Source of the DNA: Pelobacter seleniigenes DSM 18267
GTDB lineage: Bacteria > Desulfobacterota > Desulfuromonadia > Desulfuromonadales > Geopsychrobacteraceae
Assembly (NCBI RefSeq): GCF_000711225.1
Contig: NZ_JOMG01000004.1
Coordinates: 868,001-932,000, forward strand
Length of the DNA stretch: 64,000 nt
Reading direction: 5' to 3'
The notes beneath the pieces are model-generated. The model was not told the DNA's origin, did not search any database, and saw only the letters and a program-made list of their open reading frames with translations. Made by a program: the position numbers and the translations under genes. Of the stretch, positions 1 to 64,000 are shown in pieces (the first letter of the stretch is position 1; each line of letters starts with the position of its first letter).

Positions 1-1
1 T

Positions 2-613
2 GCTTCAACTGGGAAGCCGATGATCATATCCACAGGCATGGCTTCGATAGCGGAGCTTGATGAAACAGTCAGAGCGGCAAAGGATGCTGGTTGTCCGGAC
101 TTGGTTCTACTCAAGTGCACCAGTACCTATCCTGCTACTCCGGAAAACACGAATTTGCGGACTATCGCTCACATGCAGGAACTTTTCGGCTGCGAGATTG
201 GGCTGTCCGATCATACAATGGGTATTGGGGTGGCGGTCGCAAGTGTCGCTTTGGGTGCGACTGTCATCGAAAAACACTTTACACTTTGCAGAAATGACGG
301 TGGTGTGGATGCTTCATTCTCCATGGAGCCCGATGAAATGAAGGCGCTGGTTTTTGAAACGAGACGAGCTTGGCAAGCGCTTGGCAAAGTAAACTATGGT
401 GCGACAGACAAAGAAATAGCCTCCCAAAAATATCGCCGCACCCTTTATGTGACCAAGGATATCGCTCAGGGAGAACCTTTCACTAACGAAAATTTACGGG
501 CGATTAGACCGGGATACGGACTGCCTCCAAAATACATTGGTGTTTTTATAGGGAAAAAAGCCCGTATATCCTTGAAAAAAGGAACTCCTCTTGACTGGGA
601 TATGATCGGATAG
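2..613 (+). CDS. pseI: Pseudaminic acid synthase (PseI/NeuB family), 5'-truncated by the window
   Basis: C-terminal ~200 residues of a sialic-acid-type synthase; the reading frame is open to base 2, so the start lies upstream. The family condenses phosphoenolpyruvate with a 6-deoxy-diacetamido sugar to make a nonulosonic acid in the cytoplasm. Visible family signatures are STGMAS, the KCTSTYPA strand, GLSDHT, EKHFTL and a GVDASFSMEPDEM segment; the GVD..FS.EP form fits PseI better than NeuB. Residues ~130-197 form the C-terminal SAF (antifreeze-like) domain. It is followed seven bases later by a flippase, so the sugar probably enters a surface glycan. The family is certain; pseudaminic versus another nonulosonic acid is inferred. 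Confidence 0.85.
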   Translation, partial: ASTGKPMIISTGMASIAELDETVRAAKDAGCPDLVLLKCTSTYPATPENTNLRTIAHMQELFGCEIGLSDHTMGIGVAVASVALGATVIEKHFTLCRNDGGVDASFSMEPDEMKALVFETRRAWQALGKVNYGATDKEIASQKYRRTLYVTKDIAQGEPFTNENLRAIRPGYGLPPKYIGVFIGKKARISLKKGTPLDWDMIG

Positions 614-619
614 CCCTAG

Positions 620-1912
620 GTGGACAGCGTTGTATCAATGTTAAAACAGTCTCTTGCCAAAAGGGCGGTTAAAGAGTCTGTTTTATTTTCACTCAGTTCT
701 GTTTTTTTTCAAGGTTCCAAATTTTCCACCTTCCTGTTGGCAGCAAAGCTTCTGGGACCAGAAATTTATGGTCTGTGGAATGGGATTGTATTAATTTTAA
801 TGTATGGTCCAAATATCCACTTGGGAGTTCTTAATGCCTTGAATCGCGAGATCCCATATCAGGAGGGGGCAGGGAATCATGAGAAGGTCGTTGTACTGCG
901 AAATACGGGAGCTGGGGTAGTATTTGTAACAGCAGTACCATTGTCTTTGTCTGTTTTCTGCATTTCGTTTCTCCCTTGGATTGATCATCCGTTGGATGTT
1001 GGCCTCAGGTACGTGGCCGTTATTCTTTTTTTTCAATATTTCTATATATTTCAACAGATGTTACTCAGATCTCATGGGTTGTTTAGCCTGATGAGCATTC
1101 AGCAGGTACTCTATTCAATAGCAACTATTTTGATCATATTACCTGCAACTTACTATTTTAAGTTTGATGGATTTTTGGGCGGGCAAATCATCGTATTGAT
1201 TGTGACCTTATTGTTTTTACGTGGGCATAATGCAATTAAAGTAAAACCTCGATTTTTATGGGTGGATATCTTTCCTCTAATAAAGATTGGTTTCCCTATC
1301 ATGATGGTGAGCCTCGCCTACAGTTTATTACAGTCAATTGACAGATTATTTATCGTCAAGTATCTCGGTAAGGTAGAGTTGGGGTATTATACTCTCTCGA
1401 TTATGGCCACAGGAATACTCACGCTATTTCCAATGGTCGTAGGCCAAGTTGTATATCCCCGGATGGCAAGGAAGTTTGGGAAAACTCGTCGGATCGAAGA
1501 TTTGAAGCCGCTCATCTACACTCCTACTGTTCACTTATTATGGTCGATGGCAGTACTACTGACAGCTGTTTATTTTTTTGCGCCGTTTCTGGTTGAGACA
1601 TTTTTGCCTGAATATGCAAGAGGTCTTGATGCGCTGAGGATAACGATTTTTGGCCTACTGTTTCTCTCTCTGGTTGGAGGCTTTGCTAATTTTCTGAATA
1701 CGGTCGGATTGCAAAAAACCTATCTAGCAACTCTGACAATTGCAATCACAATCGGCATTGCTCTCAATTATGCATCAATGATGTATGGATATGGTATTGA
1801 AGGGATTGCCGCAGCGACAAGTATTACGTATTTTCTCTATTTACTGATTATCATGGGAGTTTCTTTCAAAGCGATGGGCAGTGGGGATTTTAAGTCTAGG
1901 ATGGATGGGTAA
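620..1912 (+). CDS. Polysaccharide flippase (Wzx/MATE-like)
   Basis: 430-residue polytopic membrane protein of the polysaccharide-biosynthesis flippase type, expected to move lipid-linked glycan units across the inner membrane. There are about 12-14 hydrophobic segments, an N-terminal SSVFFQGSKF helix followed by LLGPEIYGLW (the usual G..G.....L motif of the family), and a mid-protein IKIGFPIMMVSLAYSL segment. The GTG at 620 lies seven bases after the pseI stop; an in-frame ATG at 638 is an equally reasonable start. It is AT-rich compared with the rest of the window and belongs to the glycan operon. The substrate is unknown. Confidence 0.8.
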   Translation: MDSVVSMLKQSLAKRAVKESVLFSLSSVFFQGSKFSTFLLAAKLLGPEIYGLWNGIVLILMYGPNIHLGVLNALNREIPYQEGAGNHEKVVVLRNTGAGVVFVTAVPLSLSVFCISFLPWIDHPLDVGLRYVAVILFFQYFYIFQQMLLRSHGLFSLMSIQQVLYSIATILIILPATYYFKFDGFLGGQIIVLIVTLLFLRGHNAIKVKPRFLWVDIFPLIKIGFPIMMVSLAYSLLQSIDRLFIVKYLGKVELGYYTLSIMATGILTLFPMVVGQVVYPRMARKFGKTRRIEDLKPLIYTPTVHLLWSMAVLLTAVYFFAPFLVETFLPEYARGLDALRITIFGLLFLSLVGGFANFLNTVGLQKTYLATLTIAITIGIALNYASMMYGYGIEGIAAATSITYFLYLLIIMGVSFKAMGSGDFKSRMDG

Positions 1913-3194
1913 TGCTGTGAACCGAGAACAGTTAACAATCTATCGAGATATTAGTTTTATTGCGTGTTTGGTGTTGGTGCCAACGATTATATCTGCCGTT
2001 TATCAAACCCAGATGTTTAATGAAATGGTAAGCCTTCAGTTTGTTGACGAAATTATTTATATTTGTATGATATTTATTATTCTTTATAGGTATATAATAA
2101 AGAAAAAAAAAGTACTTTATCTTGGTTTTATTTGTTTTTATATAGGGTATTCTTTTTTTTTGATTTTCAAAAATTCTCTACCAATGACACACGTATTGCA
2201 GATTTTTTTGACAGTTAAGGCATTTTTAGCTTATTTTTATTTCAATACTATGCCTTGCCAATATAAAGATAAAATGATTAAACTTATTGTCAAGTTTTTA
2301 ATGATTTTATTTTTCATCTCTTTTGTTATCTCTATAATAGAGATTATAAATCCTGTTATGGTACACAATATAACATCGTCTCGCCTAGAATATCGTGGTA
2401 TTTTTAATGTAGGTATTTCTTCTTTTGCATCTTCAAGAGTTTTTTTTGCTGAATTTTTATTAATAATTATAGTTTTGAAAATTTCCTTCCAAAAAAAAAT
2501 ACTTGCCTATGGAACGGAATTTAATTTTAAACCAATTAAAATTGCCCTTATTTTCTTTAGTCTTTATTTGCTACTATTGGCAACTGCCAGTCGGAAGGAA
2601 ATTGTTCTTGGATTTGCTGCTATCCCGGTTTTGGCTTTATCGAGGGTAGGGGGCATAAAGAAAGTCATTATACTTAAAATTTCATTTATTCTTTTGCTAG
2701 GATTTGCGGTTTTTTTTATACAATTGTTTAAAGATATTAACTCGGTTGCTCTTTCGGAGCGCTATGTCCGCTTATATCTTCTGCTGATTGCCTTGAATAT
2801 TTTTGTAGATTACTTTCCTTTTGGATCTGGTCCCGGTACGTTTGGTTCAACGATGTCTATTGGGTATGGAAAGGTCTACGAAATGTATAATGTCGGAGAA
2901 AATATTTTAGGGTTTGGTGGGGCCGCCCGCGGGCCAATTTATGATATGTTTTTGACGTCATTACTGGCGGAGTATGGAGTTGGGATTTTAATCTTCATAT
3001 TTTTTCTTGTTGCTCTTTACAGAGCTCACCCTAGGGAAATATTTCTTGATGGGTCTATTGCCGATATAATATTTTTGAAAAGAGCGTTTTTCTTAATGAT
3101 TTTTGTTTTTTCAATATTTACCCCGGTGCTAACAAACTGGATCGGGCTAGTTATGTTTTCAATTTTAGGTTTGATAAATGAAGAGCGTGCCTAG
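1905..3194 (+). CDS. O-antigen polymerase/ligase-like membrane protein (Wzy family)
   Basis: About 429 residues, almost entirely hydrophobic helices with one larger periplasmic loop in the second half. The loop contains PFGSGPGTFGS, which resembles the P.G.G.G.F signature of O-antigen polymerase/ligase proteins, and ends in an EYGVGILIFIFF helix typical of the Wzy_C region. Expected role: polymerising or transferring undecaprenyl-linked glycan on the periplasmic face. ATG 1905 overlaps the flippase stop by eight bases; GTG 1881 and GTG 1917 are alternatives. It is very AT-rich, with long T-runs and Phe/Ile-heavy composition. Polymerase versus ligase cannot be settled from the sequence. Confidence 0.7.
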   Translation: MGNAVNREQLTIYRDISFIACLVLVPTIISAVYQTQMFNEMVSLQFVDEIIYICMIFIILYRYIIKKKKVLYLGFICFYIGYSFFLIFKNSLPMTHVLQIFLTVKAFLAYFYFNTMPCQYKDKMIKLIVKFLMILFFISFVISIIEIINPVMVHNITSSRLEYRGIFNVGISSFASSRVFFAEFLLIIIVLKISFQKKILAYGTEFNFKPIKIALIFFSLYLLLLATASRKEIVLGFAAIPVLALSRVGGIKKVIILKISFILLLGFAVFFIQLFKDINSVALSERYVRLYLLLIALNIFVDYFPFGSGPGTFGSTMSIGYGKVYEMYNVGENILGFGGAARGPIYDMFLTSLLAEYGVGILIFIFFLVALYRAHPREIFLDGSIADIIFLKRAFFLMIFVFSIFTPVLTNWIGLVMFSILGLINEERA

Positions 3195-4563
3195 ATCTTT
3201 TTCAGAGATCACTGATAGTTTGTCTTCCCTTGAGGGGATTATGCCACTCGTTCGTCTTGGAACGAAGCGCTATTCAGCGTGGCCAGCCATAAAGAATTTT
3301 TTATTTCAGAAATGCTCAGGGGATATGATTAAGGCAAGAAATAATCAGCCTCTCGATCTCTTGTCGAGGCAGGGTATTTTTTATTTTCTCATATCTATTG
3401 TTAATTTTTTAAGATTGATTTGGGGGAGAGGTAGGGCGAGAAAGATTATACTGACTGCTAGCTCTGGTCTGCTTGTGCATGAGATGCAGATTATTGATTC
3501 TTACTCTGCGCTGAAGTTAAATTCGTCAAAAAATATTTTTTTTATTAATTGTAACAATATAAAAAATTTTTCTCGTTTTAAAAGTGAAATTTTTAAAAAT
3601 TGTATCATCGTCGACAACTATAGCCTTGGTATTTTATCTAGAATATTTGGACTTGCAGTTAAGGCAGTATATAGATTTTTTCCGACTATGTTCTTCAATC
3701 ACTCAAATTTAATTGATTCTGTGTCTGCACTAAAAGAACACGGATTTAATGTTGAGAAGAAAGAATTGTCTGATGTGATTGTGAAGTTTTTATCTGAATA
3801 TTTTATATATCGAATTGTCTTCAACTTACTAGGGCCAAAGGAGGCACTGATTGTATCAGCTTTTTCAAAGTCAGGCATCTGTGCTGCGTTGAAGCATGGT
3901 GGTGTCTCGGTGACCGAACTCCAACATGGTATTGTAGGTAGAACCCACCATGGATATAATTATAGGCCACACCTCAAGTCAAGTACGCCTGAAATGCCTA
4001 CGCCAGATAGCATTGCCGTATATAATAGTTTTTGGAAAGAGGAATTGTGTTTGCCTGGTTTTTTTAAACAAGAACAAGTTTTTATTTCTGGTCGATTGAA
4101 ATATGATATCGCGACAGAGCCAATCGAGTTGCCCGGTTTGAAGAAAGAACAATATGTTATTTTTACTGGACAGGCTGCTTTTTACGTGGAAATTGCCGGT
4201 TTTGTTAATAGTTTGATCGCGCTCTGCAAGGAGATGGATCTTGCTCTGACTTTTGCATACCGACCACACCCGAAAGAATCTATTGAAGATATTAATCGTT
4301 TGTATAAACTTATTGATTCCAATATGAATTTTGTTGTCATTGGAAATGAACTGGACATTACCACGGAACAATTGATTTATAATTCTAAATTACATCTGTC
4401 TATTTTTTCTGCTTGTCACTTTGATGCTATCCATTTTAAGGGAAGGTCTTTTGTTCTGGATACCGGTGTTGATGGGGCTATCGACTATTTTATTAGTAAA
4501 TACAAGGGTGATAAATTTGTCATCGTCTGCAGTGCAGATGATTTAGTTAAGTTTCTGTGCTAG
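3178..4563 (+). CDS. Putative GT-B-like capsule/glycan biosynthesis protein
   Basis: 461 residues; overlaps the polymerase gene by 17 bases. I do not recognise a named family. The second half has features of capsule-type GT-B transferases (KpsS, polysialyltransferase or CDP-glycerol transferase-like): an ELQHG turn at about residue 250, a FISGRLKYD segment, and a YRPHPKE motif at about residue 360 where these enzymes bind phosphate. The N-terminal half is hydrophobic and AT-rich without clear motifs. Context (between a polymerase and an acetyltransferase) supports a cytoplasmic glycosyl- or glycerophosphotransferase acting on the same glycan. Donor and acceptor are unknown. Confidence 0.5.
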   Translation: MKSVPRSFSEITDSLSSLEGIMPLVRLGTKRYSAWPAIKNFLFQKCSGDMIKARNNQPLDLLSRQGIFYFLISIVNFLRLIWGRGRARKIILTASSGLLVHEMQIIDSYSALKLNSSKNIFFINCNNIKNFSRFKSEIFKNCIIVDNYSLGILSRIFGLAVKAVYRFFPTMFFNHSNLIDSVSALKEHGFNVEKKELSDVIVKFLSEYFIYRIVFNLLGPKEALIVSAFSKSGICAALKHGGVSVTELQHGIVGRTHHGYNYRPHLKSSTPEMPTPDSIAVYNSFWKEELCLPGFFKQEQVFISGRLKYDIATEPIELPGLKKEQYVIFTGQAAFYVEIAGFVNSLIALCKEMDLALTFAYRPHPKESIEDINRLYKLIDSNMNFVVIGNELDITTEQLIYNSKLHLSIFSACHFDAIHFKGRSFVLDTGVDGAIDYFISKYKGDKFVIVCSADDLVKFLC

Positions 4564-4613
4564 CTGAATTCTACTATCGATTTACAGAACCTCTTTGACT
4601 ATAAGGTGCTAAC

Positions 4614-5144
4614 ATGAAAGGAAGAAAGCTGAGTTTTAAAAGAAGGTTTTTTTTTCTAATTTATCACTTAGTCGGGAAGCATTTACCACCTACTCACATG
4701 CCTTATGCTGTCGGTGTAAAACAGTTCAGAGGTTTTCTTGTCAGAAATTCTATTAATTCAGCAGGGAAAAATTTAAAGATTGAAAGCAATGCAAACATTT
4801 CGCCTTTTATTGAGGTTGGTGACAACTCAATGCTAGGAGAAAACTGTCGAATCTATGGAGGTGTTGTAATTGGCAAGGATGTCCTGATGGGACCCGATGT
4901 TCATATTTTAACAAAAAATCATGTTGCCGATAGAATTGATATTCCGATAAATCTACAGGATGAAACGTACGCGCCGGTTACCGTTTTGGATGATGTCTGG
5001 ATAGGTACCAACGTTATTATCCTGCCGGGAGTTATCGTTGGAGCACATTCTATTCTTGCTGCAGGGGCTGTCGTTACTCAAAATGTTCCTGAATACGCTA
5101 TTGTCGGTGGCATTCCTGCAAAAATCATTAAATATAGAAGATAA
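4614..5144 (+). CDS. Left-handed beta-helix acyltransferase (WcaF/Maa-like)
   Basis: 176 residues with hexapeptide repeats from about residue 55 to 165 (for example ISPFIEVGDNSMLGENCRIYGG and VIIGKDVLMGPDVHI-type turns). The catalytic-site region contains DVHILTKNH and a WIGTNVIILPGVIVGAHS coil, and the C-terminus is VGGIPAKIIKYRR, the usual ending of sugar O-acetyltransferases that use acetyl-CoA. It probably O-acetylates a sugar in the glycan built by the neighbouring genes. The stop is one base before the ATG of the next gene, so the two are translationally coupled. Substrate not assignable. Confidence 0.8.
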   Translation: MKGRKLSFKRRFFFLIYHLVGKHLPPTHMPYAVGVKQFRGFLVRNSINSAGKNLKIESNANISPFIEVGDNSMLGENCRIYGGVVIGKDVLMGPDVHILTKNHVADRIDIPINLQDETYAPVTVLDDVWIGTNVIILPGVIVGAHSILAAGAVVTQNVPEYAIVGGIPAKIIKYRR

Positions 5145-5145
5145 G

Positions 5146-5916
5146 ATGATCATGACTTTAATTGATGAAAAAACGGTAAGTATCGGCAATGTGCCAATGC
5201 ATTCATTGACAATGAAGGAAACCCTACTTCTCATTGAACAGGCTATGTCTAAAGAAGGATGTTTTCTTCAGCATGTTGTTATAAATGTGGCTAAATTGGT
5301 CAACATGCAAACCCAGAAAGATCTTAAGGACTCAGTCCTCGCATGCGACATCATTAACATTGATGGAATGGGGATTGTGTGGGGCGGTCGTTTTTTAGGA
5401 TTGAAGATTCCAGAAAGAGTCGCTGGTATTGATCTGTTTTCCGAGTTGCTGTCCTTTGCCCAGCGTCAGGGGGAAAGGGTATTTTTCCTGGGGGCTAGCA
5501 ATGTGGTTCTCAATTTGGCTGTTGACAATCTTCAGAAGACTTACCCTGATTTGAACATCGCTGGTTGGCATCACGGGTATTTTGGGGATAATGAGCTATC
5601 CGTTGTTGAGAAAATTAGAACTTCGGGTGCAACGATGTTGTTCGTAGCTATGAGTTCACCTCAAAAGGAAAAATTTATAAATAAATGGCGTGATGTCTTA
5701 GGTGTTAAATTTGCCATGGGAGTAGGTGGAACTCTTGATATTGTTGCAGGTAAAACTAAAAGGGCGCCATTATGGATGCAGAGATACGGTCTTGAGTGGT
5801 TGTATCGAGTTATTCAAGAGCCACGAAGAATGTGGAAACGATATCTCTTTACAAATTGTAAATTTTTATTCCTACTGATTAATGAGAAATTAAAAAATAT
5901 TTCTGCAGAGCAGTAA
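5146..5916 (+). CDS. WecG/TagA/CpsF family glycosyltransferase
   Basis: 256 residues starting at ATG 5146 (or 5152). A longer frame open upstream runs inside the acetyltransferase gene and is not used. The family transfers N-acetyl-mannosaminuronic acid or ManNAc to undecaprenyl-linked GlcNAc. Recognisable blocks: NIDGMGIVW near residue 70, ERVAGIDLF, VFFLGAS, the conserved AMSSPQKEKFI, GVGGTLDIVAGKTKRAP, and the C-terminal GLEWLYRVIQEPRRMWKRYL. This is a full-length member of the GT26 type. It is the last gene of the glycan operon on this strand and converges with the beta-helix gene only five bases away. Confidence 0.9.
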   Translation: MIMTLIDEKTVSIGNVPMHSLTMKETLLLIEQAMSKEGCFLQHVVINVAKLVNMQTQKDLKDSVLACDIINIDGMGIVWGGRFLGLKIPERVAGIDLFSELLSFAQRQGERVFFLGASNVVLNLAVDNLQKTYPDLNIAGWHHGYFGDNELSVVEKIRTSGATMLFVAMSSPQKEKFINKWRDVLGVKFAMGVGGTLDIVAGKTKRAPLWMQRYGLEWLYRVIQEPRRMWKRYLFTNCKFLFLLINEKLKNISAEQ

Positions 5917-5921
5917 AAAAA

Positions 5922-7580
5922 TTATTGTATATTTTCAATATCTTTTATAATAAAATTTTTATCATTATTGTAAATCCTTTTATTCTTAGTAAAATGATTT
6001 TTTCTAAGAATAATAAGACCGTCGATCTTTCTCTTGGAGTAGACAAACAAGTCATAATCTGGTCTATGCTCACCATCATATTTAAAGATATTTCCTTCAA
6101 TTATATGTAAAGATCCTTTAATTGGAACTATCTGTATTGCTTTAGTCTGACTGTGGTCTCGCGATTTAATTCTAATAAATACATTGTTTTTTATGACTGA
6201 ATGTGAGACTCCATAACTGCCTTTTCCGTAAAATTGTATGCCGGCAGATGAAATAACTGCTTTGACGATATCAATGGAATCAAAAAAATTACCTTCAATC
6301 GATACTTCTTTTAACAACGATTGAATTCCATGATTCGTAAAATTTTTAAAATGATTACTTATTATTTTGAGTGAAGCCTGTATTATAGCTCCATCTTTGT
6401 CTGGCCCAGAGGTTATAATCCCATCGTCTCCTCCAATGATTTTATTTTTTTTAATAGTGATATTTTTGGTTATACAGTTAGGGGCTATTGAGTTTCCATG
6501 AACATATATTCCATTGGTCTGGTCTAAGTTTCTATTGCCAATTTTATTAAGATTTGGAATGATAAAACTACAACCTTGAACTAGAATATTAGATAGAATT
6601 CTATCACTATTTGTTTTTTGATTTACTCCGCCAACTGTTATGAATACTCCAGTTCTGCTATTTATGGATCGACTATTTTCTATGATAATATCCTGAGTTT
6701 TTGCTCCTTGATGCCAACTCCCCACATAAAAAGCCCTTTTCCCTCCGTTTAAGTTAACGCTAACGTTGTCGATGATTACGTTTTTAGCATTGGAAATAGC
6801 CACTCCATTCATGTGTGGATCGGGGCCATTATATTCAATAGCTAAGTTTTTGATTTGGATATTTTTAATTTGTGTAGTGTGCAGCCACTTATCGTTGCCC
6901 GTGAATCCAGAGGTTGGACCCATTATTGCTATAAATGCACCAAGGTGTGTTGAGGAATACTTCTTGGAGTTGTTTTTTATAATTGTTGCCTTTCCATTGC
7001 CAGACACTATTAGATTGCTAAAGTCAATTATTAGGTCTCTTATCAGGTAGGTTCCGGAAGAGAAGTGGAGATGTTTGTTTCCAGTAGATTTAATATCTTG
7101 TAGCATCTTTTTTGTCAATATCTCACTTCTTATACTCTTGTCTGCATTTCCGAAGAGTCCCCACCATTCAGGAAATACAGTCATGATTTTATTCCCTAAT
7201 TCAATAGATCCTTCTCCTTTAAATATGTTTATGAGTGGGGCATTTATTGAGCCATTTATACATAAATTTTTGTTTTTTTCTGTATAAAAACTTCCATTTT
7301 TACCAAAAATTATGGTTATGTTTTCAGGTATTATTGTATTTTTTTGTATGATAATTTCATTTTTAACTACTATAAAATTTTCTTTTTTTTTTGTAATTTC
7401 TTTCAAAAGAGAATTGAAATCTTTTATTTCTACCCTATGGAGATTGGTTAAATCTTCTAGGAAAAATATTTCTTCTAATTTCGTTGAAAAGCTTAAAGAG
7501 GGACCGAGCATGAAGAGAACTAGCATCACAGACATGCTATAGTTTGAAGGTTTTTTTATGAATTTACAATAATTAGGCAT
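5922..7580 (-). CDS. Secreted right-handed parallel beta-helix (pectate-lyase-like) protein
   Basis: 552 residues. The N-terminus has a hydrophobic segment (about 15-32) after a basic stretch, consistent with a signal peptide or anchor. The body is rich in N, I, K and S with repeated strands such as IKNIQIKNLAIEY, NVIIDNVSVNLNG and IIENSRSINSR, typical of parallel beta-helices in polysaccharide lyases and phage tail-spikes. A VFPEWWG block at about residue 140 resembles the EWFGA-type cap seen before such helices. It lies on the opposite strand from the glycan genes and is equally AT-rich, so it may cleave or modify the same polymer. No catalytic residues can be assigned. Confidence 0.6.
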   Translation of the reverse strand: MPNYCKFIKKPSNYSMSVMLVLFMLGPSLSFSTKLEEIFFLEDLTNLHRVEIKDFNSLLKEITKKKENFIVVKNEIIIQKNTIIPENITIIFGKNGSFYTEKNKNLCINGSINAPLINIFKGEGSIELGNKIMTVFPEWWGLFGNADKSIRSEILTKKMLQDIKSTGNKHLHFSSGTYLIRDLIIDFSNLIVSGNGKATIIKNNSKKYSSTHLGAFIAIMGPTSGFTGNDKWLHTTQIKNIQIKNLAIEYNGPDPHMNGVAISNAKNVIIDNVSVNLNGGKRAFYVGSWHQGAKTQDIIIENSRSINSRTGVFITVGGVNQKTNSDRILSNILVQGCSFIIPNLNKIGNRNLDQTNGIYVHGNSIAPNCITKNITIKKNKIIGGDDGIITSGPDKDGAIIQASLKIISNHFKNFTNHGIQSLLKEVSIEGNFFDSIDIVKAVISSAGIQFYGKGSYGVSHSVIKNNVFIRIKSRDHSQTKAIQIVPIKGSLHIIEGNIFKYDGEHRPDYDLFVYSKRKIDGLIILRKNHFTKNKRIYNNDKNFIIKDIENIQ

Positions 7581-7673
7581 AGCGGTTAAATAGTCGATCC
7601 CTCTAAAGCCTGCATTCCATGATGCGGATAAGAAAAAAAATGGACAATCGCTTAAGTCACTTTTTCATTGCCA

Positions 7674-7850
7674 TTATCTTTTCAAATTCTCTGGGCTGAG
7701 ATATCCAAGATGGGAGTTGAGTCCCCCGCTGTTGTAGAACATCTCAATGTAGTCAGTGATATCCCTACGAGCATTCTCTCTAGTTCTGTAATGAGAAAAG
7801 AAGACCCATTCCGTTTTTAAACTGCTCAAAAAGCTCTCTGCAAAGGGGCG
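7674..7850 (-). pseudogene. IS3-family transposase (orfB) C-terminal relic
   Basis: About 58 residues matching the extreme C-terminus of IS3-type DDE integrases: FAESFLSSLKTEWV, then RTRENARRDITDYIEMFYN, then LNSHLGYLSPENL. In intact elements the FAESF segment follows a D-N-A turn and the DDE core. Here everything upstream of FAESF is missing and replaced by unrelated sequence that forms a hairpin (7854-7880). There is no start codon belonging to the relic, so it is non-functional. It marks the border between the AT-rich glycan region and the copper locus. Confidence 0.75.
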
Positions 7851-7853
7851 AGT

Positions 7854-7920
7854 AGTGCAGTGGGATCTCACCACTGCACTCTCATCAATTTTATGCGTGA
7901 TCCTCTCGACTCATACGGTT
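7854..7920 (-). other. Hairpin plus group-II-intron-3'-end-like remnant abutting the IS3 relic
   Basis: On the minus strand 7920-7895 reads AACCGTATGAGTCGAGAGG, like the start of a group II intron domain V. It is followed by a perfect 10-bp hairpin (arms 7854-7863 and 7871-7880, 7-nt loop) and CTACTCG, resembling domain VI and the intron end. The 3' strand of domain V is absent, so at best this is a truncated intron. The family match rests on memory of typical intron ends and is an inference. Confidence 0.3.
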
Positions 7921-8048
7921 CTTGGCATCCAGCTTTGATATTGTCAATATGAAAAGGGTTTGCGGGCTTCGTCGAGAAACATCCTTAAGCCACGCGTACA
8001 AGCGAACCTTTCGCTGTTGACGAAGTTACCACGTGGCCAGGTTAAAAT

Positions 8049-8081
8049 AACGAAGGCTTGGGGGGAAACCAAGCCTTCGTT
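8049..8081 (-). terminator. Strong bidirectional terminator-like hairpin
   Basis: 13-bp perfect stem (8049-8061 with 8069-8081) around a 7-nt loop, with T-rich flanks on both sides. It sits 18 bases beyond the stop codon of the multicopper oxidase gene and is probably the end of the minus-strand copper/redox transcript. Confidence 0.75.
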
Positions 8082-8098
8082 GTTATTTCTTGAATACT

Positions 8099-11000
8099 TT
8101 ATGGACCCGTAATTGAAAAATCACCATCTGACATATCTGTGTTTAGCCCTGTTGTGCCATTATAGGCCACAACTCTAAACCGTGCAGTTGTCGTATTTAC
8201 GTTTGGAACGGTCCAATTGTACGAAGTAACTGTGCCCACATTAGCAACCCATGTCCAGGGAGCACTGCCTGTTTGTGAGTAGTAAAGGACATAACGTGTA
8301 GCATTTGGCATTGCGTTCCAGCTAACAGGTGCCGTTGTAAGTGCTGTTAATGTTTCTCCACCGTTTGGACTGGTGATCGCACCGGGAATTGGTGCTTGGG
8401 TAATAGTAAAATCACCATCTGACACATCTGTGTTTAGCCCTGTTGTGCCATTATAGGCCACAACTCTAAACCGTGCAGTTGTCGTATTTACGTTTGGAAC
8501 GGTCCAATTGTACGAAGTAACTGTGCCCACATTAGCAACCCATGTCCAGGGAGCACTGCCTGTTTGTGAATAGTAAAGGAGATAGCGTGTAGCATTTGGC
8601 ATTGCGTTCCAGCTAACAGGTACCGTTGTGAACGCAGTAAATGTTTCTCCACCGTTTGGACTGGTGATCGCACCGGGAATTGGTGCTTGGGTAATAGTAA
8701 AATCACCATCTGAGACATCAGCACTTAATCCTGTTGTGCCATTATAGGCCACAATTCTAAGTCGTGCAGTTGCCGTATTTACGTTTGGAACGGTCCAATT
8801 GTAAGAAGTGACTGCACCGACATTGGCAATCCAGGTCCAAGGAGCACTGCCTGTTTGTGAGTAGTAAAGGACATAACGCGTAGCATTTGGCATTGCGTTC
8901 CAGCTAACAGGTACCGTTGTAAACGCAGTAAGTGTTTCTCCGCCATTTGGAGAAATAATATTGCCTAGCCCAATAGTAGAAGTATTTGATATCGCACCAG
9001 GAGCTAATTGACCCATTGGTTGACCTATATCAGTTGCATTCACACCATACACTCTATATGCGTATATAGTTCCAGAAATTGCTGTTGTATCAATAAAAGT
9101 TGTTGAATTTGCTAACGTTGTTCCTAGGGGTTCCCAAATTCCAGCCGAGAATCTTTCAATCAAAAAGCGAACCTCATTAGCAGGGTTGCCGAAATTAGCC
9201 TTGGTCACAAAATCAACTGGTGTAGGATCGTTCCAAGTTAATTGTACATCTCCATTTGTTAATAGTTGTGCCGTCAAATTCGTCGGTGCCGGTGGCAATC
9301 CTTCTACGAACTTGAAGCTCATCGGGCGCATCATGTCGTTTTCTTCGTGGCTGAGGATATGGCAGTGCCAGACGTATTCCCAGTCGAAGTTCATGAAGCG
9401 GTTAAGGTTCGGCTGAAGCCAAGCTTGGCCGGTGATCGGGTCGACGAGGGAGAGGTGCGTCGGGTCGTCGAGGGTTGTTGCCGGGTTGAGTGGCCGGACA
9501 CTTTCGGGTACACCGAACGGAACCCGCGGGGTGATCGGCCTGAGTGCGACGATGGTGTCTTCAAGCGGGCTGATGCGGACGGTGTCTTTCCAGCCCACTT
9601 CAGTCGGGTCGGGCAGGCGCAGGAAGCCGTCCCAGCCGACGCGGTTAAGAACCTGAACGTCGAACAGGTGGAAGTGAACCGGGTGTGTATCGACGCCGTT
9701 GTGGGTGATCTTCCAGACCTGGATGCCATCTTGCTCAAGAATTTCAGTTGATGGGTCACTGAAAGTCTGGACCACGAAGTTGACCTGTCCGGCAGCCGGG
9801 TTGGCAACAGTCAGACCCAGGCCTGCTCTCATCCGGCCGAATTCATCAAAGGTTTCCCCTTGCTCATCCTGAATAGCTTTCTTTTCCAGTGGAGCAGTGA
9901 CGATACTGGCGGATTCAGGATTGTAGAAGCTGATCTGAGTATCGTTGATCTGGGCAATACCCCAGTTCGGCCAGGTGGTTTTAAAGGTGCCTGCCGGGGG
10001 CTCATAAGCATTGACATAGGCGTCGAAGGCAACGCCGTTATGCTGGAAAGCTTCGTAAAGAGCTGGATCACCGGTGGGGTTCATGTTGCCCTGTCCGGCA
10101 ATAATGGTGTCCTGTGAACTCTGGAACACGCCGACGCCGACTTCAGTGGTTGATGTCGATGGAGCGAATTCCGCTTTAAGGGCAGCTACATCATAAGCCG
10201 GATCAGCACCGGTTGCTGCAACTTTGATCTTCATAACGGTCCGAGTGTTGGGGCCGATACCGATCGGTGTGGTATTGGTGCCACCCATGTCGCGATTGTC
10301 AGGTGCGCCAGTGTAGTAGTCGTAGTGCGGGTCAAGTGCCGGCCACGGAGCGGGCGCGTCGTTGTAAACGATGAGTTCTTGTCCTGCGTATTGCGAGAAG
10401 TCAACGACGACATCGACACGCTCGGCAGGTCCGACGATCAGTGATCCGCCGTTAACGTTACCGGCGTTGAAGGTGGTGACGTCCGCATTCCAGGTGATCG
10501 GATGGCTGGGAATCTCAACCGGTTGCGGCAGGAAGCCGCCTTCAGAACCGATCATGATCCAGGACGGGCCGGCCATGCCCCAGTCAGGCACACCACCGGG
10601 GCGACCATCGACCGGCCAGGTGTCCGGCCTGGTGGCGCCGGTGCTGCTGACCGCAACGGCCGTTGCCGGAAGCATGGGGACTTCGGTCAGTGATGCCAGC
10701 GTTTGGGCACCAACATAAGGGCTGGTTGTTGCGGTAAAGCCGGTCAAATCAGGGGTGGGTGGTGTAGCTTCCACATGACCTGGATCGGCAACAGCTTTAT
10801 ACATCTGCAGGTTATAGAAGCGGTCATGGGCGGCATTCAAAATACGGAAGCGATAGGCCTTCGGTTCAACTTCAAGTACCGGGTAGGCTGTTCCATTGAT
10901 GGTCGGTGTGTCCATGAATGCTTCAGCACCCCAGGATGGGTTCGGCGAACTTGGCATGTATGGTGGTTGACAGAAACCGCCCAAGCTGCCTGGTGTGGTG

Positions 11001-12451
11001 TCGTCGGCTGGGTCGCAGCCGCAGTAGAACGGGTTAGCGTTGGGGTCGGCGCAATCTGCCGCGTAGTAGGGGTTCGGGATCGGCTGGAAGTGATTGTTGG
11101 TAGCCGGCCAGAAGTAAGGACCATAGGCCCAGCGCCCCATCGGGGCGATGCCTGTGAAATCATAGGGGTTCTGAGCAGGCATGTACACATGTGGCCACCA
11201 CAGATCGCCTAAAACCGGGGTCATGGTTTGGCCGTCGTTAACCGGAGCTGTTCCCCATTTCCAGGTCGGGTCGGTGGCTGCAATGGTATTGGGGTCAACA
11301 AAGGTCCGATCTTCAAAGATCAACGGAATTTCACCACCCAACGAGGTCGTTGTCCCATCGGATTGAACACCGGGGAGTATCGCGGCGTCGATCAGAGCTT
11401 GCTCGGTATCGTCGCGAATAATGTAACCGGCTGCGCCGCCGACATAAACGCCGAGGCGGGTGATGCCCCATGAGTGATCATGATAGAACATCAACCGTGA
11501 ACTTTGCTGGTTGGTGTAATAGTAGGTTGAAGCACCGGGACCCGGATCGGGCATGTCCGGCACGTTATTGGTGCTGACGCCGGTCGGGTAATCAGTCGTC
11601 TCACCGGCCGGGGTAATCCATTGGTGAGGAGTCCCGTCACTGATCCAGGGGGTCCGGCCACCGTGGAGGTGGAGCAGGGCGCGGTTCTGGGTGAAATCAC
11701 CAGTGGTCTTCGGGATCATTTCTTTGGTTACCGGATCATAGTCGATCTCAAACGGACCGGCTCCCATGATCGAGGTATCGACAGGAACAAACAGCTTACC
11801 GGCTTCACCGATCGGCAGGTTGTTGACGAACTTGATGCGAACCGGGCGGTCTTTTTTAGTCACAATGACAGGGCCGAGATGATGCGGTCCGGCGTTGGCG
11901 ACTGAAGTATCGGTATTGTTAGCTACGGTACAGGCCCCAGGCAATTGCAGGACCGGATCGCTACAGGTTGAGGTGTCGGTTCCGGCATTAATCTGATGAT
12001 AACCGCGCATGGTCGTCGCTGCGGTTCCGGCCGGCAGGTCGGAGTGCATCTGCTCGTGGAATTGAACGATTTCGATCTCGTAATAATCAGAACCGGGGTA
12101 GGTGACGATGTCCGGCACTGCCACCGGGACACATTGCCCCAGGTTGTTGGTCTGGTCACAGCCCAGCGGGGCCAATTTGTCGACGAATTTCCGCAACGGC
12201 GGGCTATAAGCCCAGTTGGGGTTGGTCAGGTAGTCGGGAATACTGCCCGGTCCGATCAGGTAACTCTGGTTCGGGGTTGCGGTAAAATCACCCTGATAGC
12301 TTGGATCCATATATTTAATCTGATCCGGATCTGCGGAAAGCACAGCAGGGTTACTGGGACTCAGATAGGCCAAAGCGGGGCCGGTGGCCAGGAAAATCGC
12401 CAACGCAGATAACACTGCGCTGATCCAAAACCTTGAATGTCGCCTATTCAT
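8099..12451 (-). CDS. Giant secreted multicopper oxidase with C-terminal Ig/FnIII-like repeats (OmpB-like)
   Basis: 1450 residues with a Sec signal peptide (hydrophobic stretch ending ATGPALA). Copper ligands are all visible: HLHGG near residue 263, YHDHSWG near 322, THPVHFHLFD near 922 and WHCHILSHEENDM near 1030, giving the type 1 and trinuclear centres. A FnIII-type domain follows (about 1060-1155), then three nearly identical 97-residue repeats up to the C-terminus. Size and layout fit Geobacter OmpB-type and bacterial Mn/metal oxidases, so it probably acts outside the cell or at the outer membrane on metals or other electron donors. The ATG has a good ribosome site (GGAGG). It is the last gene of the minus-strand copper locus. 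The true substrate is unknown. Confidence 0.85.
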   Translation of the reverse strand: MNRRHSRFWISAVLSALAIFLATGPALAYLSPSNPAVLSADPDQIKYMDPSYQGDFTATPNQSYLIGPGSIPDYLTNPNWAYSPPLRKFVDKLAPLGCDQTNNLGQCVPVAVPDIVTYPGSDYYEIEIVQFHEQMHSDLPAGTAATTMRGYHQINAGTDTSTCSDPVLQLPGACTVANNTDTSVANAGPHHLGPVIVTKKDRPVRIKFVNNLPIGEAGKLFVPVDTSIMGAGPFEIDYDPVTKEMIPKTTGDFTQNRALLHLHGGRTPWISDGTPHQWITPAGETTDYPTGVSTNNVPDMPDPGPGASTYYYTNQQSSRLMFYHDHSWGITRLGVYVGGAAGYIIRDDTEQALIDAAILPGVQSDGTTTSLGGEIPLIFEDRTFVDPNTIAATDPTWKWGTAPVNDGQTMTPVLGDLWWPHVYMPAQNPYDFTGIAPMGRWAYGPYFWPATNNHFQPIPNPYYAADCADPNANPFYCGCDPADDTTPGSLGGFCQPPYMPSSPNPSWGAEAFMDTPTINGTAYPVLEVEPKAYRFRILNAAHDRFYNLQMYKAVADPGHVEATPPTPDLTGFTATTSPYVGAQTLASLTEVPMLPATAVAVSSTGATRPDTWPVDGRPGGVPDWGMAGPSWIMIGSEGGFLPQPVEIPSHPITWNADVTTFNAGNVNGGSLIVGPAERVDVVVDFSQYAGQELIVYNDAPAPWPALDPHYDYYTGAPDNRDMGGTNTTPIGIGPNTRTVMKIKVAATGADPAYDVAALKAEFAPSTSTTEVGVGVFQSSQDTIIAGQGNMNPTGDPALYEAFQHNGVAFDAYVNAYEPPAGTFKTTWPNWGIAQINDTQISFYNPESASIVTAPLEKKAIQDEQGETFDEFGRMRAGLGLTVANPAAGQVNFVVQTFSDPSTEILEQDGIQVWKITHNGVDTHPVHFHLFDVQVLNRVGWDGFLRLPDPTEVGWKDTVRISPLEDTIVALRPITPRVPFGVPESVRPLNPATTLDDPTHLSLVDPITGQAWLQPNLNRFMNFDWEYVWHCHILSHEENDMMRPMSFKFVEGLPPAPTNLTAQLLTNGDVQLTWNDPTPVDFVTKANFGNPANEVRFLIERFSAGIWEPLGTTLANSTTFIDTTAISGTIYAYRVYGVNATDIGQPMGQLAPGAISNTSTIGLGNIISPNGGETLTAFTTVPVSWNAMPNATRYVLYYSQTGSAPWTWIANVGAVTSYNWTVPNVNTATARLRIVAYNGTTGLSADVSDGDFTITQAPIPGAITSPNGGETFTAFTTVPVSWNAMPNATRYLLYYSQTGSAPWTWVANVGTVTSYNWTVPNVNTTTARFRVVAYNGTTGLNTDVSDGDFTITQAPIPGAITSPNGGETLTALTTAPVSWNAMPNATRYVLYYSQTGSAPWTWVANVGTVTSYNWTVPNVNTTTARFRVVAYNGTTGLNTDMSDGDFSITGP
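8112..8955 (-). repeat. Three tandem 291-bp repeats inside the multicopper oxidase gene
   Basis: Exact period of 291 bp (copies beginning near 8121, 8412 and 8703). Copies 1 and 2 are almost identical at DNA level; copy 3 is slightly diverged and fades near 8955. Each encodes a 97-residue beta-sandwich-like module containing SPNGGET, PVSWNAMPNATRY and VTSYNWTVPNV. The low divergence points to recent duplication or ongoing gene conversion. Confidence 0.95.
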
Positions 12452-12539
12452 ACATACCTCCGTGAATGGTTTCCATTTTCTTTCCAGTCATTGTTTAAAA
12501 ATGTGGTTGCCGAGCAAAGGCATTTTGTGGCAGCAAGCT

Positions 12540-12827
12540 TCATTGCGGTGCCTTGTCAACCGGCGCATTTCCTGAATTCATTGAATTGATATTCTGCTGG
12601 CGCAGTTTCAGCAGTTCATCACGGCGTTTCTTGGCCTCTTCACGTTTTTTGATGTAGTCAAGCTGGGCTTGAGGAACCGTGCCGACCTGGCCTTTTCCAG
12701 GTTCGGCCTGTGCTTGTGGAGCGGCCTGGTCCGCCGGCGCATTGCCATTGCCAGCTAACAGCATGGCTGGCGCTGCAAGCATGACTGAAAGGGTTAGGAT
12801 TAAGGCTGCAAACAATTGCTTTTTCAT
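12540..12827 (-). CDS. Small secreted Pro/Ala/Gln-rich protein
   Basis: 95 residues starting at MKKQLFAAL; this ATG is preceded by GGGGAGGTTATGT, a strong ribosome site, whereas the longer frame starting five residues upstream lacks one. It has a signal peptide (cleavage likely after MLLAG), a linker rich in A, P and Q, then a charged helix with KKREEAKKRRDELLKLRQQ. No known domain. It sits 88 bases upstream of the multicopper oxidase start and has a possible operator in front, so it may begin a sub-operon with the oxidase. Function unknown; a periplasmic chaperone-like or metal-handling accessory role is a guess. Confidence 0.7.
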   Translation of the reverse strand: MKKQLFAALILTLSVMLAAPAMLLAGNGNAPADQAAPQAQAEPGKGQVGTVPQAQLDYIKKREEAKKRRDELLKLRQQNINSMNSGNAPVDKAPQ

Positions 12828-12895
12828 ACATAACCTCCCCATTTTCGTATGAACTAACCTAGTTGATAGTTTGTAGTCGAAGTTGATGTGCTGCT

Positions 12896-12911
12896 GTTCA
12901 CAATGTTGAAC
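12896..12911. promoter_or_regulatory. Palindrome GTTCA-N6-TGAAC upstream of the small secreted protein
   Basis: Perfect 5-bp inverted repeat with a 6-bp spacer, itself flanked by TTGAT and ATCAA in inverted orientation. It lies about 70 bases upstream of the 12827 start codon in the only sizeable gap of the downstream part of the copper locus. Likely an operator; the binding protein is unknown. Confidence 0.4.
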
Positions 12912-12969
12912 ATCAAAAAATGATTTCGCTTGATCCGGAATTGATATCCTTTCGTCTCTTTGTCTGGTG

Positions 12970-13359
12970 TCACTTGGACATATAAATGTTGTTCACTTTG
13001 ACGACGTATTGGTCGGCAATGCAGATGCAGTTTCCGTTAATCCCCATTTTTGTAAGATCGATGAGAACTTCATGGTCTTTTGCGACCCGTAGCATCCTCC
13101 AGCCGCCTGGTGTTGTAATGTTCAGATAATCGACCGAAAGAGCATTGCAGCGCGTTCCACAAAGAAATAATCCAACGTCGGCATCTTCAGTGGCGTCAGC
13201 AGGGGTATAGCGATAGTCTTTGGACACGTAGACATATTCGACTTCGGCTTCAGGTTTGCCCGCAGGTTTAGTCCCGGCGGAATCTTGTGCGGTCTGAGCA
13301 CAGGCCGGTAACGCCAGGAAGAATAGAAGAATGAGCGTTGTCATAAAGAGTCTGAACAT
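12970..13359 (-). CDS. Cysteine-containing lipoprotein of the copper locus
   Basis: 129 residues from ATG 13359 (MFRLFMTTL), 20 bases after the cytochrome gene stop. The signal ends in LALPAC, a lipobox, so it is probably anchored in a membrane. The mature part has two cysteine clusters, FLCGTRCNAL (C-x3-C) and GNCICIADQY (C-x-C), which could bind copper or form disulphides. No family recognised. Being between the cytochrome-PBP protein and the oxidase, it may handle metal or electrons for them. The frame is open 12 residues further upstream, but that start would overlap the previous gene. Confidence 0.7.
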   Translation of the reverse strand: MFRLFMTTLILLFFLALPACAQTAQDSAGTKPAGKPEAEVEYVYVSKDYRYTPADATEDADVGLFLCGTRCNALSVDYLNITTPGGWRMLRVAKDHEVLIDLTKMGINGNCICIADQYVVKVNNIYMSK

Positions 13360-13379
13360 GAGCAAGGTCCCCCGCTTGA

Positions 13380-15080
13380 TTATTTGATGATCCATTCACT
13401 ACGTCGTTCGAGTTTGGGTTTGTCTCCATCACTGAGCTGGACGATAAAGCATCCTTTTGAAGCATATCTTTGGCCAGGACCAAAGGTCAGGCGTTCATAA
13501 AGAGGCAAGTAGGTGTCTTCCATCATGCCGATGGAATCGAGCAGGAAGTCACGATAATACTCGCTGCGCATTTCCATGAGCGCGTCACCAATCATTTGAT
13601 TCGTGATATAGCCCTTCTTGAAAATTTTCTCATCGTACAGGGCGATGGATTTCCCTTGCAGAACCTTGTTCAAAAGAGTTTTGAAGCGGGCTTCTTCTTG
13701 GGGCAACCGGTAGGGATAGGTCATATAGAGAAAGCCACGTAATGGTTCTGGAACACTGTAGATGGATTGGTCCAGCCAGGTTGCAGAGGCAACAAAGAAG
13801 TTCGGGTGACTTTCCCCTGCAGCGACCTCGGTCAGCGCGGGGAGGGCGCTCTCGTCGTCCCAAACGATGACGGCCACCGGCTTATGCTTGTTAATCAATT
13901 GCTGAAGTTGGGTTTTCGTCAGTTTTTCCCCTGGCGTCAGGGTTGCTTCTATCGCCGCCGTATTTCCAGCTGTATTCCATATCTCACGGAATCCGTCTGC
14001 AAGAGCCTGCCCGCGTGGATTATCACGGTAGACTTGCAGAATCGCGCCATCTTTGAGCAAACTTTGGATACTCATCAGGTAGCGTGCGGCCGCTTCTCCC
14101 TCTTGCCGTACTCCACGTGAAAGGTAGAGGGTGTACCAGTCGGTATCGGAGAGCACCGGATAATCAACCACCGGAAACAGGTTGGGAAGGTGCATATCTT
14201 CACAGAATTGATGCACCGGCGCCCAATCGCCTTCCGATATTCCGCCAAGCAGCGCAAACACTGGTTCGTTTTGATAATAATCTTCCAGCTGTGCACGCCA
14301 AGTCTCAGGGGCGCCCTTTAGGATCCAGTGCGACAAAGTAAATTTTTTGGCCATCAGGTCCGGGCCCAACATGTTGTAACCCATGCGTGCAACCCGGTCG
14401 TTGTTGCCAGCGGCAACCGCTAAGGCATTTTTCCGGTCGATGCCAAACTGGATCGGATCCAGCATCGATTTAACTGCTTTCGGGTCGGTCCCCTCAACGA
14501 TGACTGTGGCAAACTTGATCTGCTCCTTGCTGACCCCAGGAGAAGGCTGGTCAGAGAGAGTTTTCAAATAAGCGATCAGGATGTCCATGTCCTCGCCGTA
14601 AATATCGTAACGCGGCATGACATGCAGGACCGAACGGCCGGTCGGGTCGACACCGCCCTGAATCAATTCGGCCAGGGTCTGGTCGGTATAGGCCGGCCGG
14701 ACCGGCAGATATTTGGCGTAGTTGGAAAATGAAGGAACGTGCTCATACCCTTTGATAAAAGGTTCACGAGGTTCATAGAGAATGCGACCATTGGTCGGCG
14801 GAGTGATGACTTCTCCCTCAATGGAGCCCATGCCACTATGGAGATGGCAGCTAACGCAGGTGAAGGCCGTACCGTCAACCGGAACATCATCACTGACAAA
14901 AGCCTTGATGGGGTCGCCAGAAGGCAGGACGCCGTCGCGATACATTTTTTGCCCGATTTCCTGGATTTTTTCAGGCGGAAGGTCGGTTCCTGCCAAAACA
15001 GATGAAACCAACAGACCGCTCAGGCACAGGGCGGCTGCAAAGAAGAAAACCAAGGCGATTCTGGATTTGCTGAAGAACAT
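13380..15080 (-). CDS. Mono-heme cytochrome c fused to a periplasmic-binding-protein (type 1) domain
   Basis: 566 residues from ATG 15080 (GTG 15110, overlapping the SCO gene, is possible). A signal peptide ends near SSVLA. Residues ~40-185 form a c-type cytochrome domain with one heme motif CVSCH (about 75-79) and a possible Met axial ligand in HVMPRYD. From ~190 to the end the sequence resembles leucine/branched-chain-type substrate-binding proteins: KFATVIVEG, then QFGIDRKNALAVAAG, FALLGGISEGDW, VAVIVWDDESALPAL and PGQRYASKGCFIVQL. It is exported and follows the copper chaperone SCO, so it may couple ligand sensing or binding to electron transfer. The fusion is what I find unusual; its function is unknown. 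Confidence 0.75.
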   Translation of the reverse strand: MFFSKSRIALVFFFAAALCLSGLLVSSVLAGTDLPPEKIQEIGQKMYRDGVLPSGDPIKAFVSDDVPVDGTAFTCVSCHLHSGMGSIEGEVITPPTNGRILYEPREPFIKGYEHVPSFSNYAKYLPVRPAYTDQTLAELIQGGVDPTGRSVLHVMPRYDIYGEDMDILIAYLKTLSDQPSPGVSKEQIKFATVIVEGTDPKAVKSMLDPIQFGIDRKNALAVAAGNNDRVARMGYNMLGPDLMAKKFTLSHWILKGAPETWRAQLEDYYQNEPVFALLGGISEGDWAPVHQFCEDMHLPNLFPVVDYPVLSDTDWYTLYLSRGVRQEGEAAARYLMSIQSLLKDGAILQVYRDNPRGQALADGFREIWNTAGNTAAIEATLTPGEKLTKTQLQQLINKHKPVAVIVWDDESALPALTEVAAGESHPNFFVASATWLDQSIYSVPEPLRGFLYMTYPYRLPQEEARFKTLLNKVLQGKSIALYDEKIFKKGYITNQMIGDALMEMRSEYYRDFLLDSIGMMEDTYLPLYERLTFGPGQRYASKGCFIVQLSDGDKPKLERRSEWIIK

Positions 15081-15087
15081 GGCCACG

Positions 15088-15666
15088 TTATAAAACCCCC
15101 ACTTTTTCACATTCTTTAATAAAGTCTTTGCCGCTGAGCAGGCCGTAGAGCCTGATCCAGGTCCCGTCCTCGGGTGAATGGATAAAGGTCAGCGGCTTAT
15201 GATCCATTTTGTCGCGAAAATAGGAATCGAAAGCATTCATGACCCGGTTAATATCCTGCCGGCTGCCGGTCAGGAAATCCCAACCCGGCTTGCTCCGGTA
15301 GCGCTCGAGGTACTCTTTCATGACTTCAGGCGTATCGTTTTCGGGATCGATTGTGATGGAGATCAGGTGGACTTTTTCACTGTCCTTGCCAAGTTTGCGT
15401 TGCAGATTGGCGTAGCCTGCCGACAATACCGGACAGATGGTCGTGCAGGTCCCGTAGATAAAATCGACAATCACCATTTTTTCGGTGTCAATGATTGATT
15501 TTAGACGAACTCGTTTCCGGTCCTGATTCACCAGAACGATGTCGGGGATGGTGAAATTATGCACCGACCGTTCATAGCGCGGCGCGGCTGCCTGGGCTTG
15601 TGGAAGCGGAAGTGTCAGCAGCAGAAGCATTGCCGCCATCATGGCCTTCCTGAAAGAGCCTGTCAT
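15088..15666 (-). CDS. SCO1/SenC family copper chaperone
   Basis: 192 residues with a signal peptide ending AQA, then a thioredoxin-like domain. The copper-binding pair is in YGTCTTICPVLS (Cys74 and Cys78) and the third ligand is the His in MDHKPLTF (about 166). SCO proteins deliver Cu to cytochrome oxidase CuA sites or to other periplasmic cuproenzymes. No oxidase subunits are nearby, so the multicopper oxidase encoded downstream is the likely client. Strong ribosome site AGGAGGGA precedes the ATG. It is the first gene of the structural part of the locus and has a 480-bp regulatory region in front. Confidence 0.9.
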   Translation of the reverse strand: MTGSFRKAMMAAMLLLLTLPLPQAQAAAPRYERSVHNFTIPDIVLVNQDRKRVRLKSIIDTEKMVIVDFIYGTCTTICPVLSAGYANLQRKLGKDSEKVHLISITIDPENDTPEVMKEYLERYRSKPGWDFLTGSRQDINRVMNAFDSYFRDKMDHKPLTFIHSPEDGTWIRLYGLLSGKDFIKECEKVGVL

Positions 15667-15885
15667 TTACCAATCCCTCCTGAGTTTGTGGTATGGCTGC
15701 CGCCTGTGGATGTTATCAATGTCGTGTGCTGAGTTTTCTGCAAACCTCGGTTCAGCAATGAAGCATGCTGGAACCCGTGCAGCTAGGACTCAAGGGAACT
15801 TTTCATTTGCCCCCGCTATTGAGAATTCCTTTTGTTGTCTTCCAGGGGAGGGAATGAAAAGATTTAGAGAAAGAAAACGCTCTCC

Positions 15886-15901
15886 TGCAAGTCAATCCCC
15901 A
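15886..15901 (-). promoter_or_regulatory. Candidate sigma-54 promoter (-24/-12)
   Basis: Minus strand reads TGGGGATTGACTTGCA: GG and GC separated by exactly ten bases, with TTGCA matching the -12 half fully and TGG the -24 half. It is 220 bases upstream of the SCO start. The local regulator is NarL-type and not a sigma-54 activator, so the assignment is tentative. Confidence 0.35.
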
Positions 15902-15925
15902 TCTGATTGAATCTGTCAAATTAAA

Positions 15926-15955
15926 CCGTTTATTAAACGGCTAAAGTCGACTTTA
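15926..15955. promoter_or_regulatory. Two adjacent palindromes (CCGTTTATTAAACGG and TAAAGTCGACTTTA)
   Basis: 15926-15940 is a 7-bp inverted repeat about one central base; 15942-15955 is a perfect 14-bp palindrome directly beside it. AGTCGA half-sites recur at 16007 and 16026. Such clustering is typical of regulator binding sites; likely users are the adjacent response regulator or another dimeric factor. Confidence 0.5.
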
Positions 15956-16090
15956 ATAATTCTTTGTTGCGCTTTCTCTATCTTATTGAATTACTTTTCA
16001 TCATAAAGTCGATACAAAGTTTTATAGTCGACAAACAGATTATCGCAAAATTGTAATAAATTGGATATGGGGGAAATGGTAGGGTAGGGG

Positions 16091-16105
16091 GTAGGAAAAA
16101 CCTAC
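16091..16105. promoter_or_regulatory. Palindrome GTAGGAAAAACCTAC beside TACCC repeats
   Basis: 5-bp inverted arms around five As. On the minus strand it continues into CCTACCCCCTACCCTACC, three TACC half-sites in tandem, reminiscent of the heptamers bound by NarL/FixJ-type regulators. The identical 15-mer occurs again at 62308-62322 upstream of the NYN gene. Confidence 0.45.
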
Positions 16106-16148
16106 TTTTAGTATGTCATTTGAGAGTCTTTCTATGGCGGTTTGATCT

Positions 16149-16808
16149 TCACCACATTTCAGGATCGATTATGCCTTCCTTGATGGCATATTGCAACATT
16201 TTGATCGGTTGGGTTGTGCCCAGTTTTTTACCGATATTGACGCGATGCTTTTCAACAGTCTTGGGGCTGACGCAAAGAATATTACTGATTTCCACAGTTG
16301 AATTGCCCTGGACCAGAAGCAGAAATACCTGCTGCTCCCGATCCGACAGCGACGTGTAACCACCGTTCGGTTGCTCTTCCTTGCGTTTGCCGGTCACAAA
16401 AAAATCAACCACATCACTGCGGATTTTGGGGCACAGGTAATATTCCCCCTCTGATACCTGGCGAATGGCTGTTAAGAGGTTGGCGGATGGTGAAGTTTTA
16501 AGCACATAACCACGCACCCCGGCGTCAAAAGCCTGTTTGATGTAAGCTTCTTTTTCGTGCATGGAAAGGATAATGATTTTGGTCTCGGGAACATTGTCCC
16601 TGATCAGTTTGGCCGCTTCCGTCCCGGGCATTTTGGGCATGCCGACATCGAGTAGCAAAATATCCGGCTTTTGGGCGCGACATTTTTTTAAAGCGTCTAG
16701 GCCGTTTACCGCCTCATCCACGACTTTGATATCACTCTGCAGATTAAGCAGATTGCGTAGGCCTTCTCTGACCAGAGCATGATCTTCGGCAATAATAATT
16801 TTGATCAA
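16149..16808 (-). CDS. NarL/LuxR-type response regulator
   Basis: 219 residues: receiver domain 1-120 with the phospho-acceptor Asp54 in LLLDVGMPKMPG and acidic pair ED at 8-9, then a LuxR-type helix-turn-helix (about 150-205: LSDREQQVFLLLVQG, ISNILCVSPKTVEKHR). The start is TTG 16808, whose TG overlaps the TGA stop of the kinase gene, with AAAGGA six bases upstream. It pairs with the kinase encoded immediately before and is oriented toward the SCO-to-oxidase genes, so it probably controls the copper/redox locus. Confidence 0.9.
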   Translation of the reverse strand: MIKIIIAEDHALVREGLRNLLNLQSDIKVVDEAVNGLDALKKCRAQKPDILLLDVGMPKMPGTEAAKLIRDNVPETKIIILSMHEKEAYIKQAFDAGVRGYVLKTSPSANLLTAIRQVSEGEYYLCPKIRSDVVDFFVTGKRKEEQPNGGYTSLSDREQQVFLLLVQGNSTVEISNILCVSPKTVEKHRVNIGKKLGTTQPIKMLQYAIKEGIIDPEMW

Positions 16809-17848
16809 GGATGTTCCTTTCTTTCAGGTCTCTTGGTAGGGATTTTAACATAAATTTCAGTTCCTTGCTTTTTCCCGGTTCTCAATTCCAGATAACCGTT
16901 CAGGGCGGCAACCCGCTCTCTGATGCCCAACAGGCCGACCCCCTGACGTCCAGCCCCCCGTCGGCCGAGCTGAGCCGAATGCAGTTCTTTGCTGCTGAAC
17001 CCGATTCCGTTGTCCTTGATAGAGAGAACCATAACCTGATTATCTTGGTTATTGAGGCGGATTTCGACATGGCTGGCATCGGAATGCTTAAAGATATTAT
17101 TCAGCCCCTCCTGGCAAATCCTGAAAATACCCAGTTCAACTTCCGGAAACAGACCGTCACTGAGTCCCTGGCAAGTTAAATTGATGTCGATTTTATCAGA
17201 TTGTTTGCTGTATTCGTTCACAAGCCATTCCAGGGTGACTTCCAGTCCGAGTTCGTCCAGCATGGGGGGCCTTAATCCTGATGAAATTTTGCGGATTCGC
17301 TGCCCCAGATCTTCAATCAGATAGGTCAGCTTTTCCCCTTGTTGCCGGCAGTTCAAACGGATTTCTTCGGGGTTGCGTTCGCTTTTCAGATTGAGATCGC
17401 AGGTAATGGCCATGGTTTCAACGCCAAGCTGCAGTGCGGTCAGGATCTGCCCCAGATCATCGTGGAGGTCGCGGGCCAGAGCTTTTCTTTCAAGTTCGCC
17501 AATATTGATCAGTTGTCTGGAAAGCGCCTGAATTTCCGTTTTAGCTTTTTGTTGTTCGGCATCCAATTGCTGAAACGGTTTGTAGAGGCAGAAAAAAAAG
17601 ATCGGGGAGAGGAGCAGTATGGTGCCGGTTGCATCGACCAGGACGTGCTCCATAAAACCGAAGATGGAAACTCTTAAAATAAACTGTTCAATAATAATCT
17701 CCACCAGAAACACCGACACCGCCATATACAACAGAGGTCTGGTCAAGGTGGGGAAAATCTTTGCTTTCTCGGGGAGAATTTTCAAACCGCCCAGATGGCC
17801 TCCAATATCGGCCTGGTCTCCGCCAAGTTCCTCCCGGTAAACTTTCAT
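16805..17848 (-). CDS. Membrane histidine kinase (NarX/DegS type, HisKA_3)
   Basis: 347 residues. Two hydrophobic helices (about 37-60 and 65-90) leave only a few residues outside, so there is no large periplasmic sensor domain; the signal may be sensed in the membrane or via a partner. The dimerisation helix holds ALARDLHDDLGQ with phospho-acceptor His129. The ATPase part shows EGLNNIFKHS (N box) and IKDNGIGF (G1 box). A good ribosome site (CAGGAGCTAGCCT) precedes ATG 17848. It overlaps the response-regulator gene by four bases (TTGA). Confidence 0.9.
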   Translation of the reverse strand: MKVYREELGGDQADIGGHLGGLKILPEKAKIFPTLTRPLLYMAVSVFLVEIIIEQFILRVSIFGFMEHVLVDATGTILLLSPIFFFCLYKPFQQLDAEQQKAKTEIQALSRQLINIGELERKALARDLHDDLGQILTALQLGVETMAITCDLNLKSERNPEEIRLNCRQQGEKLTYLIEDLGQRIRKISSGLRPPMLDELGLEVTLEWLVNEYSKQSDKIDINLTCQGLSDGLFPEVELGIFRICQEGLNNIFKHSDASHVEIRLNNQDNQVMVLSIKDNGIGFSSKELHSAQLGRRGAGRQGVGLLGIRERVAALNGYLELRTGKKQGTEIYVKIPTKRPERKEHP

Positions 17849-18023
17849 AGGCTAGCTCCTGAGTGTCTTTCAGTTGCCAAGTGCAAATAACCACTGTTGA
17901 TTGATAATTTTAATTATAACTAAAATGGTAAAAAATTGGGTTAATTTTCCAGTTTGTTCGCAATTTGCAGAGGGGTTAAAAGGAAACAGCGCATTCAGCA
18001 GTATCAACCCCGCCAAAATTTGT

Positions 18024-19040
18024 TTAAAAACGGGCAAAGTTCATCAGCCTGAAATGACCGAAAACAATGGGCCAGCTGGCAATCAGAACAAAAAGAACAA
18101 AGAATATGAGGGCTGTGAGAAGCCATTTTTTTTCGAGCCGTTCTATTTCAAAGATTAACGAAGGATATTTTTTGAGCGGTTGAAACAGCCCGGGCAATAT
18201 GCTGAACAGGGTCCCGACAAACAATCCGACATACAATGGATAGCCGATAAAGCCGTAATTTTTCTGCAGCAGGTCAAAGGGGCAGTGGTGGGTAGGGAGT
18301 TCGTAAATATAAAGAGAAATGAAAGAGATGACGGAAATCAAGGCAGCGACAAAGAAGATTGCTCCGGCCAGGGAAAAACTATATCGCAGCCATGGGGCCG
18401 TTTTTTTCCAACAAAGCCAGGCCAAACCAGCCAGCAGAGCAGCCAGGCCATAAAAGAGAAGCATCATGCGTCCAGGGGCCAGCCCGGCCAGGTCGGCCGC
18501 AACGCCGCTGCCGTCAGCACTGAACAAGGAACCGCAGCAGGAGGTAATGATTTCTGGATCAAGCTGATAAAAGTAGCTGATTTGCAAATAGAGCTCACCG
18601 CCAATCAGCGGAGTCAGCAGCAACAAGTAGGAGTATTTCAATTTAATCAGAGGAGAATCTTCGGCTCTACCGTCAAGATAATTCAATGCAATCCACAGGG
18701 CGGCTGCAAAAAAAACCAGAATTTTGACGTAGAGTGCAGACCAGCCGATCGGGTTCGCATTCAGGCTGCCGGTTGCGCACATGGCGCCGACAAAAAGAGG
18801 GTGGATTTCTTCCAGGGTATAAATGAACAGGAACAGCGACAGAACCTGAAAACCCAGCGCGTAGTTGACAATGGTCGAAACCAAAAAAGTTTTGCGCTCG
18901 AGCTGAAGCTGTTCTTCCGAACAGCTGTAAAAATCCCAGCGACGCAGGATTTTTATCGCCAGGCTACTGGCGTAAAGCATCATCAACAGCACCAGACCGG
19001 TTCCGCCGAGTAATGCCATTATGCCGGGATGCAGTATCAA
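18024..19040 (-). CDS. Polytopic membrane protein of the NosL-ABC operon
   Basis: 338 residues, about nine hydrophobic helices. I do not recognise the family. Possible metal-binding residues lie in polar loops: MCATGSLN near 88, SCCGSLF near 165, and THHCPFDLL near 268. TTG 19040 is the likely start because GGAGG lies nine bases upstream; ATG 19019 is the alternative. It follows the ABC ATPase by one base and so is part of the same transporter unit. By context it could be a copper or cofactor permease, or a reductant-handling partner of NosL. Nothing in the sequence proves this. Confidence 0.65.
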   Translation of the reverse strand: MILHPGIMALLGGTGLVLLMMLYASSLAIKILRRWDFYSCSEEQLQLERKTFLVSTIVNYALGFQVLSLFLFIYTLEEIHPLFVGAMCATGSLNANPIGWSALYVKILVFFAAALWIALNYLDGRAEDSPLIKLKYSYLLLLTPLIGGELYLQISYFYQLDPEIITSCCGSLFSADGSGVAADLAGLAPGRMMLLFYGLAALLAGLAWLCWKKTAPWLRYSFSLAGAIFFVAALISVISFISLYIYELPTHHCPFDLLQKNYGFIGYPLYVGLFVGTLFSILPGLFQPLKKYPSLIFEIERLEKKWLLTALIFFVLFVLIASWPIVFGHFRLMNFARF

Positions 19041-19041
19041 C

Positions 19042-19728
19042 TCAACAGTCCTCCATCAGCCTGCCGCTGTGCATGGAGAACGCACTGCTGATCAGGGAGT
19101 GGTTGAACAACTGTGGATCGTGGGTTGCAATCAGGATCGTTCTGCCGCTTTGGTGGATAGTGGTCAGTATCTCTATCAGGTCGGCAGATAGTTGACTGTC
19201 AAGATGTGCGGTGGGCTCATCCGCAATGATGATGTCCGGGTCATTGATCAGCGCCCGGGCAATGGCCACCCGCTGTTGCTCTCCGCCGGATAACTGGCGG
19301 ATTTTTGCCTGTTGCTTATTTTCCATATCCAGTTGTTTTAACAGTTCAAGGCCACGGTTTTTCATGGCGCTGATGGGGACCTGTTGCGGATAGAGAGGCA
19401 TCAGAACGTTTTCCAGGACAGAAACATCGCGTAGCAGGTTGAATTGCTGAAAAATGAAACCGAAGGTCTGTTGACGGGTCCGGGCCAGAAACCGTTCGGA
19501 GAGTTTGACCACATCCTTCTCGCCGATCCTGATCCGTCCCTCGGTCGGCCGTGACATACAGCCGATCAGACTCAGCAAGGTGGTTTTACCCGAACCGCTC
19601 GGACCCTTGAAGACGGCAACCTCTCCAGCTTCGATCTGCAGGGAAATATCGTCCAGGGCGCAAAATTCATCCGGCTTGTGCGCATTGTAGATTTTTTTGA
19701 CATGTTCTATTCGGATCAAAGGTGGCAA
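19042..19728 (-). CDS. ABC transporter ATP-binding protein (LolD/MacB type)
   Basis: 228 residues with Walker A GPSGSGKTTLL, Q-loop FIFQQFNLL, signature LSGGEQQRVAIARAL, Walker B IIIADEPTAHLD and H-loop ATHD, all intact. The LolD/MacB type energises FtsX-like permeases working at the periplasmic face and not classical importers. The start is TTG 19728 with GAGGA upstream; the next Met is nine residues in. It lies five bases after the permease gene. The closest functional model is the NosF-type ATPase that helps load copper into periplasmic enzymes. Confidence 0.9.
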   Translation of the reverse strand: MPPLIRIEHVKKIYNAHKPDEFCALDDISLQIEAGEVAVFKGPSGSGKTTLLSLIGCMSRPTEGRIRIGEKDVVKLSERFLARTRQQTFGFIFQQFNLLRDVSVLENVLMPLYPQQVPISAMKNRGLELLKQLDMENKQQAKIRQLSGGEQQRVAIARALINDPDIIIADEPTAHLDSQLSADLIEILTTIHQSGRTILIATHDPQLFNHSLISSAFSMHSGRLMEDC

Positions 19729-19733
19729 ATCAA

Positions 19734-20888
19734 TTATCCTCTCATCGCAGCTTCAGGGTCGGTAATTGCGGCCTTCCAGGACGGGATAACCGTACTGACG
19801 ACATAGGGTGGAACGGTCAGAAAGGCGATGACCAGAATCTGGTAAGGATCAATAAATGGGGCCAGCCGAAAGGTCGGAAACAGGACCGACCAGCCCTTGA
19901 TGACCGGGGTCAACAGGGTGGCGTTAAGAAAGAAAACATGGATATAGGCGGTCAGAAGCCCCAGCAGCAGGGCGGTCAAGGAGACCGCTATCCCTTCCCA
20001 GAATTTGACCTCAAGAATATTGGAGGTTTCCCAGCCGATCGCTTTGAGTATGCCGATCTCCCTCTTTTCCTCGGCGCTGATCCCGGTCGCTTTGTCCCAG
20101 GCGAGAATGCAGAAGGCAACCAGGGCGGCAACAAATACCGACAACATCATTCCGCTGCGCCAGTTGAATACGGCCGCATAGGTACGGAGAATCTCGCTAC
20201 GGCTGATCGGCCGGGTGTCGGGAAGCTGGCGTTTGATCTTTTCCGCGATGGTGTTGATTTCGACCGGATTTCTGACCGAGACCGCGATGTCTGTGGCCAG
20301 ATCGGCCGGATAGTCAAAGAAGTCGATGAGGTCCTGCTTTTCCAGGATGACCAGATCGTTGGTTAATAAGGCTGATTCGGGCTTGAACACTCCGGTTACG
20401 GTAAAAGTCCGCCCGACATTGGCACTGTCGACCATGATCAGATCGTCCTCAAGTCCGATCCTGCGAACCTCAGCCACTCCGGCCCCGATGGAGCATTCGC
20501 CCGGATTTTGGGGCAGCCGGCCTTGCAGCATCGGCAACTTGGAGTGGCTCGGCAATACTTCCTGGAGGGTGTAGTTGGCATCGATCAGACCGTCATAATA
20601 GTAACCCCAAAGACGCGGCTGAACCTGGGCCACTCCGGGAATCCGCCGGATTGTTTCCCCGTACTCCAGGGGGATGAGCTCATGACGCCCCCCGGAGAGC
20701 CGCTGGACCACCAGTTCAGGTGCATCGGCTAAAAGGTATTCAGCCTCCTTTTTCAAGGAGTGGGTTAAAAAAAGGATGGAAGCCAGGGTTGCAACGGTAA
20801 ATGTGTAGACGATAATAATGGCCAGGTTCTTGAATTTTCTGCGAATCAGAGACGAAAGTGCATATTCTAGAATTTTGAAGTGATGCAT
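19734..20888 (-). CDS. ABC transporter permease (MacB/FtsX family)
   Basis: 384 residues with one helix near the N-terminus (about 22-44), a large periplasmic domain (about 45-245) and three C-terminal helices (about 250-370), the standard MacB/FtsX layout. The EKREIGILKAIGWETSNI segment after helix two is the usual coupling region of these permeases. It forms the transporter with the ATPase encoded five bases downstream. Between NosL and the ATPase, it occupies the place of NosY/NosD functions in nitrous-oxide reductase clusters, but no nosZ or nosD is present here. Confidence 0.85.
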   Translation of the reverse strand: MHHFKILEYALSSLIRRKFKNLAIIIVYTFTVATLASILFLTHSLKKEAEYLLADAPELVVQRLSGGRHELIPLEYGETIRRIPGVAQVQPRLWGYYYDGLIDANYTLQEVLPSHSKLPMLQGRLPQNPGECSIGAGVAEVRRIGLEDDLIMVDSANVGRTFTVTGVFKPESALLTNDLVILEKQDLIDFFDYPADLATDIAVSVRNPVEINTIAEKIKRQLPDTRPISRSEILRTYAAVFNWRSGMMLSVFVAALVAFCILAWDKATGISAEEKREIGILKAIGWETSNILEVKFWEGIAVSLTALLLGLLTAYIHVFFLNATLLTPVIKGWSVLFPTFRLAPFIDPYQILVIAFLTVPPYVVSTVIPSWKAAITDPEAAMRG

Positions 20889-20909
20889 GGGCCACCGTTG
20901 TCCGGAAAA

Positions 20910-21209
20910 TTATTGATTGCTCCTGCCAAAGCTGCTTGGGGCGATAATGGATCCGGCCGGAAAATGCTCAAGGGCCGAAGGAAAATCCTGAAACGGCGTA
21001 AACCGATCAGCCTGGGACGGATGGCGGGTGTAGCGAGCCTCGGTCCAGATGGCCAGATCGGTCAGTTGTAAAGCACCTGCCGTTGTTCTTAATTGGGGCA
21101 GCTCTGTCGCCAGCAGATGGTCGGCTCTGATCTGTCCAAAAAAGAACAGCAGGCTCAGGACCAACATTTCCAGGGCGGTCAGAGCAATGAAGACCCGGTG
21201 CTTGAGCAT
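20910..21209 (-). CDS. Small membrane-anchored protein between NosL and the ABC permease
   Basis: 99 residues from ATG 21209, four bases after the NosL stop; a longer open frame upstream only shadows NosL. It has one N-terminal hydrophobic helix (VFIALTALEMLVLSLLFFFG) and a soluble remainder without Cys motifs, so it is probably a periplasm-facing anchored protein. No known family. The tight spacing places it in the NosL-ABC operon; it may bridge NosL and the permease. Function not assignable. Confidence 0.6.
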   Translation of the reverse strand: MLKHRVFIALTALEMLVLSLLFFFGQIRADHLLATELPQLRTTAGALQLTDLAIWTEARYTRHPSQADRFTPFQDFPSALEHFPAGSIIAPSSFGRSNQ

Positions 21210-21213
21210 CGAG

Positions 21214-21681
21214 TTACTCGACTTCGGTTTCGATAAGATGGTGTTCTTTGTAGATGAGAACTTTTTTACCGCCATGATCACGCATGAACGATTTGACCTC
21301 TGCGCTGTTGCGCAGGGTGACGTACTCTTCACCCATGGGGCCGAGCACATCACTGCCACTGACAAAATAAACCTCGCTGGCAGGCAGCAGCACGACATTG
21401 TAATAATCGGTCACAAAAACCCCGGAAATGTCTGCCAGTTTGGCGCCGGGGTTATATTTATTCAGATCAGCCAGGTAGGTGAACATGTCCTTCGGACCGT
21501 CAAAATAGGCCTTGGTGTCGTCCTTGAACTGGACAACGGCAATCCAGTTCGGATATGGTGCCACGAACATTCCGCAGACCGGACAGCGCTCTTTATCCGG
21601 CAATGGCGGAGTATCCGCCAACGCGGGCAGGGCAAGGAAGGTCAGGACCAACAGGATTGCTGTCATTTTGCCAATGGCCAT
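21214..21681 (-). CDS. nosL: NosL-family copper chaperone
   Basis: 155 residues with a signal peptide ending ALA, then CPVCGMFV at about 33-40, the Cys-x2-Cys-Gly-Met signature of NosL proteins, which bind Cu(I) and supply nitrous-oxide reductase. Other conserved points are AYFDGPKDMFTYL and the C-terminal EEYVTL region. Here it heads an operon with an ABC transporter and lies upstream of SCO and a multicopper oxidase, with no nosZ in the window, so its client is probably the oxidase. There is no lipobox Cys at the cleavage site, so it may be soluble, unlike many NosL lipoproteins. Confidence 0.85.
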   Translation of the reverse strand: MAIGKMTAILLVLTFLALPALADTPPLPDKERCPVCGMFVAPYPNWIAVVQFKDDTKAYFDGPKDMFTYLADLNKYNPGAKLADISGVFVTDYYNVVLLPASEVYFVSGSDVLGPMGEEYVTLRNSAEVKSFMRDHGGKKVLIYKEHHLIETEVE

Positions 21682-22092
21682 CGCAAGACACCTTTTTTAG
21701 ATAGGGTTTGTGACAGATATGAGTATTTATATCTGATTGAATGATAGCCGTAAATGTAGCAGCATTGCAACATCAGGTTTTAATCTTTTATCAAGAATTA
21801 CGGGTTTTTCCAGACCTGCTGATCCGCTTGGGTGACGATGATAGCGGGGAAAGGCAGCCAGAACCAGCTGCGCAGCGGTATTTGGAGAGACGTGTAGAAT
21901 CCCCGGTGGAGAGTTGCTGGGTGAGAGCAGTCTGCAAATTATGGGGAAAATTCCACAAAATCTTGATTCTTGTCGGTAAAAAATGAGATTGTAGATAGTT
22001 TGTTGGAGTTAAACGAGGATACCACTCTGGCTTGTTGCCAGGGGGTCGAGTTTAACAGTTTGAAAGAGCAAATTTAATTCCGGATATTGAAT
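21682..22092. other. Divergent intergenic region between nosL and the lipid operon
   Basis: 411 bases with no supported gene; an 81-codon frame at 21741-21986 has no domain or good start. Near the ispH side is a nested structure: GTTAAAC (22008-22014) and GTTTAAC (22050-22056) as outer arms, enclosing CTGGC-TTGTT-GCCAG (22027-22041), ending 36 bases before the ispH ATG. This could be a leader hairpin or an operator. It must contain the promoters of both divergent operons, but I see no clear -35/-10 pair. Confidence 0.5.
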
Positions 22093-22944
22093 ATGGAATC
22101 TGTGCGGGCGAAAAGCGCAGGCTTCTGCATGGGAGTCAGCCTGGCCTTACGCAAATTGGATGAAGTTATAAAAAAACATCCCGACTCAGGAAAGATCTAC
22201 ATTTTCGGTTCAATCATTCATAACCCTCAGGTGGTTGAAGATTATGCCGGAAAAGGGGTCGTTACGGTTGAATCGGCTGAGGATATTCCGGACGGCTCGA
22301 TCGTTGTGGTTCGGGCTCATGGGATTACCAAGCAGATCCGCCAGCGGCTGACCGAGCGGGGTATTCATGTTGTCGATGCGACTTGCCCGAAAGTCAGGGA
22401 AGCCTGCCTGAGGATTGAAAAAAGCACCGCAGAAGGGCGGACTTTATTGTTGTTCGGTGAAGAAACCCACCCCGAAGTCAAATGCCTGTTAAGTTATGCG
22501 GCTGGAACCTCTTTTGTGTTCGATAGCTTTGAACACTGCCGTCGCCAGCGGCTTGATCCTGCTCTGAAATATTGCCTTGCTGCACAAACAACGCAGGATA
22601 AAAGTACTTTCGACCAGATCAGCAAGCACTTGACCAATCACGAAAATCTGGACCTGATTGTCCTGCCGACGATTTGTGATGCCACTAAAAAACGTCAGGG
22701 AGAAGCCATTCGCCTGGCTGAAGAGGTCGACTTTTTTATTGTTGCCGGGGGGTACAACAGTAGCAATACTAAGCGTCTGGCCGAAGTGATCGCCGCCCAC
22801 GGCACCAAGGTCATTCATGTTGAAACAGCTGCCGAATTGCCGCTTGACGAACTGCGCCAGTATCGCAAGATCGGGCTGACCGCCGGGGCTTCCACCCCAA
22901 GGAAGATTGTCGATGAAATCCAGGCGGTTCTGGAATCGCTTTAA
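22093..22944 (+). CDS. ispH: 4-hydroxy-3-methylbut-2-enyl diphosphate reductase (IspH/LytB)
   Basis: 283 residues from ATG 22093. It catalyses the last step of the MEP pathway, reducing HMBPP to IPP/DMAPP with a [4Fe-4S] cluster. All key residues are present: cluster cysteines in GFCMGV, DATCPKV and PTICDATKKRQ; substrate His residues in IHNPQVV, RAHGI and THPEV (with the catalytic Glu); Thr in AQTTQ; and NSSN and TAGAS for the diphosphate. Length is normal. It lies only 12 bases before pfaD and so appears co-transcribed with the lipid genes, which is an unexpected place for it. Whether the genome has another ispH cannot be seen here. Confidence 0.92.
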   Translation: MESVRAKSAGFCMGVSLALRKLDEVIKKHPDSGKIYIFGSIIHNPQVVEDYAGKGVVTVESAEDIPDGSIVVVRAHGITKQIRQRLTERGIHVVDATCPKVREACLRIEKSTAEGRTLLLFGEETHPEVKCLLSYAAGTSFVFDSFEHCRRQRLDPALKYCLAAQTTQDKSTFDQISKHLTNHENLDLIVLPTICDATKKRQGEAIRLAEEVDFFIVAGGYNSSNTKRLAEVIAAHGTKVIHVETAAELPLDELRQYRKIGLTAGASTPRKIVDEIQAVLESL

Positions 22945-22956
22945 ATTCATAGCACC

Positions 22957-24588
22957 ATGGAGTCTGTTTTGCCTGTCATAAATCAATCCGTTCCGGAAAT
23001 CCTCCGTCCCGAGCTGTCCGGGAATGGGGTCTGTATCGAATCAACCGAGCTGAAAAAACAGTTACAGCAGATTCAACGGCCGCTGTTTTTGGCACAGGAC
23101 GGTGCCGGTGTCCGGCTTCGGGATGCTGCTGCCAGCGGACCGAACGGAGAGTTTTCCGGGATGGTCCTGCCGTGCCCCCTCGAATCCCTTGGCAGCCGCC
23201 GCTTCTGCAGCGATTTCAATATCAAGTACCCCTATGTCGGTGGCTCCATGGCCAAAGGGATCAGCTCGGTTGCGATGGTCCGTGAATTGGGGCGCCACGG
23301 CATGCTCGGTTTTTTCGGCGCCGCCGGGTTGTCTTTGCAGGATATCGAAAGGGCCATCGATCAGCTGGAGTCGGAGGGCAATGCTTTTTCCTACGGTTTC
23401 AACCTGATTCACAGCCCCAATGAGCCTGAACTGGAAAAGGCCGTGGTCGAACTTTATATCCGCCGCGGCATCCGCCTGATTGAAGCGTCCGCGTTTTTGT
23501 CCTTAACCTTGCCGGTCGTCCGTTTCCGAACCCATGGAATTTATCGGGACGCCCAGGGAAGGGTGGTTGCGCCCAACCGGGTCATCGCCAAGATATCCCG
23601 GGAAGAAGTGGCTGCGAGGTTTTTAGCTCCCCCACCGGAGAAAATGTTGCGCCAACTGGTTGCCGAAGGTCAGTTGACCGAAGAACAGGCCCTGCTGGCT
23701 GCTGAGATCCCGGTGGCGCAGGATATTACCGTTGAGGCTGATTCTGGCGGGCATACCGATAATCGCCCGGCACTGGCTTTGTTCCCAACCATTCTTGCTC
23801 AAAAAGAACAGGTTCAGCGTCAGCAAAACTATGCCTGCGAGTTGCGGGTCGGACTCGGCGGCGGCATCGCCACTCCGGCTTCGGCCGTTGCCGCATTTGC
23901 CATGGGCGCTGATTACCTGGTGACCGGGACTGTCAACCAGGCCTGTATTGAATCGGGCACCTGTGACGAAGTGAGGCAGATGCTCGCGGAAACCCGGCAG
24001 GCGGACATCACCATGGCTCCTTCCGGGGATATGTTTGAATTAGGGGTTAAAGTTCAGGTGGTTAAACGCGGGACCATGTTTGCCATCCGGGCTCACAAGT
24101 TGTATGAACTTTATCGCGCTTTCAGCAGCATTGAAGAATTGCCTGCCGATGAGCGGGACAAGCTGGAAAAAACCTTTTTCCGCACTTCGCTGGATGCGGT
24201 CTGGGAGCAGACCCGGCGTTATTTCTCCGGGCGTGATCCCCGCCAGGTTGAAAAAGCTGAAAAAGACCCGAAATATAAAATGGCCCTGGTTTTCCGCTGG
24301 TATCTGGGGCAGTCTCCCGTTTGGGCCAATAGCGGTGAGGCGAGTCGGAAAATCGACTATCAGATCTGGTGCGGACCGGCCATGGGAGCCTTTAACGAGT
24401 GGGTCCGTGGTTCGTTTCTGGAACAGGTATCGGAACGCAAAGTTGCTGTCGTTGCCATGAACATTCTGTTTGGTGCTGCCGTGTTGCAACGCGGCAATCA
24501 ACTGAAACAGCAAGGGGGGACCCTCCCTTCAGCACTGAATCTGACAGCTCCGCTGACCATTGATCAAATCAAGGAGTTCCTCAGTTGA
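22957..24588 (+). CDS. pfaD: PUFA synthase enoyl reductase (PfaD / Pfa1)
   Basis: 543 residues, an FMN-dependent enoyl reductase of the nitronate-monooxygenase-like barrel type that reduces trans-2-enoyl-ACP during polyunsaturated fatty-acid assembly. Recognisable blocks: LGSRRFCSDFNIKYPYVGGSMAKGI-type entry, GFFGAAGLSL, the barrel repeats around YGFNLIHSP, EADSGGHTDNRP (flavin region), LRVGLGGGIATP and DYLVTGTVNQAC. The C-terminal third has the family's GDMFELGVKVQVVKRGTMF and WCGPAMGAFNEWV motifs. The gene order pfaD-pfaA-pfaC matches the myxobacterial pfa1-2-3 order; in Shewanella pfaD is last. It overlaps pfaA by three bases (TTGA). Confidence 0.95.
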   Translation: MESVLPVINQSVPEILRPELSGNGVCIESTELKKQLQQIQRPLFLAQDGAGVRLRDAAASGPNGEFSGMVLPCPLESLGSRRFCSDFNIKYPYVGGSMAKGISSVAMVRELGRHGMLGFFGAAGLSLQDIERAIDQLESEGNAFSYGFNLIHSPNEPELEKAVVELYIRRGIRLIEASAFLSLTLPVVRFRTHGIYRDAQGRVVAPNRVIAKISREEVAARFLAPPPEKMLRQLVAEGQLTEEQALLAAEIPVAQDITVEADSGGHTDNRPALALFPTILAQKEQVQRQQNYACELRVGLGGGIATPASAVAAFAMGADYLVTGTVNQACIESGTCDEVRQMLAETRQADITMAPSGDMFELGVKVQVVKRGTMFAIRAHKLYELYRAFSSIEELPADERDKLEKTFFRTSLDAVWEQTRRYFSGRDPRQVEKAEKDPKYKMALVFRWYLGQSPVWANSGEASRKIDYQIWCGPAMGAFNEWVRGSFLEQVSERKVAVVAMNILFGAAVLQRGNQLKQQGGTLPSALNLTAPLTIDQIKEFLS

Positions 24589-27500
24589 ATAATAACAATG
24601 AAGTTAAAGAACAGTCGCCGGCATCCGTCCCTCTGGCTATTGTCGGGATCGGTTGCATGTTTCCTCAGGCGGATAACGCCGGTGCCTTCTGGACCAATAT
24701 CAGGAACGGCGCCGACGGCATCAGCGAAGTTCCGGAAACGCACTGGCGTCCTGAAGATTATTTTGATCAAGACCCTAAAGCGGCCGATAAAGTTTACTCC
24801 AAACTTGGCGGCTTTTTGTCGCCGGTAGAATTCAACCCGATGGATTACGGGATTTTGCCCAATTCCATCGAGGCCATCGATACCTCACAGCTGCTTGGAC
24901 TGCTGACTGTTGAACAAGCCCTGGCCAATGCCGGTTATGCTGGTGATAAAGAGTTTGATCGGGATCGGGTCAGTGTCATCCTCGGTGTGACCGGTGCCCT
25001 GGAACTGGTGATTCCGTTAGGGGCAAGGCTCGGCCACCCGCGTTGGCGGCAGGCTTTGGAAGATGCCGGGGTAGATCAGGAATTGGCTGAAGATGTGGTC
25101 CGGCGGATATCCGATTCCTATGTCCCCTGGCAGGAGAATTCCTTTCCCGGTTTGCTCGGCAATGTCGTGGCCGGGCGGATCAGCAAGCATTTTAATTTCG
25201 GCGGCACCAACTGTGTTGTCGATGCGGCTTGCGGCAGCTCTTTAAGCGCTTTGAACCTGGCCGCTCTGGAACTGGCGGCCGGTCGCTCCGATATGGTCGT
25301 GACCGGCGGTATCGATACCTTCAACGATATTTTCATGTACTCCTGCTTCAGCAAAACCCCGGCCTTGTCGCCTTCGGGACATGCCAGACCGTATTCCGCC
25401 GACTCCGACGGGACCACTATCGGTGAAGGTCTCGGGGTGGTGGTGCTGAAACGGTTGAGCGATGCCGAACGGGACGGTGATCGAATCTATGCGGTGGTCA
25501 AAGGGATCGGTGCGTCCAGTGACGGGCGTGGCGGTGCCATTTACGAACCGACTGCCAGCGGTCAGACCAAGGCCCTGCGCCGGGCTTACGAGCAGGCCGG
25601 AATTGATCCGCGCAGCATTGAACTGATTGAAGGGCATGGGACCGGGACCCGGGTCGGTGACGCCATCGAAGTGGCCGCCTTGCAGGAAGTTTTCGGTCCC
25701 GCGGAACAGCCCTGGTGCGCTCTCGGATCGGTCAAGTCGCAGATCGGCCATACCAAAGCCGCTGCTGGCTCGGCCGGGCTGATCAAAGCAGCCCTGGCCC
25801 TTTACCATAAGGTTCTGCCGCCAACAATCAAAGTTGACCAGCCCCATGAAAGCCTGTTGCAGGAGTCATCAGCCTTTTACCTGAACACCGAATGCCGCCC
25901 TTGGGTTGGCAACCCGAACCACCCGCGGCGGGCCGGAATCAGCGCCCTGGGCTTCGGTGGCAGCAATTTCCATTGTCTTCTTGAAGAATATCAGCCGGAA
26001 AAAGCCGTGGTCGATTGGTTGGGTGATGTCCAGCCGGTGCCCTTTTCAGCGTCAACCATCGAGCAACTGAAACAGGCGGTCAACGATTTCCCGGTTGCGG
26101 CCGACTGGCGCGCCATCCGCGCTGCCGCCGCCGCCCAGCGGCAAAGCTTTGACAGCGCTGCTGAATACCGTCTGGTAGCGGTTCTGGATCGCCGCCAGGC
26201 TGATCCGGTCGGGCCGTTAAAGACCTGCCTCACCCAGTTGGCTAAACATGCGGAGCAAAGCGTCTGGGAAACACCTGACGGCGCTTATTTTGCCAGCGGC
26301 CCGGCTGGTGGCAAAGTGGCCCTGCTGTTTCCAGGACAGGGAGCCCAGTATCCCGGCATGCTTGCCGATCTGGCCGTGCAGTTCCCGGAGTTTTTTGTTG
26401 TTCTGGAGCAGGCCGATCGTTCCTTTTCCGCTGCCAATGGACAGAGCAGCGGTGCCCTGGCCGGAAAACTGTACCCACGGCCGCAATTTGATCAGGCGGG
26501 CAGGGACGCCAGTTTTGCCGCACTGCAGGCCACCGACCTGGCCCAGCCCGCGCTGGGAGCGGTCAGTCTGGGAGCGATGCGGGTTTTGAATGGTTTCGGC
26601 CTGCAGGGGGATGCTTTTGCCGGACACAGTTACGGTGAACTCGCGGCGCTTTGTTGCGCCGGTGCTCTGGCGGAACCGGATCTCTATCGTCTGTCCAAAT
26701 TAAGGGGCGAACTGATGGCCGCCGGTGGCGGGGACCGGGGGACAATGCTGGCGGTATCCGCCCCCTTGGCGGAGATTGCCGATTTTATCAGCACGGCTGG
26801 TCTCGATCTGGTTTTGGCGAATCGCAATACGCCCACTCAAGGGGTTCTTTCCGGGGCGACCAGCGAGATTGAGAAAGCCGCTCGGTTACTCGAACAGCAG
26901 GGGATTGCCCACAAGCGTCTCTCTGTGGCTGCGGCATTTCACAGCGCGCTGGTTGCGGAAGCCGCCCAACCGTTTGCTGCTGAACTGGCTCAGGTTGACT
27001 TTCAGCCGGCCCGCGGCCAAGTGTATTCAAATACTACCGGCCAGGCTTATCCGCAAGAGACTCAAGCCATGGCGGAACTGCTCTCCAGACAGTTGGCCAG
27101 CCCCGTCGATTTTGTCGCGGAAGTCGCCAGTCTCTATCGGGATGGCGCACGCATTTTTGTTGAAGTGGGTCCTGGTGCACGCCTGGTCGGGATGGTCAAA
27201 GCGATCCTCGCTGAGCAGCCATATGCGGCGGTTGCCCTTGATTCTTCCAACGGTAAACGTTCCACGATTCACGATCTGGCCCGACTGCTGGCCCGGCTGG
27301 CCTCCCTTGGCGTCAGCCTTGATCTGAGTCGTTGGGACCAGGGTTACGGTGCAACTGTTGGAACCAAGCGGAAGAAAGCCGGTCTGACCTTGACCCTGAG
27401 CGGCGCCAATCATTTTAAAAAGCCGGCCAAGCGGCCGCCGTTGGCTCGCCTTCAGCCGCAGCCAACAGAACCTGTTGCAGCACCCGCTTCACAGTCGTCT

Positions 27501-30500
27501 GCAGCAGCCGCGCCAGTAGCAATCGGTGCGGCGGGAGTCTCTCCCGCGGCGCCGTCACGGCCGACCGTGGCAAGCGACCGGCTGCAGGATGCGCTACGGA
27601 TGACCACGCAGAGTATGCAGGCCCTGCAAAGCCTGCAGGAACAGACCGCCAAGCTGCATCAACAGTTTTTAGAAGGGCAGCAGGCCGCGACTCAGTCCTT
27701 CATGCAGCTGATTGAACAGCAACAGCAATTGCTGCATGGGCAGCCTTTGGTGCAGAACACAGCCACCCCGGCTGCTGTAGCCGCACCAGTTGCCGCACCC
27801 GCAACTCAACCGGTGGCGGCCGCAGTTCCAACCACGCCGACTAGTCCTCAGCCCGCCAGCGCTGCCGCAGCGCCTCTGCCGGTAACTCCGGTTGCCCCAG
27901 CTGCCCCGGCTGTCGTCAGTAACATTGCTCCGTTATTGCTCGAAATTATCGCCGAGAAAACCGGTTATCCGGTAGAAATGCTCGAACTTGAGATGGCGCT
28001 GGACTCGGATCTGGGAATTGACTCCATCAAACGGGTGGAAATCCTCTCCGCGCTGCAGGACCGCTTACCGCAAGCTCCGACCATCGGCCCGGAAGACCTT
28101 GGCCGCCTGCAGACCCTGGGGGAAATCGTTGCTCATCTTGATGCGGAGATGCCCGGTGATAAGGCTGCCACGGCGACCAGCGGGGTTTCTTCCGCAACCG
28201 TGGATGCGTCCCAGATTACTGCAACCTTGTTGGCGGTGGTCGCAGAAAAGACCGGCTACCCACAGGAGATGCTTGAACTGGAGATGGCCCTGGATAGCGA
28301 TCTGGGGATCGATTCCATCAAACGAGTGGAAATTCTTTCCGCCTTGCAGGAAAGCCTGCCTGAGCTGCCGCCGATTAAACCTGAAGAACTGGGGCAATTG
28401 CAGACCCTGGGACAGATTGTCGCTCATCTTGGCAGCGCGATTAGCGTTCCCGCCAGCGTGGCAACAGTTGCTGCTGCGGCGCTGCCGCAGGTGAGCCGCA
28501 AGCAGGTGAGTGAGACCCTGCTAGCCGTGGTCGCAGAAAAAACCGGCTATCCGGTCGACATGCTCGAACCGGAGATGGCCCTGGATACCGATCTGGGGAT
28601 CGACTCCATCAAACGGGTGGAAATCCTCTCCGCCCTGCAGGAACAGCTGCCGGATCTGCCGGCCGTCAAGCCGGAGGATCTCAGCGTGCTGCAGACTCTC
28701 GCCCAGATCATCGATCATCTCTGTCGCAGCCAACAGCCGAGTGCCATCGGCGTGGAACAACCGCAGCCTACAAGCGTCGATCGTGGCACAGTTGCCAGCA
28801 CCCTGCTTGAGGTGATTGCGGAAAAAACCGGTTACCCGGTGGAGATGCTTGAACTGGAGATGGCCCTGGATACCGATCTGGGAATCGACTCCATCAAGCG
28901 GGTGGAAATCCTCTCCGCTTTGCAGGAGCGGATACCGGGTGCGCCGGCCATCAAGCCGGAACATTTGGGTACTTTGCAGACCGTTGGTCAGATCGTCGAT
29001 TTCCTGGCCAGCCTGGCCGGTTCGGAAGAAACCAGGGAACCTTCCTCCAGTCAAGCGGTTGCGGCTGCCAAAGGGATCTCCCGACAGGTTCTCCAGGCCC
29101 TTCCATTACCTAAAAAGCGCCCCCAGAAGGAGTTCAAATTTACCTCCGGCGCGCAGGTCTGGATTACCGATGACGGTTCTGCCCTAAGTGATGAGCTTTG
29201 CAAACGGTTTACCGCTCGCCAGTTGATCCCGCGGAAAATTTCTCTGTCCGAATTGACCGACCTGGAAATTCCCGAGACCCTCTCCGGGCTGGTTGTGATG
29301 GCGCCTCTGCATGGCACCAGCGACCGCTTTTTAATCGATTCATTTGCCCTGGTGCAGAAATGTGAACCCGCCCTGGATACCGCCAGCGGGCGCGGTGGTG
29401 CTTTTATTGCCACCGTTTCCCGTCTGAACGGCTGCTTTGGGCTCAAATCACGCAGTAGCATTAGCGATCCCTTGTCCGGCGGCTTGGCCGGGCTGTGTAA
29501 AACCGCAGCCCTGGAATGGCCCTCCATTCATTGCAAAGCCCTGGATATCGCCATGGGAATGGAGATCGAAGCGACTGCCGAAACCCTGGTCAACGAGATC
29601 TTCCTGGCCGGCCCCCTTGAGGTCGGCGTGACTTCGGTCGGGATTCAGGGGTTGGAACTGGTCGAGCAACCGCTGTCCAGTCAAGCTTTGGACCTGCCGG
29701 TCGGAGCCGGGGATCTGGTGGTGATCAGCGGTGGTGCTCGGGGCGTCACGGCCGAAGCGGCAGTTGCGCTCGCCCGCGCCAGTCAGGCAACGCTGCTGCT
29801 ACTGGGCCGCAATCGTCTCAGTGAGAGCGAGCCGGCTTGGCTCAACGGGCTGCATGATGAGGCAGCCATTAAAAAGGGAATTCTCGCTCATGCTACCGGG
29901 CCGATGAAACCGAAAGAGGTTGCCCAGGAGTTCCAGCGGATCAGTGCTGAGCGGGAAATCCGCGCAACCCTGGAGCGGATTCTTAACGCCGGCGGCAAAG
30001 CCCTGTATCGGTCCGTGGACCTGCGTGATGCCGACCAGTGTCGGGCGGTTATTGCCGAAGCTGTTGCTGAGTATGGTCCGGTGCGCGGGATTATTCATGG
30101 TGCCGGAGTGCTGGCCGACAAACTGATCAAGGAAAAGACCCTGGCTCAATTTGATCAGGTCTACGCGACCAAGGTGGACGGTTTGCGCAACCTGCTCGCT
30201 TCAGTGACTGAAGCGGATTTGCAATTCCTTGCCCTGTATTCGTCCTCGACCGGGCGTTTCGGGCGCATCGGCCAGGTCGATTATGCCGTTGCCAATGAGG
30301 TGCTGAATAAAATTGCCGCTGCAGAGGCGGAAAAACTGCCTCACTGTCGGGTTCTGGCTCTGAACTGGGGCCCCTGGGACGGGGGGATGGTGACCCCGGA
30401 ACTGAAGAAAGTCTTTGCCCGGGAAGGGGTTGCGGTCATCGATCTGCAGGCCGGAACCGACTATTTGCTGCAGGAGTTGTCCAATCCGGATCGGGAAGCT

Positions 30501-31436
30501 GTCGAACTGGTGATCAGCGGCGCTGAAGAACAGGGCAGCGCTCTTTCGACCGCCGAGCCGCAAGCGAATATCTATGTGTCCAAGGCCTTCGATCTTGAGC
30601 TGTCCGTTGAACAGTATCCGTTTTTGAAATCTCATGTCATGGATGGCAAAGCGGTTCTGCCGGTGGCGATCATGGTCGAATGGATGGCCCATGGTGCGAT
30701 CCACAACAATCCTGGCCTGAAATTTCAGGGGTTCAATGATCTGCGGGTCTTGAAAGGGGTCATCCTGGCGGCGGACAGTAGCTACAGTCTGCAGGTCATG
30801 ACCGGTAAAGCGATCAAGAGTGACGGAATCCATGTCGTGCCGGTGGAAATTTCCGGCACCAACGGCAAAGGGCAGGTCGTACCTCACGCACGGGGCCGAA
30901 TTCTTCTGGCCTCAGCCTTGCCGGCTGTCAAAGCCGCTTTGCCGGCTCCTGAGCTGCCGGCCTATAACCGGGACGGGGAAATTTACACCGCCGACCGTCT
31001 GTTCCATGGTGCTGACTTCCATGGCATCAGCCGGGTGCTCGGTTGCTCCAGCCAGGGGATCAGCGTGGTTGCTCAGGGGGCACCGTCGCCCGGGCAATGG
31101 ATCGACCAGCCGCTGCGCAGCAGCTGGTTTGCCGATCCGTTGGTCCTCGACAGCAGTTTCCAGTCATTGATTCTGTGGAGTTTTGACCAATATCAGGCCG
31201 GCTCGCTGCCGGTGTTTGCCGAACGTTATCGGCAGTACCGCGAGCGCTTCCCGACCACCGGGACCGAAATCAGGGTCAAGGTCATTGAGCGGAGCACCAG
31301 CCGCGCTGTTGCTCAGATCGACTTTGTCGATGCCACCGACGGTTCGCTGGTGGCGCGGATCGAGAACTACGAATGTGTGATCGATGCCTCGCTGAATGCA
31401 ACTTTCCAGCGTAATAAACTGACTGGAGTCGCTTGA
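24585..31436 (+). CDS. pfaA: PUFA synthase PfaA (KS-AT-4xACP-KR-DH)
   Basis: 2283 residues. Domain order: KS 1-460 (Cys216 in DAACGSS, His in EGHGTG and IGHTKAA), malonyl-type AT ~570-880 (Ser682 in GHSYGE; AFHS favours malonyl), Ala/Pro/Gln linker ~980-1110, four ACPs with phosphopantetheine serines 1147, 1244, 1341 and 1436 (all LGIDSIKR), KR ~1710-1960 (SGGARGVTAEA; catalytic YAVAN), and a PKS-type DH at the C-terminus (HVMDGKAVLP). The start is TTG 24585, overlapping the pfaD stop as TTGA, with AAGGAG eight bases upstream; the next Met is inside the KS. It iteratively elongates and reduces the chain with PfaD and PfaC. Confidence 0.96.
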   Translation: MNNNNEVKEQSPASVPLAIVGIGCMFPQADNAGAFWTNIRNGADGISEVPETHWRPEDYFDQDPKAADKVYSKLGGFLSPVEFNPMDYGILPNSIEAIDTSQLLGLLTVEQALANAGYAGDKEFDRDRVSVILGVTGALELVIPLGARLGHPRWRQALEDAGVDQELAEDVVRRISDSYVPWQENSFPGLLGNVVAGRISKHFNFGGTNCVVDAACGSSLSALNLAALELAAGRSDMVVTGGIDTFNDIFMYSCFSKTPALSPSGHARPYSADSDGTTIGEGLGVVVLKRLSDAERDGDRIYAVVKGIGASSDGRGGAIYEPTASGQTKALRRAYEQAGIDPRSIELIEGHGTGTRVGDAIEVAALQEVFGPAEQPWCALGSVKSQIGHTKAAAGSAGLIKAALALYHKVLPPTIKVDQPHESLLQESSAFYLNTECRPWVGNPNHPRRAGISALGFGGSNFHCLLEEYQPEKAVVDWLGDVQPVPFSASTIEQLKQAVNDFPVAADWRAIRAAAAAQRQSFDSAAEYRLVAVLDRRQADPVGPLKTCLTQLAKHAEQSVWETPDGAYFASGPAGGKVALLFPGQGAQYPGMLADLAVQFPEFFVVLEQADRSFSAANGQSSGALAGKLYPRPQFDQAGRDASFAALQATDLAQPALGAVSLGAMRVLNGFGLQGDAFAGHSYGELAALCCAGALAEPDLYRLSKLRGELMAAGGGDRGTMLAVSAPLAEIADFISTAGLDLVLANRNTPTQGVLSGATSEIEKAARLLEQQGIAHKRLSVAAAFHSALVAEAAQPFAAELAQVDFQPARGQVYSNTTGQAYPQETQAMAELLSRQLASPVDFVAEVASLYRDGARIFVEVGPGARLVGMVKAILAEQPYAAVALDSSNGKRSTIHDLARLLARLASLGVSLDLSRWDQGYGATVGTKRKKAGLTLTLSGANHFKKPAKRPPLARLQPQPTEPVAAPASQSSAAAAPVAIGAAGVSPAAPSRPTVASDRLQDALRMTTQSMQALQSLQEQTAKLHQQFLEGQQAATQSFMQLIEQQQQLLHGQPLVQNTATPAAVAAPVAAPATQPVAAAVPTTPTSPQPASAAAAPLPVTPVAPAAPAVVSNIAPLLLEIIAEKTGYPVEMLELEMALDSDLGIDSIKRVEILSALQDRLPQAPTIGPEDLGRLQTLGEIVAHLDAEMPGDKAATATSGVSSATVDASQITATLLAVVAEKTGYPQEMLELEMALDSDLGIDSIKRVEILSALQESLPELPPIKPEELGQLQTLGQIVAHLGSAISVPASVATVAAAALPQVSRKQVSETLLAVVAEKTGYPVDMLEPEMALDTDLGIDSIKRVEILSALQEQLPDLPAVKPEDLSVLQTLAQIIDHLCRSQQPSAIGVEQPQPTSVDRGTVASTLLEVIAEKTGYPVEMLELEMALDTDLGIDSIKRVEILSALQERIPGAPAIKPEHLGTLQTVGQIVDFLASLAGSEETREPSSSQAVAAAKGISRQVLQALPLPKKRPQKEFKFTSGAQVWITDDGSALSDELCKRFTARQLIPRKISLSELTDLEIPETLSGLVVMAPLHGTSDRFLIDSFALVQKCEPALDTASGRGGAFIATVSRLNGCFGLKSRSSISDPLSGGLAGLCKTAALEWPSIHCKALDIAMGMEIEATAETLVNEIFLAGPLEVGVTSVGIQGLELVEQPLSSQALDLPVGAGDLVVISGGARGVTAEAAVALARASQATLLLLGRNRLSESEPAWLNGLHDEAAIKKGILAHATGPMKPKEVAQEFQRISAEREIRATLERILNAGGKALYRSVDLRDADQCRAVIAEAVAEYGPVRGIIHGAGVLADKLIKEKTLAQFDQVYATKVDGLRNLLASVTEADLQFLALYSSSTGRFGRIGQVDYAVANEVLNKIAAAEAEKLPHCRVLALNWGPWDGGMVTPELKKVFAREGVAVIDLQAGTDYLLQELSNPDREAVELVISGAEEQGSALSTAEPQANIYVSKAFDLELSVEQYPFLKSHVMDGKAVLPVAIMVEWMAHGAIHNNPGLKFQGFNDLRVLKGVILAADSSYSLQVMTGKAIKSDGIHVVPVEISGTNGKGQVVPHARGRILLASALPAVKAALPAPELPAYNRDGEIYTADRLFHGADFHGISRVLGCSSQGISVVAQGAPSPGQWIDQPLRSSWFADPLVLDSSFQSLILWSFDQYQAGSLPVFAERYRQYRERFPTTGTEIRVKVIERSTSRAVAQIDFVDATDGSLVARIENYECVIDASLNATFQRNKLTGVA
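27925..29010 (+). repeat. Four tandem ACP-encoding repeats in pfaA
   Basis: Carrier-domain serine codons at 28023, 28314, 28605 and 28890, giving spacings of 291, 291 and 285 bp. The LGIDSIKRVEIL core and much of the DNA around it are nearly identical in all copies, whereas the linkers differ. ACP number in Pfa synthases is known to scale with yield and not with chain length; Shewanella types usually have five or six. Confidence 0.9.
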
Positions 31437-31438
31437 AA

Positions 31439-34400
31439 ATGCCCCTTGCTCAATCTGTTGCGATTGTCGGGGTCGGTGGTGAGTTCCCAGCATCTCCGAC
31501 CCTTGATCGTTTTTGGGATAATATCGTTCATAACGTCAACACGGCCAGCGAACCCCCGGCGGGACGCTGGCTGCTGTCGGCTGATGAAGCCTATGACGCC
31601 AGAGTCGGCGTCCCGGATCGGGTCTATTCGCGCAAGGCCTGCTTTCTTGATCCGGCTACCGATTCGGCTGAGATCCCCGGGCTGGGGATTGACGCCGGCT
31701 TTCTCGCCAGGCTCGACCCCATGTTCCGGCTGCTGCTGCGGGTTGGTCAGCAGACTCTGGCCGATGTGCGCGGGAAAAAACCGCGGCCGGCCCAGTCCGG
31801 CATCATCATCGGTAACCTGGCTTTGCCCAGTGAAAAATCTTCCGCGTTGGCGCGCGCTTTTCTCGGTCAGACCTTTGTCGAACAACTCTCTGCCGAGAGA
31901 CAGCTCTCCTTACCGGAACACCAGTTGGAACCCCTCAATCACTATGTCGCTGGCTTGCCGGCATCGCTGCTGGCCAGAGCCATCGGCTTTCAGCGGACCT
32001 GCTTTACCGTTGATGCGGCCTGCGCTTCATCATTGTATGCCATCAAGCTCGCCGTCGATGAACTGCTGTCCGGGCGGGCCGATGCCATGCTCGCCGGGGG
32101 ACTATCGCGGCCCGACTCCCTCTATACGCAGATGGGGTTCTCTCAGCTCAGGGCGCTCTCTCCAAGCGGGACCTGCTCGCCGTTTGATCGTAACGGCAAC
32201 GGTCTGGTGGTCGGTGAAGGCTGCGGTCTGGTGTTGCTGAAACGGACCCAGGATGCCGTGCGTGACGGTGATCGAATCTACGCGGTGATTCGCGGGATCG
32301 GGCTCTCCAACGATCTGGGAGGGAATCTGCTGGCTCCGGCTGCGGAAGGCCAGCTGCGGGCCATGCGCGACGCCTACAAACAGGCTGGTTGGACCCCTGA
32401 TGTGGTCGATCTGATCGAATGTCACGCGACTGGAACCCCGGTCGGTGATGCGGTGGAATTTTCCAGTCTCTCGCAGCTCTGGCAGGACAGTTCCTGGCGA
32501 CCGGGGCAATGTGTCATCGGTTCGGCGAAAGCGAATATCGGCCATCTGTTGACTGCCGCCGGATCCGCCGCGCTGCTGAAGACCCTTGTGGCCATGAAGT
32601 CTGAGATTTTACCGCCAACGGTCAACTTCGCTGAGCCTGCGGCAGGGATCGATCTGGACAGCAGTCCATTTCGCATTCTCAAGCGTTCTGAGCATTGGGA
32701 ACGGCGGGCCGGACAACCGCGTCGCGCCGCGGTCAGTGCATTCGGTTTTGGCGGCATCAACGCCCATCTGCTGATTGAAGAGTGGCGACCCGCAGCAGGG
32801 AAAAGAAACCCGGTCCGGATTCATCCGTCTTCCAAGAAAAAACAGCAGCCGGTGGCCATCGTTGGGATGGCGACCCATTTCGGCGATCTGGACAGCCTGG
32901 ACAAATTTGCCCGGCAGCTGTTTCAGGATGCCACGCCCAGGTCACCCGAAGCGGTCACCAATTGGTGGGGTGCGGAAACCAGCCGCTGGTTACGCCAAAC
33001 GTTGCCTGATTCTGTAGCAGCGCAGGGTTACCCCCTGACTGAGGTTTCCGCCGTTGCCGGCGAATTCAGAATCCCACCACTGGAACTGGCGGAAATGCTG
33101 CCACGGCAACTGGCGATGCTGAAAGTAGCTGCCGCAGCGTTGGCCGACGCTGATCTGACTGCTGCTGACCTGCTTTTTGCCGGGGTCTTTATCGGCTGCG
33201 GCCTTGATCTGAATGCAACCAACTTCAGCTTTCGCTGGGCACTGGAAAAATATGCCCCGCGCTGGGCTCAGGAACTTGGGTTGGAGCTGGATGAGCAGCA
33301 AATGGGCGAGTGGATCGCCCAACTGCGGACGGCCGCCGGCCCGGCCCTGAGCGCCAATAGAACCATGGGTGCTCTGGGGAGTACCGTGGCGAGCCGGGTC
33401 GCCAAGGAATTCCGCATTGGCGGACCCAGCTTCACCCTCTCCAGCGAGGAAACTTCAGGGCTCAGTGCGTTGCAGGCCGGCATTCATGCCTTGCAGGAAG
33501 GGTCCATTACCCGGGCGATTGTCGGTGCTGTCGATTTTGCAGCAGATCTGCGTGCCGTGTTAAGCAGGCAACTGGGTGGCACCTTGGCAGAGGATACCCT
33601 GATCGGCGAAGGTGCCGCGGCTCTCGTCCTGAAACGCCTGGCTGATGCCAAGCAGGATGGCGACCGGATTTATGCCGTGATCAGTGGCATCGACAGTGTT
33701 ATTGCCGGTTCGCCCGAACAGCAGGGGCGGGATGATGACTCCTGGCTCGGTTCGTTACAGGGGGCCTGCGCTCATGCCGGGATCAAACCCTGCCAGCTTG
33801 ACGCCGTCATCTCCGGCAGCAGCGGTCCGGCAGCGTTTTTAAACCGTGATGTGGCGGGGTTGAACAAACTGTTGGCCGACCGGGACGACAACCGACCCTG
33901 GAGTCTTTCCGCCGTGGTCGATTATATCGGCGACAGTGGCGGGGCAGGGGGCTTGGCAGCGGTTGTCCAGGCGGCGCTCTGTTTGCATCGTCGGCTGCTT
34001 TCAGGAACCGCCACGGGTGCTGCCGTCCAAGCCGCCGCAAGCGGCAACTGCTGGACCCCGCAGGCGCCTCAGTATTGGTTGCATAATCGTGTCCGCGGGC
34101 CGCGCCGCATGTTGGTCAGCGATCTCGGCTTTGACCATTCAGCACTGCATGCGGTCCTGGAAGAATATCAGGGCCCCGAGCAGGAGCGAGCCGAGCTCAG
34201 CGATGGCCTGACCCTGCCTGCTGCTGAAGCGCTGTTCGTTATTGAAGGTGATTCACCGGCCCAGCTCTTGGACGGTTTGGCCCAATTGCAGGATCTGGTT
34301 CGGGCACTGACCGGAAAGCCGCTTGCCGTTATGGCGCGCCGCTGGTTTGAAGCCCATCCTCCACAACCGCAGTTGCCTCTCTGTATCAGCCTGGTGAGTG

Positions 34401-37400
34401 CCGCTGAGCAGGAATTGAACGAGCTGATCAGCTACGCCGAACAGGCCCTCAGAAGCAATCCTGAACAGAGTTTAGGCCGACAATCCGGCCATGGCGATGG
34501 CAATGGGACCCTGTTGCCGCCGGCGTTGCGGGAGCGGATTTTTTACTCTGCCGATCCCCTGACCAGGCAGGGCAAAGTCGCCTTTGTTTTTCCTGGCTCC
34601 GGCAACCATTTTGCCGGGATGGGGCGCGAACTATCACTGTTCCGACCGGACATCTATGCGACCCAGGAACAGAGCAGCCAGCTGCTGGCAGATCAATATC
34701 AGCCCTGGCGGTTCTGGAACCAGGAGTTGCAGTCGCAACTCCATGAGGATCATAACGCCCTGGTGATTTCTCATGTTGCCTTGTGTACGGCCCTTCATGA
34801 TCTGCTGCGCAATTTCAATATCCACCCGCAAATGATCAGTGGCTACAGCCTGGGCGAGTCTTCCGGACTGTTCTCTTCCGGTGCCTGGCGCGAGCGGGAT
34901 GGAATGCTCAAACGCCTGAAAACCTCGGCACTGTTTACCGATGAGTTGGCCGGAGCCTGTCAGGCCGCTCGCCGGGTCTGGAATCTGCCTGCCCACGAGC
35001 CGGTCGATTGGTCCCTTGGTATTGTCAATGTACCGGCTGACAAAGTGCGTTCGCTGCTTCAGGGGCGCGACAGAGTTTATCTGCTGATCGTCAATACCTA
35101 TCGCGAATGTGTGATCGGCGGCCAGCGTACCGAGGTGGAAAGGCTGGTCCGCGATCTCGGCTGCCATTTCATCCCTCTGCAAGGGGTGACCACGGTCCAC
35201 TGTGAAGTCACCAAGGCTGTGGCCGAGGCCTATCGACGGCTGCACCTGTTTGAGGTCACACCGCCGCCGGGGATCGATTACTACAGCTGTGCACTGGGGA
35301 AAAAATACCCGCTGACCTCCGCCAACGCTGCTGATGTCATTCTTGCCCAGGCTTTGGATACTATCGACTATCCGCGGGTGATCGAGCAGCTTTATGCTGA
35401 TGGGGCGCGGCTGTTTCTGGAAGTCGGTCCCGGCAATTCCTGCAGCCGGATGATTAACAGCATCCTTGCGGAACGGCCGCATCTGTCCCGTTCTTTGTGT
35501 GCTCCGGGGGTTGCTGAAGCCACCCAGCTGTTACGCTTGTTGGCCCACTGTCTGGCTGAGCGGGTGCCGGTCGATTTTGCCCAGCTTTACCCGGTGACCA
35601 AAACACAGCCCGAAAATATCGCTGCCCGTGACAACCGCAAGATCGCCATTCGCTCTGGGGGAGAAGCTTTTTCACCACAGCTTCCCGATGTTAAATATGT
35701 CAAAAAAACAGTAACTAATGAATCTGTTATTGATAAAATGGATGAAGAAATTATCAGGCCGATAAAGAGTCCGCAGGCTGCCCCGGAAGCTGCCCCGGAA
35801 GCTGGTATGGGCGGCGGGGTTGCCGCAACCATGACCCGGCTGTTGCAATCCGGCGCCGCTGCCCACGAAGCTTACCTCAACTTTGCTAAATCCATGGAAC
35901 AGGCGCTGAGCAGCAATATTCGGCAGCAATTGGGCCTGCTCCAGCAGTTTGAGGCCAGCGGGCAATCTTTGCCCGAAGACCTTTTCCCGGCCGCACCGCT
36001 GAGCGCAGACGACAAACAGCCGAGCGCTGCCGCGCCGAGTCCGCCGCAACCGGAGTCGGTCCCGGTTGCCTTTGACCGAGCCATGTGTCTGGAGTTCGCC
36101 ATCGGTTCCGTCGGCAAAATGCTCGGTCCCGACTTTGCCGCTGTCGATCAGTTTCCAACCCGGGTTCGTTTGCCGGACGAACCGCTGATGCTGGTTGACC
36201 GCATTCTGAGCGTGGAGGGTGAACCCAAATCCATGACTCAGGGACGGGTGGTGACCGAACATGATGTGACCCCGGAGCGCTGGTATCTCGACGGGTTGCG
36301 GATTCCAACCTGCGTTGCCGTTGAAGCCGGTCAGGCCGATCTGTTCCTGTCAGGCTATTTGGGGATCGATTTCATCACCAAAGGCGAGGCGGTTTATCGA
36401 CTCCTTGATGCGGAAGTGACTTTTCATCGCGGGCTGCCTCAGCCCGGCGATACCATCCGCTATGACATAAAAATCCATAATTTCTTCCGCCAGGACCAGA
36501 CCTACCTGTTCCGTTTCAGTTTTGAAGGAACGGTCAACGGTCAGCCGCTGCTGTCCATGGCCAAAGGCTGCGCCGGCTTTTTCAGCGCGGCGGAACTGGC
36601 CGCCGGACGCGGCATCGTTCACACCAAGTTGGATCTGCTGCCGCAACCGGGCAAGCTGCCCGCAGACTGGCAGGAGCCGGTTTCCCTGACTGTGGAATCT
36701 TATGATGAAAACCAGATCGATGCCCTCTACCGGGGCGATCTCGTCGCCTGTTTCGGACCGCAGTTTGCCAATCTACCGCTGCAGCGACCATATACGCTGC
36801 CGGGCGGGAAGCTGAAGCTGGTCGACCGGGTCACCCGGCTCGATCCCCGCGGCGGGCGTTACGGTATCGGCCAGATCAGCGCCGAGATGGATATCCATCC
36901 CGAAGACTGGTTCCTGACCTGTCATTTTGTCGATGACCGGGTCATGCCCGGCACGCTGATGTATGAATGTTGCCTGCATACCCTGCGGATCTATCTGCTG
37001 CGCATGGGTTGGATTGGTGAAGAAGGGGAGACCTGGTGCGAACCGGTGCCCGGGGTGACCAGTGGACTGAAGTGCCGCGGTCAGGTCATTGAATCCACTA
37101 AAACAGTCACTTATCGGGTCAATATCAAGGAACTCGGCTATGGCCCGGAACCCTATGCAATTGTTGATGCATTGATGTATGCCGATGGGCATCCGATCGT
37201 CGAAATACCCGATATGTCGGTCCGCCTGTCCGGTCTGAACCGCGCCAAGATCGAGGCGCTCTGGTCCGGACACCAGCCGACCCGGGCTGCGGACAAGCGC
37301 CAGGTTCTGTTTGATACCGAGCGTATCACCGCCTTTGCCATCGGCAACCCCTCCTTTGCTTTCGGCGAGCCCTACCGGGTCTTTGATCAGGAGCGCAAGA

Positions 37401-38398
37401 TCGCCCGGCTGCCCGGGCCGCCGTTCCAGTTTCTGGATCGTATTGTCGCGATCGACGGCGAACCCTGGAAACTGGTGGAGGGAGTGGCGATCGTTGCTGA
37501 GTATGACGTGCCGCCGGATGCCTGGTATTTTGCCGCCGGCCGCCAGCCGGATATGCCTTTCAGTGTGCTGTTGGAAATCGGCCTGCAGCCCTGTGGTTGG
37601 CTGGCCGCTTACCTTGGCTCGGCGCTGACCAGCTCGGTGGACCTGTCGTTCCGAAATCTCGACGGCAACGCGGTCATGCATCGGCCGGTCACCGCGGCTT
37701 CCGGAACTCTGGAGATTGCTGTTAAGATCACTCGCATCGCCAGCAGTGGCGGGATGATCATCCAGGGGTATGATTTTCAGGTCAGTGATCGTCAGGGGCC
37801 GGTCTATAGCGGAGACACTCTGTTCGGATTCTTCTCTAAGGAGTCCCTGGCGCAGCAGGTCGGGGTGCGCGGTGCCGTGCTCTATCAGCCGGCCGAAGAT
37901 GAGTTGGCAATGGCCCGCTCCTTTACCTACCCTGAAGATGCTCCTTTCCCGGCCAGTCAGCTGCGGATGATCGACCGGATCGAGCTGCTGATCGAGCAAG
38001 GCGGCCCCCATGGCCTGGGCTATGTGCGCGGTCAGAAAAAGGTGGACCCTGAAGAGTGGTTCTTTAAAGCGCATTTCTATCAGGACCCGGTCTGCCCCGG
38101 CTCCCTCGGCCTGGAATCGTTTCTGCAGTTGTTAAAAGCTTTTGCGGCCGCGCATTGGCAAGTGGGCCCGGAAAGCCGTTTTGAGACCGTCGCCTGTGGC
38201 ATGAAGCACAGTTGGAACTATCGCGGACAGGTTATTCCGACCAACCGCCAGGTCACCGTGGAAGCGATGATCAAGGCGATTGACGAGGAGCAGCGGATCA
38301 TGACCGCCGACGGCAGTTTGTCCGTCGATGGCAAGGTGATCTACCAGATGCACGATTTTTCCCTCAGGTTGTACCCGGCTGACGGGGAATTGAGTTGA
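31439..38398 (+). CDS. pfaC: PUFA synthase PfaC-type fusion (KS-CLF-AT-DH-DH)
   Basis: 2319 residues. KS ~5-450 (Cys195 in DAACASS, His in ECHATG and IGHLLTA), chain-length-factor KS ~465-900 with Glu671 at the nucleophile position and Asp in place of the second His (YIGDSGG), AT ~1045-1350 (FVFPGSG; Ser1137 in GYSLGESS, as in PfaB), then four hot-dog folds forming two FabA-type dehydratases (~1540-2310; HFVDDRVMPG and HFYQDPVCPG catalytic blocks). This joins Shewanella PfaB and PfaC functions in one chain, as in myxobacterial Pfa3, but the acylglycerol-phosphate acyltransferase found at the end of Pfa3 is absent. ATG 31439 is two bases after pfaA; TTG 31433 (TTGA overlap) is an alternative. 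Confidence 0.93.
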   Translation: MPLAQSVAIVGVGGEFPASPTLDRFWDNIVHNVNTASEPPAGRWLLSADEAYDARVGVPDRVYSRKACFLDPATDSAEIPGLGIDAGFLARLDPMFRLLLRVGQQTLADVRGKKPRPAQSGIIIGNLALPSEKSSALARAFLGQTFVEQLSAERQLSLPEHQLEPLNHYVAGLPASLLARAIGFQRTCFTVDAACASSLYAIKLAVDELLSGRADAMLAGGLSRPDSLYTQMGFSQLRALSPSGTCSPFDRNGNGLVVGEGCGLVLLKRTQDAVRDGDRIYAVIRGIGLSNDLGGNLLAPAAEGQLRAMRDAYKQAGWTPDVVDLIECHATGTPVGDAVEFSSLSQLWQDSSWRPGQCVIGSAKANIGHLLTAAGSAALLKTLVAMKSEILPPTVNFAEPAAGIDLDSSPFRILKRSEHWERRAGQPRRAAVSAFGFGGINAHLLIEEWRPAAGKRNPVRIHPSSKKKQQPVAIVGMATHFGDLDSLDKFARQLFQDATPRSPEAVTNWWGAETSRWLRQTLPDSVAAQGYPLTEVSAVAGEFRIPPLELAEMLPRQLAMLKVAAAALADADLTAADLLFAGVFIGCGLDLNATNFSFRWALEKYAPRWAQELGLELDEQQMGEWIAQLRTAAGPALSANRTMGALGSTVASRVAKEFRIGGPSFTLSSEETSGLSALQAGIHALQEGSITRAIVGAVDFAADLRAVLSRQLGGTLAEDTLIGEGAAALVLKRLADAKQDGDRIYAVISGIDSVIAGSPEQQGRDDDSWLGSLQGACAHAGIKPCQLDAVISGSSGPAAFLNRDVAGLNKLLADRDDNRPWSLSAVVDYIGDSGGAGGLAAVVQAALCLHRRLLSGTATGAAVQAAASGNCWTPQAPQYWLHNRVRGPRRMLVSDLGFDHSALHAVLEEYQGPEQERAELSDGLTLPAAEALFVIEGDSPAQLLDGLAQLQDLVRALTGKPLAVMARRWFEAHPPQPQLPLCISLVSAAEQELNELISYAEQALRSNPEQSLGRQSGHGDGNGTLLPPALRERIFYSADPLTRQGKVAFVFPGSGNHFAGMGRELSLFRPDIYATQEQSSQLLADQYQPWRFWNQELQSQLHEDHNALVISHVALCTALHDLLRNFNIHPQMISGYSLGESSGLFSSGAWRERDGMLKRLKTSALFTDELAGACQAARRVWNLPAHEPVDWSLGIVNVPADKVRSLLQGRDRVYLLIVNTYRECVIGGQRTEVERLVRDLGCHFIPLQGVTTVHCEVTKAVAEAYRRLHLFEVTPPPGIDYYSCALGKKYPLTSANAADVILAQALDTIDYPRVIEQLYADGARLFLEVGPGNSCSRMINSILAERPHLSRSLCAPGVAEATQLLRLLAHCLAERVPVDFAQLYPVTKTQPENIAARDNRKIAIRSGGEAFSPQLPDVKYVKKTVTNESVIDKMDEEIIRPIKSPQAAPEAAPEAGMGGGVAATMTRLLQSGAAAHEAYLNFAKSMEQALSSNIRQQLGLLQQFEASGQSLPEDLFPAAPLSADDKQPSAAAPSPPQPESVPVAFDRAMCLEFAIGSVGKMLGPDFAAVDQFPTRVRLPDEPLMLVDRILSVEGEPKSMTQGRVVTEHDVTPERWYLDGLRIPTCVAVEAGQADLFLSGYLGIDFITKGEAVYRLLDAEVTFHRGLPQPGDTIRYDIKIHNFFRQDQTYLFRFSFEGTVNGQPLLSMAKGCAGFFSAAELAAGRGIVHTKLDLLPQPGKLPADWQEPVSLTVESYDENQIDALYRGDLVACFGPQFANLPLQRPYTLPGGKLKLVDRVTRLDPRGGRYGIGQISAEMDIHPEDWFLTCHFVDDRVMPGTLMYECCLHTLRIYLLRMGWIGEEGETWCEPVPGVTSGLKCRGQVIESTKTVTYRVNIKELGYGPEPYAIVDALMYADGHPIVEIPDMSVRLSGLNRAKIEALWSGHQPTRAADKRQVLFDTERITAFAIGNPSFAFGEPYRVFDQERKIARLPGPPFQFLDRIVAIDGEPWKLVEGVAIVAEYDVPPDAWYFAAGRQPDMPFSVLLEIGLQPCGWLAAYLGSALTSSVDLSFRNLDGNAVMHRPVTAASGTLEIAVKITRIASSGGMIIQGYDFQVSDRQGPVYSGDTLFGFFSKESLAQQVGVRGAVLYQPAEDELAMARSFTYPEDAPFPASQLRMIDRIELLIEQGGPHGLGYVRGQKKVDPEEWFFKAHFYQDPVCPGSLGLESFLQLLKAFAAAHWQVGPESRFETVACGMKHSWNYRGQVIPTNRQVTVEAMIKAIDEEQRIMTADGSLSVDGKVIYQMHDFSLRLYPADGELS

Positions 38399-38478
38399 GA
38401 GACTTCACCTCCGCCTGATTTCATGTTACAAGAGCTTTCCGTAATCAGATCAACCTTTTGCCCTGAAGCATTGTATAG

Positions 38479-39522
38479 ATGAAATATTCAAGAGTATTTA
38501 TCGAATCGGTCGGTTATGAGCTGGCCCCGATCGTCATGTCGTCGGCCGAACTGGAACAGCGACTTGCCCCTGTGTACGAGAAATTGCATATCGGTTCGGG
38601 GCAGCTGGAAGCGCTGACCGGAATCCGCGAACGGCGCTGGTGGAAACCGAACACCCCGGTCTCCCACGGTGCGATCGCCGCAGCCAAAAAATGCCTCCAG
38701 GAACGGAACGTCGCGCCCCAGGATATCGGTGCAGTCGTCTATGCCGGGGTCTGCCGGGAGTATTTCGAACCGGCCACGGCCTGCCAGGTTGCTGCTGCGT
38801 TGGGTGTGCAGGGGGATGCTGCGGTTTATGATATTTCCAATGCCTGCCTCGGCGTGCTCAACGGCGTTCTTGATATTGCCAACCGCATCGAACTGGGTCA
38901 GATTCGCTGCGGCCTGGTCGTAGCCTGTGAAAGTTCACGGGAAATCAACGAGATCATGATCCAGCAGATGCTTGACAATCCGACCATGGAATTGTTTACC
39001 ACGTCGCTGGCCACCTTGACCGGTGGTTCCGGCGCCGCCGCTGTACTGCTGACCGACGGTTCTTTTGCTCCGTCGCGGCGTCCCCGGCTGCTGGGCGGCG
39101 TGAATATCGCCGAACCACAGTTCAACGAGCTGTGCCGCTGGGGGATCCGCAAGGAAGCGGACGGTTCCCATTCCCCGTTTATGCGCACTGACGCGGTTTC
39201 CGTCATGAAGCATGGCGTGGAATTGGGCAAGCGCACCTGGGAAGTTTTCTCCCGGGAGCTGGGGCTCAGCCCGGAGCGTATCGACCGGGTCATTTGCCAT
39301 CAGGTCGGCGAGGCCCATCAGAAGCTGATCCTGCAGACCCTGGGGATTGCCCCTGACAAGGATTTTCCCACCTTTGAATTTCTCGGTAATATGGGGACCG
39401 TGTCTTTGCCGATTACTGCCGCGATCGCTAAAGAGCGGGATATGATCCGCCCCGGCAACCTGGTCGGTTTCCTGGGGATCGGTAGCGGTCTGAACTGCCT
39501 GATGATGGCCATCCAATGGTAG
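38479..39522 (+). CDS. oleA: OleA: thiolase-fold head-to-head acyl condensing enzyme
   Basis: 347 residues of the FabH/OleA type. Catalytic residues: Cys123 in SNACLGV, His in ICHQVGEAHQK, Asn in FLGNMGTVS. OleA joins two acyl-CoA (or ACP) chains to a beta-ketoacid. It is assigned OleA and not FabH because oleB, oleC and oleD follow directly and the length exceeds the ~320 of FabH. It starts 80 bases after pfaC, the widest gap in the run; no terminator is visible there. Placing it directly after a PUFA synthase suggests that its substrates are polyunsaturated chains. Stop overlaps the oleB start (ATGGTAG). Confidence 0.9.
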   Translation: MKYSRVFIESVGYELAPIVMSSAELEQRLAPVYEKLHIGSGQLEALTGIRERRWWKPNTPVSHGAIAAAKKCLQERNVAPQDIGAVVYAGVCREYFEPATACQVAAALGVQGDAAVYDISNACLGVLNGVLDIANRIELGQIRCGLVVACESSREINEIMIQQMLDNPTMELFTTSLATLTGGSGAAAVLLTDGSFAPSRRPRLLGGVNIAEPQFNELCRWGIRKEADGSHSPFMRTDAVSVMKHGVELGKRTWEVFSRELGLSPERIDRVICHQVGEAHQKLILQTLGIAPDKDFPTFEFLGNMGTVSLPITAAIAKERDMIRPGNLVGFLGIGSGLNCLMMAIQW

Positions 39523-40436
39523 TGGATTCGCAACTGCAGCAGGCCGGATATCCGTTTACCAGTCATTTTCTGGATCTGAACGGACTGCAATACCATTATC
39601 TTGACGAAGGGCAGGGGGAGGCGGTGGTCATGCTCCACGGCAACCCGTCCTGGTCCTTCTATTACCGGAACCTGGTTCGCGAGCTGCGGTCGACCCACCG
39701 GGTGATTGTGCCCGATCATATTGGTTGCGGCCTGTCGGATAAACCCGCCGACTCCCAGTATTCCTATCGGCTCGAACAGCGGGTTGCGGATCTTGATGCG
39801 CTGCTTAACAGCCTTGACCTGCCCGCCAAACTGACCCTGGTTGTCCACGACTGGGGCGGGATGATCGGCATGGCCTGGGCGGCCGCAAACCCGGAGCGGA
39901 TCGCCCGACTGGTGATCTTCAATACCGCCGCGTTCCCGTTGCCGGAAGGCAAGAAGTTCCCCCTGGCGTTGAAGATCTGCCGGGACACTCAATTTGGGGC
40001 TTTTCTGGTACAGGGACTGAATATCTTCGCCCGCGGGGCGGCCTGGGTCGGTTGTAAGCGCCGGCGCATGTCGGCTGAATTGCGCAAAGCTTATTGCAGC
40101 CCTTATGACAGCTGGCACAACCGCGTGGCGACCCTGCGCTTTGTGCAGGATATCCCCTTAGCTGCGGACGATCCCGGTTTCGACCTGATCCACCGGGTCG
40201 GGCAGGCCTTGCCGCAGTTCGCCCAGGTGCCGACCTGTATCTGCTGGGGTGAGAAAGATTTTGTGTTTGACCGGTATTTTCTTGAAAAATGGCAGGAATA
40301 CCTGCCCCAGGCCGAGGTTCATTCCTTTGCCGATTGCGGTCATTACATTCTCGAAGATGCCGCGGACGAGATTCTGCCCCTGGTCAAACAATTCTTATTG
40401 GCCAATCCCGTCGCAACTGCTGCCAAGTCATCATGA
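39516..40436 (+). CDS. oleB: OleB: alpha/beta-hydrolase (beta-lactone decarboxylase)
   Basis: 306 residues, haloalkane-dehalogenase-like alpha/beta-hydrolase fold. Visible: LHGNPSWSFYYRNL (oxyanion loop), VVHDWGGMIGMAW (nucleophile elbow with Asp, as in OleB and dehalogenases), and GHYILEDA (catalytic His). In the Ole pathway OleB decarboxylates the cis-beta-lactone made by OleC to a cis-olefin. ATG 39516 overlaps oleA by seven bases, and its own stop overlaps the oleC start (ATGA), so translation is coupled throughout. Confidence 0.9.
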   Translation: MVVDSQLQQAGYPFTSHFLDLNGLQYHYLDEGQGEAVVMLHGNPSWSFYYRNLVRELRSTHRVIVPDHIGCGLSDKPADSQYSYRLEQRVADLDALLNSLDLPAKLTLVVHDWGGMIGMAWAAANPERIARLVIFNTAAFPLPEGKKFPLALKICRDTQFGAFLVQGLNIFARGAAWVGCKRRRMSAELRKAYCSPYDSWHNRVATLRFVQDIPLAADDPGFDLIHRVGQALPQFAQVPTCICWGEKDFVFDRYFLEKWQEYLPQAEVHSFADCGHYILEDAADEILPLVKQFLLANPVATAAKSS

Positions 40437-42094
40437 ATGCGGACAGTGACTATAATATAGCGTCTTATCTACCGCGCATGGCCGCGCTCCAACCGGAGAT
40501 TCCGGCGGTTCATTTTCCCCTTGGCAAGCAGGCTGGCAGGGAAGCCGATTATCTGACCCTGAGCTACCGGGAGCTGAATGAGCGAAGTGACCGGATTGCA
40601 GTGGGACTTGAGCGTATCGGCATCCGGCGCGGGTTGAGGACCGTGCTCATGGTCAAGCCGAGCCCGGATTTTTTCGCCCTGACCTTTGCCCTGTTCAAAG
40701 TCGGCGCCGTACCGGTGCTCATCGATCCGGGGATGGGCCTGAAAAACCTGAAAACCTGCCTGGAAGAGGCCGCCCCGGAAGCTTTTATCGGCATTCCGCA
40801 GGCCCAGGCAGCGCGGATTCTGCTTGGGTGGGGGAGAAAAAGCATCCGTATTCTGCTGACCGTCGGTTCCCGCTGGTTTTGGGGCGGCAGCACTTTGCAG
40901 CGCCTGCTTGAGCAAAGCTCGACCGATTCGCGCTATACGACCGTTGCCAGCGCGCGCGATGAAACCGCCGCCATTCTCTTTACCAGCGGCAGCACCGGCG
41001 TCCCCAAAGGGGCCATTTACAGTCACGGCAACTTCCTGGCTCAGGTTGAGGCGTTGCGTCAGGTTTACCACATCGAACCGGGCGAAATCGATCTGCCCAC
41101 CTTTCCGCTGTTTGCCCTGTTTGCTCCTGCTCTGGGGATGACTTCGGTGCTCCCGGCCATGGATTTTACCAAACCCGGCAGCGTTAACCCGGACAATATC
41201 ATCAGTGCGGTCCAGCGTTTTCAGGCCACCACCATGTTCGGTTCGCCGGCGCTGATCCGCCGGGTCGGTCGCTATGGCTGTCAACATGGGGTTAAGCTGC
41301 CCAGCCTGAAGCGGGTGATTTCCGCGGGAGCGCCGGTTCCGGCCGGTGTGCTCGCCGATTTTTCTCAGCTGCTCGGTGAAAACGTCGAAATATTCACGCC
41401 CTACGGAGCGACCGAAGCCCTACCGGTCTGTTCTATCGGCAGCCGGACCATCCTTGCTGAAACCGCTCAACTGACCGATCTCGGCAAAGGGGTTTGTGTC
41501 GGTTATCCGGTTCCCGGCATTGAGCTTAAAATCATTCGCATCAGCGATGAAGAACTGCCGGAATGGTCCGCCGACCTGCCGCTCAAAACCGGGGAAATCG
41601 GTGAGATTGCGGTCAAGGGCGCACAGGTGACCCGGGAATATTTCCATCGCGAAGAATCGACCCGGTTGGCGAAAATCGCTGATCCGGCCGGTGGTTTTTA
41701 TCATCGCATGGGGGATCTCGGGTACTGTGATGAACAGGGCCGGATCTGGTTTTGCGGACGCAAGGCTCATCGGGTTGAAACCGCCGGGGAAACCTTGTTT
41801 TCCATCCCCTGTGAAGCGATTTTCAATACCCATCCGGAGGTGTTACGCACCGCTTTGGTTGGTGTTGTTAATGGGCAGGATACGCTGCCGGTCATTTGTG
41901 TGGAGCTGGAACCGGGCCATTCCCAGCCTGAAGAAGCCATCCTTAAAGACCTTCAAAAGATCGCAAAAACAAATAGTTTGACGCAAAACATCAAGCAGTT
42001 TCTCATTCATCGCGAGTTCCCTGTCGATATCCGTCACAACGCCAAGATTTTCCGGGAAAAACTGGCGGTCTGGGCACAGGAGCAGCTCTCATGA
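40433..42094 (+). CDS. oleC: OleC: AMP-dependent beta-lactone synthetase
   Basis: 553 residues from ATG 40433, which overlaps the oleB stop by four bases; a longer frame upstream is only a shadow in oleB. Adenylate-forming enzyme: ATP loop ILFTSGSTGVPKGAIYSH, adenine region YGATEALP, and the GDLGYCDEQGRIWFCGRK hinge. OleC uses ATP to convert the 2-alkyl-3-hydroxyacid from OleD to a beta-lactone. Length matches OleC. Fatty-acyl-CoA/AMP ligases are the alternative reading, but the gene order oleABCD is decisive. Confidence 0.9.
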   Translation: MNADSDYNIASYLPRMAALQPEIPAVHFPLGKQAGREADYLTLSYRELNERSDRIAVGLERIGIRRGLRTVLMVKPSPDFFALTFALFKVGAVPVLIDPGMGLKNLKTCLEEAAPEAFIGIPQAQAARILLGWGRKSIRILLTVGSRWFWGGSTLQRLLEQSSTDSRYTTVASARDETAAILFTSGSTGVPKGAIYSHGNFLAQVEALRQVYHIEPGEIDLPTFPLFALFAPALGMTSVLPAMDFTKPGSVNPDNIISAVQRFQATTMFGSPALIRRVGRYGCQHGVKLPSLKRVISAGAPVPAGVLADFSQLLGENVEIFTPYGATEALPVCSIGSRTILAETAQLTDLGKGVCVGYPVPGIELKIIRISDEELPEWSADLPLKTGEIGEIAVKGAQVTREYFHREESTRLAKIADPAGGFYHRMGDLGYCDEQGRIWFCGRKAHRVETAGETLFSIPCEAIFNTHPEVLRTALVGVVNGQDTLPVICVELEPGHSQPEEAILKDLQKIAKTNSLTQNIKQFLIHREFPVDIRHNAKIFREKLAVWAQEQLS

Positions 42095-43089
42095 ACGTCC
42101 TGGTAACCGGCGGCGGCGGTTTTCTCGGCAAGGCGATCGTCCGGCTGCTGGTTGAGCAGGGGGCCAGCGTCACATCCCTGGCACGCAGTTATTCTCCTGA
42201 TCTCGCTGCCCTCGGGGTGACCCAGCAGCAGGGGGATATCGCTGATCCCACAGCGGTCTCCGCGGCTGTGGCAGGGACTGAGCTGGTATTCCATGTTGCC
42301 GCCAAAGCCGGGGTCTGGGGCAGCTACGATGATTATTACCGGCCCAATGTGCTTGGAACGCAAAACGTGATTGATGCCTGTCGCCGCCACGGGGTCGGAC
42401 GTTTGGTCTATACCAGCTCTCCCAGTGTGGTGTTCAACGGTAAGGACATGGAAGGCTGTGATGAAACCGTGCCCTATCCGGATCATTACCTGTCCTGGTA
42501 TCCGCAGACCAAGGCCGTTGCCGAGCGGCTGGTGCTGGCAGCCGATGGTCCTGGCTTGACAACCGTCGCGTTGCGCCCTCATCTGATCTGGGGCCCGGAA
42601 GATAATCAACTGGTGCCGCGGATTCTGGAGCGTGGCCGTAAAGGGCAGCTGCGCCGGATCGGACGTCGTGATTGCCTGGTCGACACTGTCTATATCGATA
42701 ACGCCGCTCAGGCCCATCTCGCTGCGGCGCAGGTGCTTGCACCCGGCTCGGCGGTTTCGGGCAAGGTCTATTTTATTGCCAATGGTGAGCCTGTACCGCT
42801 CTGGCAACTGGTCAATCAGATTCTCGCTGCTGGCGGGGTGACCCCGGTGACCGGAACCATTCCATCCTCGTTCGCCTACGGGCTCGGCTGGCTGCTGGAA
42901 CAGGTTTACCAGCTGTTTAAATTACCGGGCGAACCACGGCTGACCCGTTTTGTGGCAGAGGAACTGTCCACCGCCCATTGGTTCGACCTGGCGGCGGCAC
43001 GGCGCGATTTCGGCTATCGGCCGCAGGTGAGCATCAATGAAGGACTTGCGCGCCTGGCCGCTTGGCTGGATGGCCATGAACAGCCCTGA
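42091..43089 (+). CDS. oleD: OleD: NAD(P)H-dependent 2-alkyl-3-ketoacid reductase
   Basis: 332 residues, short-chain dehydrogenase of the 3-beta-HSD/epimerase type. Nucleotide-binding TGGGGFLGKAIV at the N-terminus, YTSSPSVVF with the catalytic Ser, and YPQTK with the catalytic Tyr and Lys. OleD reduces the beta-ketoacid made by OleA to the 3-hydroxyacid used by OleC. The ATG overlaps the oleC stop by four bases. With oleA-C it completes a four-gene olefin pathway. Confidence 0.9.
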   Translation: MNVLVTGGGGFLGKAIVRLLVEQGASVTSLARSYSPDLAALGVTQQQGDIADPTAVSAAVAGTELVFHVAAKAGVWGSYDDYYRPNVLGTQNVIDACRRHGVGRLVYTSSPSVVFNGKDMEGCDETVPYPDHYLSWYPQTKAVAERLVLAADGPGLTTVALRPHLIWGPEDNQLVPRILERGRKGQLRRIGRRDCLVDTVYIDNAAQAHLAAAQVLAPGSAVSGKVYFIANGEPVPLWQLVNQILAAGGVTPVTGTIPSSFAYGLGWLLEQVYQLFKLPGEPRLTRFVAEELSTAHWFDLAAARRDFGYRPQVSINEGLARLAAWLDGHEQP

Positions 43090-43762
43090 ACGGTGCTGGC
43101 AGCAAGGGCCGGATAGACTGGCCATTGACGATGGGGTTCTTGATCTGTGGCGGTTTCCGCTGGCGGAAAGAGCTGTGGAGGATGTCCATCGGCAGCTGTT
43201 GAGTGCACAGGAACTTGACCGCGCAGGCAAATTGTTGGTCGAACAGAAGAGAACCGAATTCATCCTTTGCCGGGCCACGATCCGGCGTATCCTTTCCCGC
43301 TACCTTGCCTCAGCTCCCGAACAATTGGCTTTCACCACCCTTGAACATGGTAAGCCGGTGCTGGCAGCTGACGTGCATGATCGGCCACTGTCTTTCAACC
43401 TGAGTCATGCCGGTGGCTGGGGCCTCCTCGCCGTCACCTCGGGGGCTGCCGTCGGGGTTGATATCGAGCTGATCGATGCACAGTTAAACTTCTTCGGTAT
43501 TGCCAGCAGATTTTTTACCCGCCATGAGCAAAACGAGCTGGACTCATATCCCGCTGTCCGGCAAAGGCGTGGTTTTTATCGTCTCTGGACCCGTAAAGAA
43601 GCTTTGCTGAAGATGAGTGGAAGCGGTTTCTACGGGGTTGGCAAAGGGCCTGCTGAGCAGGCTGATTATCTGCAGCATTTGGTCGTGGGCCCTGGTTATG
43701 TTGCTACCGTGGCTGTTGCCGCTGCCATCAGAACCTGGCACTGTTATCAGTTTGCTCCCTGA
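43070..43762 (+). CDS. Sfp-type 4'-phosphopantetheinyl transferase (PfaE role)
   Basis: 230 residues from ATG 43070 (ATG 43076 also possible), overlapping the oleD end by about 20 bases. Sfp/PfaE-type enzymes attach phosphopantetheine from CoA to ACP serines. Signatures: LSHAGGWGLLAV, VGVDIELID (Mg-binding Asp/Glu) and FYRLWTRKEALLKMSGSGF (the W-x-x-K-E-A motif). As the last gene of the run it presumably activates the four ACPs of PfaA and makes the cluster self-sufficient. Confidence 0.9.
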   Translation: MAMNSPERCWQQGPDRLAIDDGVLDLWRFPLAERAVEDVHRQLLSAQELDRAGKLLVEQKRTEFILCRATIRRILSRYLASAPEQLAFTTLEHGKPVLAADVHDRPLSFNLSHAGGWGLLAVTSGAAVGVDIELIDAQLNFFGIASRFFTRHEQNELDSYPAVRQRRGFYRLWTRKEALLKMSGSGFYGVGKGPAEQADYLQHLVVGPGYVATVAVAAAIRTWHCYQFAP

Positions 43763-44034
43763 GTTGCCGCAAGCACCTGCCATCTGCGGTCACAACCATC
43801 GTCTGACCCGTCGTTTAAAGATCTATTCTAATCTTCGTCGCACCTGCACGGGTATTTTCGACCTCTGTCCAATATTTATTTTTTTGCCGGAGGAGCCGGT
43901 CTTTCCGCTCTGGCTGTGGTTTTGCTGCGCTTAGGGCATGGTTTTCAGTTAATCTTGTTATACTTGAACCATTCACTTTTGTGGGGGAGCGTAAAAAAAT
44001 CGCAGCTGGTGACCGATAAGGGGGTATGTTCGCT

Positions 44035-45414
44035 ATGAAACGCCAATTACGGATCGGTCTGGGGGTTGTTCTGCTGCTGAGCGGCTGGATAAGCGCCTTT
44101 CTTCTCAACAGCATGCCGCCGGGCAGCAATTACTATATCATTGGTCCGACCTTGTTGTTGGGGGGCGGGTTGGGATTGATTTTTAAAACCGCCGGCGGCA
44201 AGCTGACCGCGGTGACGGTAGCTTTGACCGCCTTAACGGCCCTGTTGACCATCAACCAGATTTATCCCAGCGCCGGGGTCAGTATCTCCGCGTTTGAACA
44301 AGGACTGCAACAACCCGCTGAGCGGGGAAACATGGTCCCGCTGGCGGTTGCGCAGGACGAACATAGCGGACCCTTTGCGACCGAGCGGCAGCTTGAAGTT
44401 TTTGCGGACCTTGATATCAAACTGTTCGCGCGACTGCCCGGCCCGGTCCGCATGCTTGCCTTTGACGACAGTGGCAGGCTGTATGCCAGCATTCCCCGGC
44501 TTGGTGCCATCTATCTGCTGAAGGATGAAAACCGGGACGGCTTTGCGGAACAGCCGATTCTCTTTCATGTCGGCCTGGACCGCCCCCATGGTCTGGTGTG
44601 GGACGGCAATAAGCTCTATATCGCCGAAACCTCCCGCCTGCTGGAACTGCAGGACAGGAACGGCGACAACTCCGTGGATAAGGAACGAACCATCCTCGAC
44701 GGCCTGCCGGACGATGGCGGGCACTGGACCCGCTCGTTGGCCCTCGGCAAAGACGGCTCCCTTTACCTGTCCATCGGCTCCCGCTGTAATGCCTGCGCCG
44801 AAGCTGATCCCTTGCGCGCCACGGTGATCAAAGTTGATCCGGCCACCGGGCAGTCCGCTGTTTATGCCAGCGGCTTGCGCAATTCAGTCGGGCTGGCCTT
44901 TGCGCCTGGCAGTGATGTCCTCTGGGGGAGCGATAACGGGCGGGATATGCTCGGGGATAACGTACCGCCCGATGAAATCAACCGGATTGTCCAAGGGCAG
45001 GATTACGGCTGGCCTTACTGCTACGGGCAACGGACGCCTGACCCGGAACTCGGTTCGGCTGCTCGCTGCAAAGAGACCAGCGCCAGTGTTGTCGACCTGC
45101 AGGCCCATTCCGCTCCCCTCGGGATCAGTTTCGGGGCCGGTCTGAAGGCTCCGGCCGAATATCGCAACAGCCTCTACGTTGCCTTGCACGGGTCCTGGAA
45201 TCGTACGACACCGACCGGTTACAAACTGGTCAGAATTCCCTTTGTCGACGGTCGGCCCAGTGGAGCGGTGCAGGAATTCCTGCGCGGCTGGCTGCTTGAT
45301 GACAGTGCCTGGGGGCGACCGGTCGACCCGCTGGTCGGCCCGGACGGGAACCTTTACCTGAGCGATGATCGCGCTGACGCAATCTATCGTATTCATTGGA
45401 AAACGACGGAGTAA
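44035..45414 (+). CDS. PQQ-dependent aldose/sorbosone dehydrogenase-like protein, membrane-anchored
   Basis: 459 residues from ATG 44035, preceded by AAGGGGGT nine bases upstream; an ATG nine bases earlier touches that ribosome site and is unlikely. Three N-terminal helices (about 5-85) are followed by a beta-propeller from ~115. Propeller blocks: FDDSGRLYASIP, LDRPHGLVW, GGHWTRSLALGKDGSLYLSIGS, SGLRNSVGLAFAP and QDYGWPYCYG, typical of soluble PQQ glucose/sorbosone dehydrogenases (YliI-like). It probably oxidises a sugar in the periplasm, if PQQ is available. A 272-base gap separates it from the lipid operon. Confidence 0.75.
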   Translation: MKRQLRIGLGVVLLLSGWISAFLLNSMPPGSNYYIIGPTLLLGGGLGLIFKTAGGKLTAVTVALTALTALLTINQIYPSAGVSISAFEQGLQQPAERGNMVPLAVAQDEHSGPFATERQLEVFADLDIKLFARLPGPVRMLAFDDSGRLYASIPRLGAIYLLKDENRDGFAEQPILFHVGLDRPHGLVWDGNKLYIAETSRLLELQDRNGDNSVDKERTILDGLPDDGGHWTRSLALGKDGSLYLSIGSRCNACAEADPLRATVIKVDPATGQSAVYASGLRNSVGLAFAPGSDVLWGSDNGRDMLGDNVPPDEINRIVQGQDYGWPYCYGQRTPDPELGSAARCKETSASVVDLQAHSAPLGISFGAGLKAPAEYRNSLYVALHGSWNRTTPTGYKLVRIPFVDGRPSGAVQEFLRGWLLDDSAWGRPVDPLVGPDGNLYLSDDRADAIYRIHWKTTE

Positions 45415-45417
45415 CTG

Positions 45418-46221
45418 ATGTTGTACCGATTAATCCTGCTTGTTTTGTTTGTCCTGCCCAGTTTTACGGTGGGCTGTGCCCAGGCCGAGAGCAAGGTTTT
45501 TACCCTGACCGAAAGAGCTCCGGTCGAAATTGTCGGGCAGGTTCGTGAATTGCTCGATAGCGGTGAAAAGGCCGTTGCTGCCGGCTCGACAATTGTGGTT
45601 CAGGGGAGTGCCGAATCGATTGCCGCGGTGGGGAAGCTGATCGCCGCCCTGGATCGACAGCCCCAACAGCTGATCATCCGGGTCAGCAATGAACGTCACA
45701 GCCAACGGGCCGGCCAGCGCATCCTGGCGACCGGAGAGATGCCGGCGGGCGGCCCGGGAACGCGCTACCTGGGCAATGATTTTCGCCGCCTTGAATATTC
45801 CCTGCGGGTCCAGGAGGGCGCGGTGGCTTGGCTGGAGATCGGCCGGGATATCCCTTATACCGAGGAGTGGGCCACTTTCAGCGGGGATATTAACGGGTAT
45901 CGGGAAAGGATCGCCTATCAAAAAATTACCACCGGCTTTCGCGTGGTCCCGGTGCAGGTGATGGGGGACAGGGTCCTGGTCGCTTTTGATCCTCAATTCA
46001 TGGATGCCTCTGGTGGTGACGGGAACAGGGCGCCTGATATTGATTTTTCCCGTTATCATAGTCAAATGTATCTGCCTTTGGATGCCTGGGTCGAGTTGGG
46101 TGGACAATTCAACAACAGCAACCGTTTAGGGCGAGCCATTATTTCCAGCAGCACGGGTTCCGGAGTTGCCAAGGAAAATATTTTTATCAAAATCGAGCGG
46201 GCAGCAGGATTTTCCCCTTGA
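45418..46221 (+). CDS. Exported protein with a secretin-N-domain-like module
   Basis: 267 residues with a signal peptide (cleavage near AQA). Residues ~30-90 (FTLTERAPVEIVGQVRELL to IAALDRQPQQLIIRV) look like the short KH-like N1 domain of secretins: a leucine-rich helix, V.G..E.I..V..LI..LD and a paired strand. The remainder (~120-265) is beta-rich with a terminal IFIKIERA strand and resembles the beginning of a secretin barrel gate, but it is far too short to be a full secretin. It lies three bases after the sugar-dehydrogenase gene. It might be a pilotin-like or stand-alone homologue. Function unknown. Confidence 0.55.
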   Translation: MLYRLILLVLFVLPSFTVGCAQAESKVFTLTERAPVEIVGQVRELLDSGEKAVAAGSTIVVQGSAESIAAVGKLIAALDRQPQQLIIRVSNERHSQRAGQRILATGEMPAGGPGTRYLGNDFRRLEYSLRVQEGAVAWLEIGRDIPYTEEWATFSGDINGYRERIAYQKITTGFRVVPVQVMGDRVLVAFDPQFMDASGGDGNRAPDIDFSRYHSQMYLPLDAWVELGGQFNNSNRLGRAIISSSTGSGVAKENIFIKIERAAGFSP

Positions 46222-46246
46222 CACTCCTGGGGCGATTTGGTACTTC
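46218..46246 (+). promoter_or_regulatory. Possible sigma-70 promoter of tRNA-Cys
   Basis: TTGACA at 46218-46223, a 17-base spacer and a weak -10 TACTTC at 46241-46246, 30 bases before the tRNA. It overlaps the stop codon of the preceding gene. Confidence 0.4.
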
Positions 46247-46276
46247 AATGCGCACGCCAAAGCGGCGAATCAAAAT

Positions 46277-46350
46277 GGCCCCGTCGCCAAGTGGTAAGGC
46301 AGAGGTCTGCAACACCTTTATCCCCAGTTCGAATCTGGGCGGGGCCTCCA
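46277..46350 (+). tRNA. tRNA-Cys (GCA)
   Basis: 74-nt cloverleaf with a 7-bp acceptor stem (GGCCCCG/CGGGGCC), anticodon loop CTGCAAC giving GCA, TTCGAAT T-loop and encoded CCA. A Rho-independent terminator follows eight bases later. Confidence 0.95.
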
Positions 46351-46357
46351 CAAATTC

Positions 46358-46393
46358 AAAGTGTCAGCCGTTTCCGGCTGACACTTTTTTTTT
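46358..46393 (+). terminator. Rho-independent terminator after tRNA-Cys
   Basis: 13-bp stem AAAGTGTCAGCCG / CGGCTGACACTTT around TTTC, followed by a run of T. It ends shortly before the TauE gene. Confidence 0.9.
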
Positions 46394-46405
46394 CCGGTTG
46401 AAACG

Positions 46406-47224
46406 ATGGAACTACTTTCCCCACAGATCATTATTTTGACCCTGATGCTGGGCTCTTGCGCCGGTTTTCTGGCCGGTCTGCTCGGGATTGGCGGTGGCGT
46501 TATCCTGGTTCCGTTGTTCCTCTGGTTGTTCCCCCTGGCCGGTTTTCCCCCTGACCTGGTTGTGCATTCCGCCTTCGGCACCAGCCTCGCCATTGTTTTT
46601 CCCACCGCCATCAGCAGCACCCTGGCACACCGCAAACGCGGCAATGTCGACTGGTACATGGTGCTTTACCTGACCCTGGGCGGGATTGCGGGATCCATTC
46701 TCGGGTCTTCCCTGGCGGCTGTCCTGCCTGGCGCTAAGCTGAAAATAGCCTTCGGGGTGATGCAGATTCTGGTCAGCCTTAAACTCATTTTTTATAAAAA
46801 TCAGGAAGCCCTGACGGATTATCAATTTTCCGGAAGCCGGAAACCGCTGCTGCTGATCGGCCTGATCGGAGGTTTTTTTTCCGCTTTCTTCGGCATTGGC
46901 GGCGGGGTGGTTGCCGTGCCCTTGCTGTTCATGCTGCTGCGGGTGCCGATCCGTCTGGCGGTCGGCAATTCCAGTGCGCTGATCGTGGTTTCCTCTTTAG
47001 CAGCCGTGGTCTGTTATATCTGGTATGGATTGGAGCAACCGGTCCATGCCCCATTTTCCCTCGGCTATGTTAATATTCTGGTAGCAGTGCTGGTTGCCCC
47101 CCTGACGATTATTTTTGCCCGGATCGGCGTCACCCTGGCCAGCCGGATCAGCCAGGCCAAACTGGTCAAGGTCTTTGCCTTGCTGCTGATGGTTATCGGT
47201 CTGAAAATAGTCTTTAAGATCTAG
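46406..47224 (+). CDS. TauE/SafE family membrane transporter
   Basis: 272 residues with eight predicted helices in two halves. Each half starts with the family repeat: LLGIGGGVILVPLFL near residue 25 and FFGIGGGVVAVPLLF near 165. Members export sulfite, sulfoacetate or similar anions, or import taurine-related compounds. The C-terminus is KVFALLLMVIGLKIVF. Start ATG 46406 lies just after the tRNA-Cys terminator, so it has its own promoter or low-level readthrough. The substrate is not known. Confidence 0.85.
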   Translation: MELLSPQIIILTLMLGSCAGFLAGLLGIGGGVILVPLFLWLFPLAGFPPDLVVHSAFGTSLAIVFPTAISSTLAHRKRGNVDWYMVLYLTLGGIAGSILGSSLAAVLPGAKLKIAFGVMQILVSLKLIFYKNQEALTDYQFSGSRKPLLLIGLIGGFFSAFFGIGGGVVAVPLLFMLLRVPIRLAVGNSSALIVVSSLAAVVCYIWYGLEQPVHAPFSLGYVNILVAVLVAPLTIIFARIGVTLASRISQAKLVKVFALLLMVIGLKIVFKI

Positions 47225-47331
47225 CAGGCCGCCGCTACCGTCTGCCGACCTTATGACCGGGCAAGCAAAAGTCATGGTGGCAACGGGATAAGAGAGTTTT
47301 TTGAACCTTTGATTGATTCACGGAGGTAGCT

Positions 47332-48135
47332 ATGATACGACCTGCGGCTGTTGCCGGTAGTTTTTATCCTGCCGATCCTAAAGAATTAGTCAACCAGATC
47401 GATTCGTTCCTGACCTGGGCGGATGACGATCCGGCAGTGAAAGCGGTGATTGTTCCCCATGCCGGGCTGGTCTATTCCGGAGCCGTCGCCGGGGAAGTCT
47501 TCAGTTGTACGGCTGTTCCTCCTTGTGTGCTTATGCTCGGCCCCAACCATCACGGTGGCGGTCCGGCCATCGCGGTCAGTAAGGCCACGGCCTGGGCAAC
47601 ACCGTTCGGGGCGGTTCCGGTGGCCAGTGAGCTGCGGACGGCCCTGTTGAAACGGATTCCGCAAGCGGAGGCTGATGACCAGGCTCATCAGTATGAGCAC
47701 TCTCTGGAAATCATGTTGCCGTTTTTGCTCCGCAAACAACCGGATCTGCAGATTTTGCCCATCGCCCTGGGACAGTTGAGTTTCGCCGAGTGTCAGGCGC
47801 TGGGTGCCGAGCTTGCCGCACTGCTGAAGGATTGGCAACAACCGGTGTTGCTGCTGGCGAGCAGTGACATGAATCATTTTTTTCCGGCGGCTGAGAATAA
47901 AAAGCTCGATAATATAGCGATCTCAGCCATGACCGATTTTGATCCGCAACGCCTTTACCAGGTGGTGAAGGAACATCGGATCACTATGTGCGGTGTGTTG
48001 CCGACCGTGGTTGTCATGCACGCCGCGCTTCAACTCGGTGCAGAGGAGTGCCGTCTGGTCCGTTATGCCCATTCCGGAGAGGTCAGCGGCGATAACAGTC
48101 GGGTGGTCGGCTACGCCGGACTGACGATCCGCTGA
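47332..48135 (+). CDS. MEMO1-family protein (AmmeMemoRadiSam system protein B)
   Basis: 267 residues; starts with MIRPAAVAGSFYPADP, the family hallmark, and has VPHAGLVYSG, GPNHHGGGPA, HQYEHSLEIMLPFL and LLASSDMNHFF, supplying the His/Asp/Cys-type cleft of Memo proteins. Bacterial members occur beside AMMECR1 and radical-SAM proteins, neither of which is seen in this window. A clear ribosome site CACGGAGG precedes the ATG. The biochemical role is still uncertain in the literature. Confidence 0.9.
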   Translation: MIRPAAVAGSFYPADPKELVNQIDSFLTWADDDPAVKAVIVPHAGLVYSGAVAGEVFSCTAVPPCVLMLGPNHHGGGPAIAVSKATAWATPFGAVPVASELRTALLKRIPQAEADDQAHQYEHSLEIMLPFLLRKQPDLQILPIALGQLSFAECQALGAELAALLKDWQQPVLLLASSDMNHFFPAAENKKLDNIAISAMTDFDPQRLYQVVKEHRITMCGVLPTVVVMHAALQLGAEECRLVRYAHSGEVSGDNSRVVGYAGLTIR

Positions 48136-48204
48136 GGAGCTGGTTTTTCTGCGCTCCGGTTTGTTCGACGACCAATTATTTTTGAATGGTTTCAAGGAGT
48201 TTTC

Positions 48205-49602
48205 ATGTCTGATCTACGTGTTCGTTTTGCCCCCAGCCCGACCGGATATCTCCATATCGGCGGTGCCCGGACCGCTCTGTTCAATTATCTGCTCGCGCAA
48301 CAGCAGCATGGCACCTATGTCCTGCGGATTGAAGATACCGATGTGGCCCGCTCGACCCAGGAATCCGTCGACGCTATTCTCAACGCCATGGACTGGCTGG
48401 GGCTGTCATGTGACGAAGGCCCGTTTTACCAGTCGGACCGGTTTGATCTGTATCGGCAGAAAGTTCAGCAACTCCTTGACGAGGGGAAGGCTTATCGCTG
48501 TTACTGCACCCAGGAAGAGCTGGACGCCAAACGCGAAGCAGCTCTGCAGGAAGGGCGCAAACCGAAATACGACGGCACCTGTCGCCACCGCAGCGATCAA
48601 CCCGATGCCCCCTATGTGGTGCGCTTCAAGCTGCCTGAAGGGCAGGGGGCAACGACCTTTGTGGATAAGATCAAAGGCCCGATTACCTTTCAGCATGACG
48701 AACTGGACGATCTGATTATTCAGCGGACCGACGGAACTCCGACCTACAATTTTGTGGTGGTTGTCGATGACGCCGAAATGGGTATGACGCTGATCATCCG
48801 GGGGGACGATCATGTCAACAACACTCCACGACAGATCTTGCTGTACGAGGCCCTCGGTTATCCGGTGCCCGAGTTTGCTCATGTTCCGATGATCCTGGGG
48901 TCCGATAAAAAACGCCTGTCCAAGCGGCACGGCGCTACCTCGGTCATGGCTTATCAGGAGATGGGATTTCTTCCGGAAGCCCTGGTTAATTACCTGGCCC
49001 GCCTCGGCTGGTCCCATGGTGATGAAGAAATTTTCAGCATGAGCGACCTGATTGAAAAATTCAGCTTGGATCATGTCGGCCGTGCCGCCGGGGTTTTTAA
49101 CCCGGAAAAGCTGCTCTGGCTCAACAGTCACTACATCAAGAGCGGCGACCCGGCTCGTCTGGCCGAACTGCTGCAGCCGTTTTTGGCGGCCAAAGGAGTT
49201 TCCACGACCGCTGGCCCTGATCTGGTTGAAGTTGTCAAAAGCCTGCAGGAAAGGGCAGCGACCCTCGTGGAAATGGCTGATGGCGCAGCATTCTATTTTG
49301 CTGAGCTGATTGAATACGATGAAAAAGCCAAGAATAAATTTCTAAGTAATGATCAGCGGGAACTGTTCGAAATCTTGCTTGAACAGCTGAACGGCTGTGA
49401 GCGGTTCGATGAAGAGAGCCTTGAAAAGGCTTTTGCCGTGATCATGGAAAAAACCGGTTTGAAATTCGGAAAAGTCGCCCAACCATTGCGGGTGGCTTTG
49501 ACCGGAGGAACGGCAAGCCCGAGTATTTACCAGGTGTTGGAAGTCCTCGGCAAAGAAGAGTCGCTGAAAAGAATAACCCAGGCGCTGGGCGCCTTGGTTT
49601 AG
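48205..49602 (+). CDS. gltX: Glutamyl-tRNA synthetase
   Basis: 465 residues, class I aminoacyl-tRNA synthetase attaching Glu to tRNA-Glu (and perhaps tRNA-Gln in organisms using the amidotransferase route). HIGH-type motif in [25 protein letters not shown]-type motif KRLSKRHG near residue 240, the C-x-C region [10 protein letters not shown], and a full anticodon-binding C-terminal domain. Ribosome site AAGGAG precedes ATG 48205. A strong terminator follows. Normal length. Confidence 0.97.
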
Positions 49603-49611
49603 CAGGTTACT

Positions 49612-49648
49612 AAAAAGCCCGGCTGTTTGAAACAGCCGGGCTTTTTTT
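49612..49648 (+). terminator. Rho-independent terminator after gltX
   Basis: 12-bp stem (AGCCCGGCTGTT with AACAGCCGGGCT) around TGA, flanked by A-run and T-run. The A-run on the left means it can also end the minus-strand PilZ gene transcript. Confidence 0.95.
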
Positions 49649-49673
49649 ATTTGGCAAGCAGTGGAACGAGTAT

Positions 49674-50033
49674 TTACAGCTGATCCTTGATCCAGTCGTC
49701 AATCTGTTGCGATACCTCGTCGTCAAGGTCGATAAACTTCATACCCATCCCCGGCTCAAAAGGCAGATGCGAGCCGAAGGGACGTTTCCATACCACTTCA
49801 CAACAACAGCGGACATGCCCCTTGAGCGGAGCCGGCAGGGCAAATTCCAGGTTGATGCGTTGCCCCGGTTCAATGGGGTTGGTCGTCGCAATAAACATCC
49901 CGCTCTTGCTGATATTTTTGGTGTAGCCGAAAAACACCGGACGGTCGCCGTCAATATGGACCTTCTGAATGATCAGCGGTGCTCTGAGATTTTTTCTGAG
50001 GTCTGCTTTGGGGCGTTCAGGGGTTTCTTTCAT
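49674..50033 (-). CDS. PilZ-domain protein
   Basis: 119 residues from ATG 50033 with GGAGAAACT directly upstream; ATG 50048 is less likely. The c-di-GMP signatures are present: RKNLRAPL (R-x3-R type) near residue 10 and NISKSGMFI (D/N-x-S-x2-G) near 38, followed by the beta-barrel strands INLEFALP, VRCCCEVVW and GMGMKFIDL. It probably binds cyclic di-GMP in the cytoplasm and affects motility or surface glycan. It is a single gene, convergent with gltX. Confidence 0.85.
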   Translation of the reverse strand: MKETPERPKADLRKNLRAPLIIQKVHIDGDRPVFFGYTKNISKSGMFIATTNPIEPGQRINLEFALPAPLKGHVRCCCEVVWKRPFGSHLPFEPGMGMKFIDLDDEVSQQIDDWIKDQL

Positions 50034-50222
50034 AGTTTCTCCACACATGCATTGGCGATTGAATGTAACCTATTCGATTCATAAGATGGATGCAATGTTT
50101 AATTCACGATTGAGCCCGGAAACTGCCTCCATTTATGACCCGCTTCGGGGAGAAGTAAGCATTTATACAGATATTACAAAGGGTGTAATGATTACATATC
50201 ATGGTTGACATTAAAACAATTA

Positions 50223-50340
50223 TCGCTAAACTCGAATCTGTTCGAGTTTAGCAGGCTGTTGAAAAACTGCCTGCCAAGACCATGGACGGAACGGGCTTGA
50301 AAAAGGCCAAGGATGGACTTTTTCAACAACCGGTTAGCGA
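50223..50340 (+). repeat. Nested inverted-repeat element upstream of the TetR gene
   Basis: Bounded by TCGCTAA (50223) and TTAGCGA (50334-50340). Inside are a perfect 12-bp hairpin (GCTAAACTCGAA at 50225-50236 with TTCGAGTTTAGC at 50241-50252) and a second inverted pair GGCTGTTGAAAAACT (50254) / ACTTTTTCAACAACC (50317-50331), 13 of 15 matching. The GGCTGTTGAAAAA ends recall common short mobile repeats of proteobacteria. It stops nine bases before the TetR start codon. Confidence 0.75.
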
Positions 50341-50349
50341 GGAGTGCAG

Positions 50350-50949
50350 ATGTCCGGAATACGGGAACAGAAAAAGCAGGAAACCAGGCAGGCGATTTGC
50401 GCCGCGGCAATGAAATTATTTACTGAAAAAAGCTATGAAGCGACCAGCATCGAAGATATCGCCTTGGATGCCGGTATCGGTAAAACGACCATTTATGGTT
50501 ACTTCTCTAACAAAGAAGAAATATTTGTCACTTACTGTGACACTGAATTGGAGAGGGCTTTTAACCAGTTTCGTTCCGATTGCGAAGAAGAACGTCCGCT
50601 GTTGGATAAACTGGTCCGGTTTTTTTTGAGTAAATTTTCCTTTGTAACGGAAAATCGGGAGTTCGGTCGGCAGATGATGAGAGAAATGCTCTTTCCCCGC
50701 ACGATTAACGAACAGGCGGAGCTCCATGATCGCAGGTATCTCGATCACCTGCAGGCGATCTTTATCGATGCCGAACAGCAGGGGGACATTGCGCCAGGAC
50801 AGGATAGCTTTATGCTCGCTGTTCATGCTTTTTCCGTTTATCTGGGGGTTCTGACGGGCTGGTTCAAAGGCCATGTCAGCGAACTTGAACAGGCTGAGAA
50901 CGCTCTACGGCAGCTCTTTTCCCAGTTGCTGGAAGGGGTTCAGTCATGA
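50350..50949 (+). CDS. TetR/AcrR-family transcriptional regulator
   Basis: 199 residues from ATG 50350 (ribosome site GAGGAG); a GTG six bases upstream is the only other start. The N-terminal helix-turn-helix (about 10-55) has TRQAICAAAMKLF, TSIEDIALDAGIGKTTIYGYF and NKEEIF, the standard TetR pattern. The C-terminal ligand domain is variable. Its stop overlaps the TolC start (ATGA), so it is the first gene of the efflux operon it most likely represses. The nested repeat just upstream may hold its operator. Confidence 0.9.
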   Translation: MSGIREQKKQETRQAICAAAMKLFTEKSYEATSIEDIALDAGIGKTTIYGYFSNKEEIFVTYCDTELERAFNQFRSDCEEERPLLDKLVRFFLSKFSFVTENREFGRQMMREMLFPRTINEQAELHDRRYLDHLQAIFIDAEQQGDIAPGQDSFMLAVHAFSVYLGVLTGWFKGHVSELEQAENALRQLFSQLLEGVQS

Positions 50950-52490
50950 TTACGGTTCGGCTGTGGATTCTGCTTCTACTCTTGCTGCTGACCACTTCAG
51001 CCGCTGCAGAAACGCCCCCTCCGGCGTTGCGTGAACTGATCGCCATCGGTCTGGAAAACAACCTGGGACTGCTGACTGAAAAGGTCAATGTCGGCCAGCA
51101 AGCGCAGCAGGTCCAGATCAAGCAGGCCGAATTCGACCCGGAGGTCCAGGCCAAGGTCAGTTATGAAAAGAATTCCACCCCTTATGAGTCGAGCAGTGGA
51201 TTCAGCGGCAACAGTCGGGCCGATACCGCGTCTGGCAAGGTCGGGGTCGGGAAAAAACTGAGCACCGGCATGGAGCTTTCGGTGTCGCTGAATTCTGAAT
51301 GGATGACGGATAACGACTTCAGTAACGATCTGGATGATCGCTACCGGACAGCCCTGATCCTCAGCCTGACCCAGCCTCTGTTGCGCAATCTGGGCCGCGA
51401 CGTCAATCTGACCAGCCTCAGGCTTAGCAGGAACAACCAGCGGCAGGCGTCGTTAAGCTATCTGCTCAAAGCCCAACAATATATTTTGAAACTGGAAGAT
51501 GCCTTCTGGCAACTGGCCGGCAGTGAACAGGTCATTCGGCTCCGTAAAGATTCCCTGGCCCTGGCCCAGGGACTGCTGGAAGCCAACCGGAAGCGCTTTG
51601 CCGCTGGGGTGGTCGCGGTGACCGAGATTCAGGAAGCAGAAACCGCCACGGCCGACCGGGAGCTGAGTTTATCCCAGGCGATTCAGGAGCATAGCCTGCA
51701 ACTTGAGGAGCTCAGCCGGTTGCTCAACTACCAGTTGCCAGAGAACTATCAGCTTGCCGGCAGCGAAGCTTTTCCCGAGGCGGTCGAGCCGCAAAGCTTT
51801 CCCGCGGATCAGGCTCTTTATGATCAGGCCCTGAAAAAGCGCCTTGAACTGAAGATCAATGCCTTTGATATTGAAAATGCCCACTTGCAAAAGAATTATC
51901 AGGCCAATCAATTGCAGCCCAAACTCGATCTCAACCTGCAGGCCGGGCTCAATGGGCTGGCCGGCGAGGATCGGCAGACCGTTCCGGGGAGTCGCTACGA
52001 AGGCGGCTGGCTCGATTCGGCAGGATCCCTTGCCGAAGGGGACGGTTACCAGTGGGGAGTCGGCCTTAATTTTTCCATGCCCCTGGGCAATCGCGAGGCC
52101 CGGGCGCGCTATCAGCTGTCCCGCATGCAGCTGACGCGGGATCGTTATGCTCGGCAGGATCTTGAGCTTGCGGTGCGCAATGAGCTGCGCCAACAGCGGA
52201 TCAATGTCCGCCGTTACCTGGAACAACTGGGGATTGCGGAACGGTTCGCCCAGCTTGCGGAAAAGACCCTGCAGCAGGAACAGCGGCGGCTCGATGAAGG
52301 GCTGTCCGACACCTTCCGCATGATCAGCTTCCAGGAAAATATGATTTCGGCGAAGATCGGTCGCATCAACGCCATGATCCGCTATCACCTGGCCGTTGCC
52401 CGCATGGCCTATGTCAGAGGAAACACTTTTGAGCGGCACCATATTATTATGACTGAAGATAACGAGGAGTTAACCCTTGAGAACTTATAA
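50946..52490 (+). CDS. TolC-family outer-membrane efflux protein
   Basis: 514 residues with a signal peptide ending SAAAE and two internally similar halves (about 60-260 and 290-490), each with long amphipathic helices of the tunnel and beta-strands of the barrel. Typical stretches include LILSLTQPLLRNLGRD, GVVAVTEIQEAETA and NFSMPLGNREARARY. It forms the outer-membrane exit duct for the RND pump encoded next. ATG 50946 overlaps the regulator stop; its own end overlaps the fusion-protein start by 14 bases. Confidence 0.9.
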   Translation: MITVRLWILLLLLLLTTSAAAETPPPALRELIAIGLENNLGLLTEKVNVGQQAQQVQIKQAEFDPEVQAKVSYEKNSTPYESSSGFSGNSRADTASGKVGVGKKLSTGMELSVSLNSEWMTDNDFSNDLDDRYRTALILSLTQPLLRNLGRDVNLTSLRLSRNNQRQASLSYLLKAQQYILKLEDAFWQLAGSEQVIRLRKDSLALAQGLLEANRKRFAAGVVAVTEIQEAETATADRELSLSQAIQEHSLQLEELSRLLNYQLPENYQLAGSEAFPEAVEPQSFPADQALYDQALKKRLELKINAFDIENAHLQKNYQANQLQPKLDLNLQAGLNGLAGEDRQTVPGSRYEGGWLDSAGSLAEGDGYQWGVGLNFSMPLGNREARARYQLSRMQLTRDRYARQDLELAVRNELRQQRINVRRYLEQLGIAERFAQLAEKTLQQEQRRLDEGLSDTFRMISFQENMISAKIGRINAMIRYHLAVARMAYVRGNTFERHHIIMTEDNEELTLENL

Positions 52491-53553
52491 ACGGTCCAGA
52501 GTTGCGCTGTGGTTTGCCCTGATCTGTTTGCTGCTGGTCAGCGGTTGCGATAAAAAGCAGGACGCTGCCGTCCCGGCGGTGGCGGCCGAGCAGCCAGTGG
52601 CAAAGGTGATCCCCGTTGGCGTTGAAACGGTGGCCCGCGAAAATCAGGAGGAAGCGTTCACCTTGCCGGCCAGCCTGGAAGCCTGGGAAGATCTGACCAT
52701 TGCGGCGGAGTTGGCCGGGCCGGTTGAGAAGGTTCATTACTCGGAAGGTGATGCCGTCAAAGCCGGCGACGTTCTGCTGGAGATCGATTCGGATACCATC
52801 AACAGCAACCTGGTGCGGGACGCAGAGAATGTGGCTGTTGCCGAGCGCAAGCTGGAGCGTTATCAGCAGCTTGAAAAGGACGGGCTGGTCAGCCGGCAGG
52901 ACGTTGACGATCTGGAAAACAGTCTGGCCGCGGCCAGGGCCGCCGTACAGACAACGCGCATTCAGCTGGCCAAAAGCAAGCCTAAAGCGCCGGTCAATGG
53001 TATTGTCGACCGGATTTACGTGGATCGCGGTGAATATATCGAGATGGGTAAGCCGCTGCTGCGGCTGGTTCAGGTCGATCGCCTCAAAGTGATTGCCGAT
53101 GTGCCGGAAAAGGATGTTTCCTATCTGCACCTCGGGCAGGCGGTTGAGGTGATGACCGCCGGGATCACTGCGCCTGACGGCCAGGCAATCGAAGGGCGTA
53201 TCGAGCATATTGCTTATGCCGCTGACGATACCACCCGCACCTATCGCACCAAGATCGTCATCGCCAATAAAGACCGGCGGTTGCGGCCGGGAATGATCGT
53301 CCGGGCGGTCTTTGTGCGGCGTAAACTTGACGATGTGATTTCCGTGCCCATGTATGCCCTCATCGACCGGGACGGCGATAAATTCGTTTTCGTTGTTACT
53401 GACGGGATCGCCCATGAGGTTAAAGTCACCATCGGTCGCTCCATTGCCGATCGGATAGTGATTGAGTCCGGTCTTGAGGTTGGGCAACAGCTGGTCGTCA
53501 AAGGGCAGCAATTGCTGGTTGACGGGGCTGCCGTCGTGGTGAGGGGCGAATAA
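52477..53553 (+). CDS. RND efflux periplasmic adaptor (membrane fusion) lipoprotein
   Basis: 358 residues starting at TTG 52477 with GAGGAG upstream; no earlier ATG in frame and the next Met comes after the signal. Signal peptide with lipobox LLVSGC, so it is membrane-tethered. Lipoyl-like halves (DAVKAGDVLLEID and KAPVNGIVDRIYVDRGEYI) flank a short alpha-hairpin, followed by beta-barrel and membrane-proximal domains (RPGMIVRAVF, VIVIESGLEVGQQLVVKG-type end). It bridges the RND pump and TolC. Confidence 0.92.
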   Translation: MRTYKRSRVALWFALICLLLVSGCDKKQDAAVPAVAAEQPVAKVIPVGVETVARENQEEAFTLPASLEAWEDLTIAAELAGPVEKVHYSEGDAVKAGDVLLEIDSDTINSNLVRDAENVAVAERKLERYQQLEKDGLVSRQDVDDLENSLAAARAAVQTTRIQLAKSKPKAPVNGIVDRIYVDRGEYIEMGKPLLRLVQVDRLKVIADVPEKDVSYLHLGQAVEVMTAGITAPDGQAIEGRIEHIAYAADDTTRTYRTKIVIANKDRRLRPGMIVRAVFVRRKLDDVISVPMYALIDRDGDKFVFVVTDGIAHEVKVTIGRSIADRIVIESGLEVGQQLVVKGQQLLVDGAAVVVRGE

Positions 53554-53555
53554 TC

Positions 53556-56500
53556 ATGCTGATTGCCGATGCGGCCATAAACCGGCGCAGTACCGTTTTT
53601 GCGCTGATGGTTATTATCCTGGTGGTTGGGGTCTACAGTTATGTCGTTCTGCCGCGCGAATCTTCGCCGGATATCACCATCCCTTATGTCTTGGTGGTGA
53701 CCACCTATGAAGGGGTCTCTCCCGGGGATATCGAAAGCCTGATCACCCACCCCATCGAACGCAAGCTGAAGGGGCTCAAAGACGTAGAGGAGGTTCGTTC
53801 TGTCTCGGCGGAAGGCTCCTCCATGATTACCATCGAATTTGTCCCCGATATCGACATCGATAATGCCCTGCAACGGGTCCGCGACAAAGTCGACCAGGCC
53901 AAGGGCGACCTGCCCACGGACCTGGAGAACGATCCTTCCATCATGGAGATCAACCTGTCCGAGTTCCCGATCCTGATGGTTTCGATTTCCGGGCAAGTTC
54001 CGGAGACCGTGCTCAAAGCGACCGGGGAGGAGTTGGAAGATCGCCTGGAAGAGATCCCCGGAGTCCTTGATGTGGTGATGAGTGGCGGTCGCGAACGGGA
54101 AATCCGTATTGAGTTCGACCCGGACCGGCTCTATGCCTATCGGATCTCGCTGGCCGAGGTGATGAGTGCCATTCGGCAGGAGAATGTCAATATCCCGGGC
54201 GGCAGTATTGATATCGGCCAGGGGAAATACCTGCTGCGGGTGCCGGGGGAATTTACCGATCCTGCTGAAATCGACAACCTGGTGCTGACCGAGCGGGACG
54301 GCAAGGTCATCTATTTCAAGGATGTCGCCCGTATCCTCGACACCTTTGAGGATCGGGTCAGTTATGCCCGGCTCAATGACCGACGCAGCGTGACCCTGGC
54401 CATCAAAAAACGGACCGGCACCAACATCATTGCCGTGGCCGACCAGGTTTTTGAACTGCTGCACCGGGCCGAGAGCCAGCTGCCGCCGGGCATCGACCTG
54501 GCCGTGACCCTCAATCAGTCCAAGGATATCCGGCGCATGGTGTCCGAGCTGGAAAACAACATCATTTCCGGGCTCATCCTGGTGGTCGCCGTGCTGTTCA
54601 TGTTCCTGGGGCTGCGGAACTCCTTCTTTGTCGCTCTGGCCATTCCGTTTTCCATGCTGATGTCGTTTGCGGTGCTGAACCTGCTCGGCATGACGCTGAA
54701 CATGGTGGTGCTGTTCAGCCTTATTCTGGCTCTGGGAATGCTGGTCGATAACGCCATTGTCATTGTCGAAAACGTTTACCGGCACATGCAGGAAGGGAAG
54801 AGCGGGATTGAAGCGGCCAAGATCGCGGTCACCGAGGTCGGTTGGCCGGTCATCAGCTCAACCATCACCACGTTGTGCGCCTTTTTCCCGATGATCTTCT
54901 GGCCAGGTATCATGGGCGAGTTCATGAAATTCCTGCCCGAGACCCTGATCATCACCCTGTCCGCATCGCTCTTTGTCGCTCTGGTCATCAATCCGACCAT
55001 GTGCGGGCATTTCATGTCCCTGAGCAAAAAGGATCTGCTTGCCGAACGGAAGCCGGCCTGGATTATCCGTTTCTACAGCAGCACCTTGGAATTTGCCCTT
55101 CATCATCGGTTCCTGGTGGTCTGTGCTTCGATTTTGATGCTTTTCGGCGTTGCCGGGACCTATTTTTTCCTCGGTCACGGGGTCGAACTGTTCCCCGATA
55201 CCGAACCGAACCGGGCCTATATCGAGATCAAGGCCCCGGAAGGCACCAACCTCGATGCCAGCAACGCTTTGGCCAAACAGGTTGAGCAGTTTGCCCTGCA
55301 GGAAAAAGATATCCGCTATGTGATCTCTGAGGTCGGGACTTCGGGGAGTGAAGAGGGGGGCGGGAACAGCGTTCAGTCGAACATGAGTAAGATTTCCCTT
55401 GATTTCGCCGAGCGACAGGATCGCAAGGAAGATTCCCGGGAGGTTCTGGATCGGATTCGCCAGCAGGTCACCCCGTTGGCCGGGGCCGAATTCAAGGTCG
55501 AAAAACAGGAAGAGGGGCCGCCCACCGGGCCGCCGGTGAGTGTTGAACTCAGTGGGGACGATATCGAAGTGCTGGGCCGGTTGGTCCAGGAGGCCCGGGA
55601 GAAGATCAAGGATGTCACCGGTCTGGTCGACCTCAAGGACGATTTTGCCAAAGCCAAGCCCGAGATCAGGATCGATGTCGATCGGGAAAAAGCCAGTCTG
55701 TTGAATCTGTCCACGGCGCAAATTTCCGAAATGGTCAAGGCGGCCATCGGCGGGACCAAGCTCGGCGTCTACCGGGAAGGGGAGGACGAGTACGATATTA
55801 TCGCGCGGATGCCTGAGCTGCGGCGGACCTCCCTGGCCGATATTGAAAACCTGTTGATCCCGGCTGCGGATGGGTCGCCGATCCCTTTGTCGACCATCGC
55901 CCATATTCGCGTGGCCGCCGGTTATGGGTCCATTCGCCATATCGACCAGAAACGGGTGGTCACTATTTCCGGTGATACCTTTGGTCGCAACAGCAATGAA
56001 GTCCTGCAGGAAGTACAGGGGCGCCTGACGAGCCTGCACTTGCCGGCAGGCTACCAGATCAACTATTCCGGTGAACAGGAAGAGCAGCAAAAGGCCTCGG
56101 CGTTTCTCGGCAAAGCCTTTATCGCTGCACTGCTGCTCATCATGCTGGTGTTGATCACCCAATTCGATTCGGTGTTGCAGACCCTGATCGTCATGTCGTC
56201 CGTGGTGCTTTCTCTGACCGGGGTTTTCCTTGGGCTGATGATCACGGCCAAACCTTTCGGCATTATCATGACCGGCATCGGGATCATCTCCCTGGCCGGG
56301 GTGGTGGTCAATAATGCCATTGTGCTCATCGATTATATCAACCAGCTCATCAAGGAGGGACTTTCGGTCAGCGATGCCCTGGTGCGGGCCGGCGTGGTTC
56401 GGTTCCGGCCGGTGATGCTGACCGCAGCCACCACGATTCTTGGCCTGCTGCCCATGGCCCTGGGAATCAGCTTTGATTTTAAAACTTTCAGCTGGGAGAT

Positions 56501-56654
56501 CGGTGGCGAATCCGCGCAATGGTGGGGACCGATGGCGGTCGCGGTCATTTTCGGGCTGGCTTTTGCCACTCTGTTGACCCTGGTGGTGGTGCCGGTCTTA
56601 TATTCCCTGGCTGATTCGGCAAAGCGGCGTTTCTATCGCCGCAAAGCGGGTTAG
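53556..56654 (+). CDS. RND-family inner-membrane efflux pump
   Basis: 1032 residues, AcrB/MexB/MdtC-type (HAE1-like). Twelve helices in two halves, each with a large periplasmic loop; helix 4 carries LILALGMLVDNAIVIVENV with the proton-relay Asp pair, and the second half has IGIISLAGVVVNNAIVLIDYIN. The N-terminus ALMVIILVVGVYSYVVLPRE and VSPGDIESLITHPIE are typical. It exports drugs, fatty acids or other amphiphiles by proton motive force. It is two bases after the adaptor gene. The substrate is unknown; its proximity to a lipid cluster is only suggestive. Confidence 0.95.
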   Translation: MLIADAAINRRSTVFALMVIILVVGVYSYVVLPRESSPDITIPYVLVVTTYEGVSPGDIESLITHPIERKLKGLKDVEEVRSVSAEGSSMITIEFVPDIDIDNALQRVRDKVDQAKGDLPTDLENDPSIMEINLSEFPILMVSISGQVPETVLKATGEELEDRLEEIPGVLDVVMSGGREREIRIEFDPDRLYAYRISLAEVMSAIRQENVNIPGGSIDIGQGKYLLRVPGEFTDPAEIDNLVLTERDGKVIYFKDVARILDTFEDRVSYARLNDRRSVTLAIKKRTGTNIIAVADQVFELLHRAESQLPPGIDLAVTLNQSKDIRRMVSELENNIISGLILVVAVLFMFLGLRNSFFVALAIPFSMLMSFAVLNLLGMTLNMVVLFSLILALGMLVDNAIVIVENVYRHMQEGKSGIEAAKIAVTEVGWPVISSTITTLCAFFPMIFWPGIMGEFMKFLPETLIITLSASLFVALVINPTMCGHFMSLSKKDLLAERKPAWIIRFYSSTLEFALHHRFLVVCASILMLFGVAGTYFFLGHGVELFPDTEPNRAYIEIKAPEGTNLDASNALAKQVEQFALQEKDIRYVISEVGTSGSEEGGGNSVQSNMSKISLDFAERQDRKEDSREVLDRIRQQVTPLAGAEFKVEKQEEGPPTGPPVSVELSGDDIEVLGRLVQEAREKIKDVTGLVDLKDDFAKAKPEIRIDVDREKASLLNLSTAQISEMVKAAIGGTKLGVYREGEDEYDIIARMPELRRTSLADIENLLIPAADGSPIPLSTIAHIRVAAGYGSIRHIDQKRVVTISGDTFGRNSNEVLQEVQGRLTSLHLPAGYQINYSGEQEEQQKASAFLGKAFIAALLLIMLVLITQFDSVLQTLIVMSSVVLSLTGVFLGLMITAKPFGIIMTGIGIISLAGVVVNNAIVLIDYINQLIKEGLSVSDALVRAGVVRFRPVMLTAATTILGLLPMALGISFDFKTFSWEIGGESAQWWGPMAVAVIFGLAFATLLTLVVVPVLYSLADSAKRRFYRRKAG

Positions 56655-56959
56655 CCGTCTTTGCCGAATTGGCTGCAGTCATTCCGCTGAAATTTTCCTT
56701 CTGCCAGGGGATGCCGATAGCAGCCCAAAAAGCCGCAACAGGGCGGTAAAATCTTCGCTGTGAAAAAGAGTATGACGCCACGGAAATTTTGTTAAACCTG
56801 CTTATTTCAGCGGGTTTTGGATTTGACAAGAGTTGAGGCTTGAGGTAGAAGAATCGACAGAGAGATCATTTGTCCGGATCCGTTTAAGCCCGCCAATTCA
56901 GGTCGGAATTCAACGATGGCCTTGATCCGGAAAACTTAATGTGTGAAAGGTGAATTGTT
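56655..56959 (+). other. Intergenic region with a candidate promoter for the aminotransferase
   Basis: 305 bases without a gene. TTGACA (56823-56828), a 17-base spacer and TAGAAG (56846-56851) form a plausible sigma-70 promoter. Downstream are TCCGGATC (56873-56880) and GATCCGGA (56924-56931), an 8-bp inverted repeat 43 bases apart that may be an operator or a leader stem. Confidence 0.45.
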
Positions 56960-58150
56960 ATGTTCGAAAAGGTCCAAGTTGCTCCTGCTGACCCGATTCT
57001 CGGTTTGTCCGAACTCTTCAAAGCCGATCCGAATCCTGAAAAGATCAATCTTTCAGTCGGCGTTTATCAGGATAACAACGGTAAAACCCCGATTCTTGAA
57101 ACCGTTAAAGAAGCCGAAAAAATCATTTACGGCAGCGAAGGTTCCAAAGGTTATCTGCCGATGACCGGCGATCCCGTCTATTGCGCCACGACCCAGGAAC
57201 TGCTGTTTGGCGAAGGGCACGATATCATCACCAGTAAACGCGCGGCAACTGCGCAATGTCCCGGTGGAACCGGTGCCCTGCGGGTGGCCGGCGACTATCT
57301 GCACCTGCTTCATCCGGATGCCAAAATCTGGCTGAGCGATCCGACCTGGGCGAACCATAATACCATCTTCAAAGCGGCGGGCCTGCAGTGTGAAAAGTAC
57401 GCTTACCGCAACCCGAAGACCAACGGTCTCGACTTTGACGCCATGCTGGCTTCCATCAAGCAGATCCCGGCTGGTGACGTCATCCTCCTGCACGGTTGTT
57501 GCCACAACCCGACCGGCATCGACCCGACTCCTGAACAATGGGCGAAAATCGGTGCCGTCCTGGCTGAACGTGGCATCCTGCCGTTGGTTGACTTTGCCTA
57601 CCAGGGACTTGCAGACGGCATCGAAGAAGACCGTCAGGGGCTGCTTGAACTGGTTAAACATGTCAAGCAACTGCTGATCTGTTCCAGCTATTCGAAAAAC
57701 TTCGGTCTTTACTGCGAGCGGACCGGCGCACTGACCGTCGTTGCCGACAACCCAGAACAGGCCGCTACGGTCATGAGCCAGGTCAAGCTCAGAATCCGTT
57801 ACATTTACTCCAATCCGCCAGCCCATGGCGGTAAAATTGTCGCTACTATCCTCAGTAACAAGGAGCTGAAAGCTCGCTGGATTGAAGAAGTGGCCGGCAT
57901 TCGCAACCGGATTAATGAAATGCGGCATCTTTTTGTCAAAACGCTGAAAGAAAAAGGTGTTGACCAGGATTTCTCGTCGATTATCGAGCAACGCGGGATG
58001 TTCAGCTTCTCCGGGCTGAGCAAAGAACAGGTCCTGCGGTTGCGGGATGAGTACTCCATCTATATTGTCGACTCAGGCCGGATCAATGTTGCCGGAATGA
58101 CCACCTCCAATATGGATAAACTGTGCGAGGCGATTAAGTCCGTTCTTTAA
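56960..58150 (+). CDS. Aromatic/aspartate aminotransferase (class I, TyrB/AspC-like)
   Basis: 396 residues, PLP enzyme exchanging amino groups between aspartate or aromatic amino acids and 2-oxoglutarate. LSVGVYQDNNGKTPIL (the type Ib start), LSDPTWANHNTIF, LLHGCCHNPTGIDPT (cofactor-binding Asn), VDFAYQGLADG (Asp and Tyr), SSYSKNFGLYCERTG with Lys246 as Schiff-base lysine, and IRYIYSNPPAHGG. ATG 56960 is preceded by AAAGGTGAA. Followed by a terminator, so single-gene transcription is likely. Confidence 0.92.
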   Translation: MFEKVQVAPADPILGLSELFKADPNPEKINLSVGVYQDNNGKTPILETVKEAEKIIYGSEGSKGYLPMTGDPVYCATTQELLFGEGHDIITSKRAATAQCPGGTGALRVAGDYLHLLHPDAKIWLSDPTWANHNTIFKAAGLQCEKYAYRNPKTNGLDFDAMLASIKQIPAGDVILLHGCCHNPTGIDPTPEQWAKIGAVLAERGILPLVDFAYQGLADGIEEDRQGLLELVKHVKQLLICSSYSKNFGLYCERTGALTVVADNPEQAATVMSQVKLRIRYIYSNPPAHGGKIVATILSNKELKARWIEEVAGIRNRINEMRHLFVKTLKEKGVDQDFSSIIEQRGMFSFSGLSKEQVLRLRDEYSIYIVDSGRINVAGMTTSNMDKLCEAIKSVL

Positions 58151-58174
58151 TGACCGGAGCAACAGCAGCAAACC

Positions 58175-58218
58175 CATCAGGGCCTGCATAATCCCTTATG
58201 TCAGGCCCTGATGTTTGT
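58175..58218 (+). terminator. Terminator-like hairpin after the aminotransferase gene
   Basis: 12-bp perfect stem CATCAGGGCCTG (58175-58186) with CAGGCCCTGATG (58202-58213), 15-nt loop, then TTTGTTA. The T-run is short, so termination may be incomplete. Confidence 0.75.
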
Positions 58219-58315
58219 TACGGAAAAACAATTATTTAAATTGGCTTCTTGCGCGGTCTTCTTTTGAAGCCTTTTGGGCATGTAACTCCACTGGGAAAAA
58301 GTATAATATTTTTCC

Positions 58316-58344
58316 TTGACGGTGCTGATAATCTTTGCTAGAAA
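58316..58344 (+). promoter_or_regulatory. Promoter of tRNA-Gln
   Basis: TTGACG (58316-58321), exactly 17 bases, TAGAAA (58339-58344), with the tRNA 15 bases downstream. Confidence 0.6.
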
Positions 58345-58358
58345 GTGCATCTCTTTGA

Positions 58359-58433
58359 TGGGGCGTCGCCAAGCGGTAAGGCACCGGATTTTGATTCCGG
58401 CATTCCCAGGTTCGAATCCTGGCGCCCCAGCCA
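58359..58433 (+). tRNA. tRNA-Gln (TTG)
   Basis: 75-nt cloverleaf with acceptor TGGGGCG/CGCCCCA, anticodon loop TTTTGAT giving TTG (UUG), T-arm CCAGG-TTCGAAT-CCTGG and encoded CCA. Its T-arm 3' half and acceptor end are repeated twice downstream. Confidence 0.95.
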
Positions 58434-58753
58434 CTTTAAAAATATCAGTGTTCTCCAGGATTCGAAGCGGAACGAGCGCTGACTGAATGTCAGAAAAGCG
58501 GCCCGGATGGCCGCGGCAGCGAGCGAAGGGGAGCCGACGCAGGAACCGCCACGACGGCGGTGACGGAGTGGGCGAATCCTGGCGCCCCAGCCACCAAAAA
58601 AATATCAGTGCTCTCCAGGATTCGAAGCGGAACGAGCGCTGACTGAATGTCAGAAGAGCGGCCCGGATGGCCGCGGCAGCGAGCGAAGGGGAGCCGACGC
58701 AGGAACCGCCACGACGGCGGTGACGAAGTGGGCGAATCCTGGCGCCCCAGCCA
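58414..58753 (+). repeat. 160-bp tandem repeat containing the 3' end of tRNA-Gln
   Basis: GAATCCTGGCGCCCCAGCCAC occurs at 58414, 58574 and 58734, exactly 160 bases apart, with two nearly identical units between. The first copy is the real tRNA end. Each unit contains CCAGGATTCGAA, the reverse complement of the T-arm, followed by compact GC-rich hairpins (GCGGCC..GGCCGC, ACCGCC..GGCGGT). No coding capacity. Confidence 0.9.
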
Positions 58754-58815
58754 CTTTAAAATAATTCAGGGCAACCTGTGCAATAGTTAACCGTCATCCC
58801 GAGGGGTGGCGACTG

Positions 58816-58845
58816 AAAGGATGGAGTCTCGACTTCATCCTTTTT
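58816..58845 (+). terminator. Terminator-like hairpin after the tRNA-Gln repeats
   Basis: AAAGGATG (58816) pairs with CATCCTTT (to 58843), extended inward by AGTC/GACT to a 2-nt loop, followed by T residues. It plausibly ends the tRNA-Gln transcript after the repeats. Confidence 0.6.
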
Positions 58846-58914
58846 ACGTATTAGGCTTAGCTTTGACCGCCATAAAAGTTCCATTCCGTTTATCGCTCTG
58901 ACCAAGGAATTTGC

Positions 58915-59877
58915 ATGATGAAGTCAACATCTCAGCTCAACTCCGTCGATTCCGCCGATTTTCAATTCTGGTTGCCGCCCGAAGGCATGACCCTGACCAT
59001 CGGGCCGGACAGCCCGGACCTGGACGTACCGCAGATCCCACTGCCGATTCGCACCGCGGACCTGACCGTCGGGCAGCAGCCCTCGGAAAAAGCCATCGGC
59101 GACGGGCTCTACGAATACCTGTGCCGGTTTCCCGCCTGCGACCATGCCGCTGACTATGCACGGATTTTGGAGCAGGCGTATCCTTTTCTGATTTCTGATA
59201 TCGGCTCTCAGCTGATTCTTCTTGATGTCAAAGCGGTTGATGCCGATGGCCTCCAGCGCAAAATCGCTTTACTGAAAATCCTCCATTACCTTGACCCGGA
59301 CAATTTCGGACCGCTGCATAAGATCGGAGTCGGCTATTTTGATCTGGCCCATAATTACGGCGAGCTGCTTCATGTCCAGATGTATCTGCGCGATGCCCGC
59401 AGCTGGCTGGAAAAGGCCCGCCGCAGCAAGCCGACGGACACGGCCAATCTTAATTACCTGGGGCAGGTCTGCTATCTGGCCGGGAATTACAATCAGGCCA
59501 AACTGTATTGGAAGATTGCCGCTGACCAGCTTGAAGAGGGTTCTTCCAGGGAAGAACTCGCCCAACGCGTCGAAAGGATCGTCGCCGGGCAGTTGCCGAT
59601 TGAGCCTCTGGTCGAAAACCTGGAAGCGGTCGGCGTCGCTTTGGAGCATTTTGCGGTTGAGGAATTTTCGCAGGCCTGTAACATTATGGAAGACCTTGCG
59701 GGAAACAGCAGCATTGCCGTTGAACTGCCCAGCACCGACTTTTTTTACTTTCTTGGGCTGTGTCGGGAAAAATGCCAAAATCTGCCGGGTGCCAAAGATG
59801 CTTTTGCCCGGGCTTTGACCATTGATCCGGAGCATGAACCGTCGCTGGATGCACAGAAAAGATTAGCGACCCACTAG
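58915..59877 (+). CDS. Tetratricopeptide-repeat protein
   Basis: 320 residues, no signal peptide, so cytoplasmic. TPR-like helices in the middle and at the end: LHKIGVGYFDLAHNYGE, ARSWLEKARRSKPTDTANLNYLGQVCYLAGNYNQAK (read as two helices) and FYFLGLCREKCQNLPGAKDAFARALTIDPEHEP, the last being a good consensus TPR. The N-terminal ~100 residues are acidic and unique. Probably a protein-interaction scaffold. ATG 58915 (or 58918) has AAGGAA upstream. No neighbouring partner is obvious. Confidence 0.65.
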   Translation: MMKSTSQLNSVDSADFQFWLPPEGMTLTIGPDSPDLDVPQIPLPIRTADLTVGQQPSEKAIGDGLYEYLCRFPACDHAADYARILEQAYPFLISDIGSQLILLDVKAVDADGLQRKIALLKILHYLDPDNFGPLHKIGVGYFDLAHNYGELLHVQMYLRDARSWLEKARRSKPTDTANLNYLGQVCYLAGNYNQAKLYWKIAADQLEEGSSREELAQRVERIVAGQLPIEPLVENLEAVGVALEHFAVEEFSQACNIMEDLAGNSSIAVELPSTDFFYFLGLCREKCQNLPGAKDAFARALTIDPEHEPSLDAQKRLATH

Positions 59878-59945
59878 AGAGTTGTCATCTGGAAACACTG
59901 GATGGCGATAATTAAGTTTTCAGATTGGAACCTAGAGAGAAAATC

Positions 59946-60104
59946 ATGGATTCGATACGGTTTGCGGATGTTTTATTCACGATTGTTGTCCTGGCCATCA
60001 CCTTCGGGATTTTGTATCTGGTCCATCAGGCCAGAAAGAAAACCGCCTCTCCTGCGGCAGAGGATCTGTCCACCGAATCGTCCGAAGAGGACGAGGACAG
60101 CTGA
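59946..60104 (+). CDS. Small single-span membrane protein, 52 residues
   Basis: ATG 59946 with AGAGAGAAA upstream, stop TGA 60102. One hydrophobic helix (about 9-27: VLFTIVVLAITFGILYLV) is followed by RKK (inside-positive) and a very acidic tail ending EEDEDS. It sits between the TPR and CCA-enzyme genes on the same strand. The helix, basic flank and stop position make a real gene likely. No family recognised. Confidence 0.5.
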   Translation: MDSIRFADVLFTIVVLAITFGILYLVHQARKKTASPAAEDLSTESSEEDEDS

Positions 60105-60164
60105 AGGGGGGGATAGGGGAGGAGCGCCCGTCTTTGCCGTTAGGCCTCATTGCGGTACCGGTCC

Positions 60165-61442
60165 ATGCTGAGTGACAAAATAGCTCATTTCCTCAAGCAG
60201 CATCCTGAATTTGAACGACTTCAGGATTTATTTCGTGACCTCATGCCCTGTTGGCTGGTCGGCGGTTGCCTGCGCGATCTGTTCCTGGAGCGGCCGATCA
60301 ATGATGTCGATATCGCCTGTGCTGGTGATCCGACTGCTGTTGCCAGGCGCTGGACAAGGCAGGTCGGCGGGCGTTGGTTCTGGCTGGATAAAGAACGCCG
60401 CCAGAGCAGGGCCTTGCTCCCAACCGGGATCACCGTTGATTTTGCCCCTCTGCGCGCCGAGACTATCGCTACCGATCAGGCTTTGCGCGATTTCACCATC
60501 AACTCCCTGGCGTTTCCTCTGCAGCAACCACTCTCCGCTCAGCAGGTTCTTGACCCCCTCAATGGCATTCAACACCTGGCTGACCGAAAGTTGCTCCCCT
60601 GTTCAACACGTAGTTTCAGCGATGATCCGTTGCGTATGCTCAAAGGGATCAGGCATGCGGTGACCCTCAAGCTTGCAGTTGATCCGGAGACCAAACGCCA
60701 GCTTTTACACCATCGCGATCTCATCCAAAATATAGCCGGGGAGCGTTGCCAGGAGGAGCTAAGCAAGATTCTGGCGGCCGAGGATATTCGCACGGCGGTG
60801 CAGCTGTTATTGGAAAGCGGGTTGCTCGCGGCCTTGTGCGGAGAGCCGGGTGGAAAGTTTCACCGGGACGAACTCAGTGCCGATATGGAAGCCCTTGGTC
60901 AGGCGATCGATCAATTTAACCAACAGGTGAGGGCGCAATTCAGCGAAGAACAGATCGAGATAAGGCGTATCGATCAGCTCCTTGCCCAACTGCTGCGCAT
61001 TTACCAACCAGCCAATCTATCCAGGCTCCTTCATGATCGGTTGCGTTTGAGCCGGGAGCGGCAACAGCTGATTCAACAACTGCAAGAAACCCCGGCCGCA
61101 GAATTGCTTGCCCTGGCTGAGTCTGTCTCCACACCGCGCCGACAGGCGCTGGTTTTTGAAGCCCTGCAACCCTTTGCTGAACAGATGCTGTTTTTCCAGG
61201 GCTGGCAACAGCAGCGGTTTGCCCCACAACGGCTTATTGCACTGAGCCAAGCTTTCAGCAGCCTACAGCAATTTAACCGGATTCCGCCCTTGCTCAGTGC
61301 CAAAGAGATTTCCCAGCTGTTGAACAACGCTAAGGGACGGATTCTAGGGCAGTTGGAAAAGAAGCTCAAACATGCCGAAATGACCGGGGAAATCAATTCC
61401 CCGGAAGAAGCAAAAAGCTGGCTCAAAAAGCAAAATATTTGA
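60165..61442 (+). CDS. CCA-adding enzyme / poly(A) polymerase family nucleotidyltransferase
   Basis: 425 residues from ATG 60165; a TTG five codons earlier is an alternative. The class II nucleotidyltransferase core: LVGGCLRDLFLERPINDVDIA (GG motif and D-x-D), RRQSRALLPTGITVDF, RDFTINSLAFPL (motif with R-D-F-T-x-N) and DDPLRMLKGIRHA. The C-terminal ~200 residues are Gln/Leu-rich helices. It either builds and repairs tRNA 3' CCA ends or adds poly(A) tails; the three tRNAs in this window all carry genomic CCA, so a repair or polyadenylation role is likely. Confidence 0.85.
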   Translation: MLSDKIAHFLKQHPEFERLQDLFRDLMPCWLVGGCLRDLFLERPINDVDIACAGDPTAVARRWTRQVGGRWFWLDKERRQSRALLPTGITVDFAPLRAETIATDQALRDFTINSLAFPLQQPLSAQQVLDPLNGIQHLADRKLLPCSTRSFSDDPLRMLKGIRHAVTLKLAVDPETKRQLLHHRDLIQNIAGERCQEELSKILAAEDIRTAVQLLLESGLLAALCGEPGGKFHRDELSADMEALGQAIDQFNQQVRAQFSEEQIEIRRIDQLLAQLLRIYQPANLSRLLHDRLRLSRERQQLIQQLQETPAAELLALAESVSTPRRQALVFEALQPFAEQMLFFQGWQQQRFAPQRLIALSQAFSSLQQFNRIPPLLSAKEISQLLNNAKGRILGQLEKKLKHAEMTGEINSPEEAKSWLKKQNI

Positions 61443-61472
61443 TTGACAACCGGGAAGGCAGATTACTATACT
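61443..61472 (+). promoter_or_regulatory. Sigma-70 promoter of tRNA-Gly
   Basis: TTGACA (61443-61448), 18-base spacer, TATACT (61467-61472), 13 bases before the tRNA. It overlaps the stop codon of the upstream gene. Confidence 0.8.
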
Positions 61473-61485
61473 GCGCCCACCAAAT

Positions 61486-61561
61486 GCGGGAGTAACTCAG
61501 TTGGTAGAGTATCAGCTTCCCAAGCTGAGAGTCGCGGGTTCGAATCCCGTTTCCCGCTCCA
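61486..61561 (+). tRNA. tRNA-Gly (CCC)
   Basis: 76-nt cloverleaf with acceptor GCGGGAG/TTCCCGC, D-loop AGTTGGTAGAGT, anticodon stem TCAGC/GCTGA with loop TTCCCAA giving CCC, T-loop TTCGAAT and encoded CCA. Confidence 0.95.
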
Positions 61562-61569
61562 ATAACAAT

Positions 61570-61606
61570 AACGGGCACTTAGATGAATTTCTAGTGCCCG
61601 TTTTTT
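61570..61606 (+). terminator. Rho-independent terminator after tRNA-Gly
   Basis: 10-bp stem AACGGGCACT / AGTGCCCGTT with a 13-nt loop, followed by T-run. Confidence 0.85.
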
Positions 61607-61675
61607 GTGTCATTTTATTGTTTCACGGTAGCTCTGGGGGTAGCTTTTGTAGTCTGGTTGATGCTGGGGTTAGGG

Positions 61676-62272
61676 CTAGCTCGGTAGGTGATATGACACA
61701 TTATTATTGTTCACCTGTATGTATTTCCGCTGTTCCAGTTCATTCACCAATACTCTTAATTGCTGCTCTGAAAGGTTTTCTGTGAACAGCGAGTTAATGG
61801 TATTTGAAAGTGTTTTTACCTTCCTTGGTCTCGATTGACCTCGGCCTGCAAGATTTTTGACGATTGCAGAAATTTTTTCATCATTCGATGTTGTGGTGGA
61901 TAACCTAAGCACAGGGATTTCGCCCAAATCACTCTCACGCTGAACTTTTATTTTTTTAGTCTTGAGATGACGAATCAGAGGGTCAAAACCCGCATCGCGA
62001 GAGATAATATGAAAAAGAGCACCAGGTTCTTTTGCGGCCAATTCGCCAATGTAGTACGCAATATGGAAATCAAGAGCATTTTTCCCGGAACCAGAAATTT
62101 TTACGTATTGGGCTGACTCCCCCAAGGCCTGCATCGCAGCAGCTATATCAAACGGTATCTTTGTTTGGGTTGCCCCTACGAACACCAACACCTTGAAAGG
62201 ATGATGCTGAAGAATTTCCAGGCTACTTGGCTGGACATTTTCAAAATCAATCAAAACGTAGTTGGTAGACAA
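61676..62272 (-). CDS. NYN/PIN-like nuclease-fold protein
   Basis: 198 residues from TTG 62272 with AAAGGAG six bases upstream. The N-terminus VLIDFENVQPS carries the first acidic site of NYN/PIN-like RNases; a second is in GKNALDFHIAYYIGE and a third in IISRDAGFDPLI, giving a plausible metal-binding triad. The C-terminal ~60 residues are a helical, basic tail possibly for nucleic-acid binding. Such proteins are often RNases, sometimes linked with defence or toxin functions. It is single and lies beside an accessory-looking region. A palindrome sits 36 bases upstream. Confidence 0.75.
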   Translation of the reverse strand: MSTNYVLIDFENVQPSSLEILQHHPFKVLVFVGATQTKIPFDIAAAMQALGESAQYVKISGSGKNALDFHIAYYIGELAAKEPGALFHIISRDAGFDPLIRHLKTKKIKVQRESDLGEIPVLRLSTTTSNDEKISAIVKNLAGRGQSRPRKVKTLSNTINSLFTENLSEQQLRVLVNELEQRKYIQVNNNNVSYHLPS

Positions 62273-62307
62273 AAATGTCTCCTTTCCCTTATGCCCTAAC
62301 GAGTTTG

Positions 62308-62322
62308 TAGGAAAAACCTACG
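62308..62322. promoter_or_regulatory. Palindrome GTAGGAAAAACCTAC upstream of the NYN gene
   Basis: Identical to the 15-mer at 16091-16105 in the copper locus. Here it is 36-50 bases before the TTG start, the normal place for an operator or activator site. Confidence 0.45.
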
Positions 62323-62356
62323 CTAAATAGTTCGTGTAAAAAATGGCTTTAAAAAT

Positions 62357-62659
62357 CTATTGGCATTTATAAGCATCTGCTTGAATTAGTGTTCTGATTT
62401 CGTTGCTTGAACTCTGGTTAATAACAAAAGCGTTTCCTCCTAGGTCAGCAACTTGATTTCTGATTCTGTTTAATGCTCCCCTGCGATCATCTGGAATGTC
62501 CAAGCCGTTGCCCTCAGAAGCTTCAATTGCTCCCAAGTGTTCACATCTCGTTGACCAGTCTGGTTGAACCTCTCGTACCATTCTGCCTTGTTCAGTAAGT
62601 TGGGCGGCACATCCTGAAAGTGCTAGCAGCGCTAAAATTGTGACAAGGTAGTATTTCAA
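62357..62659 (-). CDS. Small lipoprotein, DUF4156-like
   Basis: 100 residues with signal peptide and lipobox ALSGC. The body has CEHLGAIEASEGNG, a GALNRIRNQVADLGGNAFVI helix-strand unit and a final DAYKC, the pattern of the DUF4156 lipoproteins (E. coli YjeI type). Function unknown in the family; it probably sits at the outer or inner membrane facing the periplasm. It appears to be transcribed alone. Confidence 0.75.
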   Translation of the reverse strand: MKYYLVTILALLALSGCAAQLTEQGRMVREVQPDWSTRCEHLGAIEASEGNGLDIPDDRRGALNRIRNQVADLGGNAFVINQSSSNEIRTLIQADAYKCQ

Positions 62660-62856
62660 TTACTATCCTTTTTGAAACATAGCTAGGGAGTAGAAAATTC
62701 CTATGGTTTAATTTGGGCAAAATATTTTCGCACTCGTATGCCAACCTTGAAATGTCATTAAAAGTACCCTTTTTCCTGTACTTAAGAAAGGGCTTTTGTA
62801 TTGGAGTTTGTTTATTCTTTTTGCTACTGTAGGTTTTATTTTGTAGGGGGGATGTC

Positions 62857-62931
62857 ATGGGCAATTATATTGTTTTCTTTGTTGTCGCTTTTATCGTGCT
62901 ATTCTGGGCTTTTTTATACCTGAATCAGTGA
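62857..62931 (+). CDS. Very small hydrophobic peptide, 24 residues
   Basis: ATG 62857 has an unusually strong ribosome site (AGGGGGG, spacing about seven). The encoded MGNYIVFFVVAFIVLFWAFL is a single membrane helix followed by YLNQ and TGA 62929. It resembles the small single-helix proteins known as respiratory-complex accessory subunits or type I toxin peptides. No homologue recognised; it may be a chance frame. Confidence 0.35.
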   Translation: MGNYIVFFVVAFIVLFWAFLYLNQ

Positions 62932-63148
62932 GGCAGCCCATCGGCACATTTGCTGTTTGCCTGCGACACCATTTTCGCAGTTGATTTTGCTTAAGGCTCG
63001 TCTGTTTTGATCAAGACGGCCATGCTCTTTGACAATTCAGCTGATTATTTCTCTCGTTCTGCTCGCTCATTTGCAGATTGTGGACGTGCGTAACCAGCCA
63101 CCGCCTTGGATGCGGTGTTATTCAGCACAGTTCTGCTGGTTGCAGATC

Positions 63149-64000
63149 TCAGCCATAGGCAAACCGCTCATAGATTTTCGTAAATGCCTGCGTCTGCCAG
63201 TGTGCATGGCAACTGAATCGCAGCGCCAGACCATGGGCGTGGCGCAGAAACCGGGCGGCGAAGTACATCAGGTCCTGCAAAACGGTTTTCAGCCGCCGCC
63301 GCTGTTTTGCCCGGCGAGCCTGTTTTTTATCCATCAAACCGATCTGGCCGATGGCGCGGAGAAGGTTGTAGGCCAGGCCAGCACAGCTCATCACCAGGGC
63401 GTTGGTGGCGAACTTTCCAGATGGCAAACGCTCCAGGTCGAGATCGGTCTTGAGTTCCGAGTGATACTGTTCGCACAGCGCGTGCCCCTGGTACAGCTCG
63501 ATGACTTTCTCTTTGTCGCTGGAGAGGCTGGTCCACCAGCCTTCGACCTCGATGTCGGGGGTCAGCAGCGGGCCGTCTTTATCGAACCAACGCTCACTGG
63601 CGCGCAACACCCGGCGCAGCTTGATGGTTCTGGTTTCGTCATCCTCATGCTGGTAGCTGCGTTCGACGGTTTCAGTCATGATTGCAATACGTTCGGTTTT
63701 GGTGTCCTTGAGCCGTTTGCCATGAGCGAAGATGTCCGTCGCCTTGATCGGCATGTCGCTGTTACGGCGATTCCATTTGACGATGAAGTCGGCTTCTGCC
63801 TCCTTGAGTGAGACCAGAGTGGCGATGGCATCATGAGCACTGTCCAGGCGCACCAGCAAAGGGGCTTCCGACAGTTCCCGTGCCTTGCGAATCGATCGGA
63901 GAAGAAGCGGAACAAAGCCTGCTTGCGCATGCTGGGAGCCGGGCCGGTGCTCGATCTCCAGACACCAGCCTTCAAGCCCGAGCCAGACACCCAGCGGCGC
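63149..64000 (-). mobile_element. IS1380-family transposase, 5'-truncated by the window edge
   Basis: The frame is open through base 64000, so at least 283 residues are seen. The DDE-type core includes LVRLDSAHDA (second Asp), a DFIVKWNRRNSD strand, LRRVLRASERWFD, then VIELYQGHALCEQYHSELKTDLDLERLPSGKFATNAL, the region with the conserved Glu and Y-x-R/H-R-type signature (cited here in parts: GHALCEQYHSELKTD and LERLPSGKF). The C-terminus runs through RRRLKTVLQDLMYFAARFLRH-type helices. Terminal inverted repeats cannot be located with confidence because one end is outside the window. GC-rich, unlike the preceding 1 kb. Confidence 0.85.

Follow-up and report, generated by a model that had tools for sequence, protein, structure and literature searches.

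Gene organisation of the locus

The window, i.e. the whole stretch of 64,000 nt from Pelobacter seleniigenes DSM 18267 that was analysed, contains a co-directional run on the + strand consisting of ispH, pfaD, pfaA, pfaBC, oleA, oleB, oleC, oleD and a PPTase gene. The features are as follows.

22087..22944, +, ispH/lytB, start of the co-directional run (PF02401, 270 bits)
22957..24588, +, pfaD, enoyl reductase (TIGR02814, 639.7 bits, over cut-off)
24585..31436, +, pfaA, KS-MAT-4xACP-KR-DH (TIGR02813, 1668 bits, over cut-off)
31439..38398, +, pfaBC fusion, KS-CLF-AT-DH-DH, 2319 aa, without AGPAT (profile searches)
34562..35572, +, PfaB-type terminal acyltransferase domain by sequence, aa 1042-1378 (TIGR02816, PDB 9ry8, invariant residues)
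36170..37207, +, first FabA-type double hotdog (PF07977)
37409..38350, +, second FabA-type double hotdog, at the protein end (PF07977)
38399..38478, +, gap between pfaBC and oleA, 80 nt (fold z 0.37)
38479..39522, +, oleA (PDB 3row, E 6.8e-56; PRK09258, 478 bits, over cut-off)
39516..40436, +, oleB, alpha/beta hydrolase of the haloalkane dehalogenase family (PF00561, 108 bits)
40433..42094, +, oleC, AMP-dependent beta-lactone synthetase family (PRK09274, 780 bits, over cut-off)
42091..43089, +, oleD, 2-alkyl-3-oxoalkanoate reductase family (NF042422, 448.5 bits, under the cut-off of 580)
43037..43762, +, PPTase, pfaE role (PF01648, 56 bits)

The pfaBC ORF starts with TTG at 31433 or ATG at 31439 and ends at 38398 on the + strand. 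Double-hotdog coordinates are genome coordinates minus 868000, and the oleC start was inferred from an ATG overlapping the oleB stop codon. ispH precedes pfaD by 12 nt in the same orientation and is probably not a part of the pathway. PfaA carries four PF00550 (ACP) stretches and the MAT motif GHSYGE. OleB scores 172 bits against the haloalkane dehalogenase model NF002938 (under cut-off) and OleC 699.5 bits against NF045785, where the cut-off of 850 is not reached. The 80-nt gap between pfaBC and oleA revealed neither a promoter nor a regulatory hairpin; there is no terminator-like site on the + strand and no unusual fold. A pfaT (Orf6) hotdog thioesterase is missing from the operon, each gene of the run being otherwise assigned. 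Five PF13279 proteins over cut-off are encoded elsewhere in the genome, all outside the operon, and Orf6 is not named among the PDB matches listed for two of these five.

The operon type has been described before and the window holds an ordinary member of it. A Type I pfaBC cluster is reported for Desulfuromonas, Geobacter and Pelobacter (Shulse and Allen 2011, PMC3098273); the same text states that ole genes are often linked to Type I and proposes that Type I feeds olefin synthesis. The window shows the corresponding KS-CLF-AT-DH2 pfaBC fusion with pfaD and pfaA beside it and linked ole genes. Hosts of the Type I synthase are mostly Deltaproteobacteria, and one MAG of the window's order (G088) is labelled 'Deltaproteobacteria bacterium'. 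The order pfaD, pfaA, pfaBC, oleABCD, PPTase is the same as in the Type I secondary lipid synthase with ole genes of Geobacter bemidjiensis, described as the tandem pfaD,A,B,C-oleA,B,C,D-pfaE by Yoshida et al. 2016 (PMC4882568), and nothing tested sets the window's operon apart from it. G. bemidjiensis is a producer of C31:9, hentriacontanonaene (PMC4882568, PMC3098273). PMC4882568 calls the metabolites of these genes in G. bemidjiensis largely unknown, C31:9 excepted.

Domain architecture of PfaBC and search for a terminal AGPAT

On the 2319-aa PfaBC, Pfam detects two ketoacyl-synthase stretches, one acyl-transferase stretch and four FabA stretches; owing to these four, the terminal DH-DH represents two double-hotdog units. 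The best FabA stretch covers residues 2171-2304, leaving 15 residues after the last hotdog. The architecture KS-CLF-AT-DH-DH ending at the second FabA dehydratase, as given in the initial annotation, is therefore confirmed.

The same annotation stated that a terminal AGPAT is lacking and named a profile search as a way to uncover a cryptic one. We ran this search using Pfam profiles as well as a profile derived from homologous AGPAT tails; no AGPAT was found, whether in PfaBC or in the remainder of the window. The tail profile yields -2.0 bits on PfaBC, no more than 3.5 bits (E 0.99) across the six frames of the window (stop-to-stop segments of at least 60 aa) and does not exceed 0.1 bits on any of the 37 further fusions from the window's order. 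As a positive control, PF01553 (E <= 0.01) was recovered in 48 out of 55 PfaC tails of at least 200 residues, including that of Sorangium cellulosum So0157-2. A cryptic AGPAT in PfaBC or the window is thereby ruled out and the domain is truly absent from PfaBC, in line with the earlier statement. Shewanella PfaC is likewise not known to carry an AGPAT. The source genome encodes four PF01553 proteins over cut-off, all on another contig and none operon-linked.

For comparison we used a set of distant PfaC, which holds the best 80 loci listed, ranked by likeness to the divergent PfaC L047 and not to that of the window. Among its 73 proteins with a complete C-terminus, the second dehydratase is followed by fewer than 100 residues in 20 cases, by 100-299 in two, by 300-499 in 11 and by at least 500 in 40. 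L047 (L047:7124-14686) is itself a second PfaC in G088, a 'Deltaproteobacteria bacterium' MAG of the window's order (same coordinates as G120 and L070). It shows five FabA stretches, one of which occupies the C-terminal tail, the AGPAT site of other PfaC.

The internal acyltransferase domain

The AT stretch detected by Pfam (1049-1242) scores 30.5 bits, slightly below the cut-off of 32.7. NCBIfam TIGR02816 (pfaB_fam) matches aa 1042-1378 with 99.3 bits (E 2e-28; cut-off 144.3 not reached). The best PDB match is 9ry8, the PfaB (PfaBs) of Shewanella baltica, at E 5.4e-27, followed by a runner-up at 6.9e-13. Conspicuous residues are Tyr1136-Ser1137, Asn1219 and His1254. Tyr1136-Ser1137 is found where MATs show His-Ser, as in the GHSYGE motif of the window's PfaA, and I1110 and T1162 occupy the sites of the malonyl-recognising Gln and Arg in MATs. 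The residue roles in this comparison are from PMC12895367; I1110 and T1162 were assigned to their PfaBs counterparts by counting positions in the alignment as printed.

None of the 38 fusions aligned from the window's order deviates at Tyr, Ser, Asn1219 or His. I1110 is kept in 37 of them (one gap) and Arg never occurs at position 1162. A decay of the AT in ole-linked fusions of this order is hence ruled out. With Tyr before Ser, His, and no Gln/Arg malonyl pair, the domain displays the features of the PfaB type and, judged by its motifs, is not a malonyl loader. S. baltica PfaB shares Tyr-Ser, His and the Ile in place of the MAT Gln; its AT follows a KS' pseudo-domain of its own (PMC12895367), whereas that of the window is fused inside PfaC after CLF.

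Homologues of the PfaB type are reported to transfer or hydrolyse long acyl chains: PfaB is described as the terminal acyltransferase setting the product (PMC12895367) and the AT-like domain of Thraustochytrium as a thioesterase (PMC8003026). Since the AT is PfaB-like with an intact and invariant site, PfaBC appears by sequence to retain a release domain. The view that offloading is done by another enzyme overlooks this domain within PfaBC itself.

OleA and its link to PfaBC

Cys123, Glu97, His274 and Asn304 of the window's OleA align with the catalytic Cys, Glu, His and Asn of X. campestris OleA (3row), and the catalytic set is in place. Among 118 genomes of the window's order, 61 have PfaBC-fusion matches, 61 have OleA and 57 have both (Fisher p 1.3e-23, relatedness ignored). 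PfaBC occurs alone in G053, G080, G095 and G105, OleA alone in G026, G069, G101 and G119. In 10 of the 12 first relatives fetched, oleA lies downstream on the same strand within ~2.2 kb; in G013 and G017 both are present with oleA on another contig. As the feature is conserved in relatives, it is not due to chance. Outside the order, L151, L152 (whose PfaC is truncated at the start) and L154 (from a Verrucomicrobia MAG) each show a PfaC immediately followed by oleA.

That OleA could take chains directly from the synthase, as suggested in the initial annotation, is an idea already published for a neighbouring system, since Allemann et al. 2019 (PMC6463001) obtained a 31:8 ketone by Shewanella OleA from a Pfa synthase in delta-fadD E. 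coli. An acyl-CoA synthetase is therefore not needed, and their conclusion is that OleA takes chains from ACPs, in contrast to older work cited therein which regards acyl-CoA as the OleA substrate. In Shewanella, OleA is likewise fed by a Pfa synthase. There, however, the AT is a separate PfaB, the ole genes may be located elsewhere and a PfaT thioesterase is present, whereas the window's operon has no PfaT.

Distribution of AGPAT and oleA among PfaC proteins

Myxobacterial Pfa3 (Aetherobacter, Minicystis; PMC8436480) shares the order KS-CLF-AT-DH-DH and ends in an AGPAT, unlike the PfaBC of the window; both genera lie outside our sampled set. The AGPAT is presented as a special trait of myxobacterial pfa3 in PMC4882568. 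To place the window's protein we used a quick PfaC tree of 117 rows (KS region, LG+G4, unrooted, no bootstrap), in which many forks are below 80 or open. All 28 AGPAT proteins fall on one side (41 rows, 94% SH-aLRT), where no row has an adjacent oleA; adjacency here means the same strand and a distance of up to 5 kb. The AGPAT PfaC of other Myxococcota (L071, L075, L085, L093, L094, L110, L116, L132) belong here; Sorangium L105 (AGPAT present) is not among the rows. The other side (75 rows, 96% SH-aLRT) includes the window, with AGPAT in 0/75 and adjacent oleA in 50/75. A single long row (L229) falls outside both.

Adjacent oleA is accordingly found with none of the 28 AGPAT PfaC and with 51 of the 89 others (p 5e-9, relatedness ignored). 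AGPAT never occurs together with adjacent oleA because it is confined to the other tree side. Independent pairs, in which oleA differs in 0 or 1 of 6, lend no support to a direct association and are too few to test one. On this unrooted tree AGPAT appears as a characteristic of the opposite PfaC side rather than as something lost beside oleA here, and its absence is normal for the window's PfaC lineage.

The 53 full-length PfaC of the distant set (a looser filter, 53/80, than the stricter one of the 117-row set, which kept 40 rows of 79 loci) comprise 17 with AT only, 13 with AT and AGPAT, 21 with AGPAT only and two with neither. AT-only PfaC are thus common and Pfa3, on which the initial annotation relied, is a misleading yardstick. 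OleA is present in the genome (E <= 1e-40) at 20 of 34 AGPAT loci and at 9 of 16 AT-only loci, where AT-only L119 was left out, two AGPAT loci share one genome and some matches, at 34-40% identity, may represent OleA of a different type. Genomes with AGPAT thus have OleA no less often, and there is no opposition between the two. These genome-level counts and the tree rule out, as a general rule, that oleA compensates for AGPAT loss, and the earlier notion that oleA takes the place of the AGPAT finds no support. Three genomes (G150, G154, G187) contain an AGPAT-ended PfaC and, elsewhere, an AGPAT-free PfaC followed by oleA.

Two fen Myxococcales MAGs (L077, L081) show an AGPAT-ended PfaC with oleA-oleB within ~4.4 kb on the opposite strand.

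PfaC proteins without acyltransferase in a second order

The PfaC of L151 is intact (1578 residues), consists of KS-CLF and a single dehydratase unit, and overlaps oleA; no AT, second dehydratase or AGPAT was found in it (7400-13176). In the order of L151, 87 of 116 genomes match this PfaC at E <= 1e-100, partly via the KS region only. We fetched 69 loci from the matches listed for this one PfaC query, of which 67 gave a PfaC row (L225 and L228 gave none). Twelve rows (L189, L211, L218, L219, which is AT-less, L221, L222, L226, L230, L232-L235) were dropped owing to cut ends or less than 2.5 kb of downstream DNA without oleA. The remaining 55 rows comprise 24 with AT and oleA, 12 with AT without oleA, 15 AT-less with oleA and four AT-less without oleA. 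AGPAT occurs in 0/55, so 19 of the 55 are without AT and AGPAT; the first 14 loci were picked for short frames and the sampling is therefore selective, meaning that this share is not a prevalence.

The window's side of the tree, to which L151, L154 and the window's own order also contribute, contains 19 AT-less rows, and in 15 of these oleA is adjacent. PfaC without AT and with oleA (16 rows including L229) are so scattered that the starred branches force at least six changes. Adjacent oleA accompanies 15/19 AT-less and 35/56 AT-bearing rows (p 0.26). A tie between AT loss and adjacent oleA thus has the right direction but is not significant, as is the case in the pairs test. In the set without AT and AGPAT the KS-cysteine pattern failed in L146, L167, L173, L176, L223, L229 and L231.

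We further asked for a PfaB-type AT elsewhere in the genomes. Among the ORFs available, at least 158 bits are reached by PfaC-type ATs and at most 130 by all others, with three exceptions: a 716-residue ORF (201 bits) and two ORFs in PfaC position without dehydratase in frame (L225, L228). A PfaB-type AT was not found in 18 of the 19 genomes with AT-less PfaC, which are possibly incomplete. G256 is the sole genome to pass the AT score; the others reach at most 125 bits, and the 125-bit case (G242) carries the MAT motif GHSYGE. Absences in these genomes are therefore provisional. With this proviso, the data suggest synthases that possess neither of the known terminal acyltransferases, and in them OleA presents itself as the obvious unloader. 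As counterpoints, PfaA's own MAT remains in these cases, and the AT-less operon L174 has oleBCD without an adjacent oleA. In the papers listed and the text covered, mainly open-access and without figures, no PfaC without AT beside oleA is mentioned. Such proteins are the most promising starting point for the case that OleA unloads the synthase alone, and are more surprising evidence for unloading by OleA than the window's operon.

Of 18 genomes having a PfaC without adjacent oleA, 16 show an OleA match at another site, and in 13 of these the identity is at least 52%. The contigs of G299 and G234 stop within ~1 kb, and in G300 oleA lies beside another PfaC.

Proposed route of chain release

Product release from PUFA synthases is still debated, with AT, AGPAT, thioesterase, DH and OleA as candidates. 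Our comparison separates two architectural families of PfaC, one with many AGPAT-ended members and one tied to OleA with a variable AT. For the window we consider it probable that PfaA, PfaBC and PfaD build the chain, OleA unloads the ACPs and OleBCD make the hydrocarbon, with the AT as a second exit. PfaA, the PfaBC fusion and PfaD would assemble a polyunsaturated chain on the four ACPs of PfaA; judging from Shewanella, this is probably a C16 tetraene. OleA would take this chain directly off the ACPs and condense two of them head to head, and OleBCD may then complete the synthesis of a polyunsaturated hydrocarbon, for example C31:9. The PfaB-type AT within PfaBC would be a working long-chain acyltransferase or hydrolase able to unload or edit chains by a second route. 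AGPAT would play no part in the window's lineage. The sequences show gene order, domains, intact AT and OleA sites, the absence of AGPAT on the window's tree side and the co-occurrence with OleA; the product and its chain length, direct transfer from ACP to OleA in the source organism and the AT role are inferred.

Support for unloading by OleA comes in addition from the PfaC of another order that are free of AT and AGPAT with oleA adjacent. The in vivo case for OleA acting on ACPs refers to one system (PMC6463001), and the TIGR02816, OleC-specific and OleD-specific matches of the window are all under curated cut-offs. Moreover, OleA is perhaps not the main release step here, given that all PfaBC aligned from the order retain a conserved AT. 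Of the initial interpretation, the absent AGPAT and a well-placed, plausible OleA persist, the latter backed by the Shewanella delta-fadD ketone and the AT-less PfaC-oleA operons; OleA is not the sole release candidate, the AT having been overlooked, and a swap of AGPAT for oleA is unsupported.

Several alternatives, not all of which exclude each other or the proposed route, have to be weighed. The AT might hydrolyse or transfer the chain, an unlinked ligase make acyl-CoA and OleA use the latter. The intact PfaB-type site fits this, as do the published roles of PfaB as terminal acyltransferase (PMC12895367) and of the Thraustochytrium domain as thioesterase (PMC8003026), but ketone formation in E. 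coli without FadD (PMC6463001) and the ole-linked AT-less PfaC, 18 of 19 of whose genomes revealed no PfaB-type AT, render it unlikely. About equally doubtful is a delivery of the chains to membrane phospholipid by an unlinked PlsC, with OleA receiving a side stream. Shewanella plsC1 provides a precedent (PMC4882568) and four PF01553 proteins are at hand on another contig. However, none of them is operon-linked, OleA is present in 57 of 61 PfaBC genomes, and C31:9 is the one product singled out for G. bemidjiensis, where the metabolites of these genes are otherwise called largely unknown (PMC4882568).

Even less credit is due to the loss of an ancestral C-terminal AGPAT as oleA took over. The complete lack of AGPAT with adjacent oleA in 117 rows (0/28 versus 51/89) would agree with it, and so would the three genomes holding an AGPAT-ended PfaC plus a separate AGPAT-free PfaC-oleA. 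Yet AGPAT is found only on the other tree side, AT-only PfaC without adjacent oleA are common, the six independent pairs give no support (too few to test), and L077 and L081 have an AGPAT-ended PfaC near oleA/oleB, albeit on the opposite strand; we regard this course as very improbable. Hydrolysis of the thioester by the four-hotdog DH region, releasing free acid, has as its basis that expression of a P. profundum PfaC DH fragment raised fatty acid (reviewed in PMC4882568), and is likewise hardly to be expected.

Beyond the proposed route for the window, we tentatively put forward a wider reading, which is somewhat more likely to be wrong than right. OleA, instead of the terminal AT, could be the release enzyme of pfa-ole synthases in general. 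The AT would be dispensable because OleA releases the chain, and would have been lost repeatedly. PfaC of the type KS-CLF-DH(-DH) would pass all chains to OleA and give hydrocarbon only, and the AT-bearing protein of the window would be an intermediate with a second exit. The AT-less members represent natural knock-outs of the usual release domain, which makes off-loading by OleA directly testable.

Deviating gene structures in the second order

L151, L175, L176 and L180 encode PfaC of 1433-1578 aa with KS-CLF and one DH unit, without AT, second DH and AGPAT, and with oleA overlapping or directly next. In L174 (G267:C172:4000-23000) the genes oleB, oleC and oleD come after an AT-less PfaC without an adjacent oleA; the sole OleA match of this genome (E <= 1e-40) is 39% identical and located on another contig. 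For L178 and L179, oleC and oleD are matched in long frames that overlap or are shared, which may reflect a fusion or an overlap of frames. L225 (G250:C1:1655400-1673000) shows a 1639-aa ORF in PfaC position with a PfaB-type AT (456.6 bits) and no dehydratase in frame, possibly a split PfaC. G256:C325 (L236, L254) belongs to a genome with an AT-less PfaC-ole operon and two PfaB-type ATs (GYSMGE), one of them in a frame of 846 aa, perhaps a stand-alone PfaB.
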